NCBI GenBank assembly: GCA_001972305.1
Contig: BDDD01000984.1
Coordinates: 221,800-285,799 of the forward strand
Reading direction: 5' to 3'
Source: Cephalotus follicularis
Taxonomy: Eukaryota; Streptophyta; Magnoliopsida; Oxalidales; Cephalotaceae
Length of the DNA: 64,000 nt
The translations under genes and the position numbers were made by a program. This document shows positions 1 through 64,000 of this stretch, piece by piece (the first letter of the stretch is position 1; every line of letters starts with the position of its first letter). Under the pieces are notes generated by a model. The model was not told the origin of the DNA and did not search any database. It worked only from the letters and a program-made list of their open reading frames with translations.

Positions 1-2
1 TG

Positions 3-2687
3 GTACAAAAATTTTCTGATGTGTTTCCGGAGGAGTTACCGGGTTTGCCACCGCAACGGAAAGTGGAGTTTACCATCGAACTCATTCCCGGAGCGGCACC
101 TTTATCTAAGGCACCTTACAGAATGGCACCGTTGGAACTGCAAGAGTTGAAGGAACAATTGCAAGAGCTGTTGGATCAGGGTTTCATTAGGCGTAGTGTT
201 TCGCCGTGGGGTGCTCCTGTTCTTTTTGTAAAGAAGAAAGATGGGTCTATGAGGCTATGCATAGACTACAAAGAGTTGAACCGAATCACTGTTCGGAATA
301 AATACCCGCTACCTAGGATTGATGACTTGTTTGATCAACTCCAGGGTGCTCGGTATTTCTTGAAGATCGATTTGAGATTGGGATATCATCAGCTTCGGAT
401 AAAGGATGAAGATGTGTCGAAAACTGCTTTCCGTACTCGGTATGGGCATTATGAGTTTCCGGTGATGCCTTTCGGACTCACTAATGCACCGGCAATTTTC
501 ATTGATCTGATGAATAGGGTTTTTCATGAGTACTTGGATCAGTTTGTTATTGTGTTCATAGATGACATTCTTGTGTATTCCAAGTCGAAAGAAGAGCATG
601 AAGAACAGCTTCGCATTGTGTTGAGTATTCTGAGGAAGAATCAGCTTTACGCGAAGTTCTCGAAGTGTGAGTTCTGGTTGGAACAAGTGGCATTTTTGGG
701 TCATGTGGTTATAGCTGAAGGTATTTATGTGGATCCTGCTAAAGTTGAGGCTATTACGAAATGGCCAATACATACCACAGTGACGGAGGTTAGGAGTTTC
801 TTGGGTTTGGCCGGATATTATAGGTGATTTGTGGAAGGCTTTTCCTCTATAGCCTTACCACTAACTCAGCTTATGAGGAAGGGAGCTAAGTTTGAATGGA
901 ATGAGGAGAGAGAAGCAAGCTTCGAGAAACTGAAGAGTGGTCTTGTGTCAGCACCAATTCTTTGTTTAACGTCTGGGTCGGGTGGATACCAGATTTACAG
1001 CGATGCTTCTAAGAAAGGTTTGGGGTGTGTTTTGATGCAGCACGGTCATGTGATAGCTTATGCTTCGAGACAGTTGAAGCCTTTTGAAGTGAACTATCCT
1101 ACACATTATCTTGAGTTGGCAACGGTAGTGTTTGCATTGAAGATTTGGAGGCACTACTTGTACGGAGAAACTTGTGACGTCTTTACCGATCATAAGAGTC
1201 TCAAGTATATCTTTACGCAGAAAGAGTTGAACATGCGTCAGAGAAGGTGGTTGAAACTTCTGAAAGACTATGATCTGAACATTCAGTACCATCCTGGTAA
1301 AGCAAATGTGGTAGCTGATGCTCTTAGTCGGAAGAGTTCTGGGAGTGTAGCGGCTTTGCTTACTCAACTGCAGTTGATTGCTGATATGGAGCAGATGGAT
1401 TTGCATTTGTATGTTCGGGGTTCTGAAGGTTGTGTTGCTACGATGAATGTTGAGCCTACTCTTATATCTCGGATTAAGACAGCTCAGAGTGATGATGGTG
1501 AGCTTTGGGCCTTAGTCCAGAATGTTGAAAAGGGTAAGAAATCAGAGTTCTGTATGGATGAGCATGGTGTGATATGGCTGGGTGATTGGTTGTGTGTTCC
1601 GTCAGACTCTTCTATCAGAGATGATGTTTTGTCTGAGGCACACAGTTCTCCATTTTCTATACCTCCGGGTTCTACAAAAATGTATAGAGACTTTAATAAG
1701 AACTTTTGGTGGAATGGAATGAAAAGGGATGTGGTTGAGTACGTTGGGAAGTGTTTGATCTGTCAACAAGTAAAGATTGAGCACCAACGTGCTAGTGGTT
1801 TGTTACAGCCTTTGGAAGTTCTGGTATGGAAATGGGAAAGCATATCGATGGACTTTGTGACGGGTTTGCCGAGAACTTTCAGAAGGAATGATGCTATTTG
1901 GGTAGTAGTGGATCGATTGACCAAATCGGCTCACTTCTTGGTTATCCGAGAAGACTTTTCGGTTGACCGTTTGACTGAGGTGTTTCAGCAAGAGATAGTG
2001 AGACTGCATGGGACTCCGGTATCCATTGTTTCGGATAGGGATCCTCGTTTCACATCGCGATTTTGGAAGGGGTTTCAGAAAGCATGGGGTACTAGGTTCA
2101 GTTACAGTACAGCTTTTCATCCATAGACAGATGGGCAGACTGAGAGAACCATCCAGACCTTAGAAGATATGTTGAGGTCTTGTGCTTTGGAGTGGACTGG
2201 GAGCTGGGATGAGTATTTGAGCTTGGTGGATTTTGCCTACAATAACAGTTGGCATGCTAGCATTGGTATGGCTCCGTTTGAAGCTCTGTATGGGAGGAAG
2301 TGTCGTGCTCCGACATGTTGGGATGAGGTTGGAGAGCGAGTTATCGAGGGACCCGAGTTAGTACAGGTCACTACGGAGAAAGTGGCTATAGCAAGGGAGA
2401 GATTGAAAGCGGCTCAATCTCGACAGAAGAGTTATTCGGACAGACATCGGAGGGACTTGGAGTTCAAGGTAGGTGAACATGTGTTCTTGAAAGTTTCACC
2501 TTGGAAAGGAGTCCAACGTTTTGGACTAAAGGGAAAGTTAAGTCCGCAGTTTATCGGACCTTTTGAAGTTTTGGAGAAGATAGGCGCGGTTGCTTATCGG
2601 TTAGCTTTGCCTTCGCAGTTAGCACATGTCCATAATGTGTTCCACGTGTCTTTGCTGAGATGGGCTTATTTGATTTGGGCTGACTGA
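3..2687 (+). pseudogene. Ty3/gypsy pol fragment (RT, RNase H, integrase), Tekay/Del-like
   Basis: This is the C-terminal half of a retrotransposon polyprotein; it is open at the left edge of the window. Reverse transcriptase comes first, with the catalytic FIDD box at 555-566. RNase H follows (YSDAS near 993, DHKS near 1190), then integrase (VSDRDPRF near 2030). All pieces share one frame, interrupted by TGA at 825-827, where relatives have Arg, and by TAG at 2124-2126, where relatives have Gln. The integrase zinc finger has PPGSTKM where the copy at 57878-59779 has HPGSTKM, so one zinc-binding His is lost. The frame runs into the LTR at about 2661, before any chromodomain. It cannot make a working polyprotein. 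The family call rests on clear motif matches; the clade name is less certain. Confidence 0.93.
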
Positions 2688-3711
2688 TACCAGTCCAATT
2701 ATGGGTATGAAATGCTATGTTGGGTTTGGGTTTATTTTATCAAAATTTATTTCACTAAAACAATTTATTTTTACTTTATAAATCTTTTTTAATTCATTTT
2801 AATTTAATTAATTTAATTATTTTTCTTTTCCTTTTATTTCTTTTTTTTCCTTTCTCCTTTATTTCCTTTTCTTCTTATTTCCTTTCTTCCTTCTTCCTTC
2901 TCCCGAATCCCTTCTCTCCACCATCAATTACACTCCTTTTCAATCTCTTTTTCCATTCTAACTCCCCACAAATCGTCTCCTTTTCCTTATGTGGGCAGAT
3001 TTGGTCTCCCCTTTTTCCTTTTGTTGTGCCATTGCCATTCTATAATTGCCTCCTTCTTTTTTTTTTGCCTTATGCACTGCCGAATTCTGCCTGTTAGTGT
3101 GTGATAATCTGCCGTGTAATTCGTTCTTCAAAATTTGAAGAGGTAATCTCAGTCCTTTTGTGTTTCTTTGGATTGAATTCTTCTAGTTTGTTAAGCATGT
3201 ATGTACTCCTTGTTTTGTTTTCTTGTCCTCCTTCTGTACAATTGTTTGATCAGTGAATTCGTGGTATTCTTGCTGTGTTTTCTGTGTCCTTAATATCACT
3301 ACAGGTTAGTAAATTCGTTTCCTCCAGTGATAATTTTGTTCTAATGCCATGAATTTAGTTTTGTGCTCCTTATGTCCTTTGGTTTCAATTCCCATATATA
3401 AATGTGTTGTCATTGTGTTAATAGGATTGTCAACATGTTTTATACACATAGTTATGTCTCAAACTGGTTGTATAACATCTAAAACTGATAAAAGACAGAA
3501 TCTGGACATAAATATGCATTGCCTTCTTGTTTCCCTTTTGTAAGTTAACCCACTGTCAGGTTGTTTTCTTGTCAATTTTGTGTTTTTATGTCACCTACAA
3601 GTCATATATGATCATATGTTTATGTCCATATGTCTTTGGTTTAATGTAGAAACCATTTGAACCAGTTTCAGTAGCGAATTATCGAATTTCCATCTGTTCT
3701 GTCACCCAGAA

Positions 3712-3947
3712 CAGTCGGCTGTCTCTGTGGACAGTCAGCTGGAATGGATGAGTAGTCGACTGCCATATGAATGCAGTTGACTGCCTTCGGTTGAGTAGTC
3801 AACTAGAGGTATGAACCAGTCGACTGCCTGCACTTTAGATTAAGTAGTCGACTGGACCTTATGAATAGTCGACTGTCTTGCTTCCCCAGTCGACTGGAGC
3901 CCTATTTTAGTCGACTGTTTTGCCCAGAAATGTACTGTTTTCGACTG
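3712..3947 (+). repeat. Regularly spaced CAGTCGACTG palindrome array
   Basis: Ten copies of a 10-bp motif, consensus (C/T)AGTCGACTG, start at 3712, 3732, 3753, 3774, 3796, 3817, 3845, 3866, 3887 and 3908. A weaker copy lies at 3938. Start-to-start distances are 20, 21, 21, 22, 21, 28, 21, 21 and 21 bp. The spacers between motifs do not resemble each other, so this is not an ordinary minisatellite. Several copies are changed at the central CpG (cagttgactg, agtcaacta), as expected from methylated-cytosine decay. Function unknown. Confidence 0.9.
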
Positions 3948-4441
3948 TTTTAATCCGTTTGATCCTCGAATCGATCCGAGTCTTCACCAATAACTGTTAA
4001 GAGTCTGTTTAATACTTCTAATGTGTGTTAGACTCTTATACGTATGATTTTGAATGTCTTTTTAGATTGATTGTGATTCAAGTGAAGTTTGGTTTAAGTC
4101 ATCTATTCGTAAGTACTTTGTGAGCGCATAAGGCACGGATTTTCTGTTCCTTGGCTATCTGATGTTTCGAACTGAAAATAGTTTTGTAATGTTTCTTCGT
4201 TTATGAAATCAATGATGTTTTATGATTTTGATATGTTTCAAAATTAAAGTTGGTTTGACATTTTAAATGATTCCGACTTTATCCATACGATATGAAATGA
4301 TACGATATGTTATGATACGATATGTTATGATACCGTTGTGAGCGGTTTTCGAATATCTTATGTGAAAACATATGTTATGTGATTTTGAATTGATTTTGAT
4401 AAATCAATTATTTTTGAAATAAATACTGAGTATTGTACCCA

Positions 4442-4461
4442 CCTATGGGGCGTACCATAGG
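4442..4461 (+). other. Conserved hairpin CCTATGG/CCATAGG in LTR-C
   Basis: A 7-bp perfect stem (CCTATGG, CCATAGG) closes a 6-base loop. The same stem recurs in the minus-strand LTRs at 32876-32894, 52889-52907 and 56758-56776 with a different loop. A block resembling TGCCAGGCC lies beside it in each copy. It may be an RNA structure in the leader; this is inference. Confidence 0.6.
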
Positions 4462-5346
4462 CACGTCGTAGGCCTGGCACGGGGACGTGACACTTTCGTA
4501 GCAGTGTGATTAGACTACGACGTCTCTGAGTGTATGAAAAAATCTCATGAGGTGGATTTGTGGATCCGCTATGTATGATAGAGGCGTATGAATCGATTCT
4601 AGTTTATGTGATCTGAGGTGAATGATCAATTATGTGATCCGAGGTGTGATTAGATATATGTATGTGAGAATTGACTTGTGTAGTGCCGTACACTTCAATT
4701 CTAGTGGGCATGTGGAATTAGCGCCTCCCTTGCCAAATTTATGATATGTGATATGTATATGGCTCAGTATGTTTTATGAACTATGATTTGTGATTTAAGA
4801 TTTGTGAATCGAAAATAATGTTTTGAAATGTTCCGTAATTGTTTCGAAAGATATGCAATTGTTATTTGAATATGATTAAACTGTTTTTAACTGTTTAAGA
4901 TTTCTGTTACGTATTTATTGAAATATTAATGTTTTTAAATTACCGTTTACTGTTTTATTTCCCTTATCCGTACTGAGGTTTGCTCAGCCGCGTTTTTGTT
5001 TCCATGCAGCATGTTTTCAGGAGCAGCGGGAGAAAGTGTGATTGAGTGATGACTACCTTATGTCTTTGGATCCCTAGGAGTGTGATCCTTGTGTTTTATG
5101 TTTAGTGGTCAAACTATGAAACTTATGATTTATGTTTTAAATTGGAATTGAATTATATTCTGAGTTTTTCCGTAACTGAGTAATATGATTAATTGTTAAG
5201 TTTTTAAGTTTTAATGTTATGATAAGACTGCCACATTTTTGGCTATTTTTGGTTAATAAATAAATTTTATGATTCGTTATGTAATGTTATGATCAGATAA
5301 GATATGTTATAATAAGTAATGTTATGTATGATATGATGGTGTTACA

Positions 5347-5950
5347 CAAATGGGTAGAGCGGGCCTTCTACACCATAACCCACGCCATCCGCGATGCTAA
5401 TGGCGCCGGGAAACGCACGGCGAAGGCGCGACAGTGGCGGGGAAGAAAGGAAAAATAAGAGAAAAGAGGGGAAGGGGGAAGAGCTTACCGGCAATAGGCG
5501 TGCCTGGGTGGTCAGTCGTCCTCTCCCGGTCACGTGGCTGGCTCCAGCGCCGTCTCCGGTGCCCTATCTCCCTCTCTCTCCCGCACTCTCTCTCTCTCTG
5601 CAGCTTCTTCTTCGCACGGACGCGCTATGCGCCCGTGTCTTCCCCTTCTTCTTTTATTATTTTTGCTTCCCCCTCAGTATTTTCTGGTAAAATACTAAGG
5701 TCTGGGTCCCGATTTTTCCTCGAATCGCGACATAAATTATCCGAACAACCACCAAAATAATAGCAATAATATTGCGAGCATTTGGGATTTATTGCCGCGC
5801 ATTAAAAATAGGTTTTATTAGCCGTCTTAGCTAACACGATTTCGACTTAAATGCGTAATGCCTTTTTATTACTACGGGCCCTATCGATTTTATCACAACT
5901 GTACACGCACCAATTTCATAATAATTATTTATGAAATTAGGGGCATTACA
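5347..5950 (-). mobile_element. Start of a minus-strand LTR (TGTAATGCCCC type), truncated
   Basis: Read on the minus strand, the segment begins with TGTAATGCCCC at 5950, directly beside the pol of the next element, and runs to 5347, where LTR-C ends. It is GC-richer than its neighbours. It holds a GA/CT-rich stretch (5560-5600) and short open frames on both strands with no recognisable protein. The simplest reading is that the element ending at 5346 inserted into this LTR, and the rest of this LTR lies left of the window. No target duplication can be tested because the other ends are off the window. Confidence 0.55.
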
Positions 5951-5961
5951 AGTTCATATGG

Positions 5962-6453
5962 GAGAAACTGCTTGTTGCTCAGAGCCGACAGAAGAGCTAT
6001 GTTGACAGTGTCAAGAGGAGACCTTTGACCTTCGATGTCGGTGATCATGTTTTTCTAAAGGTTTCACCGTGGAAAGGCGTTCAAAGGTTTGGGAAGAAGG
6101 GCAAGTTAGCTCCGCGCTACATTGGTCCTTTCGAGATTTTGGAAAGAGTTGGGGAGGTGGCTTACCAGCTTGCTTTACCCCCTGCACTGTCAAATTTGCA
6201 TGACGTCTTTCATGTGTCAATGTTGAGCAGGTATATTCGAGATCCGTCACATGTCTTGGATTGTGATTCTGTCCCTGTGAGAGATGACCTTTCTTGCGAG
6301 GAATTTCCGGTGCAGATTCTGGATTGGAAGACGCAAGAGTTGAGGAACCGAACCATTCCTATGGTGAAGGTTCAGTGGCAGTTTCACCGTACTGATGAAG
6401 CGACTTGGGAACGCGAAGAGGAGATGAGGGAGCGTTACCCTCACTTGTTCTAG
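5962..6453 (+). pseudogene. Ty3/gypsy pol C-terminus: integrase tail and chromodomain
   Basis: This is an open frame of about 160 codons ending in TAG at 6451-6453, with its 5' part missing. It begins within the integrase C-terminal domain (AQSRQKSYVD near 5980), continues through GDHVFLKVSPWKGVQRFG, and ends in the chromodomain-like segment MVKVQWQFHRTDEATWE. In chromoviruses this tail is thought to guide integration through histone binding. The frame is uninterrupted, so this copy may be younger than its neighbours. It is cut at 5951 by the minus-strand LTR. Downstream are a polypurine tract and the 3' LTR. Confidence 0.9.
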
Positions 6454-6484
6454 TACTGTTTTAATTTTGAGGACGAAATTCCTC

Positions 6485-6498
6485 GAAGGAGGGGTGGA
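6485..6498 (+). other. Polypurine tract before 3' LTR-B
   Basis: GAAGGAGGGGTGGA lies directly before the LTR start TGTAACGCCC. Purine tracts in this position prime plus-strand DNA synthesis in LTR retroelements. It follows the usual GAGGACGAAATT segment after the pol stop. Confidence 0.75.
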
Positions 6499-6643
6499 TG
6501 TAACGCCCAGGGTTTTTCATTAAAGTGTAATACTGTATTCCCAATGTAATTTACGCTTGAATTAATGAGAACCATGTTTTTCCCTCTTTTGTGTGTTGAA
6601 AGGTTGCAAGAAAGTGTGTGTTGGTGTGTTTTTGTACAGGGGG

Positions 6644-6797
6644 AAGCCGACTGCCACAGGGAGGCAGCCGACTGGACCCCTTGTTGAGGGACAACAGCCA
6701 ACTGCTGTGAGGAAGCAGCCGGCTGGTGTGGGTGTCAACAGAAACAGCCGACTGCCAAGTCAAGGCAGTCGACTGCCAGGCACCAGACAGCCCACGT
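6644..6797 (+). repeat. Palindrome array, first cluster of LTR-B
   Basis: Copies of CAG(C/T)CGACTG and variants start at 6644, 6665, 6695, 6716, 6745 and 6766, with a weak one near 6787. Spacings are 21, 30, 21, 29, 21 and 21 bp, that is, about two or three DNA helical turns. The spacer sequences are unrelated to each other. Confidence 0.85.
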
Positions 6798-7310
6798 GTT
6801 GTCAGCCTTGAAGTGACAAAAAGTGGGAGTTTTGGCTTATTTGGGCAGATGGCAGAGAGAGGGGCCGGGTTCCTCTCTTAAAAACACAAGCTTTCCTCTC
6901 CAAATCTCCATCTTTCTCAGTGAATTCAAGAGTGTTTGGGAGTAGAGAAAATGGAGTGAAAGTGTGTGTGTTGTGGATCTAAGGAGCTTCGTGTTGAACC
7001 GTAGACTTGGTGGCTTGGACCAGTGGAGGAACCGGAATAGTGGGAGTTACTGAACGAGCTAGGGAGTGAAAAAGCCTCGGATTTCGACTTAAAGAGGTGG
7101 ATTGCAACTCCTAACTTGGAGTCCTCAGGTAGGGGGAAAGTCGTTTTTGCACTTAATTTCAACCATAAATGTTTTCCGTGAAATGAAATGCATGTTTGTG
7201 TTATATTGTGAGCCTGAAATGTGTTGTTACATAAATGAGTTGTTTTTGGTTGTGTTGGGTGTGTGTTGGGGTTTGTATAGCCGCTGGTTTTCTACACCTG
7301 CAACAGAATC

Positions 7311-7621
7311 CAGCCGACTGCCCGTGTTGGGCAGTCGACTGCTCAATGGGTCCAGCCGACTGTTCTTGGGAGGCCAGTCGACTGCCCATGTGTGTGTCTC
7401 TAGGAAGTGCCTGCAGAGGTTGTGTAGTCGACTGATGTAGGTCAGCAGCCGACTGGTGGGTGTGGACAGCCGACTGTCCTGAGGAACAGCCGACTATCAA
7501 GTGTGGGCAGCCGACTGTCGAGAGAGACAGTCGACTGTCTGGTTGTGTAGTCGACCGCCTGGGTTGGGCAGCCGACTGTTTTGAGGGGAACAACCGACTG
7601 CCAGTGGGAGGCAGCCGACTG
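7311..7621 (+). repeat. Palindrome array, second and largest cluster of LTR-B
   Basis: Fourteen copies of CAG(C/T)CGACTG start at 7311, 7332, 7353, 7375, 7425, 7446, 7467, 7487, 7508, 7528, 7548, 7569, 7591 and 7612. Spacings are 21, 21, 22, 50, 21, 21, 20, 21, 20, 20, 21, 22 and 21 bp. The 50-bp gap looks like one lost copy. The roughly 11-bp spacers show no shared sequence. The form CAGCCGACTG is common here and CAGTCGACTG elsewhere. This is the clearest example of the array in the window. Confidence 0.93.
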
Positions 7622-8189
7622 TCAGGGCCTGTTTTGCCTTGTGAACATCTGTATGCATCGTGTATTGTGATGAGCTGCTTTGTAAAGCTTTATGAACTGT
7701 TTTGAGCATTGTGATTATTGAGTTTGAACTGTTATATCATCTTTCTGGAAGTGCATTGTAGTTTAATGAAAATCATTACTTTACACGAAAATGTATGTTT
7801 GAGAAAATATATATTTTCGAACCGTGAAAATGAGTTCCAAAACATTGTGAACCGAGTTTTATGATATTGAGAACCGAGAACCGTGACATCGTGAAAATGA
7901 GTTTGTTTTCAAGTATTTGTTTTATAAATTACTTGGAAAACTGTTTTGAGCATCGAGATGACTGTGATTGTGATTGAGTTGACGGTGGTTTGCTGATTGA
8001 GATTTTGATTGTGACCGTACTAGTTGCGTGGAGGAGATGCCAGCGATGACTAGTGGTTGGGTTGACTCAGGGGCCAGGAGTTGGCTGGGTGACTCATTGT
8101 ACCGTGACATGCTTCATACCATCCGGAGTCGGGGCTGATGACAGGAGTACGACGTCGGGGCCAGGAGTTGGCGACGCTCTTCGTACCCA

Positions 8190-8282
8190 CTGTGAACCGT
8201 GAACCGTGAACCGGGTATTGTGTAGTCCTTTGGACTTGTCTGAGACCGTGAATCGTGACATTGTGACACCGTGACATCGTGG
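8190..8282 (+). repeat. Short ACCGTGA-type repeats
   Basis: GTGAACC is repeated three times in tandem near 8192-8212. Related ACCGTGA and ATCGTGACA units then continue to 8282, next to a TA microsatellite at 8288-8305. The stretch is low-complexity sequence within LTR-B, with no coding potential. Confidence 0.6.
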
Positions 8283-8800
8283 TTGGCATATATATATATA
8301 TATATGCATCGAGATATAGTATGTACTGCATCATATTGCATTCATGCTTGGTTTTGTTGATCTTATGTTGCTTTGATGACTTTCGCCGAGTGAGGACAAA
8401 GGCTAAACCCCTACTGTTACAGATTGAAGTAGCGTTTTGGATATCGCCGGGCAAGGCTATGTCAGGATGGGATGCGACAGGGTTTACTTTGCTTTAAATG
8501 TTTTGTAAAGTAGCGTACTTAAAACATGATGTAGTTTGGATTATTGTACTAATGTTTTGCTGTTGTTGATCGACTTTTGGATCATGCTCCGTTGTGGGCT
8601 TTTTAACAATGCTTTTCAGTTAGTGTGTTCGGGAATCATGTAGTATGGGATGCATGGTTCCGTTTGCTTTCAGCTTATAGTTAAATGCTTCCGCAAGTTT
8701 GATGTTTAATCAAAAGTTTTATGTTTTACCGTTTTCTGTATAGGCTGGATGTTTGTTAAATTTCCATGTTGTATGTTGTGAATGCAAGCGGGGTGTGACA

Positions 8801-9559
8801 CCATCACAGCAAAATTGGATAACTAACCTGTAATGGCGACACAAAACTGTTGAATTAACACAACGATTTTCCAGACTTAAAAACGGCTGTTCAACAGGAA
8901 ACAAAAGAAAGGAGGAAATATATGGATTCAATGACTGCCATAGTTATGCATATCAAAACAACATAAACCATAAACCAAATTAAGGAGATCAAACCTGATT
9001 TGATGAAGCAAAAGTACGAAGAACAAAACGGATTCCCAACTTGGCAAATTCAGCTGTGACCAACAAGTGGGGAAGGATGACATAAAACAAAGGACAATGA
9101 CATTCTTAAACGGAAAAGGGAGACAAAATCGGCTGAGATAAGGAAAAAGGGAGGATTTTAGGGAGAAGAAAATGGAAAGAGGGAGAAAAACGTGTGAAGG
9201 AGTTAAGAGAGGGAGAGATTCAGGGAAGGGATAGAGATAGGAGAGAGAGACTCAGGTGAGAGAGATATAAGAGGGAGATAAAAGGAAATAATAATTAATT
9301 AAAAGAAAATTTTGTTTTAATAAGTTTTAAAATAATAATAAGAAATTATAAAAGTTGATTTATTTGAAATAAAGTAAACATAACCTTACCAAAACATATG
9401 CACATACTAACATACCCAAAGGTCAAGGCTGGTATCAGTCATCCCAAAACACATAGACCCAAAACAATGTAAATGGATTTCATAACACAACAGATTAAAA
9501 GCCCATAACAAACAAATTTAAAGGTCCGAAAATATGCAAATGGACAAACAGGGTATTAA
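8801..9559 (-). mobile_element. LTR-C fragment, minus strand
   Basis: The minus strand carries the LTR-C start region: AATACCCTG near 9557, then GACTGATACCAGCC near 9437, as in the LTR start at 59780-59997. Further in is a purine-rich tract (9110-9290), the complement of the pyrimidine tract at 2820-3010, and a splice-donor-like CAGGTTTG near 8994. It stops at 8800, where LTR-B ends, so the 5951-8800 element probably inserted here. The LTR start itself is worn (TTTAATACC rather than TGTAATACC), so the boundary at 9559 is approximate. Confidence 0.7.
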
Positions 9560-10123
9560 AGGTATTCGCCTCCTCGGTTTCACCAAAGTAACTCAATAGG
9601 CATACCCGTTTGTTTTTCTACTTCATTTCTAAATTCCTTGAATGTCTCAAAGGAATCAGATTTGTGTTTCATCAGAAACATGTACCCAAACCGCGAAAGA
9701 TCATCGGTGAAGGTAATGAAGTAGGAAAATCCTCCTCGTGCATTGACAGACATTGGTTAACAGACGTCGGTGTGGACAAGACCTAGTATGTCCACTGCTC
9801 TTTCCCGTTGACCGGAGAAGGGTAATTTGGTCATCTTTCCAATTAAATAAGATTCACACATTGGAAAGGACTCTAAGTCCTAGATGTCCAAAATTCCATC
9901 CTTAACTAATTGTGATAGTCTAACCTCGCTAGGATGGCCTAATCTACAATGCCAAATATAGGATGGATTGACATCATGTGTCTCTCTTTGTATTTTACTA
10001 CTTGTTCGCTACTTGTTCCTTGTTAGTATCTAAAACATAGATCCCATTTTCAATATGCCCAGCACAAATAGAAACTTTATCAAATGATGAAAGCATACAA
10101 CCATTTGGATTAAATGTAAGTTA
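9560..10123 (-). pseudogene. Ty1/copia pre-integrase and integrase fragment
   Basis: Minus-strand translation gives typical copia landmarks: the pre-integrase HCRLGHPSEVRLSQLVKDG, the zinc-finger Cys pair, GKMTKLPFSGQRERA, then HTDVC, VNARGGFSYFITFTDD and FRNEVEKQTG, ending at NRGGEY. Several in-frame stops interrupt it, for example at the Asp-Ile before DLESF and just before NRGGEY. It continues the copia element whose gag and protease lie at 16773-17800. Removing the 6.6-kb LTR-A insertion brings the protease-side and integrase-side frames together. It is non-functional. Confidence 0.88.
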
Positions 10124-10198
10124 TGTAATAACCGCAATTTCAATTCATGTATTTTGTAACGAACGATGAATAAAATGTATTGTTTGAGATGTATTCTT

Positions 10199-10341
10199 AC
10201 CGTCGACGCTTTGAGCCCTGACACGTGCACGAACGCACAGTTGAAGGCTGAGTTAAGGAGCCTAACTGTCGACCTTTAAACGCCCAACATTGACGCTTAA
10301 AGGCGTATAAGCGTCGACGCCCATGAGATAACCGGCGACGC
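10199..10341 (+). repeat. GCGTCGACGC-type palindrome array in 5' LTR-A
   Basis: Motif cores (TCGA or a decayed form) lie at 10203, 10241, 10269, 10290, 10314 and 10335. The last four are 21, 24 and 21 bp apart. Flanks favour GCGTCGACGC rather than CAGTCGACTG. Several cores show C-to-T or G-to-A change at the CpG (CATTGACGC). Confidence 0.75.
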
Positions 10342-10868
10342 TTTAGACGTGTTATGGCGCAAAGATGCCTGTCAGTTGGAATGAAATGGCAGAGTTGAAA
10401 TGATGGAACATAGGCATGTGTCCATAGACGTGTTGGCCATGCAAAAGAGGCCTTACCAGCGATTGATAGTGCCAGACCAAGGAGTCTTGCATGCCTCTTT
10501 CACCTGCAACCTGCAAGACTTTGAGAAAGAAACAAAAAGAAAGGGAGAGATGCATGTGAGAGAGAGAAGAGAAAAGAGGGAAAAATGTTATACAAATTGC
10601 TATTTTCCTCTTTAGAGGTATTGCTACTGTTTTGTTCTCCAAGAGAACCACTATTGAAATGTTACTGTTCCTCCAAATATGAGATGCACAGTTATTGAAT
10701 TGTTACATGTTTCTAAAAGAAAACAGCTACTATATTGCATATATATATGTAAAATTGTTATCGAATTGATTGTCTATGCTTAATGTTGTTAGTCGAGTGA
10801 TGGCAGAGGTCACTGGCTATGGTGGTGGTCCTAGGAGCCAGGAGTTGGCTAGAGTTCCACCCAAACTT

Positions 10869-10961
10869 ATCTGCCTTGCAGATCTTATGTGTTAAACTAC
10901 CCGCTAACGCCGGCCGTAAATGGTACCTGATCTATCATCTTCGGAGTGTACGGTGATAGAT
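10869..10961 (+). other. Conserved hairpin run in 5' LTR-A
   Basis: ATCTGC-CTT-GCAGAT (10869-10883) is a perfect 6-bp stem. ATCTATCATC...GGTGATAGAT (10930-10961) is a 10-bp stem with one G-T pair and a 12-base loop, TTCGGAGTGTAC. The middle hairpin, seen well at 16124-16145, is partly decayed here. The same order occurs in three other LTR-A copies. Confidence 0.7.
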
Positions 10962-11366
10962 AGGTGGTGCACAGTTTGTGCTAGGAGGTAGTGACATGTG
11001 ACACCCAAACCACAATATGAATTTATTGTACCCTTGTGCGGTATTCTTGCATTGTACTGTCTATGGCCACTTGGCATGATTGCGTATATATTGGAATATA
11101 TATATATGTCATTTCATATGCATATTTACATTTGTAGATTCAATTACATGCTTAACCTTCCTACTTAGCAAGTGAGGACAACGGCTAACCCCTACAATTT
11201 TAGATTAAGCGAATATGTACGGGAAGTGTTGCTGAAACTTGGAGAGCTTCCATTATGCTTAAGGTTGTTATGTTTTTATGATGTACTGTATTTGTAATGA
11301 ACGGTTCACACTCCGTGTTGTTGTTTTACTTTCCTTGTGTAAAAGGATTATGGTCGGATTGTACAT

Positions 11367-11388
11367 GCACGTAGTATGGGCTGCGTGC
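11367..11388 (+). other. Stem-loop with TAGTATGGG loop
   Basis: GCACG pairs with CGTGC around the 12-base loop TAGTATGGGCTG. Related copies keep the loop but change both stem arms together: CATG/CATG at 8637-8656 and 42405-42424, CATCACG/CGTGATG at 49455-49480. It lies about 150 bp before the LTR end, in likely U5 sequence. Confidence 0.72.
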
Positions 11389-11532
11389 AGATGACTTTTA
11401 TTTTATAATCCAGATATGAATGCTTCCGCTTATTTTGTTGAATTATTGAATGAGAATACTGGATTATATTTATTTCTGATATCACCTTATATGCTTGTCT
11501 ATAATGGGATTGAAAGGCGGGGTGTGACAGCA

Positions 11533-11544
11533 TGGTATCAGAGC
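11533..11544 (+). other. Primer-binding site (initiator Met tRNA)
   Basis: TGGTATCAGAGC lies 3 bp after the 5' LTR end. It is the standard complement of the 3' end of plant initiator methionine tRNA, used by many plant LTR elements to start minus-strand DNA synthesis. Confidence 0.93.
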
Positions 11545-11632
11545 ATATTCCATATATGCTACCTGGGATAAGTTTCTCAGAAATTAAGTGAATTGTTTCC
11601 TAATGATTATGTCATTCCATATAGGAAACCGA

Positions 11633-12370
11633 ATGGACCTACAAAGAGGTAGAAGAGGAAGGCGTAGAGCCGATGAAGGAATCAATGCACCGCCAATGCA
11701 CAAACATGATCCGCCAGCGAATGAAGGAGTGGATACTCCTCCAGTGCAAGAAGAGAGGAGTAACTTTGACCGCATGGTTGACCTCTTCCAACTGCAGATT
11801 CAAGCCAATGCGGCGAATATGGAAAGGATAATCGATTTTATCCGACTACGGATGACTGCTAGTGCAGCTCACATGGAGGAAATACATCGATTGTACGTTC
11901 AAGTACAACAAGTTAGACAACCCTCTGGATGGTCTAGGCGAGCTTCCAAACAGCCTCGAAAGACTGCTACTCAAGATACTTCTCGTTCAAGGACTCCCAT
12001 CCGAAGTGGTCACCTGAATTCTGTAGGGTGCAATTTTTGTGGTCTTCCAAATCATGAGGAAACTAAGTGCTGGAAGAAGGCAGGGAAATGCCTGAGATGT
12101 GGTTCATCGGATTACCGCGTGAAAGAGTGTCCCATTGTGAAAGCTCAACCGAGTAGTGATAGAGCTGGTGGAAGTGGCGCGGCTTCTCAACCGCGAGGAG
12201 ATATGGGAAAAAGAATCATGGAAGGTAAGGTTATACTTATCCAAAAAGTTATAACTGATATGAAGTATATACATGCTGGTGTATTAGTTGACCTTAGGGT
12301 CACATACTCATTCGTTGCATCATGTTTTCTGTATGACTTGCATTGCATTACAGTTTGTTTACATATGTAA
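11633..12370 (+). pseudogene. Gag and protease remnant of the LTR-A element
   Basis: The likely start is ATG 11633, followed by a basic Arg-rich N-terminus. The capsid core is missing: the N-terminal coiled segment joins directly to the region before the zinc knuckles near 11930. The first knuckle is intact (C-x2-C-x4-H-x4-C, 12029-12070). The second has Tyr in place of the zinc-binding His (CLRCGSSDYRVKEC). The protease start reads VDLR where an Asp-x-Gly active site is expected, and a stop follows at 12368. Between here and RT, more protease is deleted. Neither capsid nor protease can be functional. Confidence 0.85.
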
Positions 12371-12464
12371 TTGGAGGTGAATACTCCAACTAGCGATATC
12401 TTGCTGACCAATGAGATAATAGATAATAGTGCGATCACGATAGTGAGAGTTCAGCATTGCACTA

Positions 12465-15213
12465 TTGTCGAGGACTGCTGCTATATCAAAATCTCCATAC
12501 CGAATGGCTCCTGCTGAACTTAAGGAGTTGAAGACTCAATTGCAGGATTATCTTGATAGGGGCTTCATCAGACCGAGTGTATCACCATGGGGAGCACCGG
12601 TTCTGTTTGTAAAAAAGAAGGATGGATCGATGCGTCTATGCATCGATTACAGGCTGCTAAATCAGGTGACTATGAAGAACAAGTATCCCCTGCCACATAT
12701 TGAGGAATTGTTCGACCAATTGCAAGGTTCAACTGTATTCTCCAAGCTTGACCTGAGAACAGGTTACCATCAACTGAGGATCAGAGAAGGTGATGTGGAG
12801 AAGACCGCATTTCGAACCAGATATTGTTGTTTGGTTTGACAAATGCTCCTACAGCCTTCATGTGTCTGATGAACAAAGTGTTTCAACCTTATCTTGACCA
12901 GTTTGTCGTTATATTCCTGGATGACATCTTGATTTATTCAAAGAGCATTGAGGAACACATGCAGACACTACGGAAGGAATAGCTATACGCCAAATTCAGC
13001 AAGTGCGAATTTTGGTTGGATCATGTGACTTTCCTAGGTCACATTGTGTCGAGTGAGGGATTGTCGGTGGATCCTTCGAAGATAGAGAGTATTGTTGATT
13101 GGCCCTAACCGAGAAACGTTACTGAGGTTCGTAGTTTCTTGGGATTAGCTGGCTACTACCGAAGGTTCATCAAAGGTTTTTCGAAGCTTGCTGCACCTTT
13201 GACATAGTTGACTCAGAAGAAGTCCAATTTTGTGTGGGATGATTCTTGTGAGGCAAGTTTCCAAGAGTTGAAGAGTCGGTTGATTTCGGCTCCAGTGCTG
13301 GCATTACCGGAAGGCAATGAGGTCTTTACTGTTTATACTGATGCTTCTGGAAAAGGACAGGGATGCGTTCTTATGCAACATGGTAGGGTGATTGCATACG
13401 CATCGAGGAAGTTAAAGTCGTACGAGGAAAATTATCCCGTACATGATCTTGAGTTGGTGGCCATAGTGTTTGCTTTGCAGAAATGGAGGCACTACCTCTA
13501 TGGTGCTCAGTTTGAGATCTTTACTGACCATAAAAGTTTGAAATATTTGTTTTCCTAGAAGGAACTCAACATGAGACAGAGGCATCGGGTGGAATTCTTT
13601 AATGACTACAACTGCAACATTCAAGACCACCCGGGGAAGGCGAATGTAGTGGCTGATGCGCTGAGTCGTAAGTCAATGATTGCTGGAGCAATGGTCTCAC
13701 AGTGGAAGCTATTGGAGGAATTTCAGAGATGGAATCCATTCATGGTTTCCCATGGAGTTATTGTGGCAAGTCTAAAAGCACAACCAGAACTTCTGGAACG
13801 TATTCTTACTGCTCAGTATAGTGATACTGAGTTATGGAGTATTCGCGAGAACCTAGACACCGATTCTGAGTTCTCCATTCACACTGATGGCATATTGAGT
13901 TTCTGAGGGAGGATATGTGTTCCGGGTGATGAGAGTATCAATAATGAGCTACTGCAACAAGCTCACAAGTCAAGGTACAGTGTTCACCCTGGAAGTTCCA
14001 AGATGTGGCATGACATGAAAAAGAACTACTGGTGGAGTGGTATGAAGAGAGAGATTGCTGAATATGTAGCGAGATGTTTGACCTGCCAGAGAGTGAAGGC
14101 TGAACATCAAAGACCTGCGGGACTACTACAATCGTTACCAGTAGTGGAGTGGAAATGGGAGCATGTGACCATGGACTTCGTGTCGAGATTTCCGAGGTCA
14201 CGGGATCAGCACGAAGCAGTGTGGGTTGTGGTGGACAGACTCACTAAGTCTGCTCATTTTCTTCCGATGAACATGAACTATTCCATCTAGAAGCTTGCTC
14301 GATTGTATATCCGGGAGATAGTGAAATTGCATGGAGTGCCGGTCAGTATTGTTTGTGACCGAGATGCTCGATTTACCTCGAGGTTCTGGAAAAAGTTCCA
14401 AGCAGCTATGGGAACAACATTGAACTTCAGCACTGCATTTCACCCACTGATTGACGGACAGTCCAAGCATACAATTCAGACTCTGAAGGATATGCTATGG
14501 GCTTGCATGATTGATTTTACTGGAAGTTGGGAGGATCATCTGGCACTGATTGAGTTCTCCTACAACAACAGTTTTCACACCAGCATTGGAATGGCTCCCT
14601 ATGAAGCTTTGTATGGGAGAAAGTGCAGATCACCTATCTATTGGGACGAGGTGGGTGAGAGACAAGTGCTGGGACCGGACTTCGTACAAAAGACTACTGA
14701 TAAAGTAGAGATAATCAAGAAGAGACTGCTAGCTGCACAAAGTCGGCAGAAAAGTTACGCCGATATCAGAAGGAGAAAACTAGAGTTCGAGAAGGGGGAT
14801 CATGTATTCCTGAAGATCTCACCTTCCAAGGGGATACGCCGTTTTTGCCTCAAGGGGAAGTTGGCTCCAAGGTATATTGGACCGTACGAGATACTGGAAA
14901 GAGTGGGGGATGTGGCATATCAGATCGCACTACCGCCTAGTTTGTCGGGCGTGCATAACGTATTTCATGTTTCAATGTTACGGAAATACGTACCGACCCA
15001 TCTCACATATTGAGCTACAACCCTGGATTCATTAGTCCTACATTCACATATGAAGAAAGGCTGACGAGGATCATGGATCGAATGGAAAAGGTGCTAAGGA
15101 AAAAGACTATTCCTATGGTAAAAGTACTGTGGCATTTTCACGGAGCAGAGGAAGCTACGTGGGAGCGGGAAGATGGAATGATGGAGACATTTCCCCACTT
15201 GTTCGGAATGTAA
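12465..15213 (+). pseudogene. Pol remnant (RT, RNase H, integrase, chromodomain) of the LTR-A element
   Basis: RT begins near 12480 (SPYRMAP), and its catalytic FLDD box is at 12914-12925. A short deletion near 12826 shifts the frame. From 12830 to about 15000 one frame carries the rest of RT, RNase H ([12 protein letters not shown]) and integrase (RCLTCQR, VCDRDARF). In-frame stops are at 12980, 13106, 13205, 13556, 13904 and 14288. A second shift near 15000 moves the chromodomain (MVKVLWHFHG...ATWE) into another frame, ending at 15213. Most stops sit where relatives have Gln or Arg codons, consistent with C-to-T decay. Confidence 0.93.
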
Positions 15214-15241
15214 AGGCTAAATTCGAGGACGAATTTTCTTT

Positions 15242-15254
15242 AAGGATGGGGGAA
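15242..15254 (+). other. Polypurine tract before 3' LTR-A
   Basis: AAGGATGGGGGAA lies directly before the LTR start, after the GAGGACGAATTT segment that follows pol. Confidence 0.8.
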
Positions 15255-15405
15255 TGTAATAACCGCAATTTCAGTTCATGTATTTCGTAACCAACGATGA
15301 ATAAAATGTATTTTTTGAGATGTTATGTTGGTTACCCTTTTGAATTGAGCGATGTTGGAATAAAATTAGTAGATGAGAAACTAATGAAATAAATCCTGGT
15401 GCCAA

Positions 15406-15569
15406 ACCGCCGACGCCTAACTTCTTACCGTCGACGTTTTGAGCCCTAACACGTGTACGAACGCACAGTTGAAGGCTGAGTTAAGGCGCCTAACTGTCGA
15501 CCTTTAAACGCCCAGCATCGACGCTTAAAGGCGTATAAGCGTCGACGACCACGAGATAACCGGCGACGC
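15406..15569 (+). repeat. GCGTCGACGC-type palindrome array in 3' LTR-A
   Basis: Cores lie at 15410, 15431, 15469, 15497, 15518, 15542 and 15563; the tight steps are 21, 21, 24 and 21 bp. The 5' LTR has the same array except for the first core, which falls in its deletion. Confidence 0.75.
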
Positions 15570-16096
15570 TTTAGACGTGTTCTGGTGCAAAGATACGTGT
15601 TAGTTGGAATGAAGTGGCAGAGTTGAAATGATGGAACATAGGCATGTGTCCATAGACGTGTTGGCCATGCAAAAGAGGCCTTACCAGCTGTTGATAGTGC
15701 CAGACCAAGGAGTCATGCATGCCTCTTTCACCTGCAACCTGCAAGACTTTGAGAAAGAAACAAAAAGAAAGGGAGAGATGCATGTGAGAGAGAGAAGAGA
15801 AAAGAGGGAAAAATGTTATACAAATTGCTATTTTCCTCTTTAGAGGTATTGCTACTGTTTTGTTCTCCAAGAGAACCACTATTGAAATGTTACTGTTCCT
15901 CCAAATGTGAGATGCACAGTTATTGAATTGTTACATGTGTCTAAAAGAAAACAGCTACTATATTGCATATATATATGTAAAACTGTTATCGAATTGATTG
16001 TCTATGCTTAATGCCATTAGTCGAGTGATGTCAGAGGTCACTAGCTACGGTGGTGGTCCTAGGTGCCAGGAGTTGGCTAGAGTTCCACCCAAACTT

Positions 16097-16189
16097 ATCT
16101 GCCTTGCAGATCTTATGTGTTAAACTGTCGGCTAACGCCGGCAGTAAATGTTACCTGATCTATCATCTTCGGAGTGTAGGGTGATAGAT
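16097..16189 (+). other. Three consecutive hairpins in 3' LTR-A
   Basis: ATCTGC-CTT-GCAGAT spans 16097-16111. ACTGTCGGC-TAAC-GCCGGCAGT spans 16124-16145, a 9-bp stem with one T-G pair. ATCTATCATC...GGTGATAGAT spans 16158-16189, a 10-bp stem. The copies at 41908-41997 and 51740-51831 keep the order; their middle hairpin has a different stem, ATTGCC/GGCAAT. Confidence 0.72.
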
Positions 16190-16772
16190 AGGTGGTGCAC
16201 AGTTTATGCTAGGAGGTAGCGACATGTGACACGCAAACCACACTATGAATTTATTGTACCCTTGTGCGGTATTCTTGCATTGTACTGTTTATGGCCACTT
16301 GGCATGATTGCGTATATATTGGAATATATATATATATATGTCATTTCATATTAACTGTCATGCATTTTTACATTTATAGATTCAATTACATGCTTAATCT
16401 TCCTACTTAGCCAAGTGAGGACAACGGCTAACCCCTACAATTTCAAATTAAGCGAAGACGTACGGGAAGTGTTGCTAAAACTTGGAGAGCTTCCATTCTG
16501 CTTAAGGTTGTTATGTTTTTATGATGTACTGTACTTGTAATGAACGGTTCACACTCCGTGTTGTTGTTTTACTTTCCTTGTGTAAAAGGATTATGGTCGG
16601 ATTGTACATGCATGTAGTATGGGCTGCGTGCAGATGACTTTTATTTTATAATCCATATATGAATGCTTCCGCTTATTTTGTTGAATTGTTGAATGAGAAT
16701 GCTGGATTATATTTATTTCTGATATCACCATGTATGCTTGTCTATAATGGGATTGAAAGGCGGGGTGTGACA

Positions 16773-17800
16773 AGTTCCAAGCCCAATTTAAGTACATATG
16801 AAATGCTTATAATGTTCTGAATCAAGTTTCTTACAAAATAACAAGGATCAAGTTCTAATATATAGCCACTTGGCAGATACAAATAAAAATATCCTAGATC
16901 CATTGCCGAATCGTAGATCCATTGCCGAATCATGGGTCCACCGCTTCTCTAGCTATAAGCCACATAGCCTCTCTTAGTCTCTGCAAAGAATTACAAATAT
17001 TAGTACCACCCCTGGTGTCTAACACCCAAGTAGAGCTAACATTGTAATCTAGGTTTAATTCAATCATAAAAGTACCCAAACTCAAGGCATCTCCAGCGGT
17101 GGATCTAAGGAACTCCTCACAATTCTTCTTCTAGTGGCCTTGTTTCCCACAATAAAACCAGGCCTTCTCCTCAGCAAGCTTCTTTATCCTCTTCCTGACA
17201 AAATCCCCTATAGGTCCTAGCGGCTTCTTCCTTTTCTTCACCTTCCTCCTTATAAGGGCCTTGCCCTTGGACTTGGATCGCGTGGATCCACTCCTCCTAG
17301 AGGGCGTCCTATAGGAAGAAGAAGGGAGAAGCATGACAATTGATTTGGACTTACCATGGTCCATGTCAACTTTCGCAGTTCGGAGCATCTCCACGAGCTC
17401 CGACAATGAGCATTCCACATTATTCATGTGGAAGTTTGTAATGAATTACCAATATGTCCGAGGGAAGGAATAGCGAGTGAGATCAATGTAGAAATCATTG
17501 TCCATGATCAAGTCTAATTAAGCCAGCTGCTCAATTAAGTCTATCATATTCAGCCCATGCTGATGGACTGAAGCATCCTCGGGCATCTTCATCCAGAAGA
17601 GCCGACGAGATAAATTAAACATGGCAGTCCTAGACTGGGCCCATACAACTCCTTTAAACAAAGAAGTATGTCACCTAAGGTCTCAAGGTGCTCATGTTTC
17701 CTTTGGAATTTTGTTACCATGCCAGCAGTCGTAAGACAATGAGCTTGCTCATCGTCATCATACCATTTGGCCACCTTGGCCTTATAAACCACAACACTTG
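16773..17800 (-). pseudogene. Ty1/copia gag and protease remnant
   Basis: On the minus strand, gag runs from about 17800 (WYDDDEQAHCLTTAG and LKELYGPS, UBN2-type gag) to the zinc knuckle CGKQGH at 17137. There TAG at 17131-17133 replaces an expected Trp codon, then KKNCEEF continues. The protease follows: WVLDTRGGTNICNSLQ, where an Asp-Thr-Gly active site is expected, so its Gly is changed to Arg. It continues with LPSGYILELDPCYFV and QNIISIS. The frame then meets the LTR-A insertion at 16772 and resumes at 10123. The middle of gag is frameshifted. Non-functional. Confidence 0.85.
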
Positions 17801-20220
17801 GTCTTTAGTGTATATGGTTCCTCCCACTATTCTAATCGTATCCCACACCTCTATGTGGAATTCGGGAGGATCAGACCTCCTAGTGGGGATCAGAATCTAT
17901 CTCAGAATACAATGATCTTAGCTGTAACCATACGAACCATAATATCAAGATAGGTAGACACACACGTCAGTTTACATTCCGGGTCCAACCCTCGCAATGT
18001 TAGATCCGGTCATACATTCGGCCCCCGACTCAATATGGTCCCAGCTATAGTTGTGCAAACCATAAGAACCAGTATAAGTGTGGGCCTAGAATCCTCAAAG
18101 AAATTAACTCGTTTTGAAACACCCACACGGGACCATGTCTTGATGCCAAAACATAGTCATTTCCTTGTAGCGCCTTGCACTACAATTGAATAGTAATGGT
18201 CATACGGTCCCTAGCTGTAGCTAGCCGTCCACAATATATCTATGCCATTCAACAAGAATCATGGAAAGCCAACGATGGGACACCCTTGTGCCCCACTGCA
18301 AATGGACTTATTATTTCAATTTTGGAGGAATTTGAGGTCTCACCAATTTAGAAATTACCAAGTCATTATATTAATCCAATTTTATCTTCCAATCCAATTG
18401 AAAATAGCTGAGCATGCTTGACATGTTTGGAAACATCCATCTCATGCATCCTATGTCCAACATAAAAGAAAAATGGTTGGGCTTGGGACTAAAACTATAA
18501 ATGATCACGGAAGCCAACGTGATCACTTGGTCTCCTAGGTGAACTATTTAAAACTACTTTATTTCAAATTGCACCATGCATACATGGCTTTCACTTGGTC
18601 TTGCAATCTCCTTGATCCTCCTTTTCAAGATCCTTTGGCACTTCTTCTTTAATTATATCCAATATATTAAAAAAGAAAAGAATATAAATGGAGGGAGAAG
18701 AGAATTATATCATAGAGAGAATTAAAAGAGGATAAGGAATTATGGTGTACGCAGGCAACCTTATTACAGATCAAATAAATTCCATATGAATAAAGCAATT
18801 TAAATCCATCCACAAAAGAAATCAAAATCAAGGTCAAGTACCAAGCCTACTATTCATGCATAAGATTTTCAAACTAAACATATATAATATATAAATTTGA
18901 ATAAATACAAAAAAAAATTAATATTCGATGGCTTGTCAATTTAATTGGTAGCCAAAAATTAATTCTAGCTCCCACTAGATTTTTTAAAATTCAATATCCC
19001 AAATTATAGTTCAAAACTATTTAATTTTATGGTCAAACCATTTAAATTTAAATTCAAGAAATAATACAATATAAATATTAGTTAATAAACTAATATTATT
19101 ATTCTCTAAGAATTAATTACATTATATAAGTAAACTAAATGCATGAGTGTAATAAATTTTTGCCTAAACAATATAGTATGTGCCTGTTTAGTCCATGCAG
19201 TAATTCTGCCAGTAATTGCACGAAAATTGCGTAGAAAACACTGTAGGAAGCTTGCAGGAATTGTGAAGGAAACTGTCAGCAATAGTGTAGAAACTGCCAT
19301 AAACTGTGGAAAAAACTTTACACTAAGACAGCAGTAAGCTGTACAATTGCATTGCATGATAACTGCCAGTAGGACTGTACTAAATATTGCAGAAAAATTG
19401 TACAAAATTTCTTCACATACGTAGTTTTTACCGTCTACTAGATTATTTAAAATATAGTATCCCTAATTATAGTTGCAAACTATTTAATTTTATGATCCAA
19501 CCATTTAAATTTAAATTCAAGGAATAATGCAATATAAATATCTGTTAATAAACTAATATTATTATTCTCTAAGAATTAATTGCATTATATAAGTGAACTA
19601 ATTGCATAAGTGTAATAAATTTCTGCCTAAACAGCCTAGTATGTGCCTATTCAGTCCATGCAGTAATTCTGCCAGTAACTGCGCAAAAATTGTGCAGAAA
19701 AGGTTGCAGGAAGCTTGCAGGAATTGTGCAGGAAACTGTCAGTAATAGTGCAGAAACTGCAAGTAACTGTGCAGAAAACTCTGCGCTAAGACTGCAGTAA
19801 GCTGTACAATTGCATTGCGTGATAACTGCCAGTAGGACTATACTAAATAGTGCAGCAAAACTGGACAGAAATTTCTGCACATACTTAGTTTTTACTAAAA
19901 AAATTCCTAACACTTAAACCTAGTTTATTAACTTCCTAAGACACTATTTATGATCTTAAACCGTACAAAGGACTGTTTGAATTCCCCGTACACCATAAAC
20001 AGCCTAAGTACATATCTTTGGATCAATAAACAATCCACTTGGTTGTCAAATGCACTAGTTCACTTAAATAGTCCAACTAATTAAATTTTTATACACAATC
20101 CAATTGCTCCCATTATAAGAATTCACTTAGGGTTTGAAGCTTAAACTTTCAGCCACATTAAAAATCACCAAGCAAGCCACCAAACATTAAAATTAAGGTC
20201 CAAATGGTGTTAATTAGGAG
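17801..20220 (-). other. Long leader between copia PBS and gag, with internal duplication
   Basis: About 2.4 kb separates the primer-binding site from gag on the minus strand. I see no coding signal here. The part at 17820-17900 matches the leader of the plus-strand copia at 35440-35540, where TCCCACACCTC is shared. The sequence at 18960-19900 is AT-rich and contains a tandem duplication (separate entry). A similar leader follows the PBS of the second copia element, so this is probably part of the element rather than host DNA. Confidence 0.6.
18973..19898 (-). repeat. 463-bp tandem duplication in the copia leader
   Basis: Two copies lie head to tail, offset by 463 bp: for example GTGTAATAAATTT at 19148 and 19611, and CCATGCAGTAATTCTGCCAG at 19193 and 19656. 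Both include a stretch dense in TGCAG and CTGCAC. The second copy keeps more intact TGCAG units than the first. One copy of this unit, in opposite orientation and more diverged, occurs at 34640-35180. Confidence 0.88.
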
Positions 20221-20232
20221 GCTCCGATACCA
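20221..20232 (-). other. Copia primer-binding site
   Basis: The minus strand reads TGGTATCGGAGC, one base from the initiator Met tRNA complement. It lies just inside the putative LTR end near 20241 and sets the orientation of this copia copy. Confidence 0.8.
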
Positions 20233-20240
20233 CTTTTGAA

Positions 20241-21240
20241 TGAAAAATATAGGGTTATGGTCATTTTACGCCATAGGTTTAATATACGTCGAACTTTGAT
20301 TTTTCAATCAAAGTTCTTCCATGCAAAGGTACAACCTGTTAAATCTATGTCCATAAATGTCCATATAAGTCCAAGGATCACTAATTAACCTCCAGTTGAA
20401 CAACTAAACTATCAAGAATGCCACAAAACTCACGGGTGGAAGCTAGGGTTACATAAACCCTAGCTACGGGTACAGGAAATAACAAGCCTAGGATTTACTT
20501 AGCAAACCCTAGTAAACTCGTGGCCATAAAGGAATCAAACAACAAGGGTTTGGTTAGGGTTTCAACTAGAAACCTAAGGGTTCGACTAGGGTTTCCACCA
20601 TGAAACCCTAGTGATACTCGAAACCCCATAGACAGAAAACGAGAAGGAGTTTAGATTTTCATTACCAAAAGTGATGGCTCATCCCTTCAAGAAGTTCCCT
20701 CTACACTTTAAGGTACTTGCTCCTCCTCTAAGCTCCGATCCTTGAGCTCCAAAGTACCATCAACCCGTGACAAAATAGGGATTCACTAAAGGGTCAAAAC
20801 TTTAGGGTAACACACACACTAAAAATGGAACTTACAATCTCATACCATGTAAAGTATTCCAAGGACAAAATGAGATCCTAGGAACCTAGTTGTATGGAGA
20901 GTTCCAAAAGCTAATTTAATGACAAAAATAGATAAATTTACAATACAATGCGTATAGTAATTCCACCTAGAGTGATCATAAGAAAGAGTGAGAAGAGAAG
21001 TGTGTATTTTTAACTTTCTTTTTAAAGCTCTAAGCTTTTCAACAATGGCTACTAATGGTGCCTATAAGAAAGGTAGAAGATGAGAGTGCTAGAGAGAGTC
21101 TCAGCGTATGATCCAAAAAGATGAGAGGGTGTGTAATGTCACTAATGAGACTCTTAGTCTCTCTATTATCTCTCAAAAGGATGGCCATAAAGAGAGAAGA
21201 ATAATCAAAGCCATACCTTAAGCCATAGTTGTAAGCCCCA
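20241..21240 (-). mobile_element. Putative 5' LTR of the minus-strand copia element
   Basis: The segment lies immediately outside the PBS. It contains ATGGTCATTTTACGCCATAGG (part shown) and ACTTTGATTTTTCAATCAAAG, a hairpin-forming repeat, near 20292. Similar sequence lies at 25940-26000, which supports a repeated LTR. The outer boundary near 21240 is a guess; no matching 3' LTR is seen. Confidence 0.5.
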
Positions 21241-21319
21241 TGTTGTAAGTGTATATATTGGATTGTAATTGATTGTGTATAATGCAGTATTGCACCATAT
21301 TGTATTCATGGATGGATTT
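21241..21319. other. Short remnant flanking the solo LTR
   Basis: An AT-rich piece with ATGCAGTATTGCACCATATTG resembles LTR-B sequence near 8318 (part shown). It continues after the solo LTR at 24210 when one copy of GATTT is removed. So the solo LTR inserted into an older LTR-like sequence. Confidence 0.5.
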
Positions 21320-24209
21320 TGTAACACCCCCCGAACGGCGGGAGTCGTTACGGTTCCTAATCCGAGACTAAACATAACCTATCTTATAACATGGCTCAAT
21401 TTTATTCTTTTTATCAAAATATTAACTCATCTTTTATTCAAATTTGCGTGATGGTCTAAACATAACATATATATAATCTAATAAATAGTCTGAAAACTTT
21501 ATTCATAATTTAAACATAAACCAAAAGCTTAAACATAATTCTAAGTCGTAAACTGAAAGGCATAACATAGTTCGAATAGGGGTCCTAACATGACCATAAA
21601 ATAACTAAGCAAAAACGAGTCCATCTCCTAAGTGATCCTTATCATAGGTGACATCTCGCTCATCACACATTGCTCGGATGCTGTCCCATAGTACCTGCCG
21701 CATGGAAACAAAAACGCGGCTGACCAAACCTCAGTACGGATAAGGAATTAAAACAATAAACAATAATTTTAGGAGATAGAAAAATACCCGAATCTTTAAA
21801 TATCATATACTTTATGCATAAAATAATTTAAAATGATTTTCAAAAGCAAAGATAAGTAGTCATACAATCAATTCAAAACGAGTATTAAATTTTTAGGCGT
21901 TATTCAATTTTAAAACATAATCTACGTTCAACATCCCAAAACATATTCAAAACTAAAAACAACAAACAGAGACTTATCCGATTCCATAATCTCATTACCG
22001 AGATCCAAAGTGCATACACATATGCATAGGTGCAAGGGGTTCATGAGGCCCACATGCCAAACGGAAAGACGTGTACGGCACTACACAATCAATCCCCAGA
22101 ATCCATATCCTTAACATAACATATAACTAGAGTATACCCATACGCCTCTATCACAAAATCGGATCCATAAGTCCACCTCATGGGACTTATTCAAAACAAA
22201 GAGAGACGTTGTAGTCAAATCACACTGCTACGGAAGTGTCACGTCCCCGTGCCAGGCCCACGACGTGCCCATGGTACCTCCATAGGTAGGAAATATCTTT
22301 GTGTGTATCCTTATTTTGAAAACATTATTTTATTTCTAAAAACAATTTAAAAACGTAAACGCATTTTCTAAACATTTTCTGGACATAGTAAAATCATTAT
22401 GTAACATTAACTCATTTATTTTCCACTATAAAGAGATGATCATTTCATACCATATCGTAAAACATAACTAAGTCTATAAAACGAGATCATAGATTAAAAC
22501 TGATTTTAGTTTGATAAACAGATAGCCAAAGAACGATAGAATTCCGTACATTATTTATAAAGTAAAACAGGACAGTTTCAATAAAATCAGATAACCGAAG
22601 AACGATAGAATCTATACGTTATCTATAAAGTAAAACTATCTTTTTACTATAAAAACAGTAGGAGGGTGTCAAGGAACGAAACATTCGTACCTTAAGCGAT
22701 CACAACAAAGATAGGCGAATTGATCAACAATTTTAAAAGTCCTTCGAAGCACAAAAATCTAAATGGTACAATATCATTCATATAAGCATTCAATTATCAC
22801 TTCCAAACATCAAACAGTAATTTAACAGTGCTTAAAACATACTCCAGATTATTACAAAACCAAACGGGTGACAAAACTTGAAACCAGAAAAATTACTGGA
22901 CAATTCCAGTCGACTGCATCAATATCCAGTCGACTACTCAAGGTGGCAGTCGACTGTGTGGCATAGGCATCCAACTACTCAAACTGGGTTGAATCCAGTC
23001 GACTGTGACAGGGGGTCCAGTTGACTGTGCAAGGCAAAACAGTCAACTGTTTCAAAAGGAAGTCGACTACTTAATGGCTAACAGTCTATTGTCTAATTTG
23101 ATAGTCGACTATTCTGCTCGACAGAACAGCACACACATCAGTTTTTAATTCCAATTTTCTTTCAAACCATTTTTACTACATTACCATATGATTTTAAACA
23201 CTTACATAGGACCTATGTGACTTAAGACTTGTATTTAAACACCCAGAATCAAGAAATTCATGCAATTGGTGATCATACTTTAAAGAGAAGCAATTTTCCA
23301 ATTTATTACATGCATAGCTTATGATCAATTTTCTGTCATTCACCCATTGTTAGGTTCAAAATCTGTTTACTAGCATTACCAGACTCTTCAGGACTTGCTA
23401 ACAATCTCATAAACAGTAACAAAACATGCATGGCAGGAAATCACAACATACTAGGAACCAACATGCAATTAGACTTTAACATCCTTAAAACAAAACTAAA
23501 TGCTAACCATAATATCAGAGGAACAAACCTGTTTCAGTGAAGCAAAGGAGACAAAAACAGGCTCAAATTCGGCTACAAGGGGAGTGATACGCAATGGAGG
23601 CACACAATGACTAATGGCATACATATACCACTTAGAAAAGGCAATTTAGGTCATGCTAAGGCAAAAAGGAAATCAAAATCTGTTATGATAAGGAAAAGGA
23701 GCAAAATTTCGGGATTGACAAGGAGAAAAGAAGGCAAGAAATCTGTTTTGTGAAGGGAGAGAGCAAGAGTACGAGAGAGGGAGGGAAATAAAAGGGAAAA
23801 AATAAGCCTTTAACCGAAAATAAAAATTTTATTCCTTAATAAAACAATTTTGCCATTTATAATAAATAAAACTAATTTAAACTAATTTACAATAGCATAA
23901 AATTAATTCAATTAATTTTACTTATTCACGTACGTAGTCTAACCAATATTCCACAGCCCAAAATTAACGTCTTTAACCCTAAAACATAAAAGCCCAGATT
24001 AATATTCACCAACCATATTTTTATTTTAAAAACTGATTTTAAAATACATAACAATAAGTTTTTGCTTTTCCAACGTTCAAATTCTAATAAATACGAAAAA
24101 CCCTAAGTTAAAATCATATAGCCCAAAGATCACATTATGCCAACACAATATAACAAAGCTAAATCAAATAAAATCCGAAATTATGCACGTGAACGAACGA
24201 GGTGTTACA
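21320..24209 (-). mobile_element. Solo LTR-C with perfect target duplication
   Basis: The plus strand reads TGTAACACCCCCC at 21320 and ends GAGGTGTTACA at 24209, 2890 bp. GATTT flanks both sides (21315-21319 and 24210-24214). There is no internal region, so it formed by recombination between the two LTRs of an element. The minus orientation is set by the block order: LTR start at the right, palindrome array 22907-23111, then ACCAAACCTCAGTACGG near 21724 close to the LTR end. Confidence 0.93.
22907..23111 (-). repeat. CAGTCGACTG palindrome array in the solo LTR
   Basis: Ten motif starts lie at 22907, 22927, 22947, 22968, 22996, 23018, 23040, 23060, 23082 and 23102, including decayed forms. 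Spacings are 20, 20, 21, 28, 22, 22, 20, 22 and 20 bp. Read in LTR orientation the 28-bp step falls after the sixth motif, exactly as in the array at 3712-3947. Confidence 0.9.
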
Positions 24210-25790
24210 GATTTGATGGTATATTATAACATAGTATTTTGACCTTCCATGGATGTTTATGGCTTATAGAGGTCCAATGGAACCTAGGGCGGGTTTACGA
24301 GTTTTCCACCCAGGGAGCCTATATATAGGTGAACTGAACTCTTCTTCCTAATAACTTCTCTTCTTCTCTTTCTAGCGAGATAGTGAGATAGGGAGTCAGA
24401 GAGATAGAGCTTGGATTTGAGCAAGGAATGAGCCGTTGGATTCGTGGCAGATAGTAGAACTTGAAGGAATGATCAAATCAAGGATTCAACAGCAAATCCT
24501 TCCAGATCTGCATCTCAATGGTTATCGAGGTAGGTTCTACATATATACTTTGAATTCATGCATATTGAATGAAATTGAGTGATATACTGTTATGGATTGA
24601 TAGATCAAGGCTAGATGAATGATTTAGAATTGATTGGGTTTAAAATGGATTGAATTGGAGATCAGAGATAGATTAGTGAATTTGGGACTTTTGCCCAATT
24701 TCCTCTTCTCTCTCGATTAATCGTTTATGGACATTGATTATATTGTTTTAAAGATGATTGTTAAGTGGAATTCGACCATTGGAGTTTATAGCTACCTTGG
24801 ATCATGGTTTGAATAATTCAAAATGGATTTGGAGTGGAATTAGACTGCAAAAATGACGATCGGGCAGTGTCTAGAAACTGTCAAAGCGTCGGCGCCTTGG
24901 CGCTAACTGGTGACGCTTTGATAGGATCTCAACTGTCGATGCTTTGGCGAGCTATCAGTGCTTTAGGATGAATTGCACAATTGCCAGGCGCACCGTCGAC
25001 ACTTTGAACTACAGCATCGGCGCTTTGGCCTATTTCCGAACGTGATGAAGTGTTTTCATACCATTTTCAATCAAAATTCTTTCTATACTCAAATGGGATC
25101 CATAGAAAGCCTCCCTAAGTCCGTGTAACCTATGGAAACCTACTTTTAAACATAATTGAGTTACAATTGATCTTCAACGGATTTTCAATAAGGTTTACAC
25201 AAATGATTTTGTAAACTATGATAGGGACCGAAAGTGAATTGTGTTGTCATAGGTGGACCTTCATGAACACAATTGTGAGCTAGGGCCTACGGGAACTAGC
25301 CTTATTGATTGATTGTTGTAGTGGATGACGGATGGGTCCTATGTGATCCTTTATGACTAGTTCCCTGTCATTTAAATGACTTATGATATCGGTTAATGGA
25401 TTGCCATTGTTTGAGACCTACGAGATAACCAGTTCATAATCTTCATCACAGTCATGAAGGTTAGGGGTGTAGACCACCTTGTATCATTATTGACCGAAAT
25501 TGTTATTGTCTATTCAGTGGCTCTATTAGAACCTCCCCTTAGGGGTGAACCTTCGTGGGACACCGCATTGTGGATGGACTATAGGAAGATGGTACCATAC
25601 TGAGTGAATGATTAAGTGAATAACGATAAATTGAATTGAAATTGGGTTAGAGCCTACGGGGACTAGCGACTGGATTGCAATTGATCTAGAAACTTCGGGG
25701 ACTAGTGATTGAACTGAAATTGAGCTGAAACCTTCGGGGACTTGCAATTGAACTGAGATTGAGTGAATGATTTATTGCGACACGACCCGT
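24210..25790 (+). mobile_element. LTR-like remnant, plus strand, with TATA box
   Basis: A TATA box (CTATATATAGG at 24319-24329) is followed by an A/G-rich leader and a splice-donor-like GAGGTAGG near 24528. Then comes a GCGTCGACGC-type cluster with cores at 24889, 24910, 24936, 24955, 24996 and 25017. Repeated ACTTCGGGGACTAG-like units lie at 25650-25745. This order is the same as in the better LTR copies. I could not find clear TG...CA ends, so the limits are approximate. Confidence 0.5.
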
Positions 25791-25899
25791 CCCCTAAACC
25801 TTAACCCCACCAGACGAGCCGTGCCATACTTTACTTAACCTAAATTCTTCCAGATTTATTCCATGTCGTTAACCTCTATTCTAACTACGTACACCAATA

Positions 25900-26202
25900 A
25901 TGTGTTTAGTAGAGGACAGAGCTGTAAGAATAATAATGGGTTGATGGCCATTTTAAGACATAGGTGTATAGGGTGTTTAACTTTGATTTTCATCAAAGTC
26001 GACTCTAAGACTATGAACATCCTATAATCTAATTCCATAAACGATCATAACCCTCATAGGATCTCTAATCAAACCCCAATTGAAAAAAACAATACTAAAG
26101 CATAAGAAGGTTTAGTAATTATACCAAGCAACCAAACTCCTTCCTTCTAGATTCCAATATGAATATTCAAGTTCCAGAGCCGCAATAGAGCAACAAGAAA
26201 CG
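25900..26202 (-). mobile_element. Copia LTR-like fragment, minus strand
   Basis: GGCCATTTTAAGACATAGG and TTTGATTTTCATCAAAG near 25950-26000 match the putative copia LTR at 20255-20310 in the same orientation. No primer-binding site lies beside it. It ends where another LTR fragment begins at 26203. Confidence 0.5.
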
Positions 26203-26914
26203 TGTAACACCCCACGCCCGCAGGGCGGACACGTGGAATTACTCTCAATCCAATACACAATACAATGGTCAGGACTAGGAATATAAAACTACGAAAAAAA
26301 ATTAAAACTTTACAATACATATCATTTTGCGGAAGATACAATACAATAATCCATCCGTACGGTGTAATACAATACAAATCCTTTACAATACCAATCTTTT
26401 ACAATACACTTATCAAAGCAATATTGCAATGAACTCTGTCAACTCCAGACGATCCCCTCGGTCGATGGAATCTTCAATACTTCTTTCCGCTGCTTCCTGC
26501 TGCCCTACTTATGCTGCAAGCAAAATGTACAACACAGCCCCACCCCGAAGGATGGGGTTAGCCACACTGGCTAAGCAGAAACCTCATACATCGTGTATGC
26601 ATGTACAATGTACAATATCGATGACAATCTATGCAATATCAATGTGCGGTGTACAATATCAATGCATGGCATGGCAAATGCATGTGCACAGTTGGCGATC
26701 AGACTACCCATATGACAATGGTCCATAACAGAGCGTACGGATAGGATCTATAATAATCAATCAATGACAGACAATCAATGGTGGTGTATAAAACACCCAA
26801 TAAATCAATCAATGTCCTATATAGCACGCCACCCCAGGTCAATAAAATGCCAATAAGTTAGTAGTGATCAATCCCACGGAAGGTAATCCTTCAAAAAGGG
26901 TGGGAGATCTATCT
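26203..26914 (-). mobile_element. LTR fragment ending GGGGTGTTACA, minus strand
   Basis: The plus strand reads TGTAACACCCCACGCCC at 26203, the reverse of an LTR 3' end. Inside are a match to the GGCTAACCCC block (26560-26580) and TCTTCCGCAAAATG near 26327, found near the ends of other LTRs. It is cut at 26914 by the next LTR, beside TATCT. The rest of this LTR was not found to the right of 34322. Confidence 0.6.
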
Positions 26915-29242
26915 TGTAACACCCCCGATGGTGGGAGCCCTTACAGGTCATAATACCAAACTGAAACATAACAAAAATCTAAACAAAAGACTGATATGAA
27001 ACGGATGTGGTGGTCTGAAAGCATATCTTATAACAAACTGATATAAAACAGAGTCTGAAAACTTTAACAAATCATAATTAAAAACAAACCATAATCCGAT
27101 ATCCAAATACTGAAAACATAACCGAAACAAAACTAAAATCTAAAACTGTTTTTACTGAAAACTAATCTGATTCTACTGGAAAACACAAGGACCAACTCCT
27201 AGATGATCCTCTGACAATTGGATAACTCTCATCACACGTTTTCCCCATGCTCCTGAAAACTTGCCGCATAGAAACAAAAACGCGGCTGAGCAAACCTCAG
27301 TACGGATAAGGAATTAAAACAGTAAACGGTAGACAGAATAATTTGAACTTTAAATTCATTAAAGTAACATAGTAAATATTCTTGAAAAGTAAAACAGAAT
27401 ATTTAAAAGCTAGCAGTTGTAAAATCATCATAACTTTGCGAAAACATAACATCATAATTCAAAACATTTTCTGATTTCATAATTCCATAACAGAGAATTT
27501 CTGACATACATACATATATAGGTGCAATTTTCTCTGTATGTTATTATGCTAAAACTTTGTTTTATTCTAAAACAGTTCTAAAATGTACTTATGTAAACTG
27601 CGTCCAGACATATCCAAAATTATTTAAAAAGAATCATACTTCCATATCAAAATCCAAAATAAAAATCTGATCTGTATCTGAAGTTTAACATACTTCCTAA
27701 AGTGGAAGTGATGTCTAAAACAATTATCATACTTTCGATAACAGAAAATATGCTTATTAATAATCAATATCCGAAGTAACAATGTTAAAGTCCATTTCAG
27801 TAAGATTATTATCATAATGAGAATATTCGTAACAAAATACGAGTTTTATTTCAAATAAAACCAGGAACATAAATCCATTCAATAAAACGTACAAAATCAT
27901 CAATTAACGAAGGTTTAATCGAAGGAGTACCAAAGAACGAAAAATCCGTACCTTAGCAGATCGAAAATCTAAACAATCTAGAATACCAGACAAAAGCACC
28001 CTAGAAGTGTCCTAAACTCCACAACGAATGATATTAAGACCTAAACATACGAGTCCAAACATCATATAACATAAAAAGATCAAAACATCAAAACTGCCAT
28101 AAAGCGTTGACAGTTTATACTTAGGCATCGACGGTTTCACTGTATAGAAGGACAAAGCGTCGAGCAAGGAGTCGACTGTCCACAACACAAAACAACACAA
28201 AGTGGAGACCCTCAAATACTAAGCGTCGACGGTTTGCGTCAGACACAGAATACCAATGAAGAAACTAGTTTTGAATCCATGATCAAATCTGATTTTTGAT
28301 AAACACGATGCATAATTAACAACATGTAAGTTCAGTGACATGTTATATTTATTCAAAAACGCCAGAATAACCCTATGATTTCATGCAAAGTATAAAATAC
28401 GTTTTGAATTGAAATTTTTGGATATTTAAACAGTTTATGCAAACCTAACTGCAATCCGAATTTCTTTGTGTATAAATCCAAAAATCAGTGACATATATAT
28501 ATATATCTATAACATGAATTAGTTGCTTTAAACACCGGTATATCAATTCAAACATGTAAGGATAATAAATACATAATGAGTTCAAACAGCAGAAATTTAG
28601 TTTCAACAGGCCTCTAAAAACATGATCAAAATTAAATTCTAGCCTATTTCAATACGAATTAATGGGTGATATAGAAACTACATAATACAAGCTACAATTT
28701 CGTTTAGAAATTACCTTCAGAAAACGTCGAAATCGATGCAGAAAAATGCGTTCAAAGTTGCTGTTCGTGTTTGTAAAAAGTGCAGATAGTTTTCTTTCAA
28801 AATAATTCTTAGTCTTTTAAAATCAGAAAAACGAGTAAAATAAATGATAAAATCGTGCATCTAATGAGTTTTCCTTTCATGCATATTCGGTTTCAACAAA
28901 CAAGGAAAATCAGATCAACAAAAATGGCAAAAACCTCTCTTTCCCTAAACAGCCCACCGTCCAATCTGGTATGGAAAGCCGACTAAAGCGTCGACTGTTT
29001 ACTTAAAGCGTCGACGGTTAAGCACTGAAATACAAAACGCGTTGAAGTCACACGTTTAGGCGTCGACGTGTCACACAACACCCAAAGCGTCGGCGGTTCT
29101 AATGAGAGCGTTGGTGCTTTGTGCCCAGAAAACAAAAATAAAAGAAATTCAAACTAAAAATCAAAGCGTTCACAAACCATAGCATATATCAAAAGGTATA
29201 AACCCAACATAAAACATGTAAGCATAGAAACGAGATATTACA
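26915..29242 (-). mobile_element. 3' LTR (LTR-C) of a minus-strand gypsy element
   Basis: On the minus strand it starts TGTAATATCTCG at 29242, right after the polypurine tract, and ends GGGGGTGTTACA at 26915, 2328 bp. The left flank is TATCT. It has palindrome cores at 28107, 28128, 28160, 28226, 28991, 29011, 29063, 29090 and 29111, mostly with GCGTCGACGG flanks. The CAAACCTCAGTACGG block is near 27290. The splice-donor-like AAGGTAATTT lies near 28710. Confidence 0.88.
28100..29115 (-). repeat. GCGTCGACGG palindrome clusters, minus strand
   Basis: Cores at 28107 and 28128 are 21 bp apart, 28991 and 29011 are 20 bp apart, and 29090 and 29111 are 21 bp apart. Single copies lie at 28160, 28226 and 29063. 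Flanks read AAAGCGTCGACGGTTT, a longer near-palindrome than in other LTR groups. Confidence 0.7.
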
Positions 29243-29256
29243 TCCACCCCCCCTAA
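29243..29256 (-). other. Polypurine tract, minus strand
   Basis: The minus strand reads TTAGGGGGGGTGGA directly before the LTR start at 29242, preceded by an A/T run. Confidence 0.8.
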
Positions 29257-29295
29257 AAAAAAAATTTGTCCCGAAATCACAACCATACACATACC

Positions 29296-31544
29296 TTATT
29301 CAAACAGGCGAGGATATTCCTCTCGAATATGTTCCTCCAACTCCCAAGTAGCTTCGCTTTCGGGATGATTCTTCAACAAGACTTTTACAAAAGGGATGGC
29401 CTTTCTACGAGTAACCCTCTCTTGTTTATCCAAAATAGCCTCGGGCTCCTCATCGCAAGACAAGTCCTCGCGAATGCTATCAAAAGGATAGTGAACCACG
29501 TGTAAGGGATGGTACCGGTAACCCCTCAACATAGACACATGGAACACGTTATGAACATGAGATAACTGTGGAGGTAAAGCTAACCGGTAAGCAACCGCTC
29601 CAACCTTTTCCAGAATTTCAAACGGTCCAATAAACCGTGGACTCAACTTTCCCTTCAGCCCAAACCTTCGAACTCCTTTCCATGGTGAAACTTTTAGAAA
29701 CATGTGTTCACCAACTCTAAACTCCAATTCCCTCCAATGTTTGTATGCATAAATCTTCTGTCGGGATTGAGCTGCTCTCAGTCTTTCCCTAGCTACAGTC
29801 ACTTTTTCAGTAGTGATCTGAACTAGCTCAGGTCCTTCGATAGCTCTCTCTCCAACCTCATCCCAACATGTCGGAGATCGAAATTTTCTCCCATACAGTG
29901 CCTCAAACGGAGCCATCCGAATGCTAGGATGCCAACTATTATTATATGCGAACTCCACTAAGCTCAAATACTCATCCCAATTTCCAGCCCACTCTAATGC
30001 ACAAGACCTCAGCATGTCCTCTAAAGTCTGGATGGTCCTCTCCGACTGTCCATCTGTCTGTGGGTGAAAAGCTGTACTGTAATTGAGCCGTGTTCCCCAA
30101 GATTTTTGGAATCCCTTCCAAAATCTAGACGTGATACGAGGATCCCTATCCGAAACAATGGATACAGGTGTCCCATGTAGTCTCACAATGTCTTGTTGAA
30201 AAACTTCCACCAACCGGTCTACAGAAAAGTTCTCCCGGATAGCCAAGAAATGTGCCGATTTAGACAAACGATCCATCACTACCCAGATAGTATAATTTCT
30301 CTTGAACGTCCTTGGCAATCCTGTAACAAAGTCCATTGCTATGCTCTCCCATTTCCAAACTGGAACCTCCAAGGGCTGTAACAAACCACTAGCTCGTTGG
30401 TGCTCAATTTTAACCAGTTGATAGATGAAACACCTTCCAACATACTCTGCTACATCCCTCTTCATTCCATTCCACCAGAAATTCTAGTTCAAGTCCCTAT
30501 ATAGATTTGTAGAACCTGGATGTATAGAGAACGGAGAACTGTGCGCCTCAGACAAAACAGCATCTCTGATAGTAGTATCTGCTGGTACACACAACCGACT
30601 GCCCAACCAGATCACTCCATGTTCATCCACACGGAACTCTGACTGTTTACCCTCATCAACATTCTGGATTAACGCCCATAGTTCACCATCATCACTCTAA
30701 GCCGCTTTAATCCGAGATATAAGGGTAGGCTCTATACTCATACTAGCCATATAACCTCCAGAACCCCAAACAAACAAATTCAAATCCAAACGCTCCATAT
30801 CTGCTATCAACTGCGGCTGAGTAAGCAAAGCCGCTACACTTCCAGAACTCTTCCTACTCAAAGCATCAGCAAGCACATTTGCTTTACCGGGGTGGTACTG
30901 AATATTCAGGTCATAGTCCTTCAAAAGCTCCAACCATCTCCTCTGTCGCATATTCAACTCCTTTTGCGTGAAGATGTACTTGAGACTCTTGTGATCAGTG
31001 AAGACATCACAAGTTTCTCCATACAAATAATGCCTCCAGATCTTTAACGCAAAAACCACCGCTGCTAACTCCAGATCATGTGTAGGTTAATTCACTTCAT
31101 AAGGCTTCAACTGTCTTGAAGCATAGGCTATCACATGACCGTGCTGCATAAGAGCACATCCCAAACCCTTCTTGGAAGCATCACTGTAAATCTGGTATCC
31201 CCCTGACCCAGACGGTAATGGAAGAATTGGTGCAGACACCAGACCGTTCTTCAATTTCTCAAAACTTGCTTCCCTTCCTTCGTTCCACACAAACTTGGAT
31301 CCTTTTCTTAAAAGTTGTGTCAGTGGCGAGGCTATGGAGGAGAAGCCTTCCATAAACCGTCTATAGTAGCCAGCTAGACCCAAAAAGCTTCTAACTTCCA
31401 TTACTGTAGTAGGCCTCGACCATTTGGTAATAGCCTCAACCTTTGCAGGATCCACACTAATACCATCTGCTGTAACCACATGGTGTAAATATGTTACCTG
31501 TTCCAACCAAACCTCACATTTCGAAAATTTCGCATAAAGCTAAT
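29296..31544 (-). pseudogene. Ty3/gypsy pol remnant (RT end, RNase H, integrase, chromodomain), minus strand
   Basis: One minus-strand frame runs from the RT thumb region ([13 protein letters not shown] near 31510) through RNase H ([14 protein letters not shown]), integrase (SDRDPRITS) and a chromodomain tail (VKVLLKNHPESEATWE). It ends at 29296. In-frame stops are near 31085 (after EVN), 30695 (Gln position) and 30488 (before NFWW). The integrase zinc finger reads CFIY, so the second Cys is replaced by Tyr. RT upstream of the thumb, protease and gag are missing; the sequence joins an LTR end directly at 31544. Confidence 0.93.
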
Positions 31545-33701
31545 TGTAACACCCCCGATTCGAAACCGGGATCACTCCCGTTTCGGGATTGATGTGTCAC
31601 ACAAAACTGAACTAAAACATATCAAAGATCTTTAATCTTAGTATTAATCATCATCAATACGTGGTGGTTCTAAAAATCTAAAAACATGTATAATCATGAA
31701 ACATAAACTGAATCTGAAACATAATCTGAAAACTTTATCATAAACCAAAAAGTCATAATCCAAAAATCACAATACTGTTTAGATAACTGGCCTATACACG
31801 ACAATAACACTACTAAAAATATAACCAGATCAAACTCCTAGATGATCCTCTGACATAGGGTAACTCTCTCATCACACTTGCCCATGCTGTCCCTGAAAAC
31901 CTGCCGCATGGAAAACAAAAACCCGGCTGAGCAAACCTCAGTACGGATATAGAATCATAAAACAGTTTACGAACAGTTTATGAAACAAATCAGTTACGAA
32001 ACAACATAAATACGAATCAAAACATATACGAATCAAAATGGAACGGTTACGAAACAAAACAGAACAGTTATGAATCATAACAGTACGAAACATAATTGTA
32101 TCCGAAACAAAGCAGTTTACCAAAACGAAACAGTATCTGAAATAAAACAATATCATGCTCGATACAGTATCCAAAACAAACACAATACGATACAAAACAT
32201 TTTACGAAACGAAACACTTTACGAAACAGAATAGAACAATTTACGGAACAAAAGAAAACAGTTTCTGAACAGTACGAAACAACATATTACGGAACAAAAC
32301 AAAACAGTAAACGATAAATGATAAATGATAGTTTGAAAGCAGTAAGATTTCAAAGTTAACTCAAAACAGAAATCTTAAGCAATATATCGGTTTAATCATT
32401 CTTTGAAGTCACATAAGAATTTTCATAAAAACCAAATCCATAACTTTGAAAACATACACGAAACCTTTCAAAACATAAGTTCCATAACTTTCAAAACATA
32501 CACGAAACCTTTGAAAACATAAGTTCCATAACTTTCAAAACATACACGAAACCTTTGAAAACATAAGTTCCATAACTGAAACCATAAAGTATACATTTCC
32601 AAAACATAGGTTCCATAACTGAGCACCAAAACCCATAACATATCAGAAACACATATAGCAAGGGAGTAGCTAATTCCACATTGCCAAATAGAATTGCAGT
32701 GTACGACACTACACATACAATTCCCATATCCCAAAACATATCCCAAAAACATATAACTAGGATCGATCCATACGCCTCTATCCCAAATCCTATCCAAGGA
32801 TATCCCAGAGAGACGCTGTAAACAAATCACACCGTTACGAAGAGTGTCATGCCCCCGTGCCAGGCTCACATCATGCCTATGGTACCCCCATAGGTGGTTA
32901 TAAAAATCTCAGTATTTCACCATTTCAAAAACATGATTTCATCAAATCAATTTAAAATACGTAGAAAGATTTCCCAAACATAATCATAAATCGTTCTCAA
33001 ACGATATAAACACATGCTTTCATAATCAGAAAAATCAACTCATTTAATTTCACAATAAAGAGATGATTGCATAACATTTCGTAAACACATCATAACTGAA
33101 TTCATAAAGTCAGAAATATTTACCTCATAAAATATCAAGTGACTTTATTTTCAAAATCCAAATGTAACGGAGTTCATAAACCAAAAGGGAACATATTCAT
33201 AAAACCGAATAATAACCCAAAACAAAGAATCTGTATTTCTTCTCAAAACAGAACTGAATCAGTAAGAGTTTATCAAGGAAAGAAAAATCCGTACTAAAAA
33301 CATAACCGACTTTATTTCAATAAAACTGGTAGATAAACCAAGAAAAGGGAATCCATACCGAATACAGAATCTGAAATTATTTCAAATAAAATCAGAAGGA
33401 TATCCAAGAAAGAAGGACATCCGTGCTTTAATCATAAAGGTCATGCACATGCATTCACGTGCGTCTCTTTGTTTCAAAGTCATCGATGCGTTCAAAAGGT
33501 GTCGATGCATTTTTCCCAAAACAGCGCCGTTTTACCTCAAATTGCCCTTTTAACATTTCTTTAACATTTTTATTCCAAAATCAATATCATTAAAGTTTGG
33601 AAAACATCATCAAAGTCGGGAAATCCATCAATTTATTAATTCCACAATAAATGTACATTTACAGCGTGAAACTACAACATATGAAATTCCCAGGCGTTAC
33701 A
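31545..33701 (-). mobile_element. LTR-C fused directly to pol, minus strand
   Basis: The minus strand starts TGTAACGCCTGGG at 33701 and ends GGGGGTGTTACA at 31545, 2157 bp. It looks complete, with the CAAACCTCAGTACGG block near 31934 and the CCTATGG hairpin at 32876-32894. The flanks are CTAAT and ACAGC, so there is no target duplication. Its ends differ from the LTR at 26915-29242, so the two are not a simple pair. Palindromes are few here (TCGATGCGTT near 33483). Copies of CATACACGAAACCTTT repeat at 32452-32560. Confidence 0.85.
32452..32560 (-). repeat. Short tandem repeat, about 48 bp
   Basis: AAAACATACACGAAACCTTT occurs three times, starting near 32450, 32497 and 32545. Each is followed by a version of GAAAACATAAGTTCCATAAC. 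This is a local tandem duplication within the LTR, and it explains the repeated peptide in open frames on the minus strand. Confidence 0.8.
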
Positions 33702-34322
33702 ACAGCACAACAAATGAATTCTCTCTTTCTCAGTGATATTGCTAACACTCAGCTCAACTCATAAACGTAGCTGATATAGAGAATTCGTTTCAGTGTCTCA
33801 TCACTCCACTAACCTAAGCTTCCCACATTTTCTTTTCTCTCTCTCCACTGTTTTCTTTCTCTTTTGTTCTCTTCTGTTTTCTTACCATTTTGCATGTTAC
33901 AAAAGCTCAGGACACATGGAAGACACTAACCCTTCTTTGTGATCAGTTGGTGACACGTTTGTGCCACGTTTCTTTGTCATTTCACACTATCAACACATGT
34001 CCTAATGATTCACGCCATTGCTCTGTTTCTATTCAACACGTAACAGGCCTGTCTGAGCTCTCCCAGTCGACTGTCCCTTTACGAGTCGCCAGTCGACTGT
34101 TCTCTTCTAACAGTCGGCTGTCAAGTGCCAAATCTTTGTTTTCTTAAACTTTACTCAACCATCTTTCAATTTAATTCAATTTAGTCCACTGCCATGCAAT
34201 TAGACCCTTAATAACAACAATTAGATTAATCCAATGGACCATTAAGCATAAATTTCAAATTAATGTATATTTTATTCATCATTTGTACAATATACATTAA
34301 ATTTGAAATTGCGGTTATTACA
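33702..34322 (-). mobile_element. LTR-A fragment, minus strand
   Basis: The minus strand begins TGTAATAACCGCAATTTC at 34322 and follows the start of LTR-A (compare 49993-50640): ATGATGAATAAA, then a region with CAGTCGACTG motifs (34064, 34090, 34111), then CTATATCAG near 33775. It is cut at 33701 by another LTR. Its start lies only 7 bp from the copia primer-binding site at 34330. Confidence 0.8.
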
Positions 34323-34329
34323 CAACAAG

Positions 34330-34341
34330 TGGTATCAGAGC
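34330..34341 (+). other. Copia primer-binding site, plus strand
   Basis: TGGTATCAGAGC, an exact initiator Met tRNA complement, marks the start of the plus-strand copia internal region. The LTR that should precede it has been replaced by a minus-strand LTR-A fragment. Confidence 0.85.
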
Positions 34342-35690
34342 GGCTAATTGAACACCAATTAGACCTAATTTTATTATTTGGTGTCTTGCAAGATTGTTGG
34401 AAGGGTTGGCCAAAATTTTTGTGCCCCAAAAACCCTAAGTGAAAATATAGTTAATTCAAGAGGAATTGACCTAATTAAAATTGGTGGAACCAATTAAGTG
34501 AACTAGTGTAATTGACATTTTAATTGGATTATTTGATGAACCAACAATAAGTACTTTGTATGTTTAGTATGCAAGGGGAATTATAAAATTCCTTAGTTCT
34601 ATTTAGGATCTCAAACAATGCATTAGAAAGTCAATAAACGGGGTTATAAAATGTTATGAATTTCTGCTGAAAATTCTGGCTACGTGCAAATTTTCTGCAC
34701 AGATTTTTTGCACTGCTCAGTGAAGATTTTCTGGCAGATTAAATACGCTGATAATTGGACTGGTTAGTGACAGTCTAAGTGCAGGAATTTACTACACAGC
34801 TTCTGCGAGCTTCGGCTAAGATTATGGCAATTTTCTACACTCTTACTAACAGTTTCTAGCAACTTGCTAGCGGGATTCCTGTAAGCTTCCTGCAAGCTTT
34901 TAAATGCAATTTTAGTGAATTTTTTTGCACAGACTGGTAGGAATAATGTATGGATGGGATACGCAAGTACCAGTTAATTTGGACGGAAATTAATTACACG
35001 TATGCACTTAGTTCACATATAATGCAATTTATTCTAAGGAATATTTATATTAGCAAGGAACTAATATTTATTGCATTATTAATTTTCACTTAAATATTTT
35101 AATATGGTGGATCCATAAAATATATGTAGTGAGGGACTACATCAAGGGTAACTAGATTTTATTTTATCTAGTGGGAGTCACATTAATTTTGGCTGCTCAT
35201 AAATCACAATGCATCGAATATTAAAATTTTATGTGTTTATTTAATTTAATATATTTTAAATGTATTATTTTGAATTTATCGTACATGCTGGTAGACTTGG
35301 GAGTAGACCTAGCTTTCGGTTTCTTTTGTGAATGGTTTATTTAATTCTTTATTATTCATTTGGTCTGTAATAATGTAAATTGACAAAACTAGTCTACCTA
35401 TCTTGCTATTATGATTTTTCATGCCAACGGTGAGGCCATGATATGCGAGATAGATTCCGATCCCCAGCAGGAGGCGGGTGCTTCCCGAATTCCACATGGA
35501 GGTGTGGGATACGATTAGAATAGTAGGAGGAGCCATAACTACTAAAGTGAAAGAGCTAATGGTAATAACATAAATGGAATAATTTTGCTAATATTCTCTC
35601 TCTTGGTTTTCTCAAAAGGTTGTAACTATACTCTGTTGATCTCAATGACAGTTAGAGTCAGCACTGTCTTAATGCACATATTATTTAACA
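34342..35690 (+). other. Copia leader, plus strand, non-coding
   Basis: About 1.35 kb lies between PBS and gag. It includes a worn match, in opposite orientation, to the TGCAG-rich unit at 18973-19898, and then the AGATAGATTCCGATCCCCAG and GGTGTGGGATACGATTAGAA segments that match 17815-17900. I see no coding frame. Confidence 0.6.
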
Positions 35691-35699
35691 ATGAGCTAA

Positions 35700-38600
35700 A
35701 AGGTCCAAATTTTTAAGTTTGGCGACACCATCTGCGTTTGTTACTCACGAGCATGTGAGTGGCTCATGTGATGACTAAATACCCCCCTTCCAATGATCCC
35801 CACCTGTCAGATGATGACAAAATCTAGTAGTGGCGTGATCACGAGCAAGCTCATTACTTAGCATTCGATATCATGGAGCTATCGTTACGATGACAACATG
35901 ACCACTTCATAACGGTCAAAGCCCATCTTATACATCTCGAGGAGTTGTATGGCTCTAACGAGGCAGATTTTGACCAGGGTAGGCAAAATTCAGCCATGCT
36001 CACCCTTCCATCTTCTTATGGGACAACTCCTGAGAGGAGTCGATCCGAGGGATCAAGTTCCAAAGGTGAGGCCTTAATAGGAAGGAAAGGGAACAACGGA
36101 AAAGAGAGGTAAGCGCAAGGGAAGGCCAAAAAGAAAAATACCAAAAAGCTTAAGAAGAAGAAAACCTTTCTCCATTGCAGAAAGGCGGGTCACCAGAAGA
36201 GCAAATGTAAAGCGTTCCTCAAGCCCATACCAGGAGGTACCTCAGGGTAAGGTACTTTCATGTTTAGAACTTCACCTAGCTTATTATGTTTGACTCAAGG
36301 GATGAAACTAACATTTTAAACTCTTCGCAGAGAGTAAGAGGAGCTAGGTAGCGGGAGCTGATGAAGTATTGGACTTGCGCCTAAGTGATGAATCAGGGAT
36401 CCACACTTTTCTATAGGCGATTTTGAATTGTAATTTTTCAAAGGATATGTATAAATACTTGATCTTTATAAAGAACTTTGTTTGTATAAGAAGATCTGGG
36501 AACTCAATTTTTGTAAATTCTTATATTCTTATACATAGCATTGTTCTAGTTAGTGCATGGGGGCACGTGGATGAAAGGATCTACGTCTTAAACATAACCA
36601 TATTATAGCATTAACAATTCAATAAGGAACCAAAGTAAAAGACTATGAGAGATAAGTGATGTGAATCCTTGACAAACTTTAGCTTGTAGATAAGGTCATT
36701 CTAGCAAGGCTAGATAAACACATTTGGTTAAGGATGGACTTTTGGACATATGGGACGGGGAGTTCTTTCAAATATATGTGCCATGTTTGATTGGCATAAT
36801 GACCAGATCTCCCTTATCCAAATGGGAGAAAGGGTGGCAGACATATTTGTCAACACTGACTTTAATGTCGGTCAATGCACAGACCAGGGAGGTCTATACC
36901 TGTCTCCTTCTGGGGTTATGCGCTGCAAGCGGCAGTGAACATCCAAATCTAGATTCCTTAAAAGTCCGTACCCTTCATGTCTTACAAGGTTGTATAAATG
37001 GAGGAAACCCAGCCTTTACCAACCCGAGGGGTTTGGGGCTAGCCAGCATATATTAGAAGGAAGGGACCTTCTAAGCTGGAGGCACCTTACGGTCATTGTC
37101 GGTTTGTGGGATATCTTAAGAAAGGCTTAGGATATTATCTTTACCATCCTAACGAACAAAAAGGATTTGTTCTGTGTACTGTTGAATCCCAGGGAGTGGA
37201 TCCCTGCTTGCAAGAAATAGTGGGAGTAAGGTGAAACTAAGGGAGTTCACACCAGGAAAAACCCACCAGACAATAAGAAATTAGAGGTGGAATCCTCTAC
37301 AAACACAATAGGGACTTTATCCCAGTATAAAATGGAATCTCAGTAAGGCATTCCTCATTTGAAGAAATCAAGCAAGGTTTCAACAGCACATGAGAGAAAC
37401 GAGGTTTTCTCGATGAAGGTACTGATGAACCTAACGACATCAATGATGTCAAGCTTACTAGCTAGAAGGAATCAGTGAAGAGAACCAATTCCAGGGCATG
37501 GCAAGAGGTCATGAAATCCGAAATGGGCACTATATACGCCAACCGAGTGTGGGACTTGGTAGAACCACCCGAAGGCATAAAATCCTATCGGGTGCAAGTA
37601 GATCTTCTAGGGTAAGATAGGCGTAAATGGAAAGGTGAAAACCTATAAAGCGATATTGGTCATGAAAGTATATTGGAAACGACAAGGGGTCGATCATACA
37701 AAAACTTTAAAACCATCTTAATGCTTTAGTCCATTCGAATATTGCTTGCAATTGGATGTCAAGATGGCAGTCTTGAAGAGGACATTAATATGTCCCAACC
37801 CGAGGGGTTACATCCAACAGCACTTGCACTATGTGTGGAAACTCCAATGGTCTATACACGACCTTAATCAAGCAACCCATAGCTAAAACATCTATTTTGA
37901 TTTATCAAAACATAAATGAGCCATGTGTCTTTCAGTAATAGGATAACCCCAATATCATATCCTTGGTTTTGTACGTGGATGACATACCAGTCATGGGGAA
38001 TGAGGTGGGTATGTTGAAGTATAGTTTACCAAGAACTTTTCCATAAAGGATTTGGGAGGGACTTCCTACGTGTTGGGAACTTAGATCTAGAAGGTTAGAT
38101 CGAGTAGGTTGTTTAGCTTTCCCAAAGCCAGTACGTCAGGAGGGTCTTGAAATGGTATGCCAGTTAAGAATTCCTTTATTGGCCTACTGCCAGCTGGCCA
38201 AGGAATTCACCTTTTCGAGAGGGTGTAATCATAGACGTTTGAGGAAAGGATATACATGAATAGGAAGCTTTACACTTAGGGTGTAGGCTCCATCATGTAT
38301 TCCATGCCATGTACTGTGCCTGATATCACGTAAAGCCTTGGGTAAGGCTTGTAGATTTTAGTCCAATTCCTAGTGAAAAGCACTAGGAAATTGTCAAGAA
38401 AAATTCTTAAAACCCGAGAAGAGCTCAGGATACCTTCTTGTAATTAGAAGAACATAGTGAATTATGACAAAAAGGGTTTGTTTGAATTGTGATCGGGCTG
38501 ATCACAAATCCGTTTTGGGATAGGTGGATGTCCTGAACGGAGGTACTGCAAGTAGGAGAAGTTCCAAGTAAGGGACTACTTTGAACTTCACCGCGGAATT

Positions 38601-39143
38601 ATAATACGTTACAACCTATGATACCAAAAGGTTTGCTATTTGGATGTGGTAATTCATTTATGAACTTAATTATAGTTCCAACCATTGTCTAGTCCAGTTG
38701 TGGTGTACTATGACAACAATGGGGCTCTTGCACAAGCCATGAAACCTAGGTTTCACCACAACTCCATACATACATAGCAACGGTATCATCTGATCGGGAA
38801 GATCAAATATAGAGAAAACGTTATATTAGAGAGTCGCAATGGAAGCGAACTTTGAAAACCCACTTATCTTAAGCCATGAGCTCTGCAGTTCAGGAGAGAC
38901 ATAAGTGCGATGGGCTTAGGTTATAGGTCTTTGAGGCTTGAGCGCCAAGTTGGACATTGTTATATTAGGGGTGTTCCTGTAAGCCAAAAGGTTGGCTGCT
39001 TTCATTTATGTGTTGTACTCCAAGTTGATACAATATTAATTCCATTTATGTTCTACGTGCATATTCTTATAACAATGGCACCTGCTATATGTATGGATCC
39101 CAAACCATATATATGGATCAACCTAATTTCCATATTAGCTTAA
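35700..39143 (+). pseudogene. Ty1/copia gag-pol, heavily decayed
   Basis: The domain order of a copia polyprotein is visible across many frameshifts. Gag fragments come first (HEQAHYLAFDIM near 35845, LEELYGSNEAD near 35940), then the zinc knuckle CRKAGHQKSKC near 36180. A protease trace follows near 36290. Pre-integrase is LVKDGLLDIWDGEFF near 36725, with MSVNAQT in integrase near 36865. RT has VDGKV-like sequence near 37630, LYVDD-like sequence near 37975 and KDLGGTSYVLG near 38050, then VGSIMYSMPCTVPDI near 38285. RNase H has DNNGALAQA near 38715. No intact frame exceeds about 110 codons. It is older-looking than the gypsy elements. Confidence 0.82.
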
Positions 39144-40166
39144 TACACATATAGCGCCTTGTCGTTCGAGGGGTTGGATCTCGTGCCTGGGAGGTTATGA
39201 GAATGAGATCCTTACTCCCTTCTGACTAAACATTCCAAGTCATAGATTCACTTTCCTAGGGCAATTGATGAACCGCTAAGACTTGTCGTATTATGCCTGC
39301 TCCCAGTGTTTAGGTAGATGGTGCAGTATCTCATTTCCACTTGGGTATAACCCTAAAGCTGATGCGGGGTGCATGCCGAGGGGCATGTTACACTGAACTG
39401 ACCCACCATAGAAAACCTATTTGGATTAGCATTACCTATGTCAATAGGATTCCTATTTGTCTCGGTAGTGTATAGCCATGGGAGGCTAGTAGGCCATTCG
39501 TGACCTGCGATGTTCCTTAGACCTGAGCGGCTGGCATACATCGTGTAATAACTCCTTGACTTTGATTTTTACCTTCCACAGGTCTACCCATGACCCGAAA
39601 AAAGGGTTGTCTTTTGGTCTTGGGGGATCTACATTGGTGTATGAGTGAGTTGGCGCAATATGGGATCGTCACACCCGTAATGAGTGTGAACGGCTCTATA
39701 ATATCTATGACCGTTGAAGACCTAAAATCCTGGCCAGGTATAGGCAGACCGGAAACGGGGTTTTCATGGGGGTCTGTCGATAGTCTCAGTGCATTCATAG
39801 ATTTATAGTTATCTCAAAATACCTAGGGTTAACATTTATCCAAACCGTAGTCCGCGTTCAGAGACAAGCATGACGAGGGATACACTGCACGTAAATCGAG
39901 ACAAGGTAGGAGCACCGATTAATTTGCTAATGACTGATAGACATGGAACTTTGGTCCATGGATCCGAGGGATGATAGGATCATATTGGGGCTATTTTTAG
40001 TAGTCGGGGACCATTAGAATTGTCATACCAGAATATGCGATGTTCTCTGAAACTTATCATCGTATTGGGAACCAACCGGGTTTTAGGATCCCCCCTGATA
40101 TTGGAACAGGTTGACAAGTCGGGTGACATGTCATTTAGTGAGAGGATAACATCTAGGAGATGTTAT
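39144..40166. other. Unassigned 1-kb segment
   Basis: This lies between the copia RNase H end and the LTR-A element. Its base composition is less AT-rich than its surroundings. Frames of 60-95 codons exist on both strands (for example 39590-39808 plus and 39517-39798 minus), but I recognise none of them. No LTR block, palindrome or PBS is visible. It could be the copia 3' region, a piece of another element or host DNA. Confidence 0.4.
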
Positions 40167-40171
40167 TTTTA

Positions 40172-42547
40172 TGATTACCGCAAATTCAATTTAATGTATA
40201 TTATGTAAATGATTAATAAATTATACATTGAATTGAAATTATGCTTAATTCTTCATTGATTAAGCTGATAGTTTTCATGGAGTTAAACTGAGGTCTGAAT
40301 TGAATGGGATTAAAGGAATGAAGGACTAAATTGAATAAAATTGAAAGTTAATTGAAAGAATGTAGAATCTGTCGCATAGACGTCAATGCCAACGAAGGAC
40401 GTCGATGCCCTGAACCAGATAAGTATTTTGATACGTGTCAATTGAAAGTGAACAACGTAGACATTGACGCCAAATGTTGACATCGACACCTTGAATTCAG
40501 GTAAGAGTTCTGATACGTGTTGATTGAAAGAGAATGAACGGCATAAGTGTCCTTCAATCTGGACAGGTGTGATGCTTGTGTTAGATGGATTGAAACGTGG
40601 CAAAACACTGGAGAAACCAGCAACATGGAGTACCAGTTGCCATATGCATGAAGGATTAGTGTCTTGGCTGATGTAACCTACAAAATGAAAAGAGAAAACA
40701 GTGAGATAATGGAATGAGAGAGAAGAGAAAATGTTAGAATTCTGAGTTAGAAGATTCACTAGATTACTGAGATAAATCTTCTATATCAGACACCCTGAGA
40801 GTTGAGTTAAGTTAGAAATCTTTTAAAAAGAGAAGAGTACGTCTACTGTGCCGAGTTATACAAAGAAGAGTATTCAAAGTGGAGCTTGAGGCTTTAAGTG
40901 GTTGGTAAGCTTCTGGTCGAATTCACTATTTGTGTTACAGTTAATCAGTTATATATACTGATCTTGTACATAACGATAACCTACAACACATATTTCTTTA
41001 TGTTGAGTCATAGAGTGACTGGGTTGTTGGAGAGTTGGAATTCTAAAGAGAAGAATCAATACAAATTGATTATGGGTAAGAAACCGAGGTAGGGTTTATG
41101 ACATGTTTTTGATGATATAACATGTATATTGTGATATGGTGGTTTATAGGTGCTTGCATGTTGATGTTATACTGGATTAAACTGCGAAATTCATGCTCTA
41201 TTTTGGATGAATATGTACTGTGTATACTATTATGTTGAGAACGATGCACAAACCCACGATAAACGTCGACGCATAATAGGTTAACGTTGATGCCTAAAGC
41301 TACTATCTTAAAGGACATCAACGCCTAAGAGGAAAATGTTGATGCTTAAGGTTCCTACCTTAACGCGTCAACGCCAATGTTGAGTATCGATGCTAAAGTT
41401 ATACTTTGATGCCTAAGATACATGTTGATGCCAAAGTTATACATTGACGTCTTACTGAAACAGTAGAGATTTTTCTCCTGTTTCTAGTTGATTTTCATGA
41501 TATTACACTGACTTCACAACTGTCATGCATTATTACTGCTTTGATTCTTGCAATCATTAGCGATTGTACTGTGGTGCAAATTACATGTTACTGAATTATT
41601 CACTGTTATAGATATATTATATCTACCAAAGTATTTTATACAAATACTACTGTTTCAAAGGATTCTATAACTGAGTGCTATATGCAAAACTGAATGTTTT
41701 ACATTGTACTGTTTTATCAAAATAAGAACTTACTGAACTATTTTACTGTTTTCTCTTCAAAAGAGAACCACTGTTATATTACATTACATACGTAATAACT
41801 GTACTGTTTGTGATTGATAGTCTGATGGTCTAGTGATCAGAGTGTATCACTGACTATAGAGGTGGGAATAGATGCCAGGAGTTGGCTGGAGCTTATACAC
41901 CAAACGTATCTGTAATGCAGATCATGACTGTTAATTGCCCGCTAAGTACCGGCAATATTGTTTACCTTTTCTATCATCATCGGAGTGTATGGTGATATTT
42001 AGGTGGTGCATCATTGGGGCTACGAGGTAGCAACATGTGACACCCTACTGGTCTTCGGACAACTATACTATTTGTACCCTTTGTGGTATTCTTGATATCT
42101 GACTGGTTGTATCCACTTGTCATGGATTCTTATATATATTGCTTTATGTATGTACTGTACATAAATATGAACTGTCATGCATGATTACATTTATATATTC
42201 ATTTTCATGCATACCTCCTACGCCGAGTAGACAAAAGGCTAATACCTACAATTTCAGACTAACGAAGGAAGTTTGTGGACGTGCTACTGAAGCTGTTCTT
42301 GAAGGTTTTTCTTTAAGGTTGTAAATTGTAATAAGTCATACTCTGTTATGTTATATTTGCATTTTAAATATGTAATATATAACTTTGAATTGTGTAAGCT
42401 TAAGCATGTAGTATGGGCTACATGTATATGTTATGTTCTACAATCCAGTATTATTTTATGCTTTCGTAAAGTTTAAGAATTTTTAATTATTGGTAAATAC
42501 TGGATTAATTGGTTAACCATGTGTTAATTTGAAAACGAGGTGTGAAA
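40172..42547 (+). mobile_element. 5' LTR (long LTR-A) of the split element
   Basis: The start is worn: TGATTACCGCAAATTC, compared with TGTAATAACCGCAAATTC at 49993. The end is GGTGTGAAA near 42547. It contains a donor-like CCGAGGTAGGG (41084), palindrome cores spaced 19-21 bp (40383, 40402, 40464, 40483 and a second group 41270-41450), hairpins 41908-41997, the block CCGAGTAGACAAAAGGCTAA near 42222 and a stem-loop 42405-42424. Confidence 0.92.
40381..41452 (+). repeat. GACGTCGACGCC-type palindrome clusters in 5' LTR
   Basis: One cluster is at 40381-40490 with pairs 19 bp apart; the other is at 41270-41452. Many cores are decayed at the CpG (CAACGTTGATGCC, ATTGACGTC). The 3' LTR keeps better copies at 50206-50310 and 51089-51271. 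Confidence 0.7.
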
Positions 42548-42551
42548 AGCA

Positions 42552-42563
42552 TGGTATCACAAC
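42552..42563 (+). other. Worn primer-binding site
   Basis: TGGTATCACAAC matches the first eight bases of the initiator Met tRNA complement, with changes after that. Its position after the LTR end supports the call. Confidence 0.8.
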
Positions 42564-42663
42564 TTATTTTAATATAAGCTATCGCTGGGATACTATCCTC
42601 GGCAATTAAGTGAATTGTTTCCTTGTGATTAATATCATTATCCTTATAGGAAACATAATTGAT

Positions 42664-44120
42664 CACCGAAGAGGTAGATGGGGAAGGCCTAGAGCCGAAG
42701 AAGGAGAAAATGTCCCACTAGTGGATGAAGAGATAAGTGCATTAGATTGCATGGCGGATCTTTTTCAACAATAGATGCAAGCTAATGCGAAAAACATGGC
42801 AGAGTTGCGACATCTGTATGAAGCCAATCAAGCATACAAGCGAGCTCCTAAAGTTTATCAAGCTGGTGGTTTTGGGAGAGATTTGGAGAGATTCATGAGA
42901 CAAAATCCTCTGATGTTCAAGGGTGATCTTGATGCCATGTAGCGGAACAATGGATGAAGGATATGGAAAAGATATTTGTTGCACTGGAGTGCACTGATGG
43001 AAAAAAGCTTAACTTTACGGTGTACCGCTTATGGGGAGAAGCTACCCATTGGTAGGAGATGATAGAAGCAAAGTGGATACCTCTTGATCTCGATAGGACT
43101 TGGGACAAATTTCAATCCGAGTTCTCTGAAACTTCCGTTCCACAGATGGAGTGTGATAGGAGGGACACCGAACTTCTGGAGTTACGTCAGGGAGATATGA
43201 CGATAGCTCAATATCAGACCAGATTCATTGAGTTGGCAAGACATGCGCCCTATCTGGTGGAGGGTGAATCAAGGAAGATAAGAAGATTCTTGAAAGGTTA
43301 GAGGCCAGATATCCAATCTAAACTGATGGTACTGTAGTTGACTTATTTTGTAGCTGTTACTGAGAAGGCAAGGATTTTGGAGGCTGATACCAATGAATGG
43401 ATGATGGGGAGATCTCGTGGTTCTCAATCGAGACCTGCTTCTTCATACTTGCAGGGAAGTAATATTACCGCCGGATCATCCAAGTCTGTCACTAGGAGAC
43501 AAGGAGGTTGTCAATGAAACACTTATCGTTCAAGAACTCCTAATCGAGGAAGCCAACAAAGTTCTGGGGGATATAGTTTCTGTGGTCTTTTGAACCACAA
43601 TGAAAGTGCATGCTGGAAGAAAAAGGGGAAGTGTCTGAGATATGGCTCGCAAGAGCATCAATTGAAAGATTTTCCGTCAGTGAGAGATCAAGCACACGGC
43701 CAACAAGGAAGTGATGGAGCTAGTGGAAGTGGTGCGGCTGCTCAACCACGAAGGGATACTGGGAAAGGAGTTTTGAAAGCTATAGTCTGTACTTTATCTA
43801 AAGAGGACATACCAGAGTCTACATCTATTGTGAGAGGTACCATTTTCGTATATGGTATATTAGCTTGCCTATTAATTGATCTGGGAGCTACACACTCATT
43901 CATTGCATCATATTTTATTGGTAACTTGTGTTGTGTGACTTCTTGTTTTCCATATGCATTGGAAGTTCATAGTCCAACTGGAGACTGCTTGTTGGCTGAC
44001 ACAATAGTAAATAACTGTGAAATCACGATAGCTGGAGCTCAGCTATTCGCTGATTTGATTGTATCGCCGATTCGAGATTTTGTTGTTATCTTGGGGATGG
44101 ACTGGCTCTATGTCCATTGA
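42664..44120 (+). pseudogene. Gag and protease remnant of the split element
   Basis: The N-terminus (HRRGRWGRPRAEEG) lacks the ATG seen in the copy at 11633. Capsid sequence follows: MKDMEKIFVALEC near 42955, then FQSEFSETSVP and LELRQGDMTIAQYQTRFIEL near 43110-43230. Stops are at 42772, 43299, 43515 and 44118, with a frameshift near 42938. The zinc knuckles have lost several ligands: the first Cys of knuckle one and Cys in two positions of knuckle two (CLRYGSQEHQLKDF). The protease keeps IDLGATHSF and ILGMDWL. Unlike the 10124 element, the capsid region is still present. Confidence 0.88.
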
Positions 44121-44199
44121 GCTTGCGTTGATTGTTACAATAAGATGGTGACCGTCTATCTGTCAGATCAAACTGTATTCCAGTTCGTAGGAGAGTAGA

Positions 44200-46880
44200 A
44201 TACTTCTGCTCCGATTGTTTCTTTTACTCGAGCGAATAAATATCTCGAGAAAGGGTGTAAAGGTTAGTTGGCTTATGTGGTGGATGAAACGAAAGGTATG
44301 CCTAGTCTAGAATAGATTTCGATTGTCTGTGAATTTCCTGATGTGTTTCCAGCAGATCTTATTTCATTGCCGCAGGAGAGAGATATGGACTTCAGTATTG
44401 AATTAATGCCAGGAACTGCTCCTATTACTAAAGATCCATACAAAATGGGTCCTGATAAATTGAAGGAGTTAAAGGTTCAATTGCAAGACTATCTTGACAA
44501 GGGCTTTATCAGACCGAGTGTATCACCATGGGGAGCATCAGTATTGTTCGTAAAGAAGAAGGATGGATCGATGAGGTTATGCATTGATTATCGGTTATTG
44601 AATCAAGTGACTGTGAAGAGCAAGTATCCACTTCCACAAATTAAGGAGTTGTTCGATAAACTACAAGGCTCAACTGTGTTCTCTAAACTTGACTTGAGGA
44701 TAGGCTATCATCAATTGAGGATTCATAAGAGCGATATTGAGAAAAATGCTTTTTGAACCAGATATGGACACTATGAGTTTCTGATATTGCCATTTGGTTT
44801 GACGAATGCTCTTGTAGCATTCATGTGTTTAATGAACCGGATATTTAAATCCTATATGGATCAGTTTGTTGTGATCTTATCGGATGACATTCTGATATAT
44901 TCAAAGAGTGTCAAGGAGTATATGCAACATATGAGGATTGTGTTGAAAACTCTTCGGAAGGAGCGCTTATTTGCTAAATTCAGTAAATCTGAATTTTGGA
45001 TAGATCGTGTGACTTTCCTCGGTCATATTGTGTCTAGTGAAGGGTTATAGGTGGATCCTTCAATGATTCAGAGCATTGTGAATTGGCCACAACCTAAGAA
45101 CGTTACTGAAGTTCGTAGCTTCTTGGGATTGGCAGGCTATTATCAGAGGTTTATTGAAGGATTTTCCAAAATTGTTAGTCCGTTGACCCATTTGACTCAG
45201 AAAAAGTCAATTTTTGATTAGGATGACGCTTGTGAAGCAAGCTTTCAAGAACTAAAGAAGCGGTTGATTTCGGCTCCTATTTTGACATTACCTGTAGGTA
45301 ATGAAGATTTTACGGTGTACAGTGATGCTTCTGGGAAAGGCTTGGGATGTGTTCTCATTCAACATGGTCGAGTAATTATTTATGCTTCAAGGATGTTGAA
45401 ACTGTATGAGGAGAACTATCCTGTACATAATCTTGAATTAGTTTCCATAGTGTTTGCCTTACAGAAATGGAGACATTATCTTTATGGTGCTCAATTCGAG
45501 ATATTCACCGACCACAAAAGCTTCAAGTACTTATTCTCTCTGAAGGAATTGAATATGAGACAGAGAAGGAGGATTGAATTCTTCAATAATTATAACTGCA
45601 ATATTCAATACCACCCAGGGAAGGCGAATGTTGTTGCGGATGCCTGGATTCGCAAAGCAATGATTTCTGGTGCGATGGTTTCGCAGTGGAAACTATTGGA
45701 GGATTTTCAGAGATGGAATCCGTTCATGGTTTCTAGAGGTATTATTGTTACAAGTCTTAGAGCACAACCAGAACTTCTTGATTGCATCAAGAATGCTCAG
45801 TTCAGTGACACAGAATTATGGAACATTCTTGAGAATTTAGAATTAGACCCTAACTCTGATTTCTCCATACATTCTGTTGGTATATTGAGGTTCTGAGTGA
45901 GAATATCTATTCCGGATGACAAAAATTTAAGAGAAGAGCTATTGCAGCAGGCTCATAAATCCCAGTACAATATTCATCTAGGAAGTTCTAAGATGTGCCA
46001 TGATCTGAAAAGAAACTACTGGTGGAGTGGCATGAAAAGAGATATGAATTTGTGGCCAGATGTTTGACTTGTCAGAGACTCGAGGTAGAATATTAGAAAC
46101 CTACGGGATTGCTACAATCCTTAGCAGTAGTAGAATGGAAGTGGGAGCATGTAACCATGGATTTAGTGTCAGGCTTGCCGAGATCACAGAATCGCCATGA
46201 AGCAGTTTGGGTTGTCGTGGACAAACTCACCAATTCTGCTCACTTTCTTTCGATGAATATGACGTACTCTATTGAGAAGTTAGCTCGCCTATACATTCAA
46301 GAGATTGTGAAAGTGAATGGAGTACTGGCCAGTATTGTTTGTGACCACGATACGAGGTTTACCTCAAGATTATGGAGAAAGTTCCAATCAGCTATGGGAA
46401 CAACCTTGAATTTTAGCACTCATTTCATCCATATACTGATGGATAGTCAGAGCGTACCATTCAAACTCTAGAAGATATGCTCCGAGCTTATGTGATTGAT
46501 TTTGCTGGAAGTTGGGAGGATCATATTCCACTAATTGAATTCTCCTGCAACAACAGATATCATTCTAGCATCAGGATGGCTCTTTATGAAGCTTTATATG
46601 GGAGGAAATGTAGATCTCCTGTATGCTGGGATAAAGTGGGTGAAAGATAGGTATTGGGACTTGACATTGTTCAAGAGACTACCAATAAGGTTATGATAGT
46701 CAGGAAAAGGTTACTCGTTGCTCAGAGTCAGCAAAAGAGTTATGCCAATAGAAGAAGACGGAAGTTCGAATTTGAGAAGGGAGATCATGTTTTTCTGAGA
46801 ATCTCGCCTTCAAAAGGGATATCCAGATTTGGCCAGAAGAGAAAATTACTTCCATGATATATCGGACCATACAAGATATT
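44200..46880 (+). pseudogene. Pol remnant (RT, RNase H, first part of integrase) of the split element
   Basis: One frame runs to about 46040, with RT ([11 protein letters not shown] near 44330; catalytic Asp pair at 44883-44888 in LSDD, where FLDD or FIDD is usual) and RNase H (VYSDASGKGLG, DHKS). Integrase then shifts frame near 46040, just before the Cys pair (CLTCQR), and continues with TMDLVSGLPR and VCDHDTRF, where a Arg is changed to His. Stops include 44196, 44754, 45048, 45894 and one near 46096. The frame stops at the solo LTR and resumes at 49629. Confidence 0.92.
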
Positions 46881-47053
46881 AGTGTAACGCCCGGCATTTT
46901 CCTGAATGTAATATTTTGGATTTATGATGTAATCATTAAACTTGAATTTATGAGAATGTTGAGTTTTGGACTCAAAAGATGCTTGCAAACCCTAGTTATG
47001 GTCTTGGAATTGGAATGTGTATGTTAAGCTTGAAACGGCAACGTTCTGGGTGA

Positions 47054-47240
47054 AAGACATCGACGTCTTTTCGAAAGACGTCGACTCCTTTGTGAGCTAG
47101 GGCACACGTGAATGCATGGGCATGCACGTCGACTTTGGGAGAAAGCATCGACACCTCCTTACCAACTGGAAAAGACATTGACGTCTAAGGGAAGACGTCG
47201 ACGTCTTTGTCACGAATGGACAGCATGTTCTTCGTCGACA
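47054..47240 (+). repeat. GACGTCGACGTC palindrome array, first cluster
   Basis: Cores lie at 47060, 47081, 47129, 47148, 47178, 47198 and 47235. The flanks read AAAGACGTCGACGTCTTT in the best copies, an 18-bp near-perfect palindrome. Steps are 21, 48, 19, 30, 20 and 37 bp. Confidence 0.8.
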
Positions 47241-47959
47241 AAACATCATGCATGGGGGAATTGTTTAAAGGCTACCTAACACCTTCTGTAGTGCATATTG
47301 ACGTGTTGTGCGTGTCTGTGTATCTCCAGGGATGCCCAGAACATGTCCTCACATGGAACATGCAGAGGAATCCCCACCTGCCATATGCCACCTGCAAAAA
47401 GGAAAGAAAGAAAATAAAAAGAATTGCAGAAAGAGAGAAAGTGGGAGAGATCTTGGGTGTGGTTGTTAGATGACAGAAGAAATGTGTTAGGTGGGAGGTG
47501 TCTGCATAAAAATAACCCTCCCAACCTATCTCTCTCGTTTTATAACACCAGAAGGGAAGAGAGAAGAGAGAAAGAGAAAAGTGTGTGTGTGCCATTGTTG
47601 GAGCTTGGAGCTTGCACACCAGCTGCCAGGACGAACCAGGGAGTTGCCAAAGCGTACCTGTGGACTCAAGTGACCTGTTGGAGTACTAAAAGAGGTGGAC
47701 TTTCGATTTCTAACTTGAAATCAAAGGTAGGGGAAAGTGATGAACTTATGTATGCATTTTAAGTTCTAAGTTAATGTATAGCATGGTGAATTGCATGTTA
47801 TTGATTGGATTGAAATTCTGGACTTGTTGAAATGTTACTGTGATGTACTGAGTTAGTCATGTATGTATAGATACGTGAATACGTGTGTTGCTTGTGTAAA
47901 GGATTGGTTTATAAATGGCTTGGTGTGTTGAAACCATGGAAAACACGTTCTGTAATGTA

Positions 47960-48345
47960 AAAGACATCGACGTCTTTGTAGAAGACGTCGACTCCTTTTC
48001 TGGGAAATCATTGAACTGTGATGTTTACTTTGGATGGCCATTATAGCCACTTGGAATTACCTGTTTGGTTTCGGATTGATGCTATGGTTGTGTTACTATC
48101 GACCAGTAGCATGTCTTGCACGTTTATATAGTGGGATCCATTTATATAAAGGATTAAAAGGTTGAGTTTTAGCCTCCTGAATCAAGACTCGCAACTGATA
48201 CTCCCTGGTATGAAAAAGACATCGACGTCTTTTACAAAGACATCGACGTCTTTGGTCCAGAAAAGCCTGGGAATAATTGGACATAAGATTCACACTTTAG
48301 GCTAAAAGACATCGACGCCTTAAGAAAAGACATCGAAGCCTTTCC
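47960..48345 (+). repeat. GACGTCGACGTC palindrome pairs, second cluster
   Basis: Three pairs are each separated by exactly 21 bp: cores 47967 and 47988, 48222 and 48243, 48312 and 48333. Each motif sits in AAAGACATCGACGTCTTT-like sequence. Confidence 0.85.
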
Positions 48346-49628
48346 TCCTGGACAGTAGAATTTCACACGAATGAGAACCGTTAGACCCGGAACGACTCTA
48401 AAAATGAACCTAGATGCATTCTGAGCATATGATTGCATTGTTACTGTGACTTGCATTATGGTTGCTTTCCTAAAAGTGTTAAACCATTTTGAAAAGCTTG
48501 CAAGATTATTATGATTATTTGGGTACGAAAATGTATAATTGTCAAATTACGAATCTATATATTTTCGAACTGTTTGGGGAAGTATTTCCAATGACAAAGA
48601 ACTGATTTAAAGATTGATTATGAAATCAAAGGTAATTTTGTGAAAATGTATAATTTATGAATATATATGTTTTCGAAATGATTGGGGAAGTATTTCCAAA
48701 GACAGAGATATGTATTGTTTTAAGCTTATGACTTATTGCAACTTGTGAACTGAAAAGTATATTTTAAACAAATATATTTGATCAAGTAAATATGTGTAAT
48801 TGCTTGACTTGTACTGTTGACTGCTTGTGCCTGTGGATTATTAGCCACCGTGCTAATAACCTGTTGATTACTTAGCCGCCGTGCTAGTAACCTGCTGTTG
48901 GTTTGGTCGCCATGCTAAACAACTTACGGAGGACTTGCTCCAAAACCGTTCGCAAACGGGGACGGAGTTAGAGTGCACGACGTTGGGGCCAGGAGGTGGC
49001 GACGGTCATGACGACTGGACTGTCTGGTTCCTTTTTGGGAACATATTTACTGCTTGTGTTAATATAACTTTTGAGTTATACTTGTACTGTGAGCATGCAT
49101 ATATTTTTATATGTATATACGGAGGTAATTTTACTATGAAAATTTCATGACATGGCTCATCATCATGCATTCATTCATGATATTCATTGTCTTATTACTT
49201 GAACTGTATTTATGGGTTTATTCACTTAGCCGAGTGAGGACAAAGGCTAACCCCTACTGTAACAGATTGATGGAGTGGCCTTGACATGGAGCATGCACGG
49301 AGATTTAAAGAGAAGACTTGTTATTTTCTCTTATTTTGGGATATTGAACATTTATCGTGTTATTTGGTTTTTGTAAAGCTGGATATTGTTATCTTGTATT
49401 GTATTATTTCACGCTCCGTTTTGGGCGATCAACAGTTATGTTTGGTTTATCGGGCATCACGTAGTATGAGATGCGTGATGTGTTCGGCTTATATTTGATG
49501 CTTCAGCAAGATGATTCTGGTTAGGAAAAGTTTAAATTTCATGGTAATTTTACATAAGCCGGATTTATATATGTTGATTGCCGTACCACTTTATATGTTG
49601 TCTATGGTTGTGGAAACGGGGTGTGACA

Positions 49629-49950
49629 ATTAGAGAGAGTTGGGGAAGTAGCGTATCAGATATCACTACCACCTAACTTATCCAATGTACACAACGTATA
49701 TCATGTTTCCATGCTACGAAAATACGTATCCAATCCTTCTCATGTGTTGAGCTATGACCCTGGATTTGTCAGCGATAATATATCATATGAAGAAAGGCCA
49801 ATGAGGATTCTAGACAGATAGGAGAAAGTCTTACGCACAAAGACCATTCCTATGGTAAAGGTACTGTTGCAGTTTCACGGAGCTGAAGAAGCTGCATGGG
49901 AATATGAAGCTGAAATGATGGAAACATTCCCTCATTTATTTGGCATGTAA
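49629..49950 (+). pseudogene. Integrase tail and chromodomain of the split element
   Basis: This is the continuation of the integrase C-terminal domain after the solo LTR, ending with a chromodomain-like segment (MVKVLLQFHGAEEAAWE) and TAA at 49948-49950. A stop (TAG 49819) lies before EKVLRTKTIPM. The downstream GAGGATGAATTT and polypurine tract follow the usual layout. Confidence 0.9.
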
Positions 49951-49977
49951 AGATTTAAATTCGAGGATGAATTTTTT

Positions 49978-49992
49978 GTAAGGTGGGGGGAA
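49978..49992 (+). other. Polypurine tract of the split element
   Basis: A purine-rich run, GTAAGGTGGGGGGAA, lies directly before the LTR start TGTAATAACC. Confidence 0.78.
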
Positions 49993-52101
49993 TGTAATAA
50001 CCGCAAATTCAATTTAATGTCTATTATGTAAATGATGAATAAAGTATACATTGAATTGAAATTGTGCTTAATTGTTCATTGATTAAGCTGATAGTTGTCA
50101 TGGAGTTACATTGAGGTCTGAATTGAATGGGATTAAAGGAATGGAGGACTAAATTGAATTAAATTGAAAGTTAATTTAAAGAAACTAGAATCTGACATGT
50201 ACACATCGACGCCAACGAAGGACGTCGACGCCTTGAACCAGATAAGTATTTTGATACATGTCAATTGAAATGGAACAACGTAGACATTGACGCCAAATGA
50301 AGACGTCGACGCCTTGAATCCAGGTTAGAGTTTTGATACGTGTTGATTGAAAGAGAATTAACGGCATGAGTGTCCTTCAATCTGGACAGGTGTGATGCTA
50401 GTGTTAGATGGAATGAAACATGGCAAAACACTAGAGAAACCAGCAGAATGGAGTACCAGCTGTCATCTGCATTAAGGACTAGTGTCTTGACTGATGTAAC
50501 CTGCAAAATGAAACGAGAAAACAATGAGATCATGGAATGAGAGAGAAGAGAAAATGTCAGAATTCTGAGTTAGAAGATTCACTGGATTACTGAGATAAAT
50601 CTTCTATATCAGACACTCTGAGAGTTGAGTTGAGTTAGAAATCCTCTTAAAAGAGAAGAGTACGTCTACTGTGCCGAGTTATGCAAAGAAGGGTATTCAA
50701 AGTGGAGCTTGAGGCTTGAAGTGGTTGGTAAGCTTCAGGTCGAATTCACTGTTTCTGTTATAGTTAATAAGTTATATATACTGATCTTGTACATAATGAT
50801 AACCTACAACACAGATTTGTTTCTGTTGAATCATAGAGTGACTGGGTTGTTGGAGAGTTGGAACTCTAAAGAAAAGAATCAATACAAATTGATTATGGGA
50901 AAGCAACTGAGGTAGGGTTTATGACATTTTTTTGAAGATATAACATGCATATTGTGTTATGGTGGTTTATAGGTGCTTGCATGTTGATGTTATACTGGAT
51001 TAAACTGTGAAATTCATGCTCTGTTTTGGATGAATATGTACTATGTATAATGTTATGTTGAGAACGACGCACAAACCCAGGATAAACATCGACGCCTAAT
51101 ACTTTAACTTTGACGCCTAAAGCTACTGTCTTAAAGGACATCAGCGCCTAAGAGGAAAATGTTGACGCTTAAGGTTCCTACGTTAACGCGTCGACGCCAA
51201 TGTTGAGCATCGACGCCAAAGTTAAACGTTGACTCCTAAGATACACATTGACGCCAAAGTTATACGTTGAAGCCTTACTGAAACAATAGAGATTTTTCTC
51301 CTGTTTATAGTTGATTTTCATGATATTACACTGACTTCCACATTGTGAACTATTATGCATTATTACTGCTTTGATTCTTGTAATCATTAGTGATTGTACT
51401 GTGGTGCAAATTGCATGTTACTGAAAATTATTCACTGTTATAGATATATTATATCTACCAAAGTATTTTATACAAATACTATTGTTTCAAAGGAATCTAT
51501 AACTGAGTGCTATATGCACAACTGAATCTTTTACACTGTACTGTTTTCTCGAAATGAGAACTTACTGAACTGTTTTATTGTTTTCTCTTCAAAAGTGAAC
51601 CACTGTTATATTACATTACATTTGTAATAACTGTAATGTTTGTGATTGATTGTCTGATGGTCTAGTGATCTGAGAGTATCACTGACTACAAAGGTGGGCC
51701 TAGGTGTCAGGAGTTAGCTAGAGCTTATACACCAAACTTATCTGCAATGCAGATCGTGACTGTTAATTGCCCGCTAAGTGCTGGCAATACTGTTTACCTT
51801 TTCTGTTATCGTCGAAGTGTGTGGTGATAGTTAGGTGGTGTATTGTTGGGGCTAGGAGGTAGCGATGTGTGACACCCTACTGGTTTATATATATTACTTT
51901 ATGTATATACTGTACTGACATATGACCGGTCATGAATGACTACATATATATATTCATTTTCATGCATACTTTTCCTACTTAGCCGAGTAGACAAAAGGCT
52001 AACACCTACAATTTTAGACTAATGAAGGAAGTTTATGGGCGTGCTGCTGAAACTGTTCTTGAAGGATTTTCTTTAAGGTTGTAAATTGTAATAAGTCTTA
52101 C
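49993..52101 (+). mobile_element. 3' LTR (long LTR-A), first part
   Basis: The start is TGTAATAACCGCAAATTC. It aligns by eye with the 5' LTR at 40172-42340. Differences include a deletion of about 110 bp after CACCCTACTGG (51885). It ends at CTTAC, the target duplication of the 52102-59997 insertion. It contains palindrome cores at 50206, 50225, 50287 and 50306 (pairs 19 bp apart) and 51089-51271, plus hairpins 51740-51831. Confidence 0.93.
51083..51271 (+). repeat. Palindrome array in 3' LTR-A
   Basis: Cores lie at 51089, 51110, 51141, 51162, 51191, 51210, 51229, 51248 and 51267. Steps are 21, 31, 21, 29, 19, 19, 19 and 19 bp. Flanks read (A)CGTCGACGCC. The last five copies are exactly 19 bp apart, slightly tighter than in the other LTR groups. 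Confidence 0.8.
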
Positions 52102-54008
52102 TGTAACACCCCCAAGACGTGGGAGTCGCCACAGTGCATAATACCAAAACTAAACAGGTCACATTACATTGAATAATTCATCTTTATTTAAAAACGTGAT
52201 GGTTTAAAGCATTACCATAACATATAAAATTGATCATAAACTTGAGCTTATTCAAAATTCAAAATCATAAACTAAAATTAACATATTGGTCAATTTAACT
52301 GGTTCCACTATGACCACATAACATAAAGGATCGGCTACTAAACAATCCTCAGATAAGGATGGGAGTCACTCTCATCACACATTGCCCCTTTGCTCCTGAT
52401 AACCTGCCGCATGGAAACAAAAACGCGGCTGAGCAAACCTCAGTACAGATATAGAATATAAAACAGTAAACAATATTTTTAAAGCAGGAAGATTTCCAAA
52501 AGTGCATTAGAGTTGAAATCTTAAGCAATAAAATAGTTAAACATGTTTTATAAATGCTAACGGCAAAACGGAATAACAAAGTTCATAACTTTGAAAACCA
52601 TAAAGTGTATCTTTTTCCAAAACATAGGATCAAAAACCTGAGCACCAAAACCAAAACATATCATATAATAGCAAGGAGTTTCGCGACACCCACATTGCCA
52701 ATGGAATTGTAGTATACGTCACTATACATACAATCTCCATATCCCAAACATATACCAATAACATATAACTAAGATCGATCTATACGTCTCTATCCCAAAT
52801 CCGATCTACGGATATCCCTGAGAGACGCCGTAAATGAATCACACCGTTACGGAAAGTGTCATGCCCCCGTGCCAGGCCCACAGCATGCCTATGGTACCCC
52901 CATAGGTGGATATAATAGCTCAGTATTTTACCATTTTCAAAAATATGATTTCATCAAATCATTTTCAAATAGAGACGTTTCTCAAACCATTACCATAAAT
53001 CGTACTCAAACGATATACTTTCATAATTAATTCATCAAATTTTACAGTAAATAGATGATTGCATATCATTTCGTAAATACATTATAACTGATTTTATAAA
53101 GTCAGAATATTTACTTCGCAAAATACCAAAAGACTTTATTTGCAAAAATCCAACATACGGAATTCATAAACCAAAGTAAGCATATTCATAAACCAAGTAA
53201 TATCAAAATCAGAATCTGTATTTAAATCTCAAACGATACCGAAACGAAAAGAATATGTCAAGGAACGAAGAATCCGTACCTTGCGCGATCAGAAATAAGC
53301 TTACGAATAACTTAAAGGTTCCACGTAGTACACAAATCTATACAATACGAAAACATTCGTATAAGGGTCTAAAATCCATTTTGAACATAAAACAGAATCA
53401 CAAAGATGTTTATAATTAAACCCGGATCATCGGAAGAATAAACGGACGAAAACCGAAGTTTACAAGACAAACCAGTCGACTGTTTGAAGTATCCAGTCGA
53501 CTAACAATGGGTGGCAGTCGACTGCATAACAGGACCAGTCGACTACTCATCCTGGACTTGCAGACAGTCGACTGAAACAGGGTATCCAGCCGACTGAACA
53601 GGAGAACTAGTCGACTGCATTTACAGGGCAGCCGACTGCCTTGCTCGACAGAAACCAGAAACATGGCAGATTTGCTGCAATTTTGCTACCCAAACCCAAG
53701 TTGTTCCTTACCAGATGATTTCTAACTTTAAGAACAACCTTATATGACATGTAAAACAACATTACATCACTGAATTTGACAGAACCTCATTAACAGAAAA
53801 TTATTCCCACATGGTGGAGACTTTAAACCATGGCATACAAATCCCTAACCCAATCCTATCCATTTATAATGATTATATGCATCAACAACAGATTATAGGA
53901 CACTCTTTAGACATCTACAGACTGCTATAACACATGACAATTCAACAGAAAAACAAAATGGGCAGAAACCAAGACTACTTCTCCAATGACAACTTAAACA
54001 TGACCCAA
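52102..54008 (-). mobile_element. LTR-C copy 1, start missing
   Basis: 1907 bp, ending (minus strand) GGGGGTGTTACA at 52102. It is joined at 54008 to RT at GTTGGGTCATG. It is near-identical by eye to copy 2 at 55971-57877, with scattered single-base differences. Palindrome array at 53473-53638, CCTATGG hairpin at 52889-52907, donor-like CTGGTAAGGA near 53707. Confidence 0.92.
53473..53638 (-). repeat. CAGTCGACTG array in LTR-C copy 1
   Basis: Eight motifs start at 53473, 53494, 53515, 53536, 53565, 53587, 53608 and 53629; steps are 21, 21, 21, 29, 22, 21 and 21 bp. The position of the longer step matches the solo LTR at 22907-23111. Confidence 0.9.
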
Positions 54009-54840
54009 CTCAATCCTAGGCAAAGGGTATTTATTACGAACAGTGATTCGATTCAGTTCTCTATAGTCAATACACAGTCTCATAGATCCGTCCTTCTTCT
54101 TCACAAACAAAACCGGAGCTCCCCACAGCGAAACACTTGGCCGGATAAAACTCCGATCTAGCAACTCTTGCAACTGTTCTTTAAGCTCTTGCAACTCTAA
54201 CGGTTCCATCCTATAAGGTGCTTTAGATATAGGTGCCGCCCCAGGAATGAGTTCGATGGTAAACTCCACTTCCCGTTGCGGTGGCAAACCCGGTAATTCC
54301 TCCGGAAACACATCAGAAAACTCTCTAACCACAGGATAATCTTCAAGGCGAGGCTCGGCCCTTGAGACATCCTTCACAGCAGCCAGAAACCCTTCGGCGC
54401 CCTTAGCTACTAACTTCTGAGCTTTCATAACAGATATAATCTTAACATCTTTCATAGGCCGTGAACCCTGATAAATAAAATCAGGTCGATCCACATCTCC
54501 GAACAGAACCCTCCGAGCATGACAATCAATCGTAGCCCGATGGCGCTCCAACCAATCCATCCCCAAAATCATATCGAAATCATACATGTCCATAGGAAAA
54601 AGATTCACATCACGAATCCGGTCATCAAAAACAATTGGGCAATCATAAAAACACTCAGATATCATAACAGATGTCCCCATAGGGGTAGAAAGAACCAAAG
54701 CAGGATCAAACAATTGCGAAGGCATACCAAGATGCCGAACAAAAGATCTCGCCACAACCGAGTGTGTCGATCCAGTATCATATAACACATAAGCTCTACG
54801 GTTACCAACAGAAATAAAACCCGAAACCGTACCTGGAGCA
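54009..54840 (-). pseudogene. Protease and RT start of the nested LTR-C element
   Basis: The minus-strand protease has the catalytic triplet in [14 protein letters not shown] near 54770, followed by DMILGMDWL near 54560. RT begins near 54340 ([18 protein letters not shown]) and continues through [12 protein letters not shown]. It ends abruptly after NKYPLPRI, where LTR sequence starts at 54008. The catalytic Asp pair of RT is therefore missing. The region is in the same frame as gag, separated by stops near 54943 and 55100. Confidence 0.92.
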
Positions 54841-55790
54841 TTAGCTGCCTGATGAGCCGTAATTGCGAAGACTCGGCCTCCAACATTACGCTGCCCAGCA
54901 GTTGCACCATTACTTTTCCTTTCCTTAGCACGAGGATCCTAACAATCCTTCGCGAAGTGTCCCATCTGGCCACATACGAAACAAGCCCCACTGACTTTAT
55001 AACAGGTACCTACTGGATGATACCTACCACAAGCATCACACTTTGCAATCTGAATATTAGGGTTACCCCCATCAGCTCCCTGTGCATTTCCTTGCTGACG
55101 CTATTGATTACCATCCCTATTCTGCTTGTGATCTTTCTTATGTTGCTTACCTCCTCTTCCCTTGTTCCATGAACTGCCTTGACCCTTGTTCTGCTACCCA
55201 GAACCTTGTTCACTCCTATACCGCTTTTTATCTCCTTCCAGACGAGCTGCCTGAAAATCCAATCTCTCTAACTCAATATTTTTCGTGGCATTAGCAACTT
55301 CAGCTACATCCGCAAACTTAGAGTTGATCAGCTTCCCCCGAAACAGGTAATGCAGCTTCCATTTGAATTTTTCAGCTTGCTCAGATGCTGACCCTGCCGC
55401 GGATCCAGCAAACCCAGCCAATCTAGTGAAACGGGCCAAGAACTCTGAAACTGTCTCTCCATCTTTCTGCCTGGTATTTACGAACTCTCTAGCATAGGCC
55501 TCCTTATCAGCAGTGGGGAAATACTGCTGATAGAAGACATCTCGGAACTCAAACCATGACAGAGCATCAGCATAACCATCACCCTTGGCCGAATTCAGAG
55601 TGTTCCACCATTTATGAGCATCCCCTTCCAATTTGTAAGTCGCCAACCTTACCTTCTGCTGATCATCACACCTCAGAACATTGAAGATCTTCTCCATATG
55701 TGCTATCCAGTGCTCAGCTTCCACCGGTGTCACAGCCGAACTGAAAGACTGCGGCCACTGGTGCAGTTCTCTGAGGAACGTTTCTTATGC
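54841..55790 (-). pseudogene. Gag of the nested LTR-C element
   Basis: The minus-strand start MVRIRNVPQRTAP is near 55780, followed by a frameshift near 55735. The capsid domain (AEHWIAHMEKIFNVLRC, EFRDVFYQQYFP, LARFTRLAGF) spans 55720-55260. Two zinc knuckles, CDACGRYHPVGTC and CFVCGQMGHFAKDC, lie near 55045-54950 and both keep all four ligands. Stops lie near 55193 and 55100 (Gln positions) and just after the second knuckle. It is the best preserved gag in the window. Confidence 0.9.
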
Positions 55791-55953
55791 GTACCATCTA
55801 CGAAAGAATCCGAACACGTGATATCAAACCGAAACACAAAACCAAAACAGAAAACATATCAAAAAGGCTGAAACATAACCGAATAACCCTAAACCAAGTC
55901 TACCCAAACTCACAGGTCAAACCTAGTCAGGTCTCCTAAGGAAACAAAACCTA

Positions 55954-55965
55954 TCTCTGATACCA
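55954..55965 (-). other. Primer-binding site, minus strand
   Basis: The minus strand reads TGGTATCAGAGA, one base from the initiator Met tRNA complement, 5 bp inside the LTR end at 55971. It proves that the LTR at 55971-57877 acts as a 5' LTR for the gag at 54841-55790. Confidence 0.9.
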
Positions 55966-55970
55966 TAAAC

Positions 55971-57877
55971 TGTAACACCCCCGAGACGTGGGAGTCGCCA
56001 CAGTGCATAATACCAAAACTAAACAGGTCATATTACATTGAATAATTCATCTTTATTTAAAAACGTGAAGGTTTAAAGCATAACCATAACATATAAAATT
56101 GATCATAAACTTGAGCTTATTCAAAATTCAAAATCATAAACTGAAATTAACATATTGGTCAATTTAACTGGTTCCACTATGACCACATAACATAAAGGAT
56201 CGGCTACTAAACAATCCTCAGATAAGGATGGGAGTCACTCTCATCACACATTGCCCCTTTGCTCCTGATAACCTGCCGCATGGAAACAAAAACGCGGCTG
56301 AGCAAACCTCAGTACGGATATAGAATATAAAACAGTAAACAATATTTTTAAAGCAGGAAGATTTCCAAAAGTGCATTAGAGTTGAAATCTTAAGCAATAA
56401 AATAGTTAAACATGTTTTATAAATGCCCACGGCAAAACGGAATAACAAAGTTCATAACTTTGAAAACCATAAAGTGTATCTTTTTCCAAAACATAGGATC
56501 CAAAACCTGAGCACCAAAACCAAAACATATCATATAATAGCAAGGAGTTTTACGACACCCACATTGCCAATGGAATTGTAGTATACGGCACTATACATAC
56601 AATCTCCATATCCCAAACATATACCAATAACATATAACGAAGATCGATCTATACGCCTCTATCCCAAATCCGATCTACGGATATCCCTGAGAGACTCCGT
56701 AAATGAATCACACCGTTACGGAAAGTGTCATGCCCCCGTGCCAGGCCCACAGCATGCCTATGGTACCCCCATAGGTGGATATAATAGCTTAGTATTTTAC
56801 CATTTTCAAAAATATGATTTCATCAAATCATTTTCAAATAAAGACGTTTCCCAAACCATTACCATAAATCGTACTCAAACGATATACTTTCATAATTAAT
56901 TCATCAAATTTTACAGTAAATAGATGATTGCATATCATTTCGTAAATACATTATAACTGATTTTATAAAGTCAGAATATTTACTTCGCAAAATACCAAAA
57001 GACTTTATTTGCAAAAATCCAACATACGGAATTCATAAACCAAAGTAAGCATATTCATAAACCAAGTAATATCAAAATCATAATCTGTATTTAAATCTCA
57101 AACGATACCGAAACGAAAAGAATATGTCAAGGAACGAAGAACCCGTACCTTGGGCGATCACAAATAAGCTTACGAATAACTTAAAGGTTCCACGTAGCAC
57201 ACAAATCTATACAATACAAAAACATTCGTATAAGGGTCTAAAATCCATTTTGAACATAAAACAGAATCACAAAGATGTTTATAATTAAACCGGGATCATC
57301 GGAAGAATAAACGGACGAAAACAGAAGTTTACAGGACAAACCAGTCCACTGTTTGAAGGATCCAGTCGACTAACAATGGGTGGCAGTCGACTGCATAACA
57401 GGACCAGTCGACTACTCATCCTGGACTTGCAGACAGTCGACTGAAACAGGGTATCCAGCCGACTGAACAGGAGAACAAGTAGACTGCATTTACAGGGCAG
57501 CCGACTACCTTGCTCGACAGAAACCAGAAACATGGCAGATTTGCTGCAATTTTGCTACCCAAACCCAAGTTGTTCATTACCAGATGATTTCTAACTTTAA
57601 GAACAACCTTATATGACATGTAAAACAACATTACATCACTGAATTTGACAGAACCTCATTAACAGAAAATTATTCCCACATGGTGGAGACTTTAAACCAT
57701 GGCATACAAATCCCTAACCCAATCCTATCCATTTATAATGATTATATGCATCAACAACAGATTATAGGACACTCTTTAGACATCTACAGACTGCTATAAC
57801 ACATGACAATTCAACAGAAAAACAAAATGGGCAGAAACCAAGACTACTTCTCCAATGACAACTTAAACATGACCCAA
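55971..57877 (-). mobile_element. LTR-C copy 2, start missing, flanked by both pol and PBS
   Basis: 1907 bp, the same length and limits as copy 1. Its minus-strand end borders the PBS (as in a 5' LTR); its other end is fused to the pol end (as in a 3' LTR). The palindrome array at 57342-57507 has starts at 57342, 57363, 57384, 57405, 57434, 57456, 57477 and 57498, with the same steps as copy 1 and two more decayed motifs. Confidence 0.92.
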
Positions 57878-59779
57878 ACTAACAAACGAGGGTATCGTTC
57901 CCGAATGTGCTCTTCCATCTCCCAGGTAGCCTCACGTTCGGGATGGTTCTTCCATAGCACCTTCACAAACGGAACGGTCTTGCTACGTGTAACCCGCTCC
58001 TGTCGATCCAGAATAGCTTCTGCCTCCTCATCGTAAGACAAATCCTCACGAATGCTGTCCAAAGGATAGTGGACCACGTGTAGGGGATGATACTGATAAC
58101 CCCTCAACAAGGACACATGGAACACATCATGAACATGAGATAACTGTGGAGGCAAAGCTAACTGATATGCAACTGTGCCAACCCTCTCCAGAATCTCAAA
58201 TGGTCCTATAAATCGAGGGCTCAACTTTCCTTTCAGTCCAAACCGTCGGACGCCTTTCCAAGGTGAAACTTTTAAGAACACGTGTTCACCTACTTTGAAC
58301 TCCAAATCCCTCTGATGTTTGTCTGCATAACTTTTCTGTCGAGATTGAGCTGTCTTCAATCTCTCCCTTGCGATAGCCACTTTCTCAGTAGTAATTCGTA
58401 CTAGTTCTGGTCCCTCGATAACTCTTTCCCTGACCTCATCCTAGCATGTCGGAGCCCTACATTTCCTCCCATAGAGAGCTTCAAACGGAGCCATACGAAT
58501 ACTAGCATGCCAACTGTTATTATAGGCAAACTCCACTAGACACAGATACTCATCCCAGCTCCCAGTCCAATCCAAAGCACAAGACCTCAACATATCTTCT
58601 AAGGTCTGAATGGTCCTCTCTGTCTGCCCATCTGTCTGTGGATGGAAAGCTGTACTGAAATTTAGTCTACTGCCCCAAGCTTTCTGAAATCCCTTCCAAA
58701 ACCGTGAAGTGAAACGAGGATCCCTATCCGAAACAATAGATACAGGAGTCCCATGCAGTCTCATAATCTCTCGCTGGAAAACCTCCGCCAAGCGGTCCAC
58801 AGAATAATCTTCTCGGATTGCCAAGAAATGAGCTGATTTGGTCAACCGATCCACAACAACCCAAATAGCATCGTTTCTTCTATAAGTTCTCGGCAAGCCT
58901 GTAACAGAATCCATTGCAATACTCTCCCATTTCCATACCGGAACTTCCAAGGGTTGTAACAGACCACTAGCACGCTGGTGTTCGATCTTAACCTGTTGAC
59001 AGACCAAACACTTCCCGACAAATTCTGCTACGTCCCTCTTCATTCCGCTCCACCAGAAATTCGCTTTTAAGTCTCTATACATTTTTGTAGAACCTGGATG
59101 AATAGAGAACGGAGAGCTATGCGCTTCAGATAAAACAGCATCTCTGATAGAAGTATCTGTCGGAACACACAACCAACTACCCAACCAGATCACTCCATGC
59201 TCATCCACACGGAACTCTGACTGTTTACCCTCTTCAACATTCTGAACCAAGGCCCAAAGCTCACCGTCATCATTCTGAGCTGCCTTAATTCGAGATATAA
59301 GGGTAGGTTCCATATTCATGCCAGCCATATATCCATTTGAACCTCGAACAAACAGATTCAAATCCAATCGCTCCATGTCTGCTATCAAATGCGACTGTGT
59401 AACCAAAGCCGCCACACTCCCGGAGCTCTTCCTAGTCAGAGCATCAGCTACCACATTTGCTTTACCAGGGTGGTACTGAATATTCAGATCGTAATCCTTT
59501 AGAAGCTCTAACCAACGTCTCTGACGCATATTCAACTCCTTCTGCGTGAAGATGTACTTGAGACTCTTATGATCGGTAAAGACGTCACAAGTTTCTCCAT
59601 ACAAGTAGTGCCTCCAAATCTTCAGCGCAAACACAACTGCCGCCAATTCAAGATCATGTGTAGGGTAATTCAACTCATAAGGCTTCAACTGTCTCGAAGC
59701 GTATGCTATCACATGTCCATGCTGCATCAGAACACAACCCAAACCCTTTTTAGAAGCATCACTATAAATCTGGTATCCA
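57878..59779 (-). pseudogene. Pol remnant (RNase H, integrase, chromodomain) of the nested element
   Basis: One minus-strand frame starts inside RNase H (YQIYSDAS at the 59779 junction), passes DHKS and [11 protein letters not shown], then integrase with an intact zinc finger ([20 protein letters not shown]) and SDRDPRFTS, and ends in the chromodomain segment FVKVLWKNHPEREATWE. A single in-frame stop at 58438-58440 replaces an expected Trp before DE. The normal end after RYPRLL is lost: the frame runs into LTR sequence (VWVMFKL) at 57877. It is the least damaged pol in the window. Confidence 0.93.
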
Positions 59780-59997
59780 ATTTCTGAAAATATAATTATT
59801 TGTTTAATAAAATTGTTTGTAATAATAAAATATAATATAGCTACTTATCCAATAACCAAATCCATACCCACAAGCCCAAACAAAATAAGGCTGGTATCAG
59901 TCAGCCCCAAACATAAACCCAACGTAAACATACAATTTCATAAACGAAATAAATACAACTCGTAAGAAAATTACGTACAGGTAAGCAGGGTATTACA
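59780..59997 (-). mobile_element. First 218 bp of LTR-C, fused to RNase H
   Basis: The minus strand begins TGTAATACCCTGC at 59997, beside the target duplication, and holds GGCTGACTGATACCAGCC near 59895. It breaks into pol at about 59779. It supplies the LTR start that copies 1 and 2 lack. Confidence 0.85.
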
Positions 59998-60002
59998 CTT
60001 AC

Positions 60003-60182
60003 CCTGTTATGTTATATTTTCATTTTAAATATGTAATATATAACTATGAATTGTATAAGCTTAAGCATGTAGTATAGGCTAAATGTGTATGCTATGTTGT
60101 ACAATCCAGTATTATATTATGCTTCCGCAAAGTTTAAGAATTTTCAATTATTGGTAAATACTGGATTAATTGGTTAACCATG
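60003..60182 (+). mobile_element. 3' LTR (long LTR-A), second part
   Basis: The sequence CTGTTATGTTATATTTTC (60005) onward aligns with the 5' LTR from 42342, including AAGCTTAAGCATGTAGTAT and TACTGGATTAATTGGTTAAC. It ends at CCATG, where another LTR begins. The last 30 bp of the LTR are absent. Confidence 0.92.
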
Positions 60183-61060
60183 TGTAACACCCCCGAAGGT
60201 GGGAGCCCTTACAGGTCATAATACGTAACACATCTAAACATGAACTCAAGCATAATCTTAATTTTATTCAAATACGTGGTGGTCTAAAACATAAACCTTT
60301 AACATATCATAATCTGTAATATAAGCCAAAACTATAATCCGAAATCATCAACCGAAAAACATAATATTGTTCAAAAGACTGGTCAAACACGACCATTACA
60401 CTACTGAAAACACAAGCGGACCAATCTCCTAAATGATCGTCAGACATAGGTCGACATCAACCATCACATATTTCCCCGATACTCCTGATAACCTGCCGCA
60501 TGGAAACAAAAACGCGTCTGAGCAAATCTCAGTACGTATAAGGAATGTAAAACAGTAAACAAAAATTTAAAAGGTAAATGAATATCTTAAATTCATGATT
60601 TACCTACAAGATTGTAGCCAGCCGACAGAAACAGGGGTCCAGTCGACTGTTCAAGAAGGCAGTCGACTACAGAACACATAACAGCCGACTGTTCAGGAAA
60701 ACAGCCGACTGTTCTGGATGACGGAACACAAATATCTAACAGTCCTATCCAATTTTTCTATCAAAATCTAGATATCATATTATCAGGAGGCCACAACCAT
60801 TTAAAGAAGACTCTATATGGTATTAAAACAGTAAAAGAACACTGAAATTAATGGAGATATACAGACAGTGGCTATGCTTAAAGAGGAGGATAAGTTCTAA
60901 TCCATTTCATTCATACATATATAACCCGATCTTTAACCCGATCCGTTACAGGGATACTGGGATGACTTTAACCATAACCCATGGCACAAACTGGTCATAT
61001 AGATTTCCTTCTGTCATCTTCTCCTTCATATTTTTTTTCTCTCTTCCCAGCACAGCACGA
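60183..61060 (-). mobile_element. LTR-C fragment, minus strand
   Basis: The plus strand reads TGTAACACCCCCGAAGG, the reverse of an LTR-C end, inserted in the LTR-A 3' LTR after CCATG. The block AGCAAATCTCAGTACG is near 60518. A palindrome array lies at 60619-60711. Compared with other LTR-C copies, about 900 bp between these two blocks is missing. The right limit is approximate; no matching CCATG boundary was found. Confidence 0.75.
60619..60711 (-). repeat. CAG(C/T)CGACTG array in LTR-C fragment
   Basis: Five motifs start at 60619, 60640, 60660, 60682 and 60702, with steps of 21, 20, 22 and 20 bp. Confidence 0.85.
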
Positions 61061-61550
61061 GAGCAGAGGACTGGGTGTCCACCTGCACCTCGACTACCCA
61101 CTGCAGCTGACTGGCGCCAGACGCCAAGGTCCTACCTATCGTCTTCCTCCACGGCAGAGGACCAAACCTACAACAACTTGGATAAGGCATTCATGCATTC
61201 ACACATACATGATAAAGGAAAGAGTGGAAAGAGACAGTCATTTTATAGTGGTTTGGCACAGAATATGCCTACATCCACTTCCTCAACCATCCCTGAGGTT
61301 CCACTAGTATGAAGTTCATTACATAAGGGTTACATAGCTTAGCAAATACAGAGAATGAAAGGATAACCACACCGGCCATCCATGGCAGAGAAGCTGCACA
61401 GACTTCATCATTCAAGGGAGCTATGCCAGACCAGAAGCCACTGCTCAACAAGACCTGAGGACCCCTCCAAAGATGTATTATAAAAAGGAGCAGAGGACTT
61501 CAATGAGAGGAGAGCCCCAACTCACCGTTTCATTAAATGCTGAACACTGT
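61061..61550. other. Unassigned segment with TATA-like box
   Basis: No recognised coding or LTR block. A TATA-like TATTATAAAAAGG at 61477-61489 is followed by GAGCAGAGGACTTC. This may be the promoter region of another, unidentified element that includes the tandem repeats downstream. Confidence 0.35.
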
Positions 61551-61705
61551 CTTCCAACGCACACCGTATCACTTAAACCCGAGGAGAACACCCACGAGTT
61601 CTACACGTGATCACTTAACACTGTCTTCCAAGACACCAACACGCACCTATCACTTAAACTCGAGGAGAACACCCATGAGTTCTACATGTGATCGCTTAAC
61701 ATCTT
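61548..61705 (+). repeat. Two-copy direct repeat, about 80 bp
   Basis: AACACTGTCTTCCAA occurs at 61543 and 61618, each followed by ATCACTTAAAC, CGAGGAGAACACCCA and GAGTTCTACA(C/T)GTGATC. The two copies are close but not identical. Confidence 0.8.
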
Positions 61706-61734
61706 GGTCTATGGTCATTGGAGACACATCGCCA

Positions 61735-61850
61735 GGGGAATTACAATAGCAGACCACATTGCCAGGGGAACCACAATGGCAGACCACAACAGATCATAAT
61801 GCCAGGGGAACAACAATGGCAGACCACAACAACAGATCACAATGCCAGAC
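61735..61850 (+). repeat. CCAGGGGAAC/CAGACCACAA repeats
   Basis: GCCAGGGGAA occurs at 61731, 61762 and 61801, each followed by a form of CACAATGGCAGACCACA. Steps are uneven (31 and 39 bp). It leads into the 34-bp array. Confidence 0.7.
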
Positions 61851-61930
61851 CACAAGTACTGCGAAGTATACCAGACCACAAGCTCCACAAGGTGCCAGAC
61901 CACAAGCCAAGCCACAAGCACTGCCTGCCC

Positions 61931-62110
61931 AGACAACATGCCAGACCACAAGCACTGCCTGCCTAGACAACAAGCCAGACTACAGGCACTGTCTACCCAG
62001 ACAACAAGCCAGACCACAAGCACTGTCTGCCAAGACAACAAGCCAGACCACAAACACCGTCTGCCCAGACAACAAGCCAGACCATAAGCACTACCTGCCC
62101 AGACAACAAG
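61931..62110 (+). repeat. 34-bp tandem array
   Basis: AGACAACAAGCCAGACCACA recurs with starts at 61931, 61965, 61999, 62033, 62067 and 62101, exactly 34 bp apart. Each unit contains GCACTG(T/C)CTGCCC. As 34 is not a multiple of three, the repeat reads in all three frames in turn. Confidence 0.92.
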
Positions 62111-62284
62111 CCATGCACACCTGCCCACCATCGAGTACCAGACCATCCACGGAACAACAGCCCATCCACGAATATCAAACCATCCACATATGCCAACCCA
62201 CTCGTAGCAGCAGACCAGGTAGCCTGAGGAGATTCGTACCCGAGAAGGCATTTTCAACAAAACACCAAAAAAGCAACTTCGCTC

Positions 62285-62600
62285 AATCAACACCCGAAGA
62301 GACTACCACACAAGCAAATACCGGGGAGACCACCACACCAGCACTTCCCGAGGAGACCATCACACAAGCGATGCCCGATAAGACCACCACACAAGCAAAT
62401 GCCCGAGGAGACCACAACACCAGTAAAATGCCCGAGGAGACTACCACACTAGCAATGCCCGGAAAGACCACCACAACAGCAATGCCCAAGGGAGACTACC
62501 ACACCAGCAAATACCAGGGAGACTACCACACTAGCACTACCCGAGGAGACTACCATACCAGCAAATACCAAGGAGACCACCACACCAGCACTGCTCGAGG
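62285..62600 (+). repeat. 27-29-bp tandem array
   Basis: About eleven copies of CCCGAGGAGACCACCACACC with a variable tail (AGCAAAT, AGCACT, AGCAATG). Unit length varies from 26 to 29 bp. It encodes no recognisable domain, though one frame stays open through 61759-62640. Confidence 0.88.
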
Positions 62601-62640
62601 TCAACACAAGGCCCGTCAACAAGGAAATGACAACGTTTAA

Positions 62641-62952
62641 CATAAGCAATGCCGGGGATCAACACAAGGCTCGGGGACAAATGCCAAGCATGGGACAACT
62701 ACCCGAGGTCCCACTAACACTTAAATTACACTAAGGAGATGAAATCTCACCCCGGCCTAGTACCCAAAGGATCCACCAGGGCTCCCCCCACAAGACATCT
62801 TCAGCGATCGACCTGGTCCGAGGTCGGGAGCACGGCCAAAACTAAGGAAAACTCCTTGCTCTCATACTTCCATAGCTGGAACCACCTCAGCAAGCACAAA
62901 TAACAACTCCGTTGAAGATCTAGTCATGGGCTGCAGGACTGCACACATCACT
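62641..62952. other. Unassigned segment after the tandem arrays
   Basis: It contains GACCTGGTCCGAGGTCGGG near 62811 and scattered CGAGG units related to the array, but no coding frame. Probably part of the same unidentified element as the repeats. Confidence 0.35.
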
Positions 62953-63269
62953 TGTAATGTCCCGGATATATAAAGTAACCGTTAGTAAAGTTTTGGTAAC
63001 ACATTTGAGAAAACAACCCTTGAAAGAATTGAAGAATAAACTTTGGACAATCGCTAAATCGTTCGCTTGGAGGATAGGAGTCGGTTAGAGAAGTCTGACG
63101 TGTGTGTTGTGCAAAAACAATATGAAATGTGTAGCCTTTGTATTATGGTAGCGGTAGCTTCGAAACCGGTCAAAGGACGGGTGAGCGAGTCGAGGCCACT
63201 GTGGATATTTGTCTGAGGTGTAACTTGCTTGATAAGCTTTGGCAGCCTCTGAGCAACACTGAGTGGCGT

Positions 63270-63605
63270 TTTGCCCGACAGTACCGGCCGTCACTCAGTT
63301 GAGTGAATCAGTTGAACAGCCAGTTGGTGTCGAGGCCAGTGGTGGGTTTTAGTGGTGTGTTAGTAGTTAAGATACTCAGTGACGGTCTCTGCAGTGGCAC
63401 TTTGTGGGGCAGTGCCAGCCGGTCACTCAAGTTGAGTGACTCAACTGAGCGGCCAGTTGGTGTCGAGACTGGTGGTGGTGTTTTGCGTAGTGTTGTTGGT
63501 CTGTTTGTGTAGTTACGTGAATTGAGCGGCTCTGAACCGCGATTTGCGCGCCAGTTTCCGCCGTCGCTCAACCGAGGTGACTCAGTTGAGCAGTCAAGTT
63601 TAGGC
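63270..63605 (+). repeat. Three copies of a CTCAGTTGAG palindromic unit
   Basis: Units near 63291-63335, 63418-63470 and 63560-63605 share TCACTCA(A)GTTGAGTGA-like palindromes, a second CTCA(A/G)TTGAGC half and GGCCAGTTGGTGTCGAG (first two copies). The spacing is about 127 and 140 bp. This differs from the GTCGAC arrays but again is a palindrome cluster inside an LTR. Confidence 0.75.
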
Positions 63606-63950
63606 CGGTAAAAGCCAGCTTACTGTGGAGTTATCACCAGGTTCGCTCTTCTCGATCGGAAGATCTGCTTCTGGTCGTGGTAGGCACTACGATTGGCCGC
63701 GACCTTGCGTGCCGTTGCGCGTGTCACCGAACCGCAGTCCGCTGTCTCCTTTCTTTTCTTTTCTCTCCTCTTGCTTCCTCGAATGGCAACCTTCACCTCC
63801 CGGACGCAGCAAGCTAGCGGCCGCAGCAGTAGAAGAGGCTGCGGAGAGAGAGGGAGAGAAACCAAGAGAGAGGGCAGAGATAAAGAGGGATAAAGATAAA
63901 CACTTCGCGTACCGCGAAGATTTACCGCGGTCCTCGATAAGAGAGAAAAA

Positions 63951-63952
<2 letters not shown>

Positions 63953-63991
<39 letters not shown>

Positions 63992-64000
63992 TATATATAT
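63953..64000 (+). repeat. TA microsatellite
   Basis: Near-perfect TA repeat running to the window edge. Confidence 0.95.

Follow-up and report, generated by a model that had tools for sequence, protein, structure and literature searches.

Paired palindromic boxes spaced by two helical turns in plant LTRs: a putative cis-regulatory module

The array under study, G2, belongs to a group of arrays in which a palindromic 10-bp box is kept while the spacers drift, the boxes being paired at about 21 bp (two helical turns) and the pairs repeated. From the sequence, we consider with moderate confidence that such an array serves the LTR as a module of regulation in cis, composed of paired palindromic putative protein-binding sites and controlling LTR transcription. 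In the window (the whole stretch of 64,000 nucleotides that was analysed), the fourteen boxes of G2 start at positions 7311, 7332, 7353, 7375, 7425, 7446, 7467, 7487, 7508, 7528, 7548, 7569, 7591 and 7612. They correspond to the fourteen copies of CAG(C/T)CGACTG, with steps of 20-22 bp and one gap of 50, reported in a preliminary description of this DNA; ten of them carry the exact CAGYCGACTG, three have one mismatch and one has two mismatches. The location of the array inside an LTR, proposed in the same description, is supported by the end sequences, by the purine tract preceding the start of LTR G and by the end of pol (ORF 5941-6453) just upstream; as the window contains one copy only of LTR G, the LTR and its limits are deduced from these signals. 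The claim that the spacers share no sequence was nearly right for G2. Their mean pairwise identity is 0.38 versus 0.30 for shuffled spacers (p<=0.0005), an excess due to the two letters adjoining each box (purines before, pyrimidines after): when two letters were trimmed from each end, p was 0.44 (left-anchored) or 0.09 (right-anchored).

Eight arrays of this box, with 64 boxes in all, were found in the window (Table 1). A1 and A2 are each carried by a copy of a 1,909-bp repeat, and 33 differences were counted between the two copies. Judging from shared repeats and end sequences, the six arrays besides G1 and G2 probably sit in other LTRs; in the case of F, a deletion perhaps cut the array and left an odd count. 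The window is transposon-rich plant DNA, and its pol fragments display RT_RNaseH, H2C2 integrase, SH3_Tf2-1 and RVP_2 domains as well as one Chromo hit below its cut-off. Since the integrase follows the RNase H in these fragments, the elements were assigned to Ty3/gypsy. For one pol fragment, the best five of 7,988 scored database relatives are Tanacetum (Asteraceae) proteins with 75-80% identity, and on this sequence comparison the pol relatives point to Asteraceae. The integrase C-termini of A and G are 61% identical and those of A, B and C 83-85% identical. At 52100-57877, a protease-coding stretch (RVP_2) lies between the two repeats of 1,909 bp (98.3% identical) and is joined to the repeat without an RT-to-integrase part; we infer that the element is tandem or recombined and internally deleted. 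A 296-codon open frame without Pfam match was also observed at 61750-62637, with 34-bp (61895-62113) and 27-bp (62293-62590) tandem repeats, and a direct tandem duplication of 463 bp, 88% identical, at 18974-19895.

Table 1. Box arrays, box clusters and associated features in the window
Feature	Position	Strand	Remarks
LTR G	6499..8800	+	Holds G1 and G2; single LTR in window, probable boundaries; starts TGTAACGCCC, ends GGGGTGTGACA
Array G1	6644..6775	+	6 boxes as three pairs (steps 21, 30, 21, 29, 21), near start of LTR G
AGGTAGGGGGAAAG	7127..7140	+	Splice-donor-like string between G1 and G2; putative function
Array G2	7311..7621	+	14 boxes, runs 4 + 10, 50-bp break
Array B	3712..3917	+	10 boxes, runs 6 + 4
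Array D	22907..23111	-	10 boxes, runs 6 + 4 in element sense, some decayed
Array E	34064..34120	-	3 boxes, steps 26 and 21, breaks pair rule
Array A2	53473..53638	-	8 boxes, runs 4 + 4, in repeat copy 52100-54008
Array A1	57342..57507	-	8 boxes, in repeat copy 55969-57877 (98.3% identical to that of A2)
Array F	60619..60711	-	5 boxes, one run (odd)
LTR J cluster 1	47056..47241	+	GACRTCGACGTC-type boxes; LTR J starts at 46883; detected as runs 3, 3, 2 from 47035
LTR J cluster 2	47963..48340	+	Three pairs at 21 bp (47963/47984, 48218/48239, 48308/48329)
LTR I cluster 1	50202..50313	+	Two RCRTYGACGCC pairs at 19 bp; same in other copy, 40379-40490
LTR I cluster 2	51085..51275	+	One pair and a run of 5, 19-bp steps; other copy 41263-41451
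LTR C' cluster	28988..29069	-	CCGTCGACGC-type boxes, two pairs
LTR H pair	10311..10341	+	CGTCGACGC-type boxes; further pairs at 15407 and 15539

The abundance of the box was compared with chance expectation. Exact YAGYCGRCTR occurs 49 times in the window; over 200 dinucleotide shuffles, the mean was 0.34 and the highest count 3. Adjacent exact pairs at a distance of 20-22 bp number 27 in the window and zero in each of the shuffled sequences. In the genome from which the window comes (1,577,397,061 bases), 38,234 box pairs (two CAGTCGACTG boxes with 6-14 letters between) were counted versus 137 for the reversed pattern used as control; among the matches listed, the gap is always 9-12. An unbiased sample of 200 kb, to which 20 contigs contributed 10 kb each from the same fixed coordinate, contains 94 boxes, about 470 per Mb. 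Adjacent steps of 20, 21 and 22 bp were found there 6, 28 and 3 times, and steps of 27 and 28 bp 2 and 5 times, so that the spacing peak at 20-22 bp, which the preliminary description had suggested looking for, is present in this unbiased genome sample. In the sample and the window, palindromic 10-mers were also scanned without naming the box (repeats at 14-60 bp, self-complementary central dinucleotide, low complexity excluded): YCGR centres gave 117 pairs and any other centre at most 4. When TCGA-centred pairs with like flanks were compared with 15 other palindromic centres, the signal was weak after removal of the CAGTCGACTG boxes (7 pairs, against 8-20 for AATT, ATAT, TATA and TTAA). The 10-mer scan, with its additional demand for palindromic flanks and its exclusion of low complexity, is the sharper control. 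The elements that carry the boxes are a very common group of plant jumping genes.

The preliminary description regarded the array as one long row of sites on one face of the DNA. To define runs, arrays, which reach up to 18 boxes, were split wherever a step left 19-23 bp, and boxes standing alone within an array did not enter the even/odd counts. In the parity set (47 arrays of at least two boxes, L038-L057 being chosen because they hold a pair), 89 runs of at least two boxes were even and 5 odd, with 5 single boxes besides; the unbiased 200 kb alone gave 31 even, 1 odd and 2 single. When at most one mismatch per box was accepted, the corresponding numbers were 78, 7 and 19 for all arrays and 24, 2 and 10 for the unbiased sample, the larger number of singles being due to more boxes missed in this strict setting. 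For runs of at least three boxes, the even and odd counts were 42 and 5 (all) and 10 and 1 (unbiased); in the strict setting they were 36 and 7 (all) and 7 and 2 (unbiased), the latter not being significant (p=0.18). Copies within families are not independent, which qualifies both these parity counts and the divergence counts given below; when arrays were grouped into ten array families by similarity of their box-masked flanks, the longest array of each family gave 20 even runs and 1 odd run. Spacers of 11 letters represent 99 of the 133 unique spacers inside pairs versus 23 of the 53 between pairs within runs (p=1.3e-4). The unit is accordingly corrected from the long row to the box pair.

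As for the helical face, the steps within runs have a phase of -3.6 degrees at 10.5 bp per turn, with a resultant of 0.94, in agreement with sites on one face. Among the 51 breaks that separate runs, 31 measure 26-30 bp (30 of them 27-30 bp) and 20 measure 42-71 bp, and the latter may hide lost boxes. Since the separation of 26-30 bp lies at a phase of -126 degrees, the single face is broken between pairs, and this part of the earlier claim holds within runs only. Even counts could also be obtained without cooperativity, from a duplication unit of 42 bp.

The fate of boxes and spacers was followed in pairs of copies of increasing age. From the youngest to the oldest copy pairs, the ratio of box to spacer divergence was 1.75, 0.82, 0.30, 0.26 and 0.28. 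In the two copy pairs with near-identical spacers, 5 of 120 box letters differ versus 3 of 126 spacer letters (A1/A2 alone: 4 of 80 versus 1 of 86), while in the older copy pairs, with ratios of 0.26-0.30 (68/77 copy pairs, not independent), boxes change 3-4 times less than spacers. Because arrays are detected by their boxes, neutral decay of four-box arrays was simulated and analysed with the same detector as the real arrays; the ratio remained at least 0.71, with 33 and 4 arrays of 1,500 remaining in the two deepest settings. The dependence of the ratio on age and the simulation indicate that selection kept the boxes in propagating lineages and that boxes decay freely in single copies, and the proposal of conserved boxes with drifting spacers is supported by these data.

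The same data bear on the possibility that the array is a functionless decayed minisatellite, derived from a tandem repeat of 21 or 42 bp through divergence of its units; spacer homology was regarded as the signature of a minisatellite. In G2, no homology was found beyond the two letters adjoining the boxes. Over 42 arrays, a weak within-array similarity of spacers was observed (0.39 versus 0.30 inside pairs, 0.46 versus 0.32 between pairs), and TRF called short tandem stretches in parts of arrays. Against this possibility, the boxes within arrays are 78-93% alike with spacers near random in most arrays, and the ratio of 0.26-0.30 lies under the lowest neutral value of 0.71. As a full account the decayed minisatellite is refuted, and we regard it as highly improbable; as an origin it is likely, owing to the weak spacer similarity. 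Cluster 2 of LTR I has similar spacers and is a true 19-bp minisatellite (51187-51275 and 41365-41451), unlike the arrays of G, A and B; together with the within-array similarity, it argues that tandem duplication made the arrays. Spacers at matching places of A2 and D are related (0.56 versus 0.42, p<0.001), whereas A2/B and B/D gave no clear relation (p=0.18 and 0.31). The A2/D relation and the shared position of the break suggest that the array predates these LTR copies.

The letters of the box were then compared between families. The core is RTCGAY, with CAG/CTG or other flanks. In the boxes of the A family (A2, B, D and F; sense; n=33), T occupies position 1 in 12 and A occupies position 10 in 3; G is found at position 7 in 8, and position 4 is T in 33/33 and C in none. 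In the LTR G boxes (n=20), this bias at positions 4 and 7 is reversed, with C4 in 14 and G7 in 1. Relative to element sense, box variants and spacers run in one direction in the A family and in the opposite one in G, as an enhancer may show. Inside pairs, a spacer signature of roughly CCCTGTGG was seen on one strand, coming mainly from one group (54/104 units). An extension of the palindrome through symmetry of the flanks of the same box gave p=0.023 at +-1 in the window and was not upheld in a larger set, in which one of many tests gave p=0.005 and a further test showed no symmetry.

These letters allow a known class of stress-responsive enhancer to be considered, in which AP2/ERF factors, for example of the DREB type, would make the LTR inducible by cold or drought. 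The DREB-type core is RCCGAC; GCCGAC is present within CAGCCGACTG, and 14 of the 20 G boxes have C4. RCCGAC is absent on that strand in the A family, where position 4 is always T, and a monomer site leaves the full dyad symmetry and the pairing unexplained. Such an enhancer therefore appears very unlikely.

The boxes could also form an anti-silencing or boundary module, recruiting a factor, which may be encoded by the element and co-evolve with it, so that DNA methylation is removed or blocked as by VANC on VANDAL; this is unlikely. VANDALs are MULE DNA transposons, no candidate protein was found (intact elements being outside the scope), and the central CpG is kept in only 7/10 boxes of B and 6/10 of D. 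It is kept in 8/8 boxes of A2 and 19/20 of G, in favour of such a module, as is the fact that the LTR adjoining the pol of C carries another box class than A and B despite pols 83-85% identical. From this last comparison, box letters may turn over faster than pol. In the available part of the VANC report, the targets of VANC21 and VANC6 are short motifs densely repeated outside the coding regions of VANDALs; these arrays arose by tandem repetition and vary from one related family to another, and the VANC protein is element-coded (PMC5735166). The present arrays resemble them in density, non-coding location, tandem repetition and divergence between families; they differ in element class, in the element-coded protein, which is known for the VANDAL arrays, and in motif, YAGTATTAY in a VANDAL element (the VANC21 motif, PMC5735166) not being what is found here.

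The even box number is also a requirement of RNA hairpins, in which a pair would form a 10-bp stem and the 11-letter spacer its loop, for packaging or dimerisation of the element RNA or as a source of sRNA. The arrays fold far better than shuffled sequences (A2 sense, z -9.65; G2 antisense, z -11.2). With the boxes fixed and spacers internally shuffled as control, the antisense spacers of G add folding (G1, z -2.9; G2, z -4.25), whereas those of A2, B, D and F add nothing on either strand; the effect in G is not slot-specific (z -0.18 and -1.48 versus permuted spacers). Complementary closing letters inside pairs were counted in 59/135 cases versus 41 when permuted, and in 44/104 versus 31 after orienting, but after clustering to 24 units the excess faded (9 versus 7.1, p=0.25). 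Furthermore, none of 12 strand/array tests showed better pairing between adjacent boxes than after permutation of the boxes, partner boxes show no covariation, the better-folding strand varies (sense in A2, B and F, near-equal in D, antisense in G1 and G2), and loops do not need a strict 21-bp spacing. In maize, palindrome clusters of the cis-region of Sirevirus LTRs are, in the available parts of the reports, hotspots of sRNA mapping with strong predicted folding (PMC5311732, PMC10760457), which favours a hairpin; the present arrays share the location in LTR clusters and the predicted folding, with another box and superfamily. Hairpins as the function of the pairs are unlikely, while the strong folding (z to -11) leaves room for some RNA role.

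Boxes of related classes were found in other LTR families. In LTRs J, I, H and C', the boxes are of other types, for example GACRTCGACGTC, RCRTYGACGCC and CCGTCGACGC, with the RTCGAY centre shared and mostly in pairs. Genome-wide, two GACATCGACGTC at 21 bp, with at most 2 mismatches, were counted 7,793 times versus 48 for the reversed control. The pair rule is looser here: in the sample and the window, RCRTCGAYGY runs were even in 61 cases, odd in 14 and single in 15, the odd runs including those of LTR J cluster 1 (3, 3, 2) and LTR I cluster 2 (5). LTRs G, J and I share a layout in which one cluster near the LTR start is followed by the splice-donor-like string AGGTAGGG and then by a second cluster about 180-240 bp downstream of AGGTAGGG.

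Palindromic boxes repeated in LTRs have been described for Sireviruses (Ty1/copia), so that the term "undescribed system" of the preliminary description was too strong. In the available part of that report, the repeated motif (RM) consists of palindromic boxes of 10-20 bp, clustered and at least 8 per element, with family-specific outer letters on a shared core and a CGG-CCG signature in all but Tnd-1; the clusters start 200-400 bp into the LTR, upstream of the TATA box, and no common binding factor was identified (Bousios et al. 2010, PMC2829016). The present boxes are similarly palindromic and reach at least 8 copies per LTR (20 in LTR G, 10 in B), and CAGTCGACTG departs from the RM of Vitis, CGGTCGACCG (PMC2829016), in two letters only. 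In LTRs G, J and I, cluster 1 was located at about 145-356, and a plain string scan for TATAA or TATATA gave no shared place. As far as the same part of the report goes, the present arrays differ in superfamily (Ty3/gypsy instead of Ty1/copia), in core (RTCGAY with CAG/CTG or other flanks instead of CGG-CCG), in the second cluster far inside the LTR, and in the 21-bp pairing and even counts, which it does not mention for RM (PMC2829016). They are thus not an undescribed class, and these four features distinguish them from the Sirevirus boxes. The arrays also fit the anatomy of the SIRC (short interrupted repeat cassettes) of Arabidopsis, in the available part of that report a detection class rather than one motif, with short direct repeats of 10-29 bp in 2-8 copies and diverse spacers, common in mobile elements, related by the authors to MITEs and without palindromes in the repeats in about 57% (PMC10342631); yet the present arrays reach 18 boxes and TRF calls parts of them, whereas SIRC are defined without a tandem-repeat call.

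No description of the present box was found, by titles and abstract starts, among the matches listed in the literature on LTR palindromes and enhancers, Sireviruses, Ty3-gypsy, chromovirus/Tekay, Asteraceae, GTCGAC and VANC/anti-silencing. Searches for the exact box string and for the Vitis RM string returned, among the titles of the matches listed, unrelated topics, and these hits were taken for primers. Pattern and protein scans of IMG/VR gave no relative. In GTDB genomes, CAGTCGACTG pairs occur in 13 stretches; the 7 inspected appear unrelated, since their spacers are near-identical or the palindrome is present in two copies only. The bacterial contigs L002, L009, L011 and L012 hold 4-5 CAGTCGACTG palindromes with 21-23 bp steps and near-identical spacers, and L007 and L010, which belong with L012 to one Myxococcales MAG, each contain a single pair.

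In the cis-regulatory module that we favour, a dimeric DNA-binding protein would occupy each palindrome, and two dimers would cooperate on one face of the DNA, one pair being the working unit and extra pairs raising occupancy. The two-turn spacing, the pairing, the dyad symmetry, the CpG in most boxes and the opposite orientations all fit such cooperating dimers. The bound protein would then activate LTR transcription from positions on the promoter side as well as in a leader intron, promoter and intron being predicted from sequence strings only. As A and G share the box with integrase C-termini only 61% identical, the protein is more likely to come from the host, as one factor or several related ones, than to be element-coded. 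A wider proposal, that RTCGAY palindrome pairs form a lineage-wide cis code with outer letters set per family, in which diversifying proteins, two dimers per pair, lift silencing or switch on the LTRs from promoter and leader intron, is speculative and has a small chance of being correct.

This conserved, countable grammar of sites (palindrome pair, 21 bp, even numbers) would tie much of the LTR retrotransposons of a 1.58-Gb genome to one kind of regulator. Should a host protein read the boxes, that protein would control much of the mobile fraction; should element-specific proteins read them, the boxes would be an arms-race code like that of VANC, of which we know none in this element class. 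In either case, the reason for the presence of palindromic repeated motifs in plant LTRs becomes directly testable.
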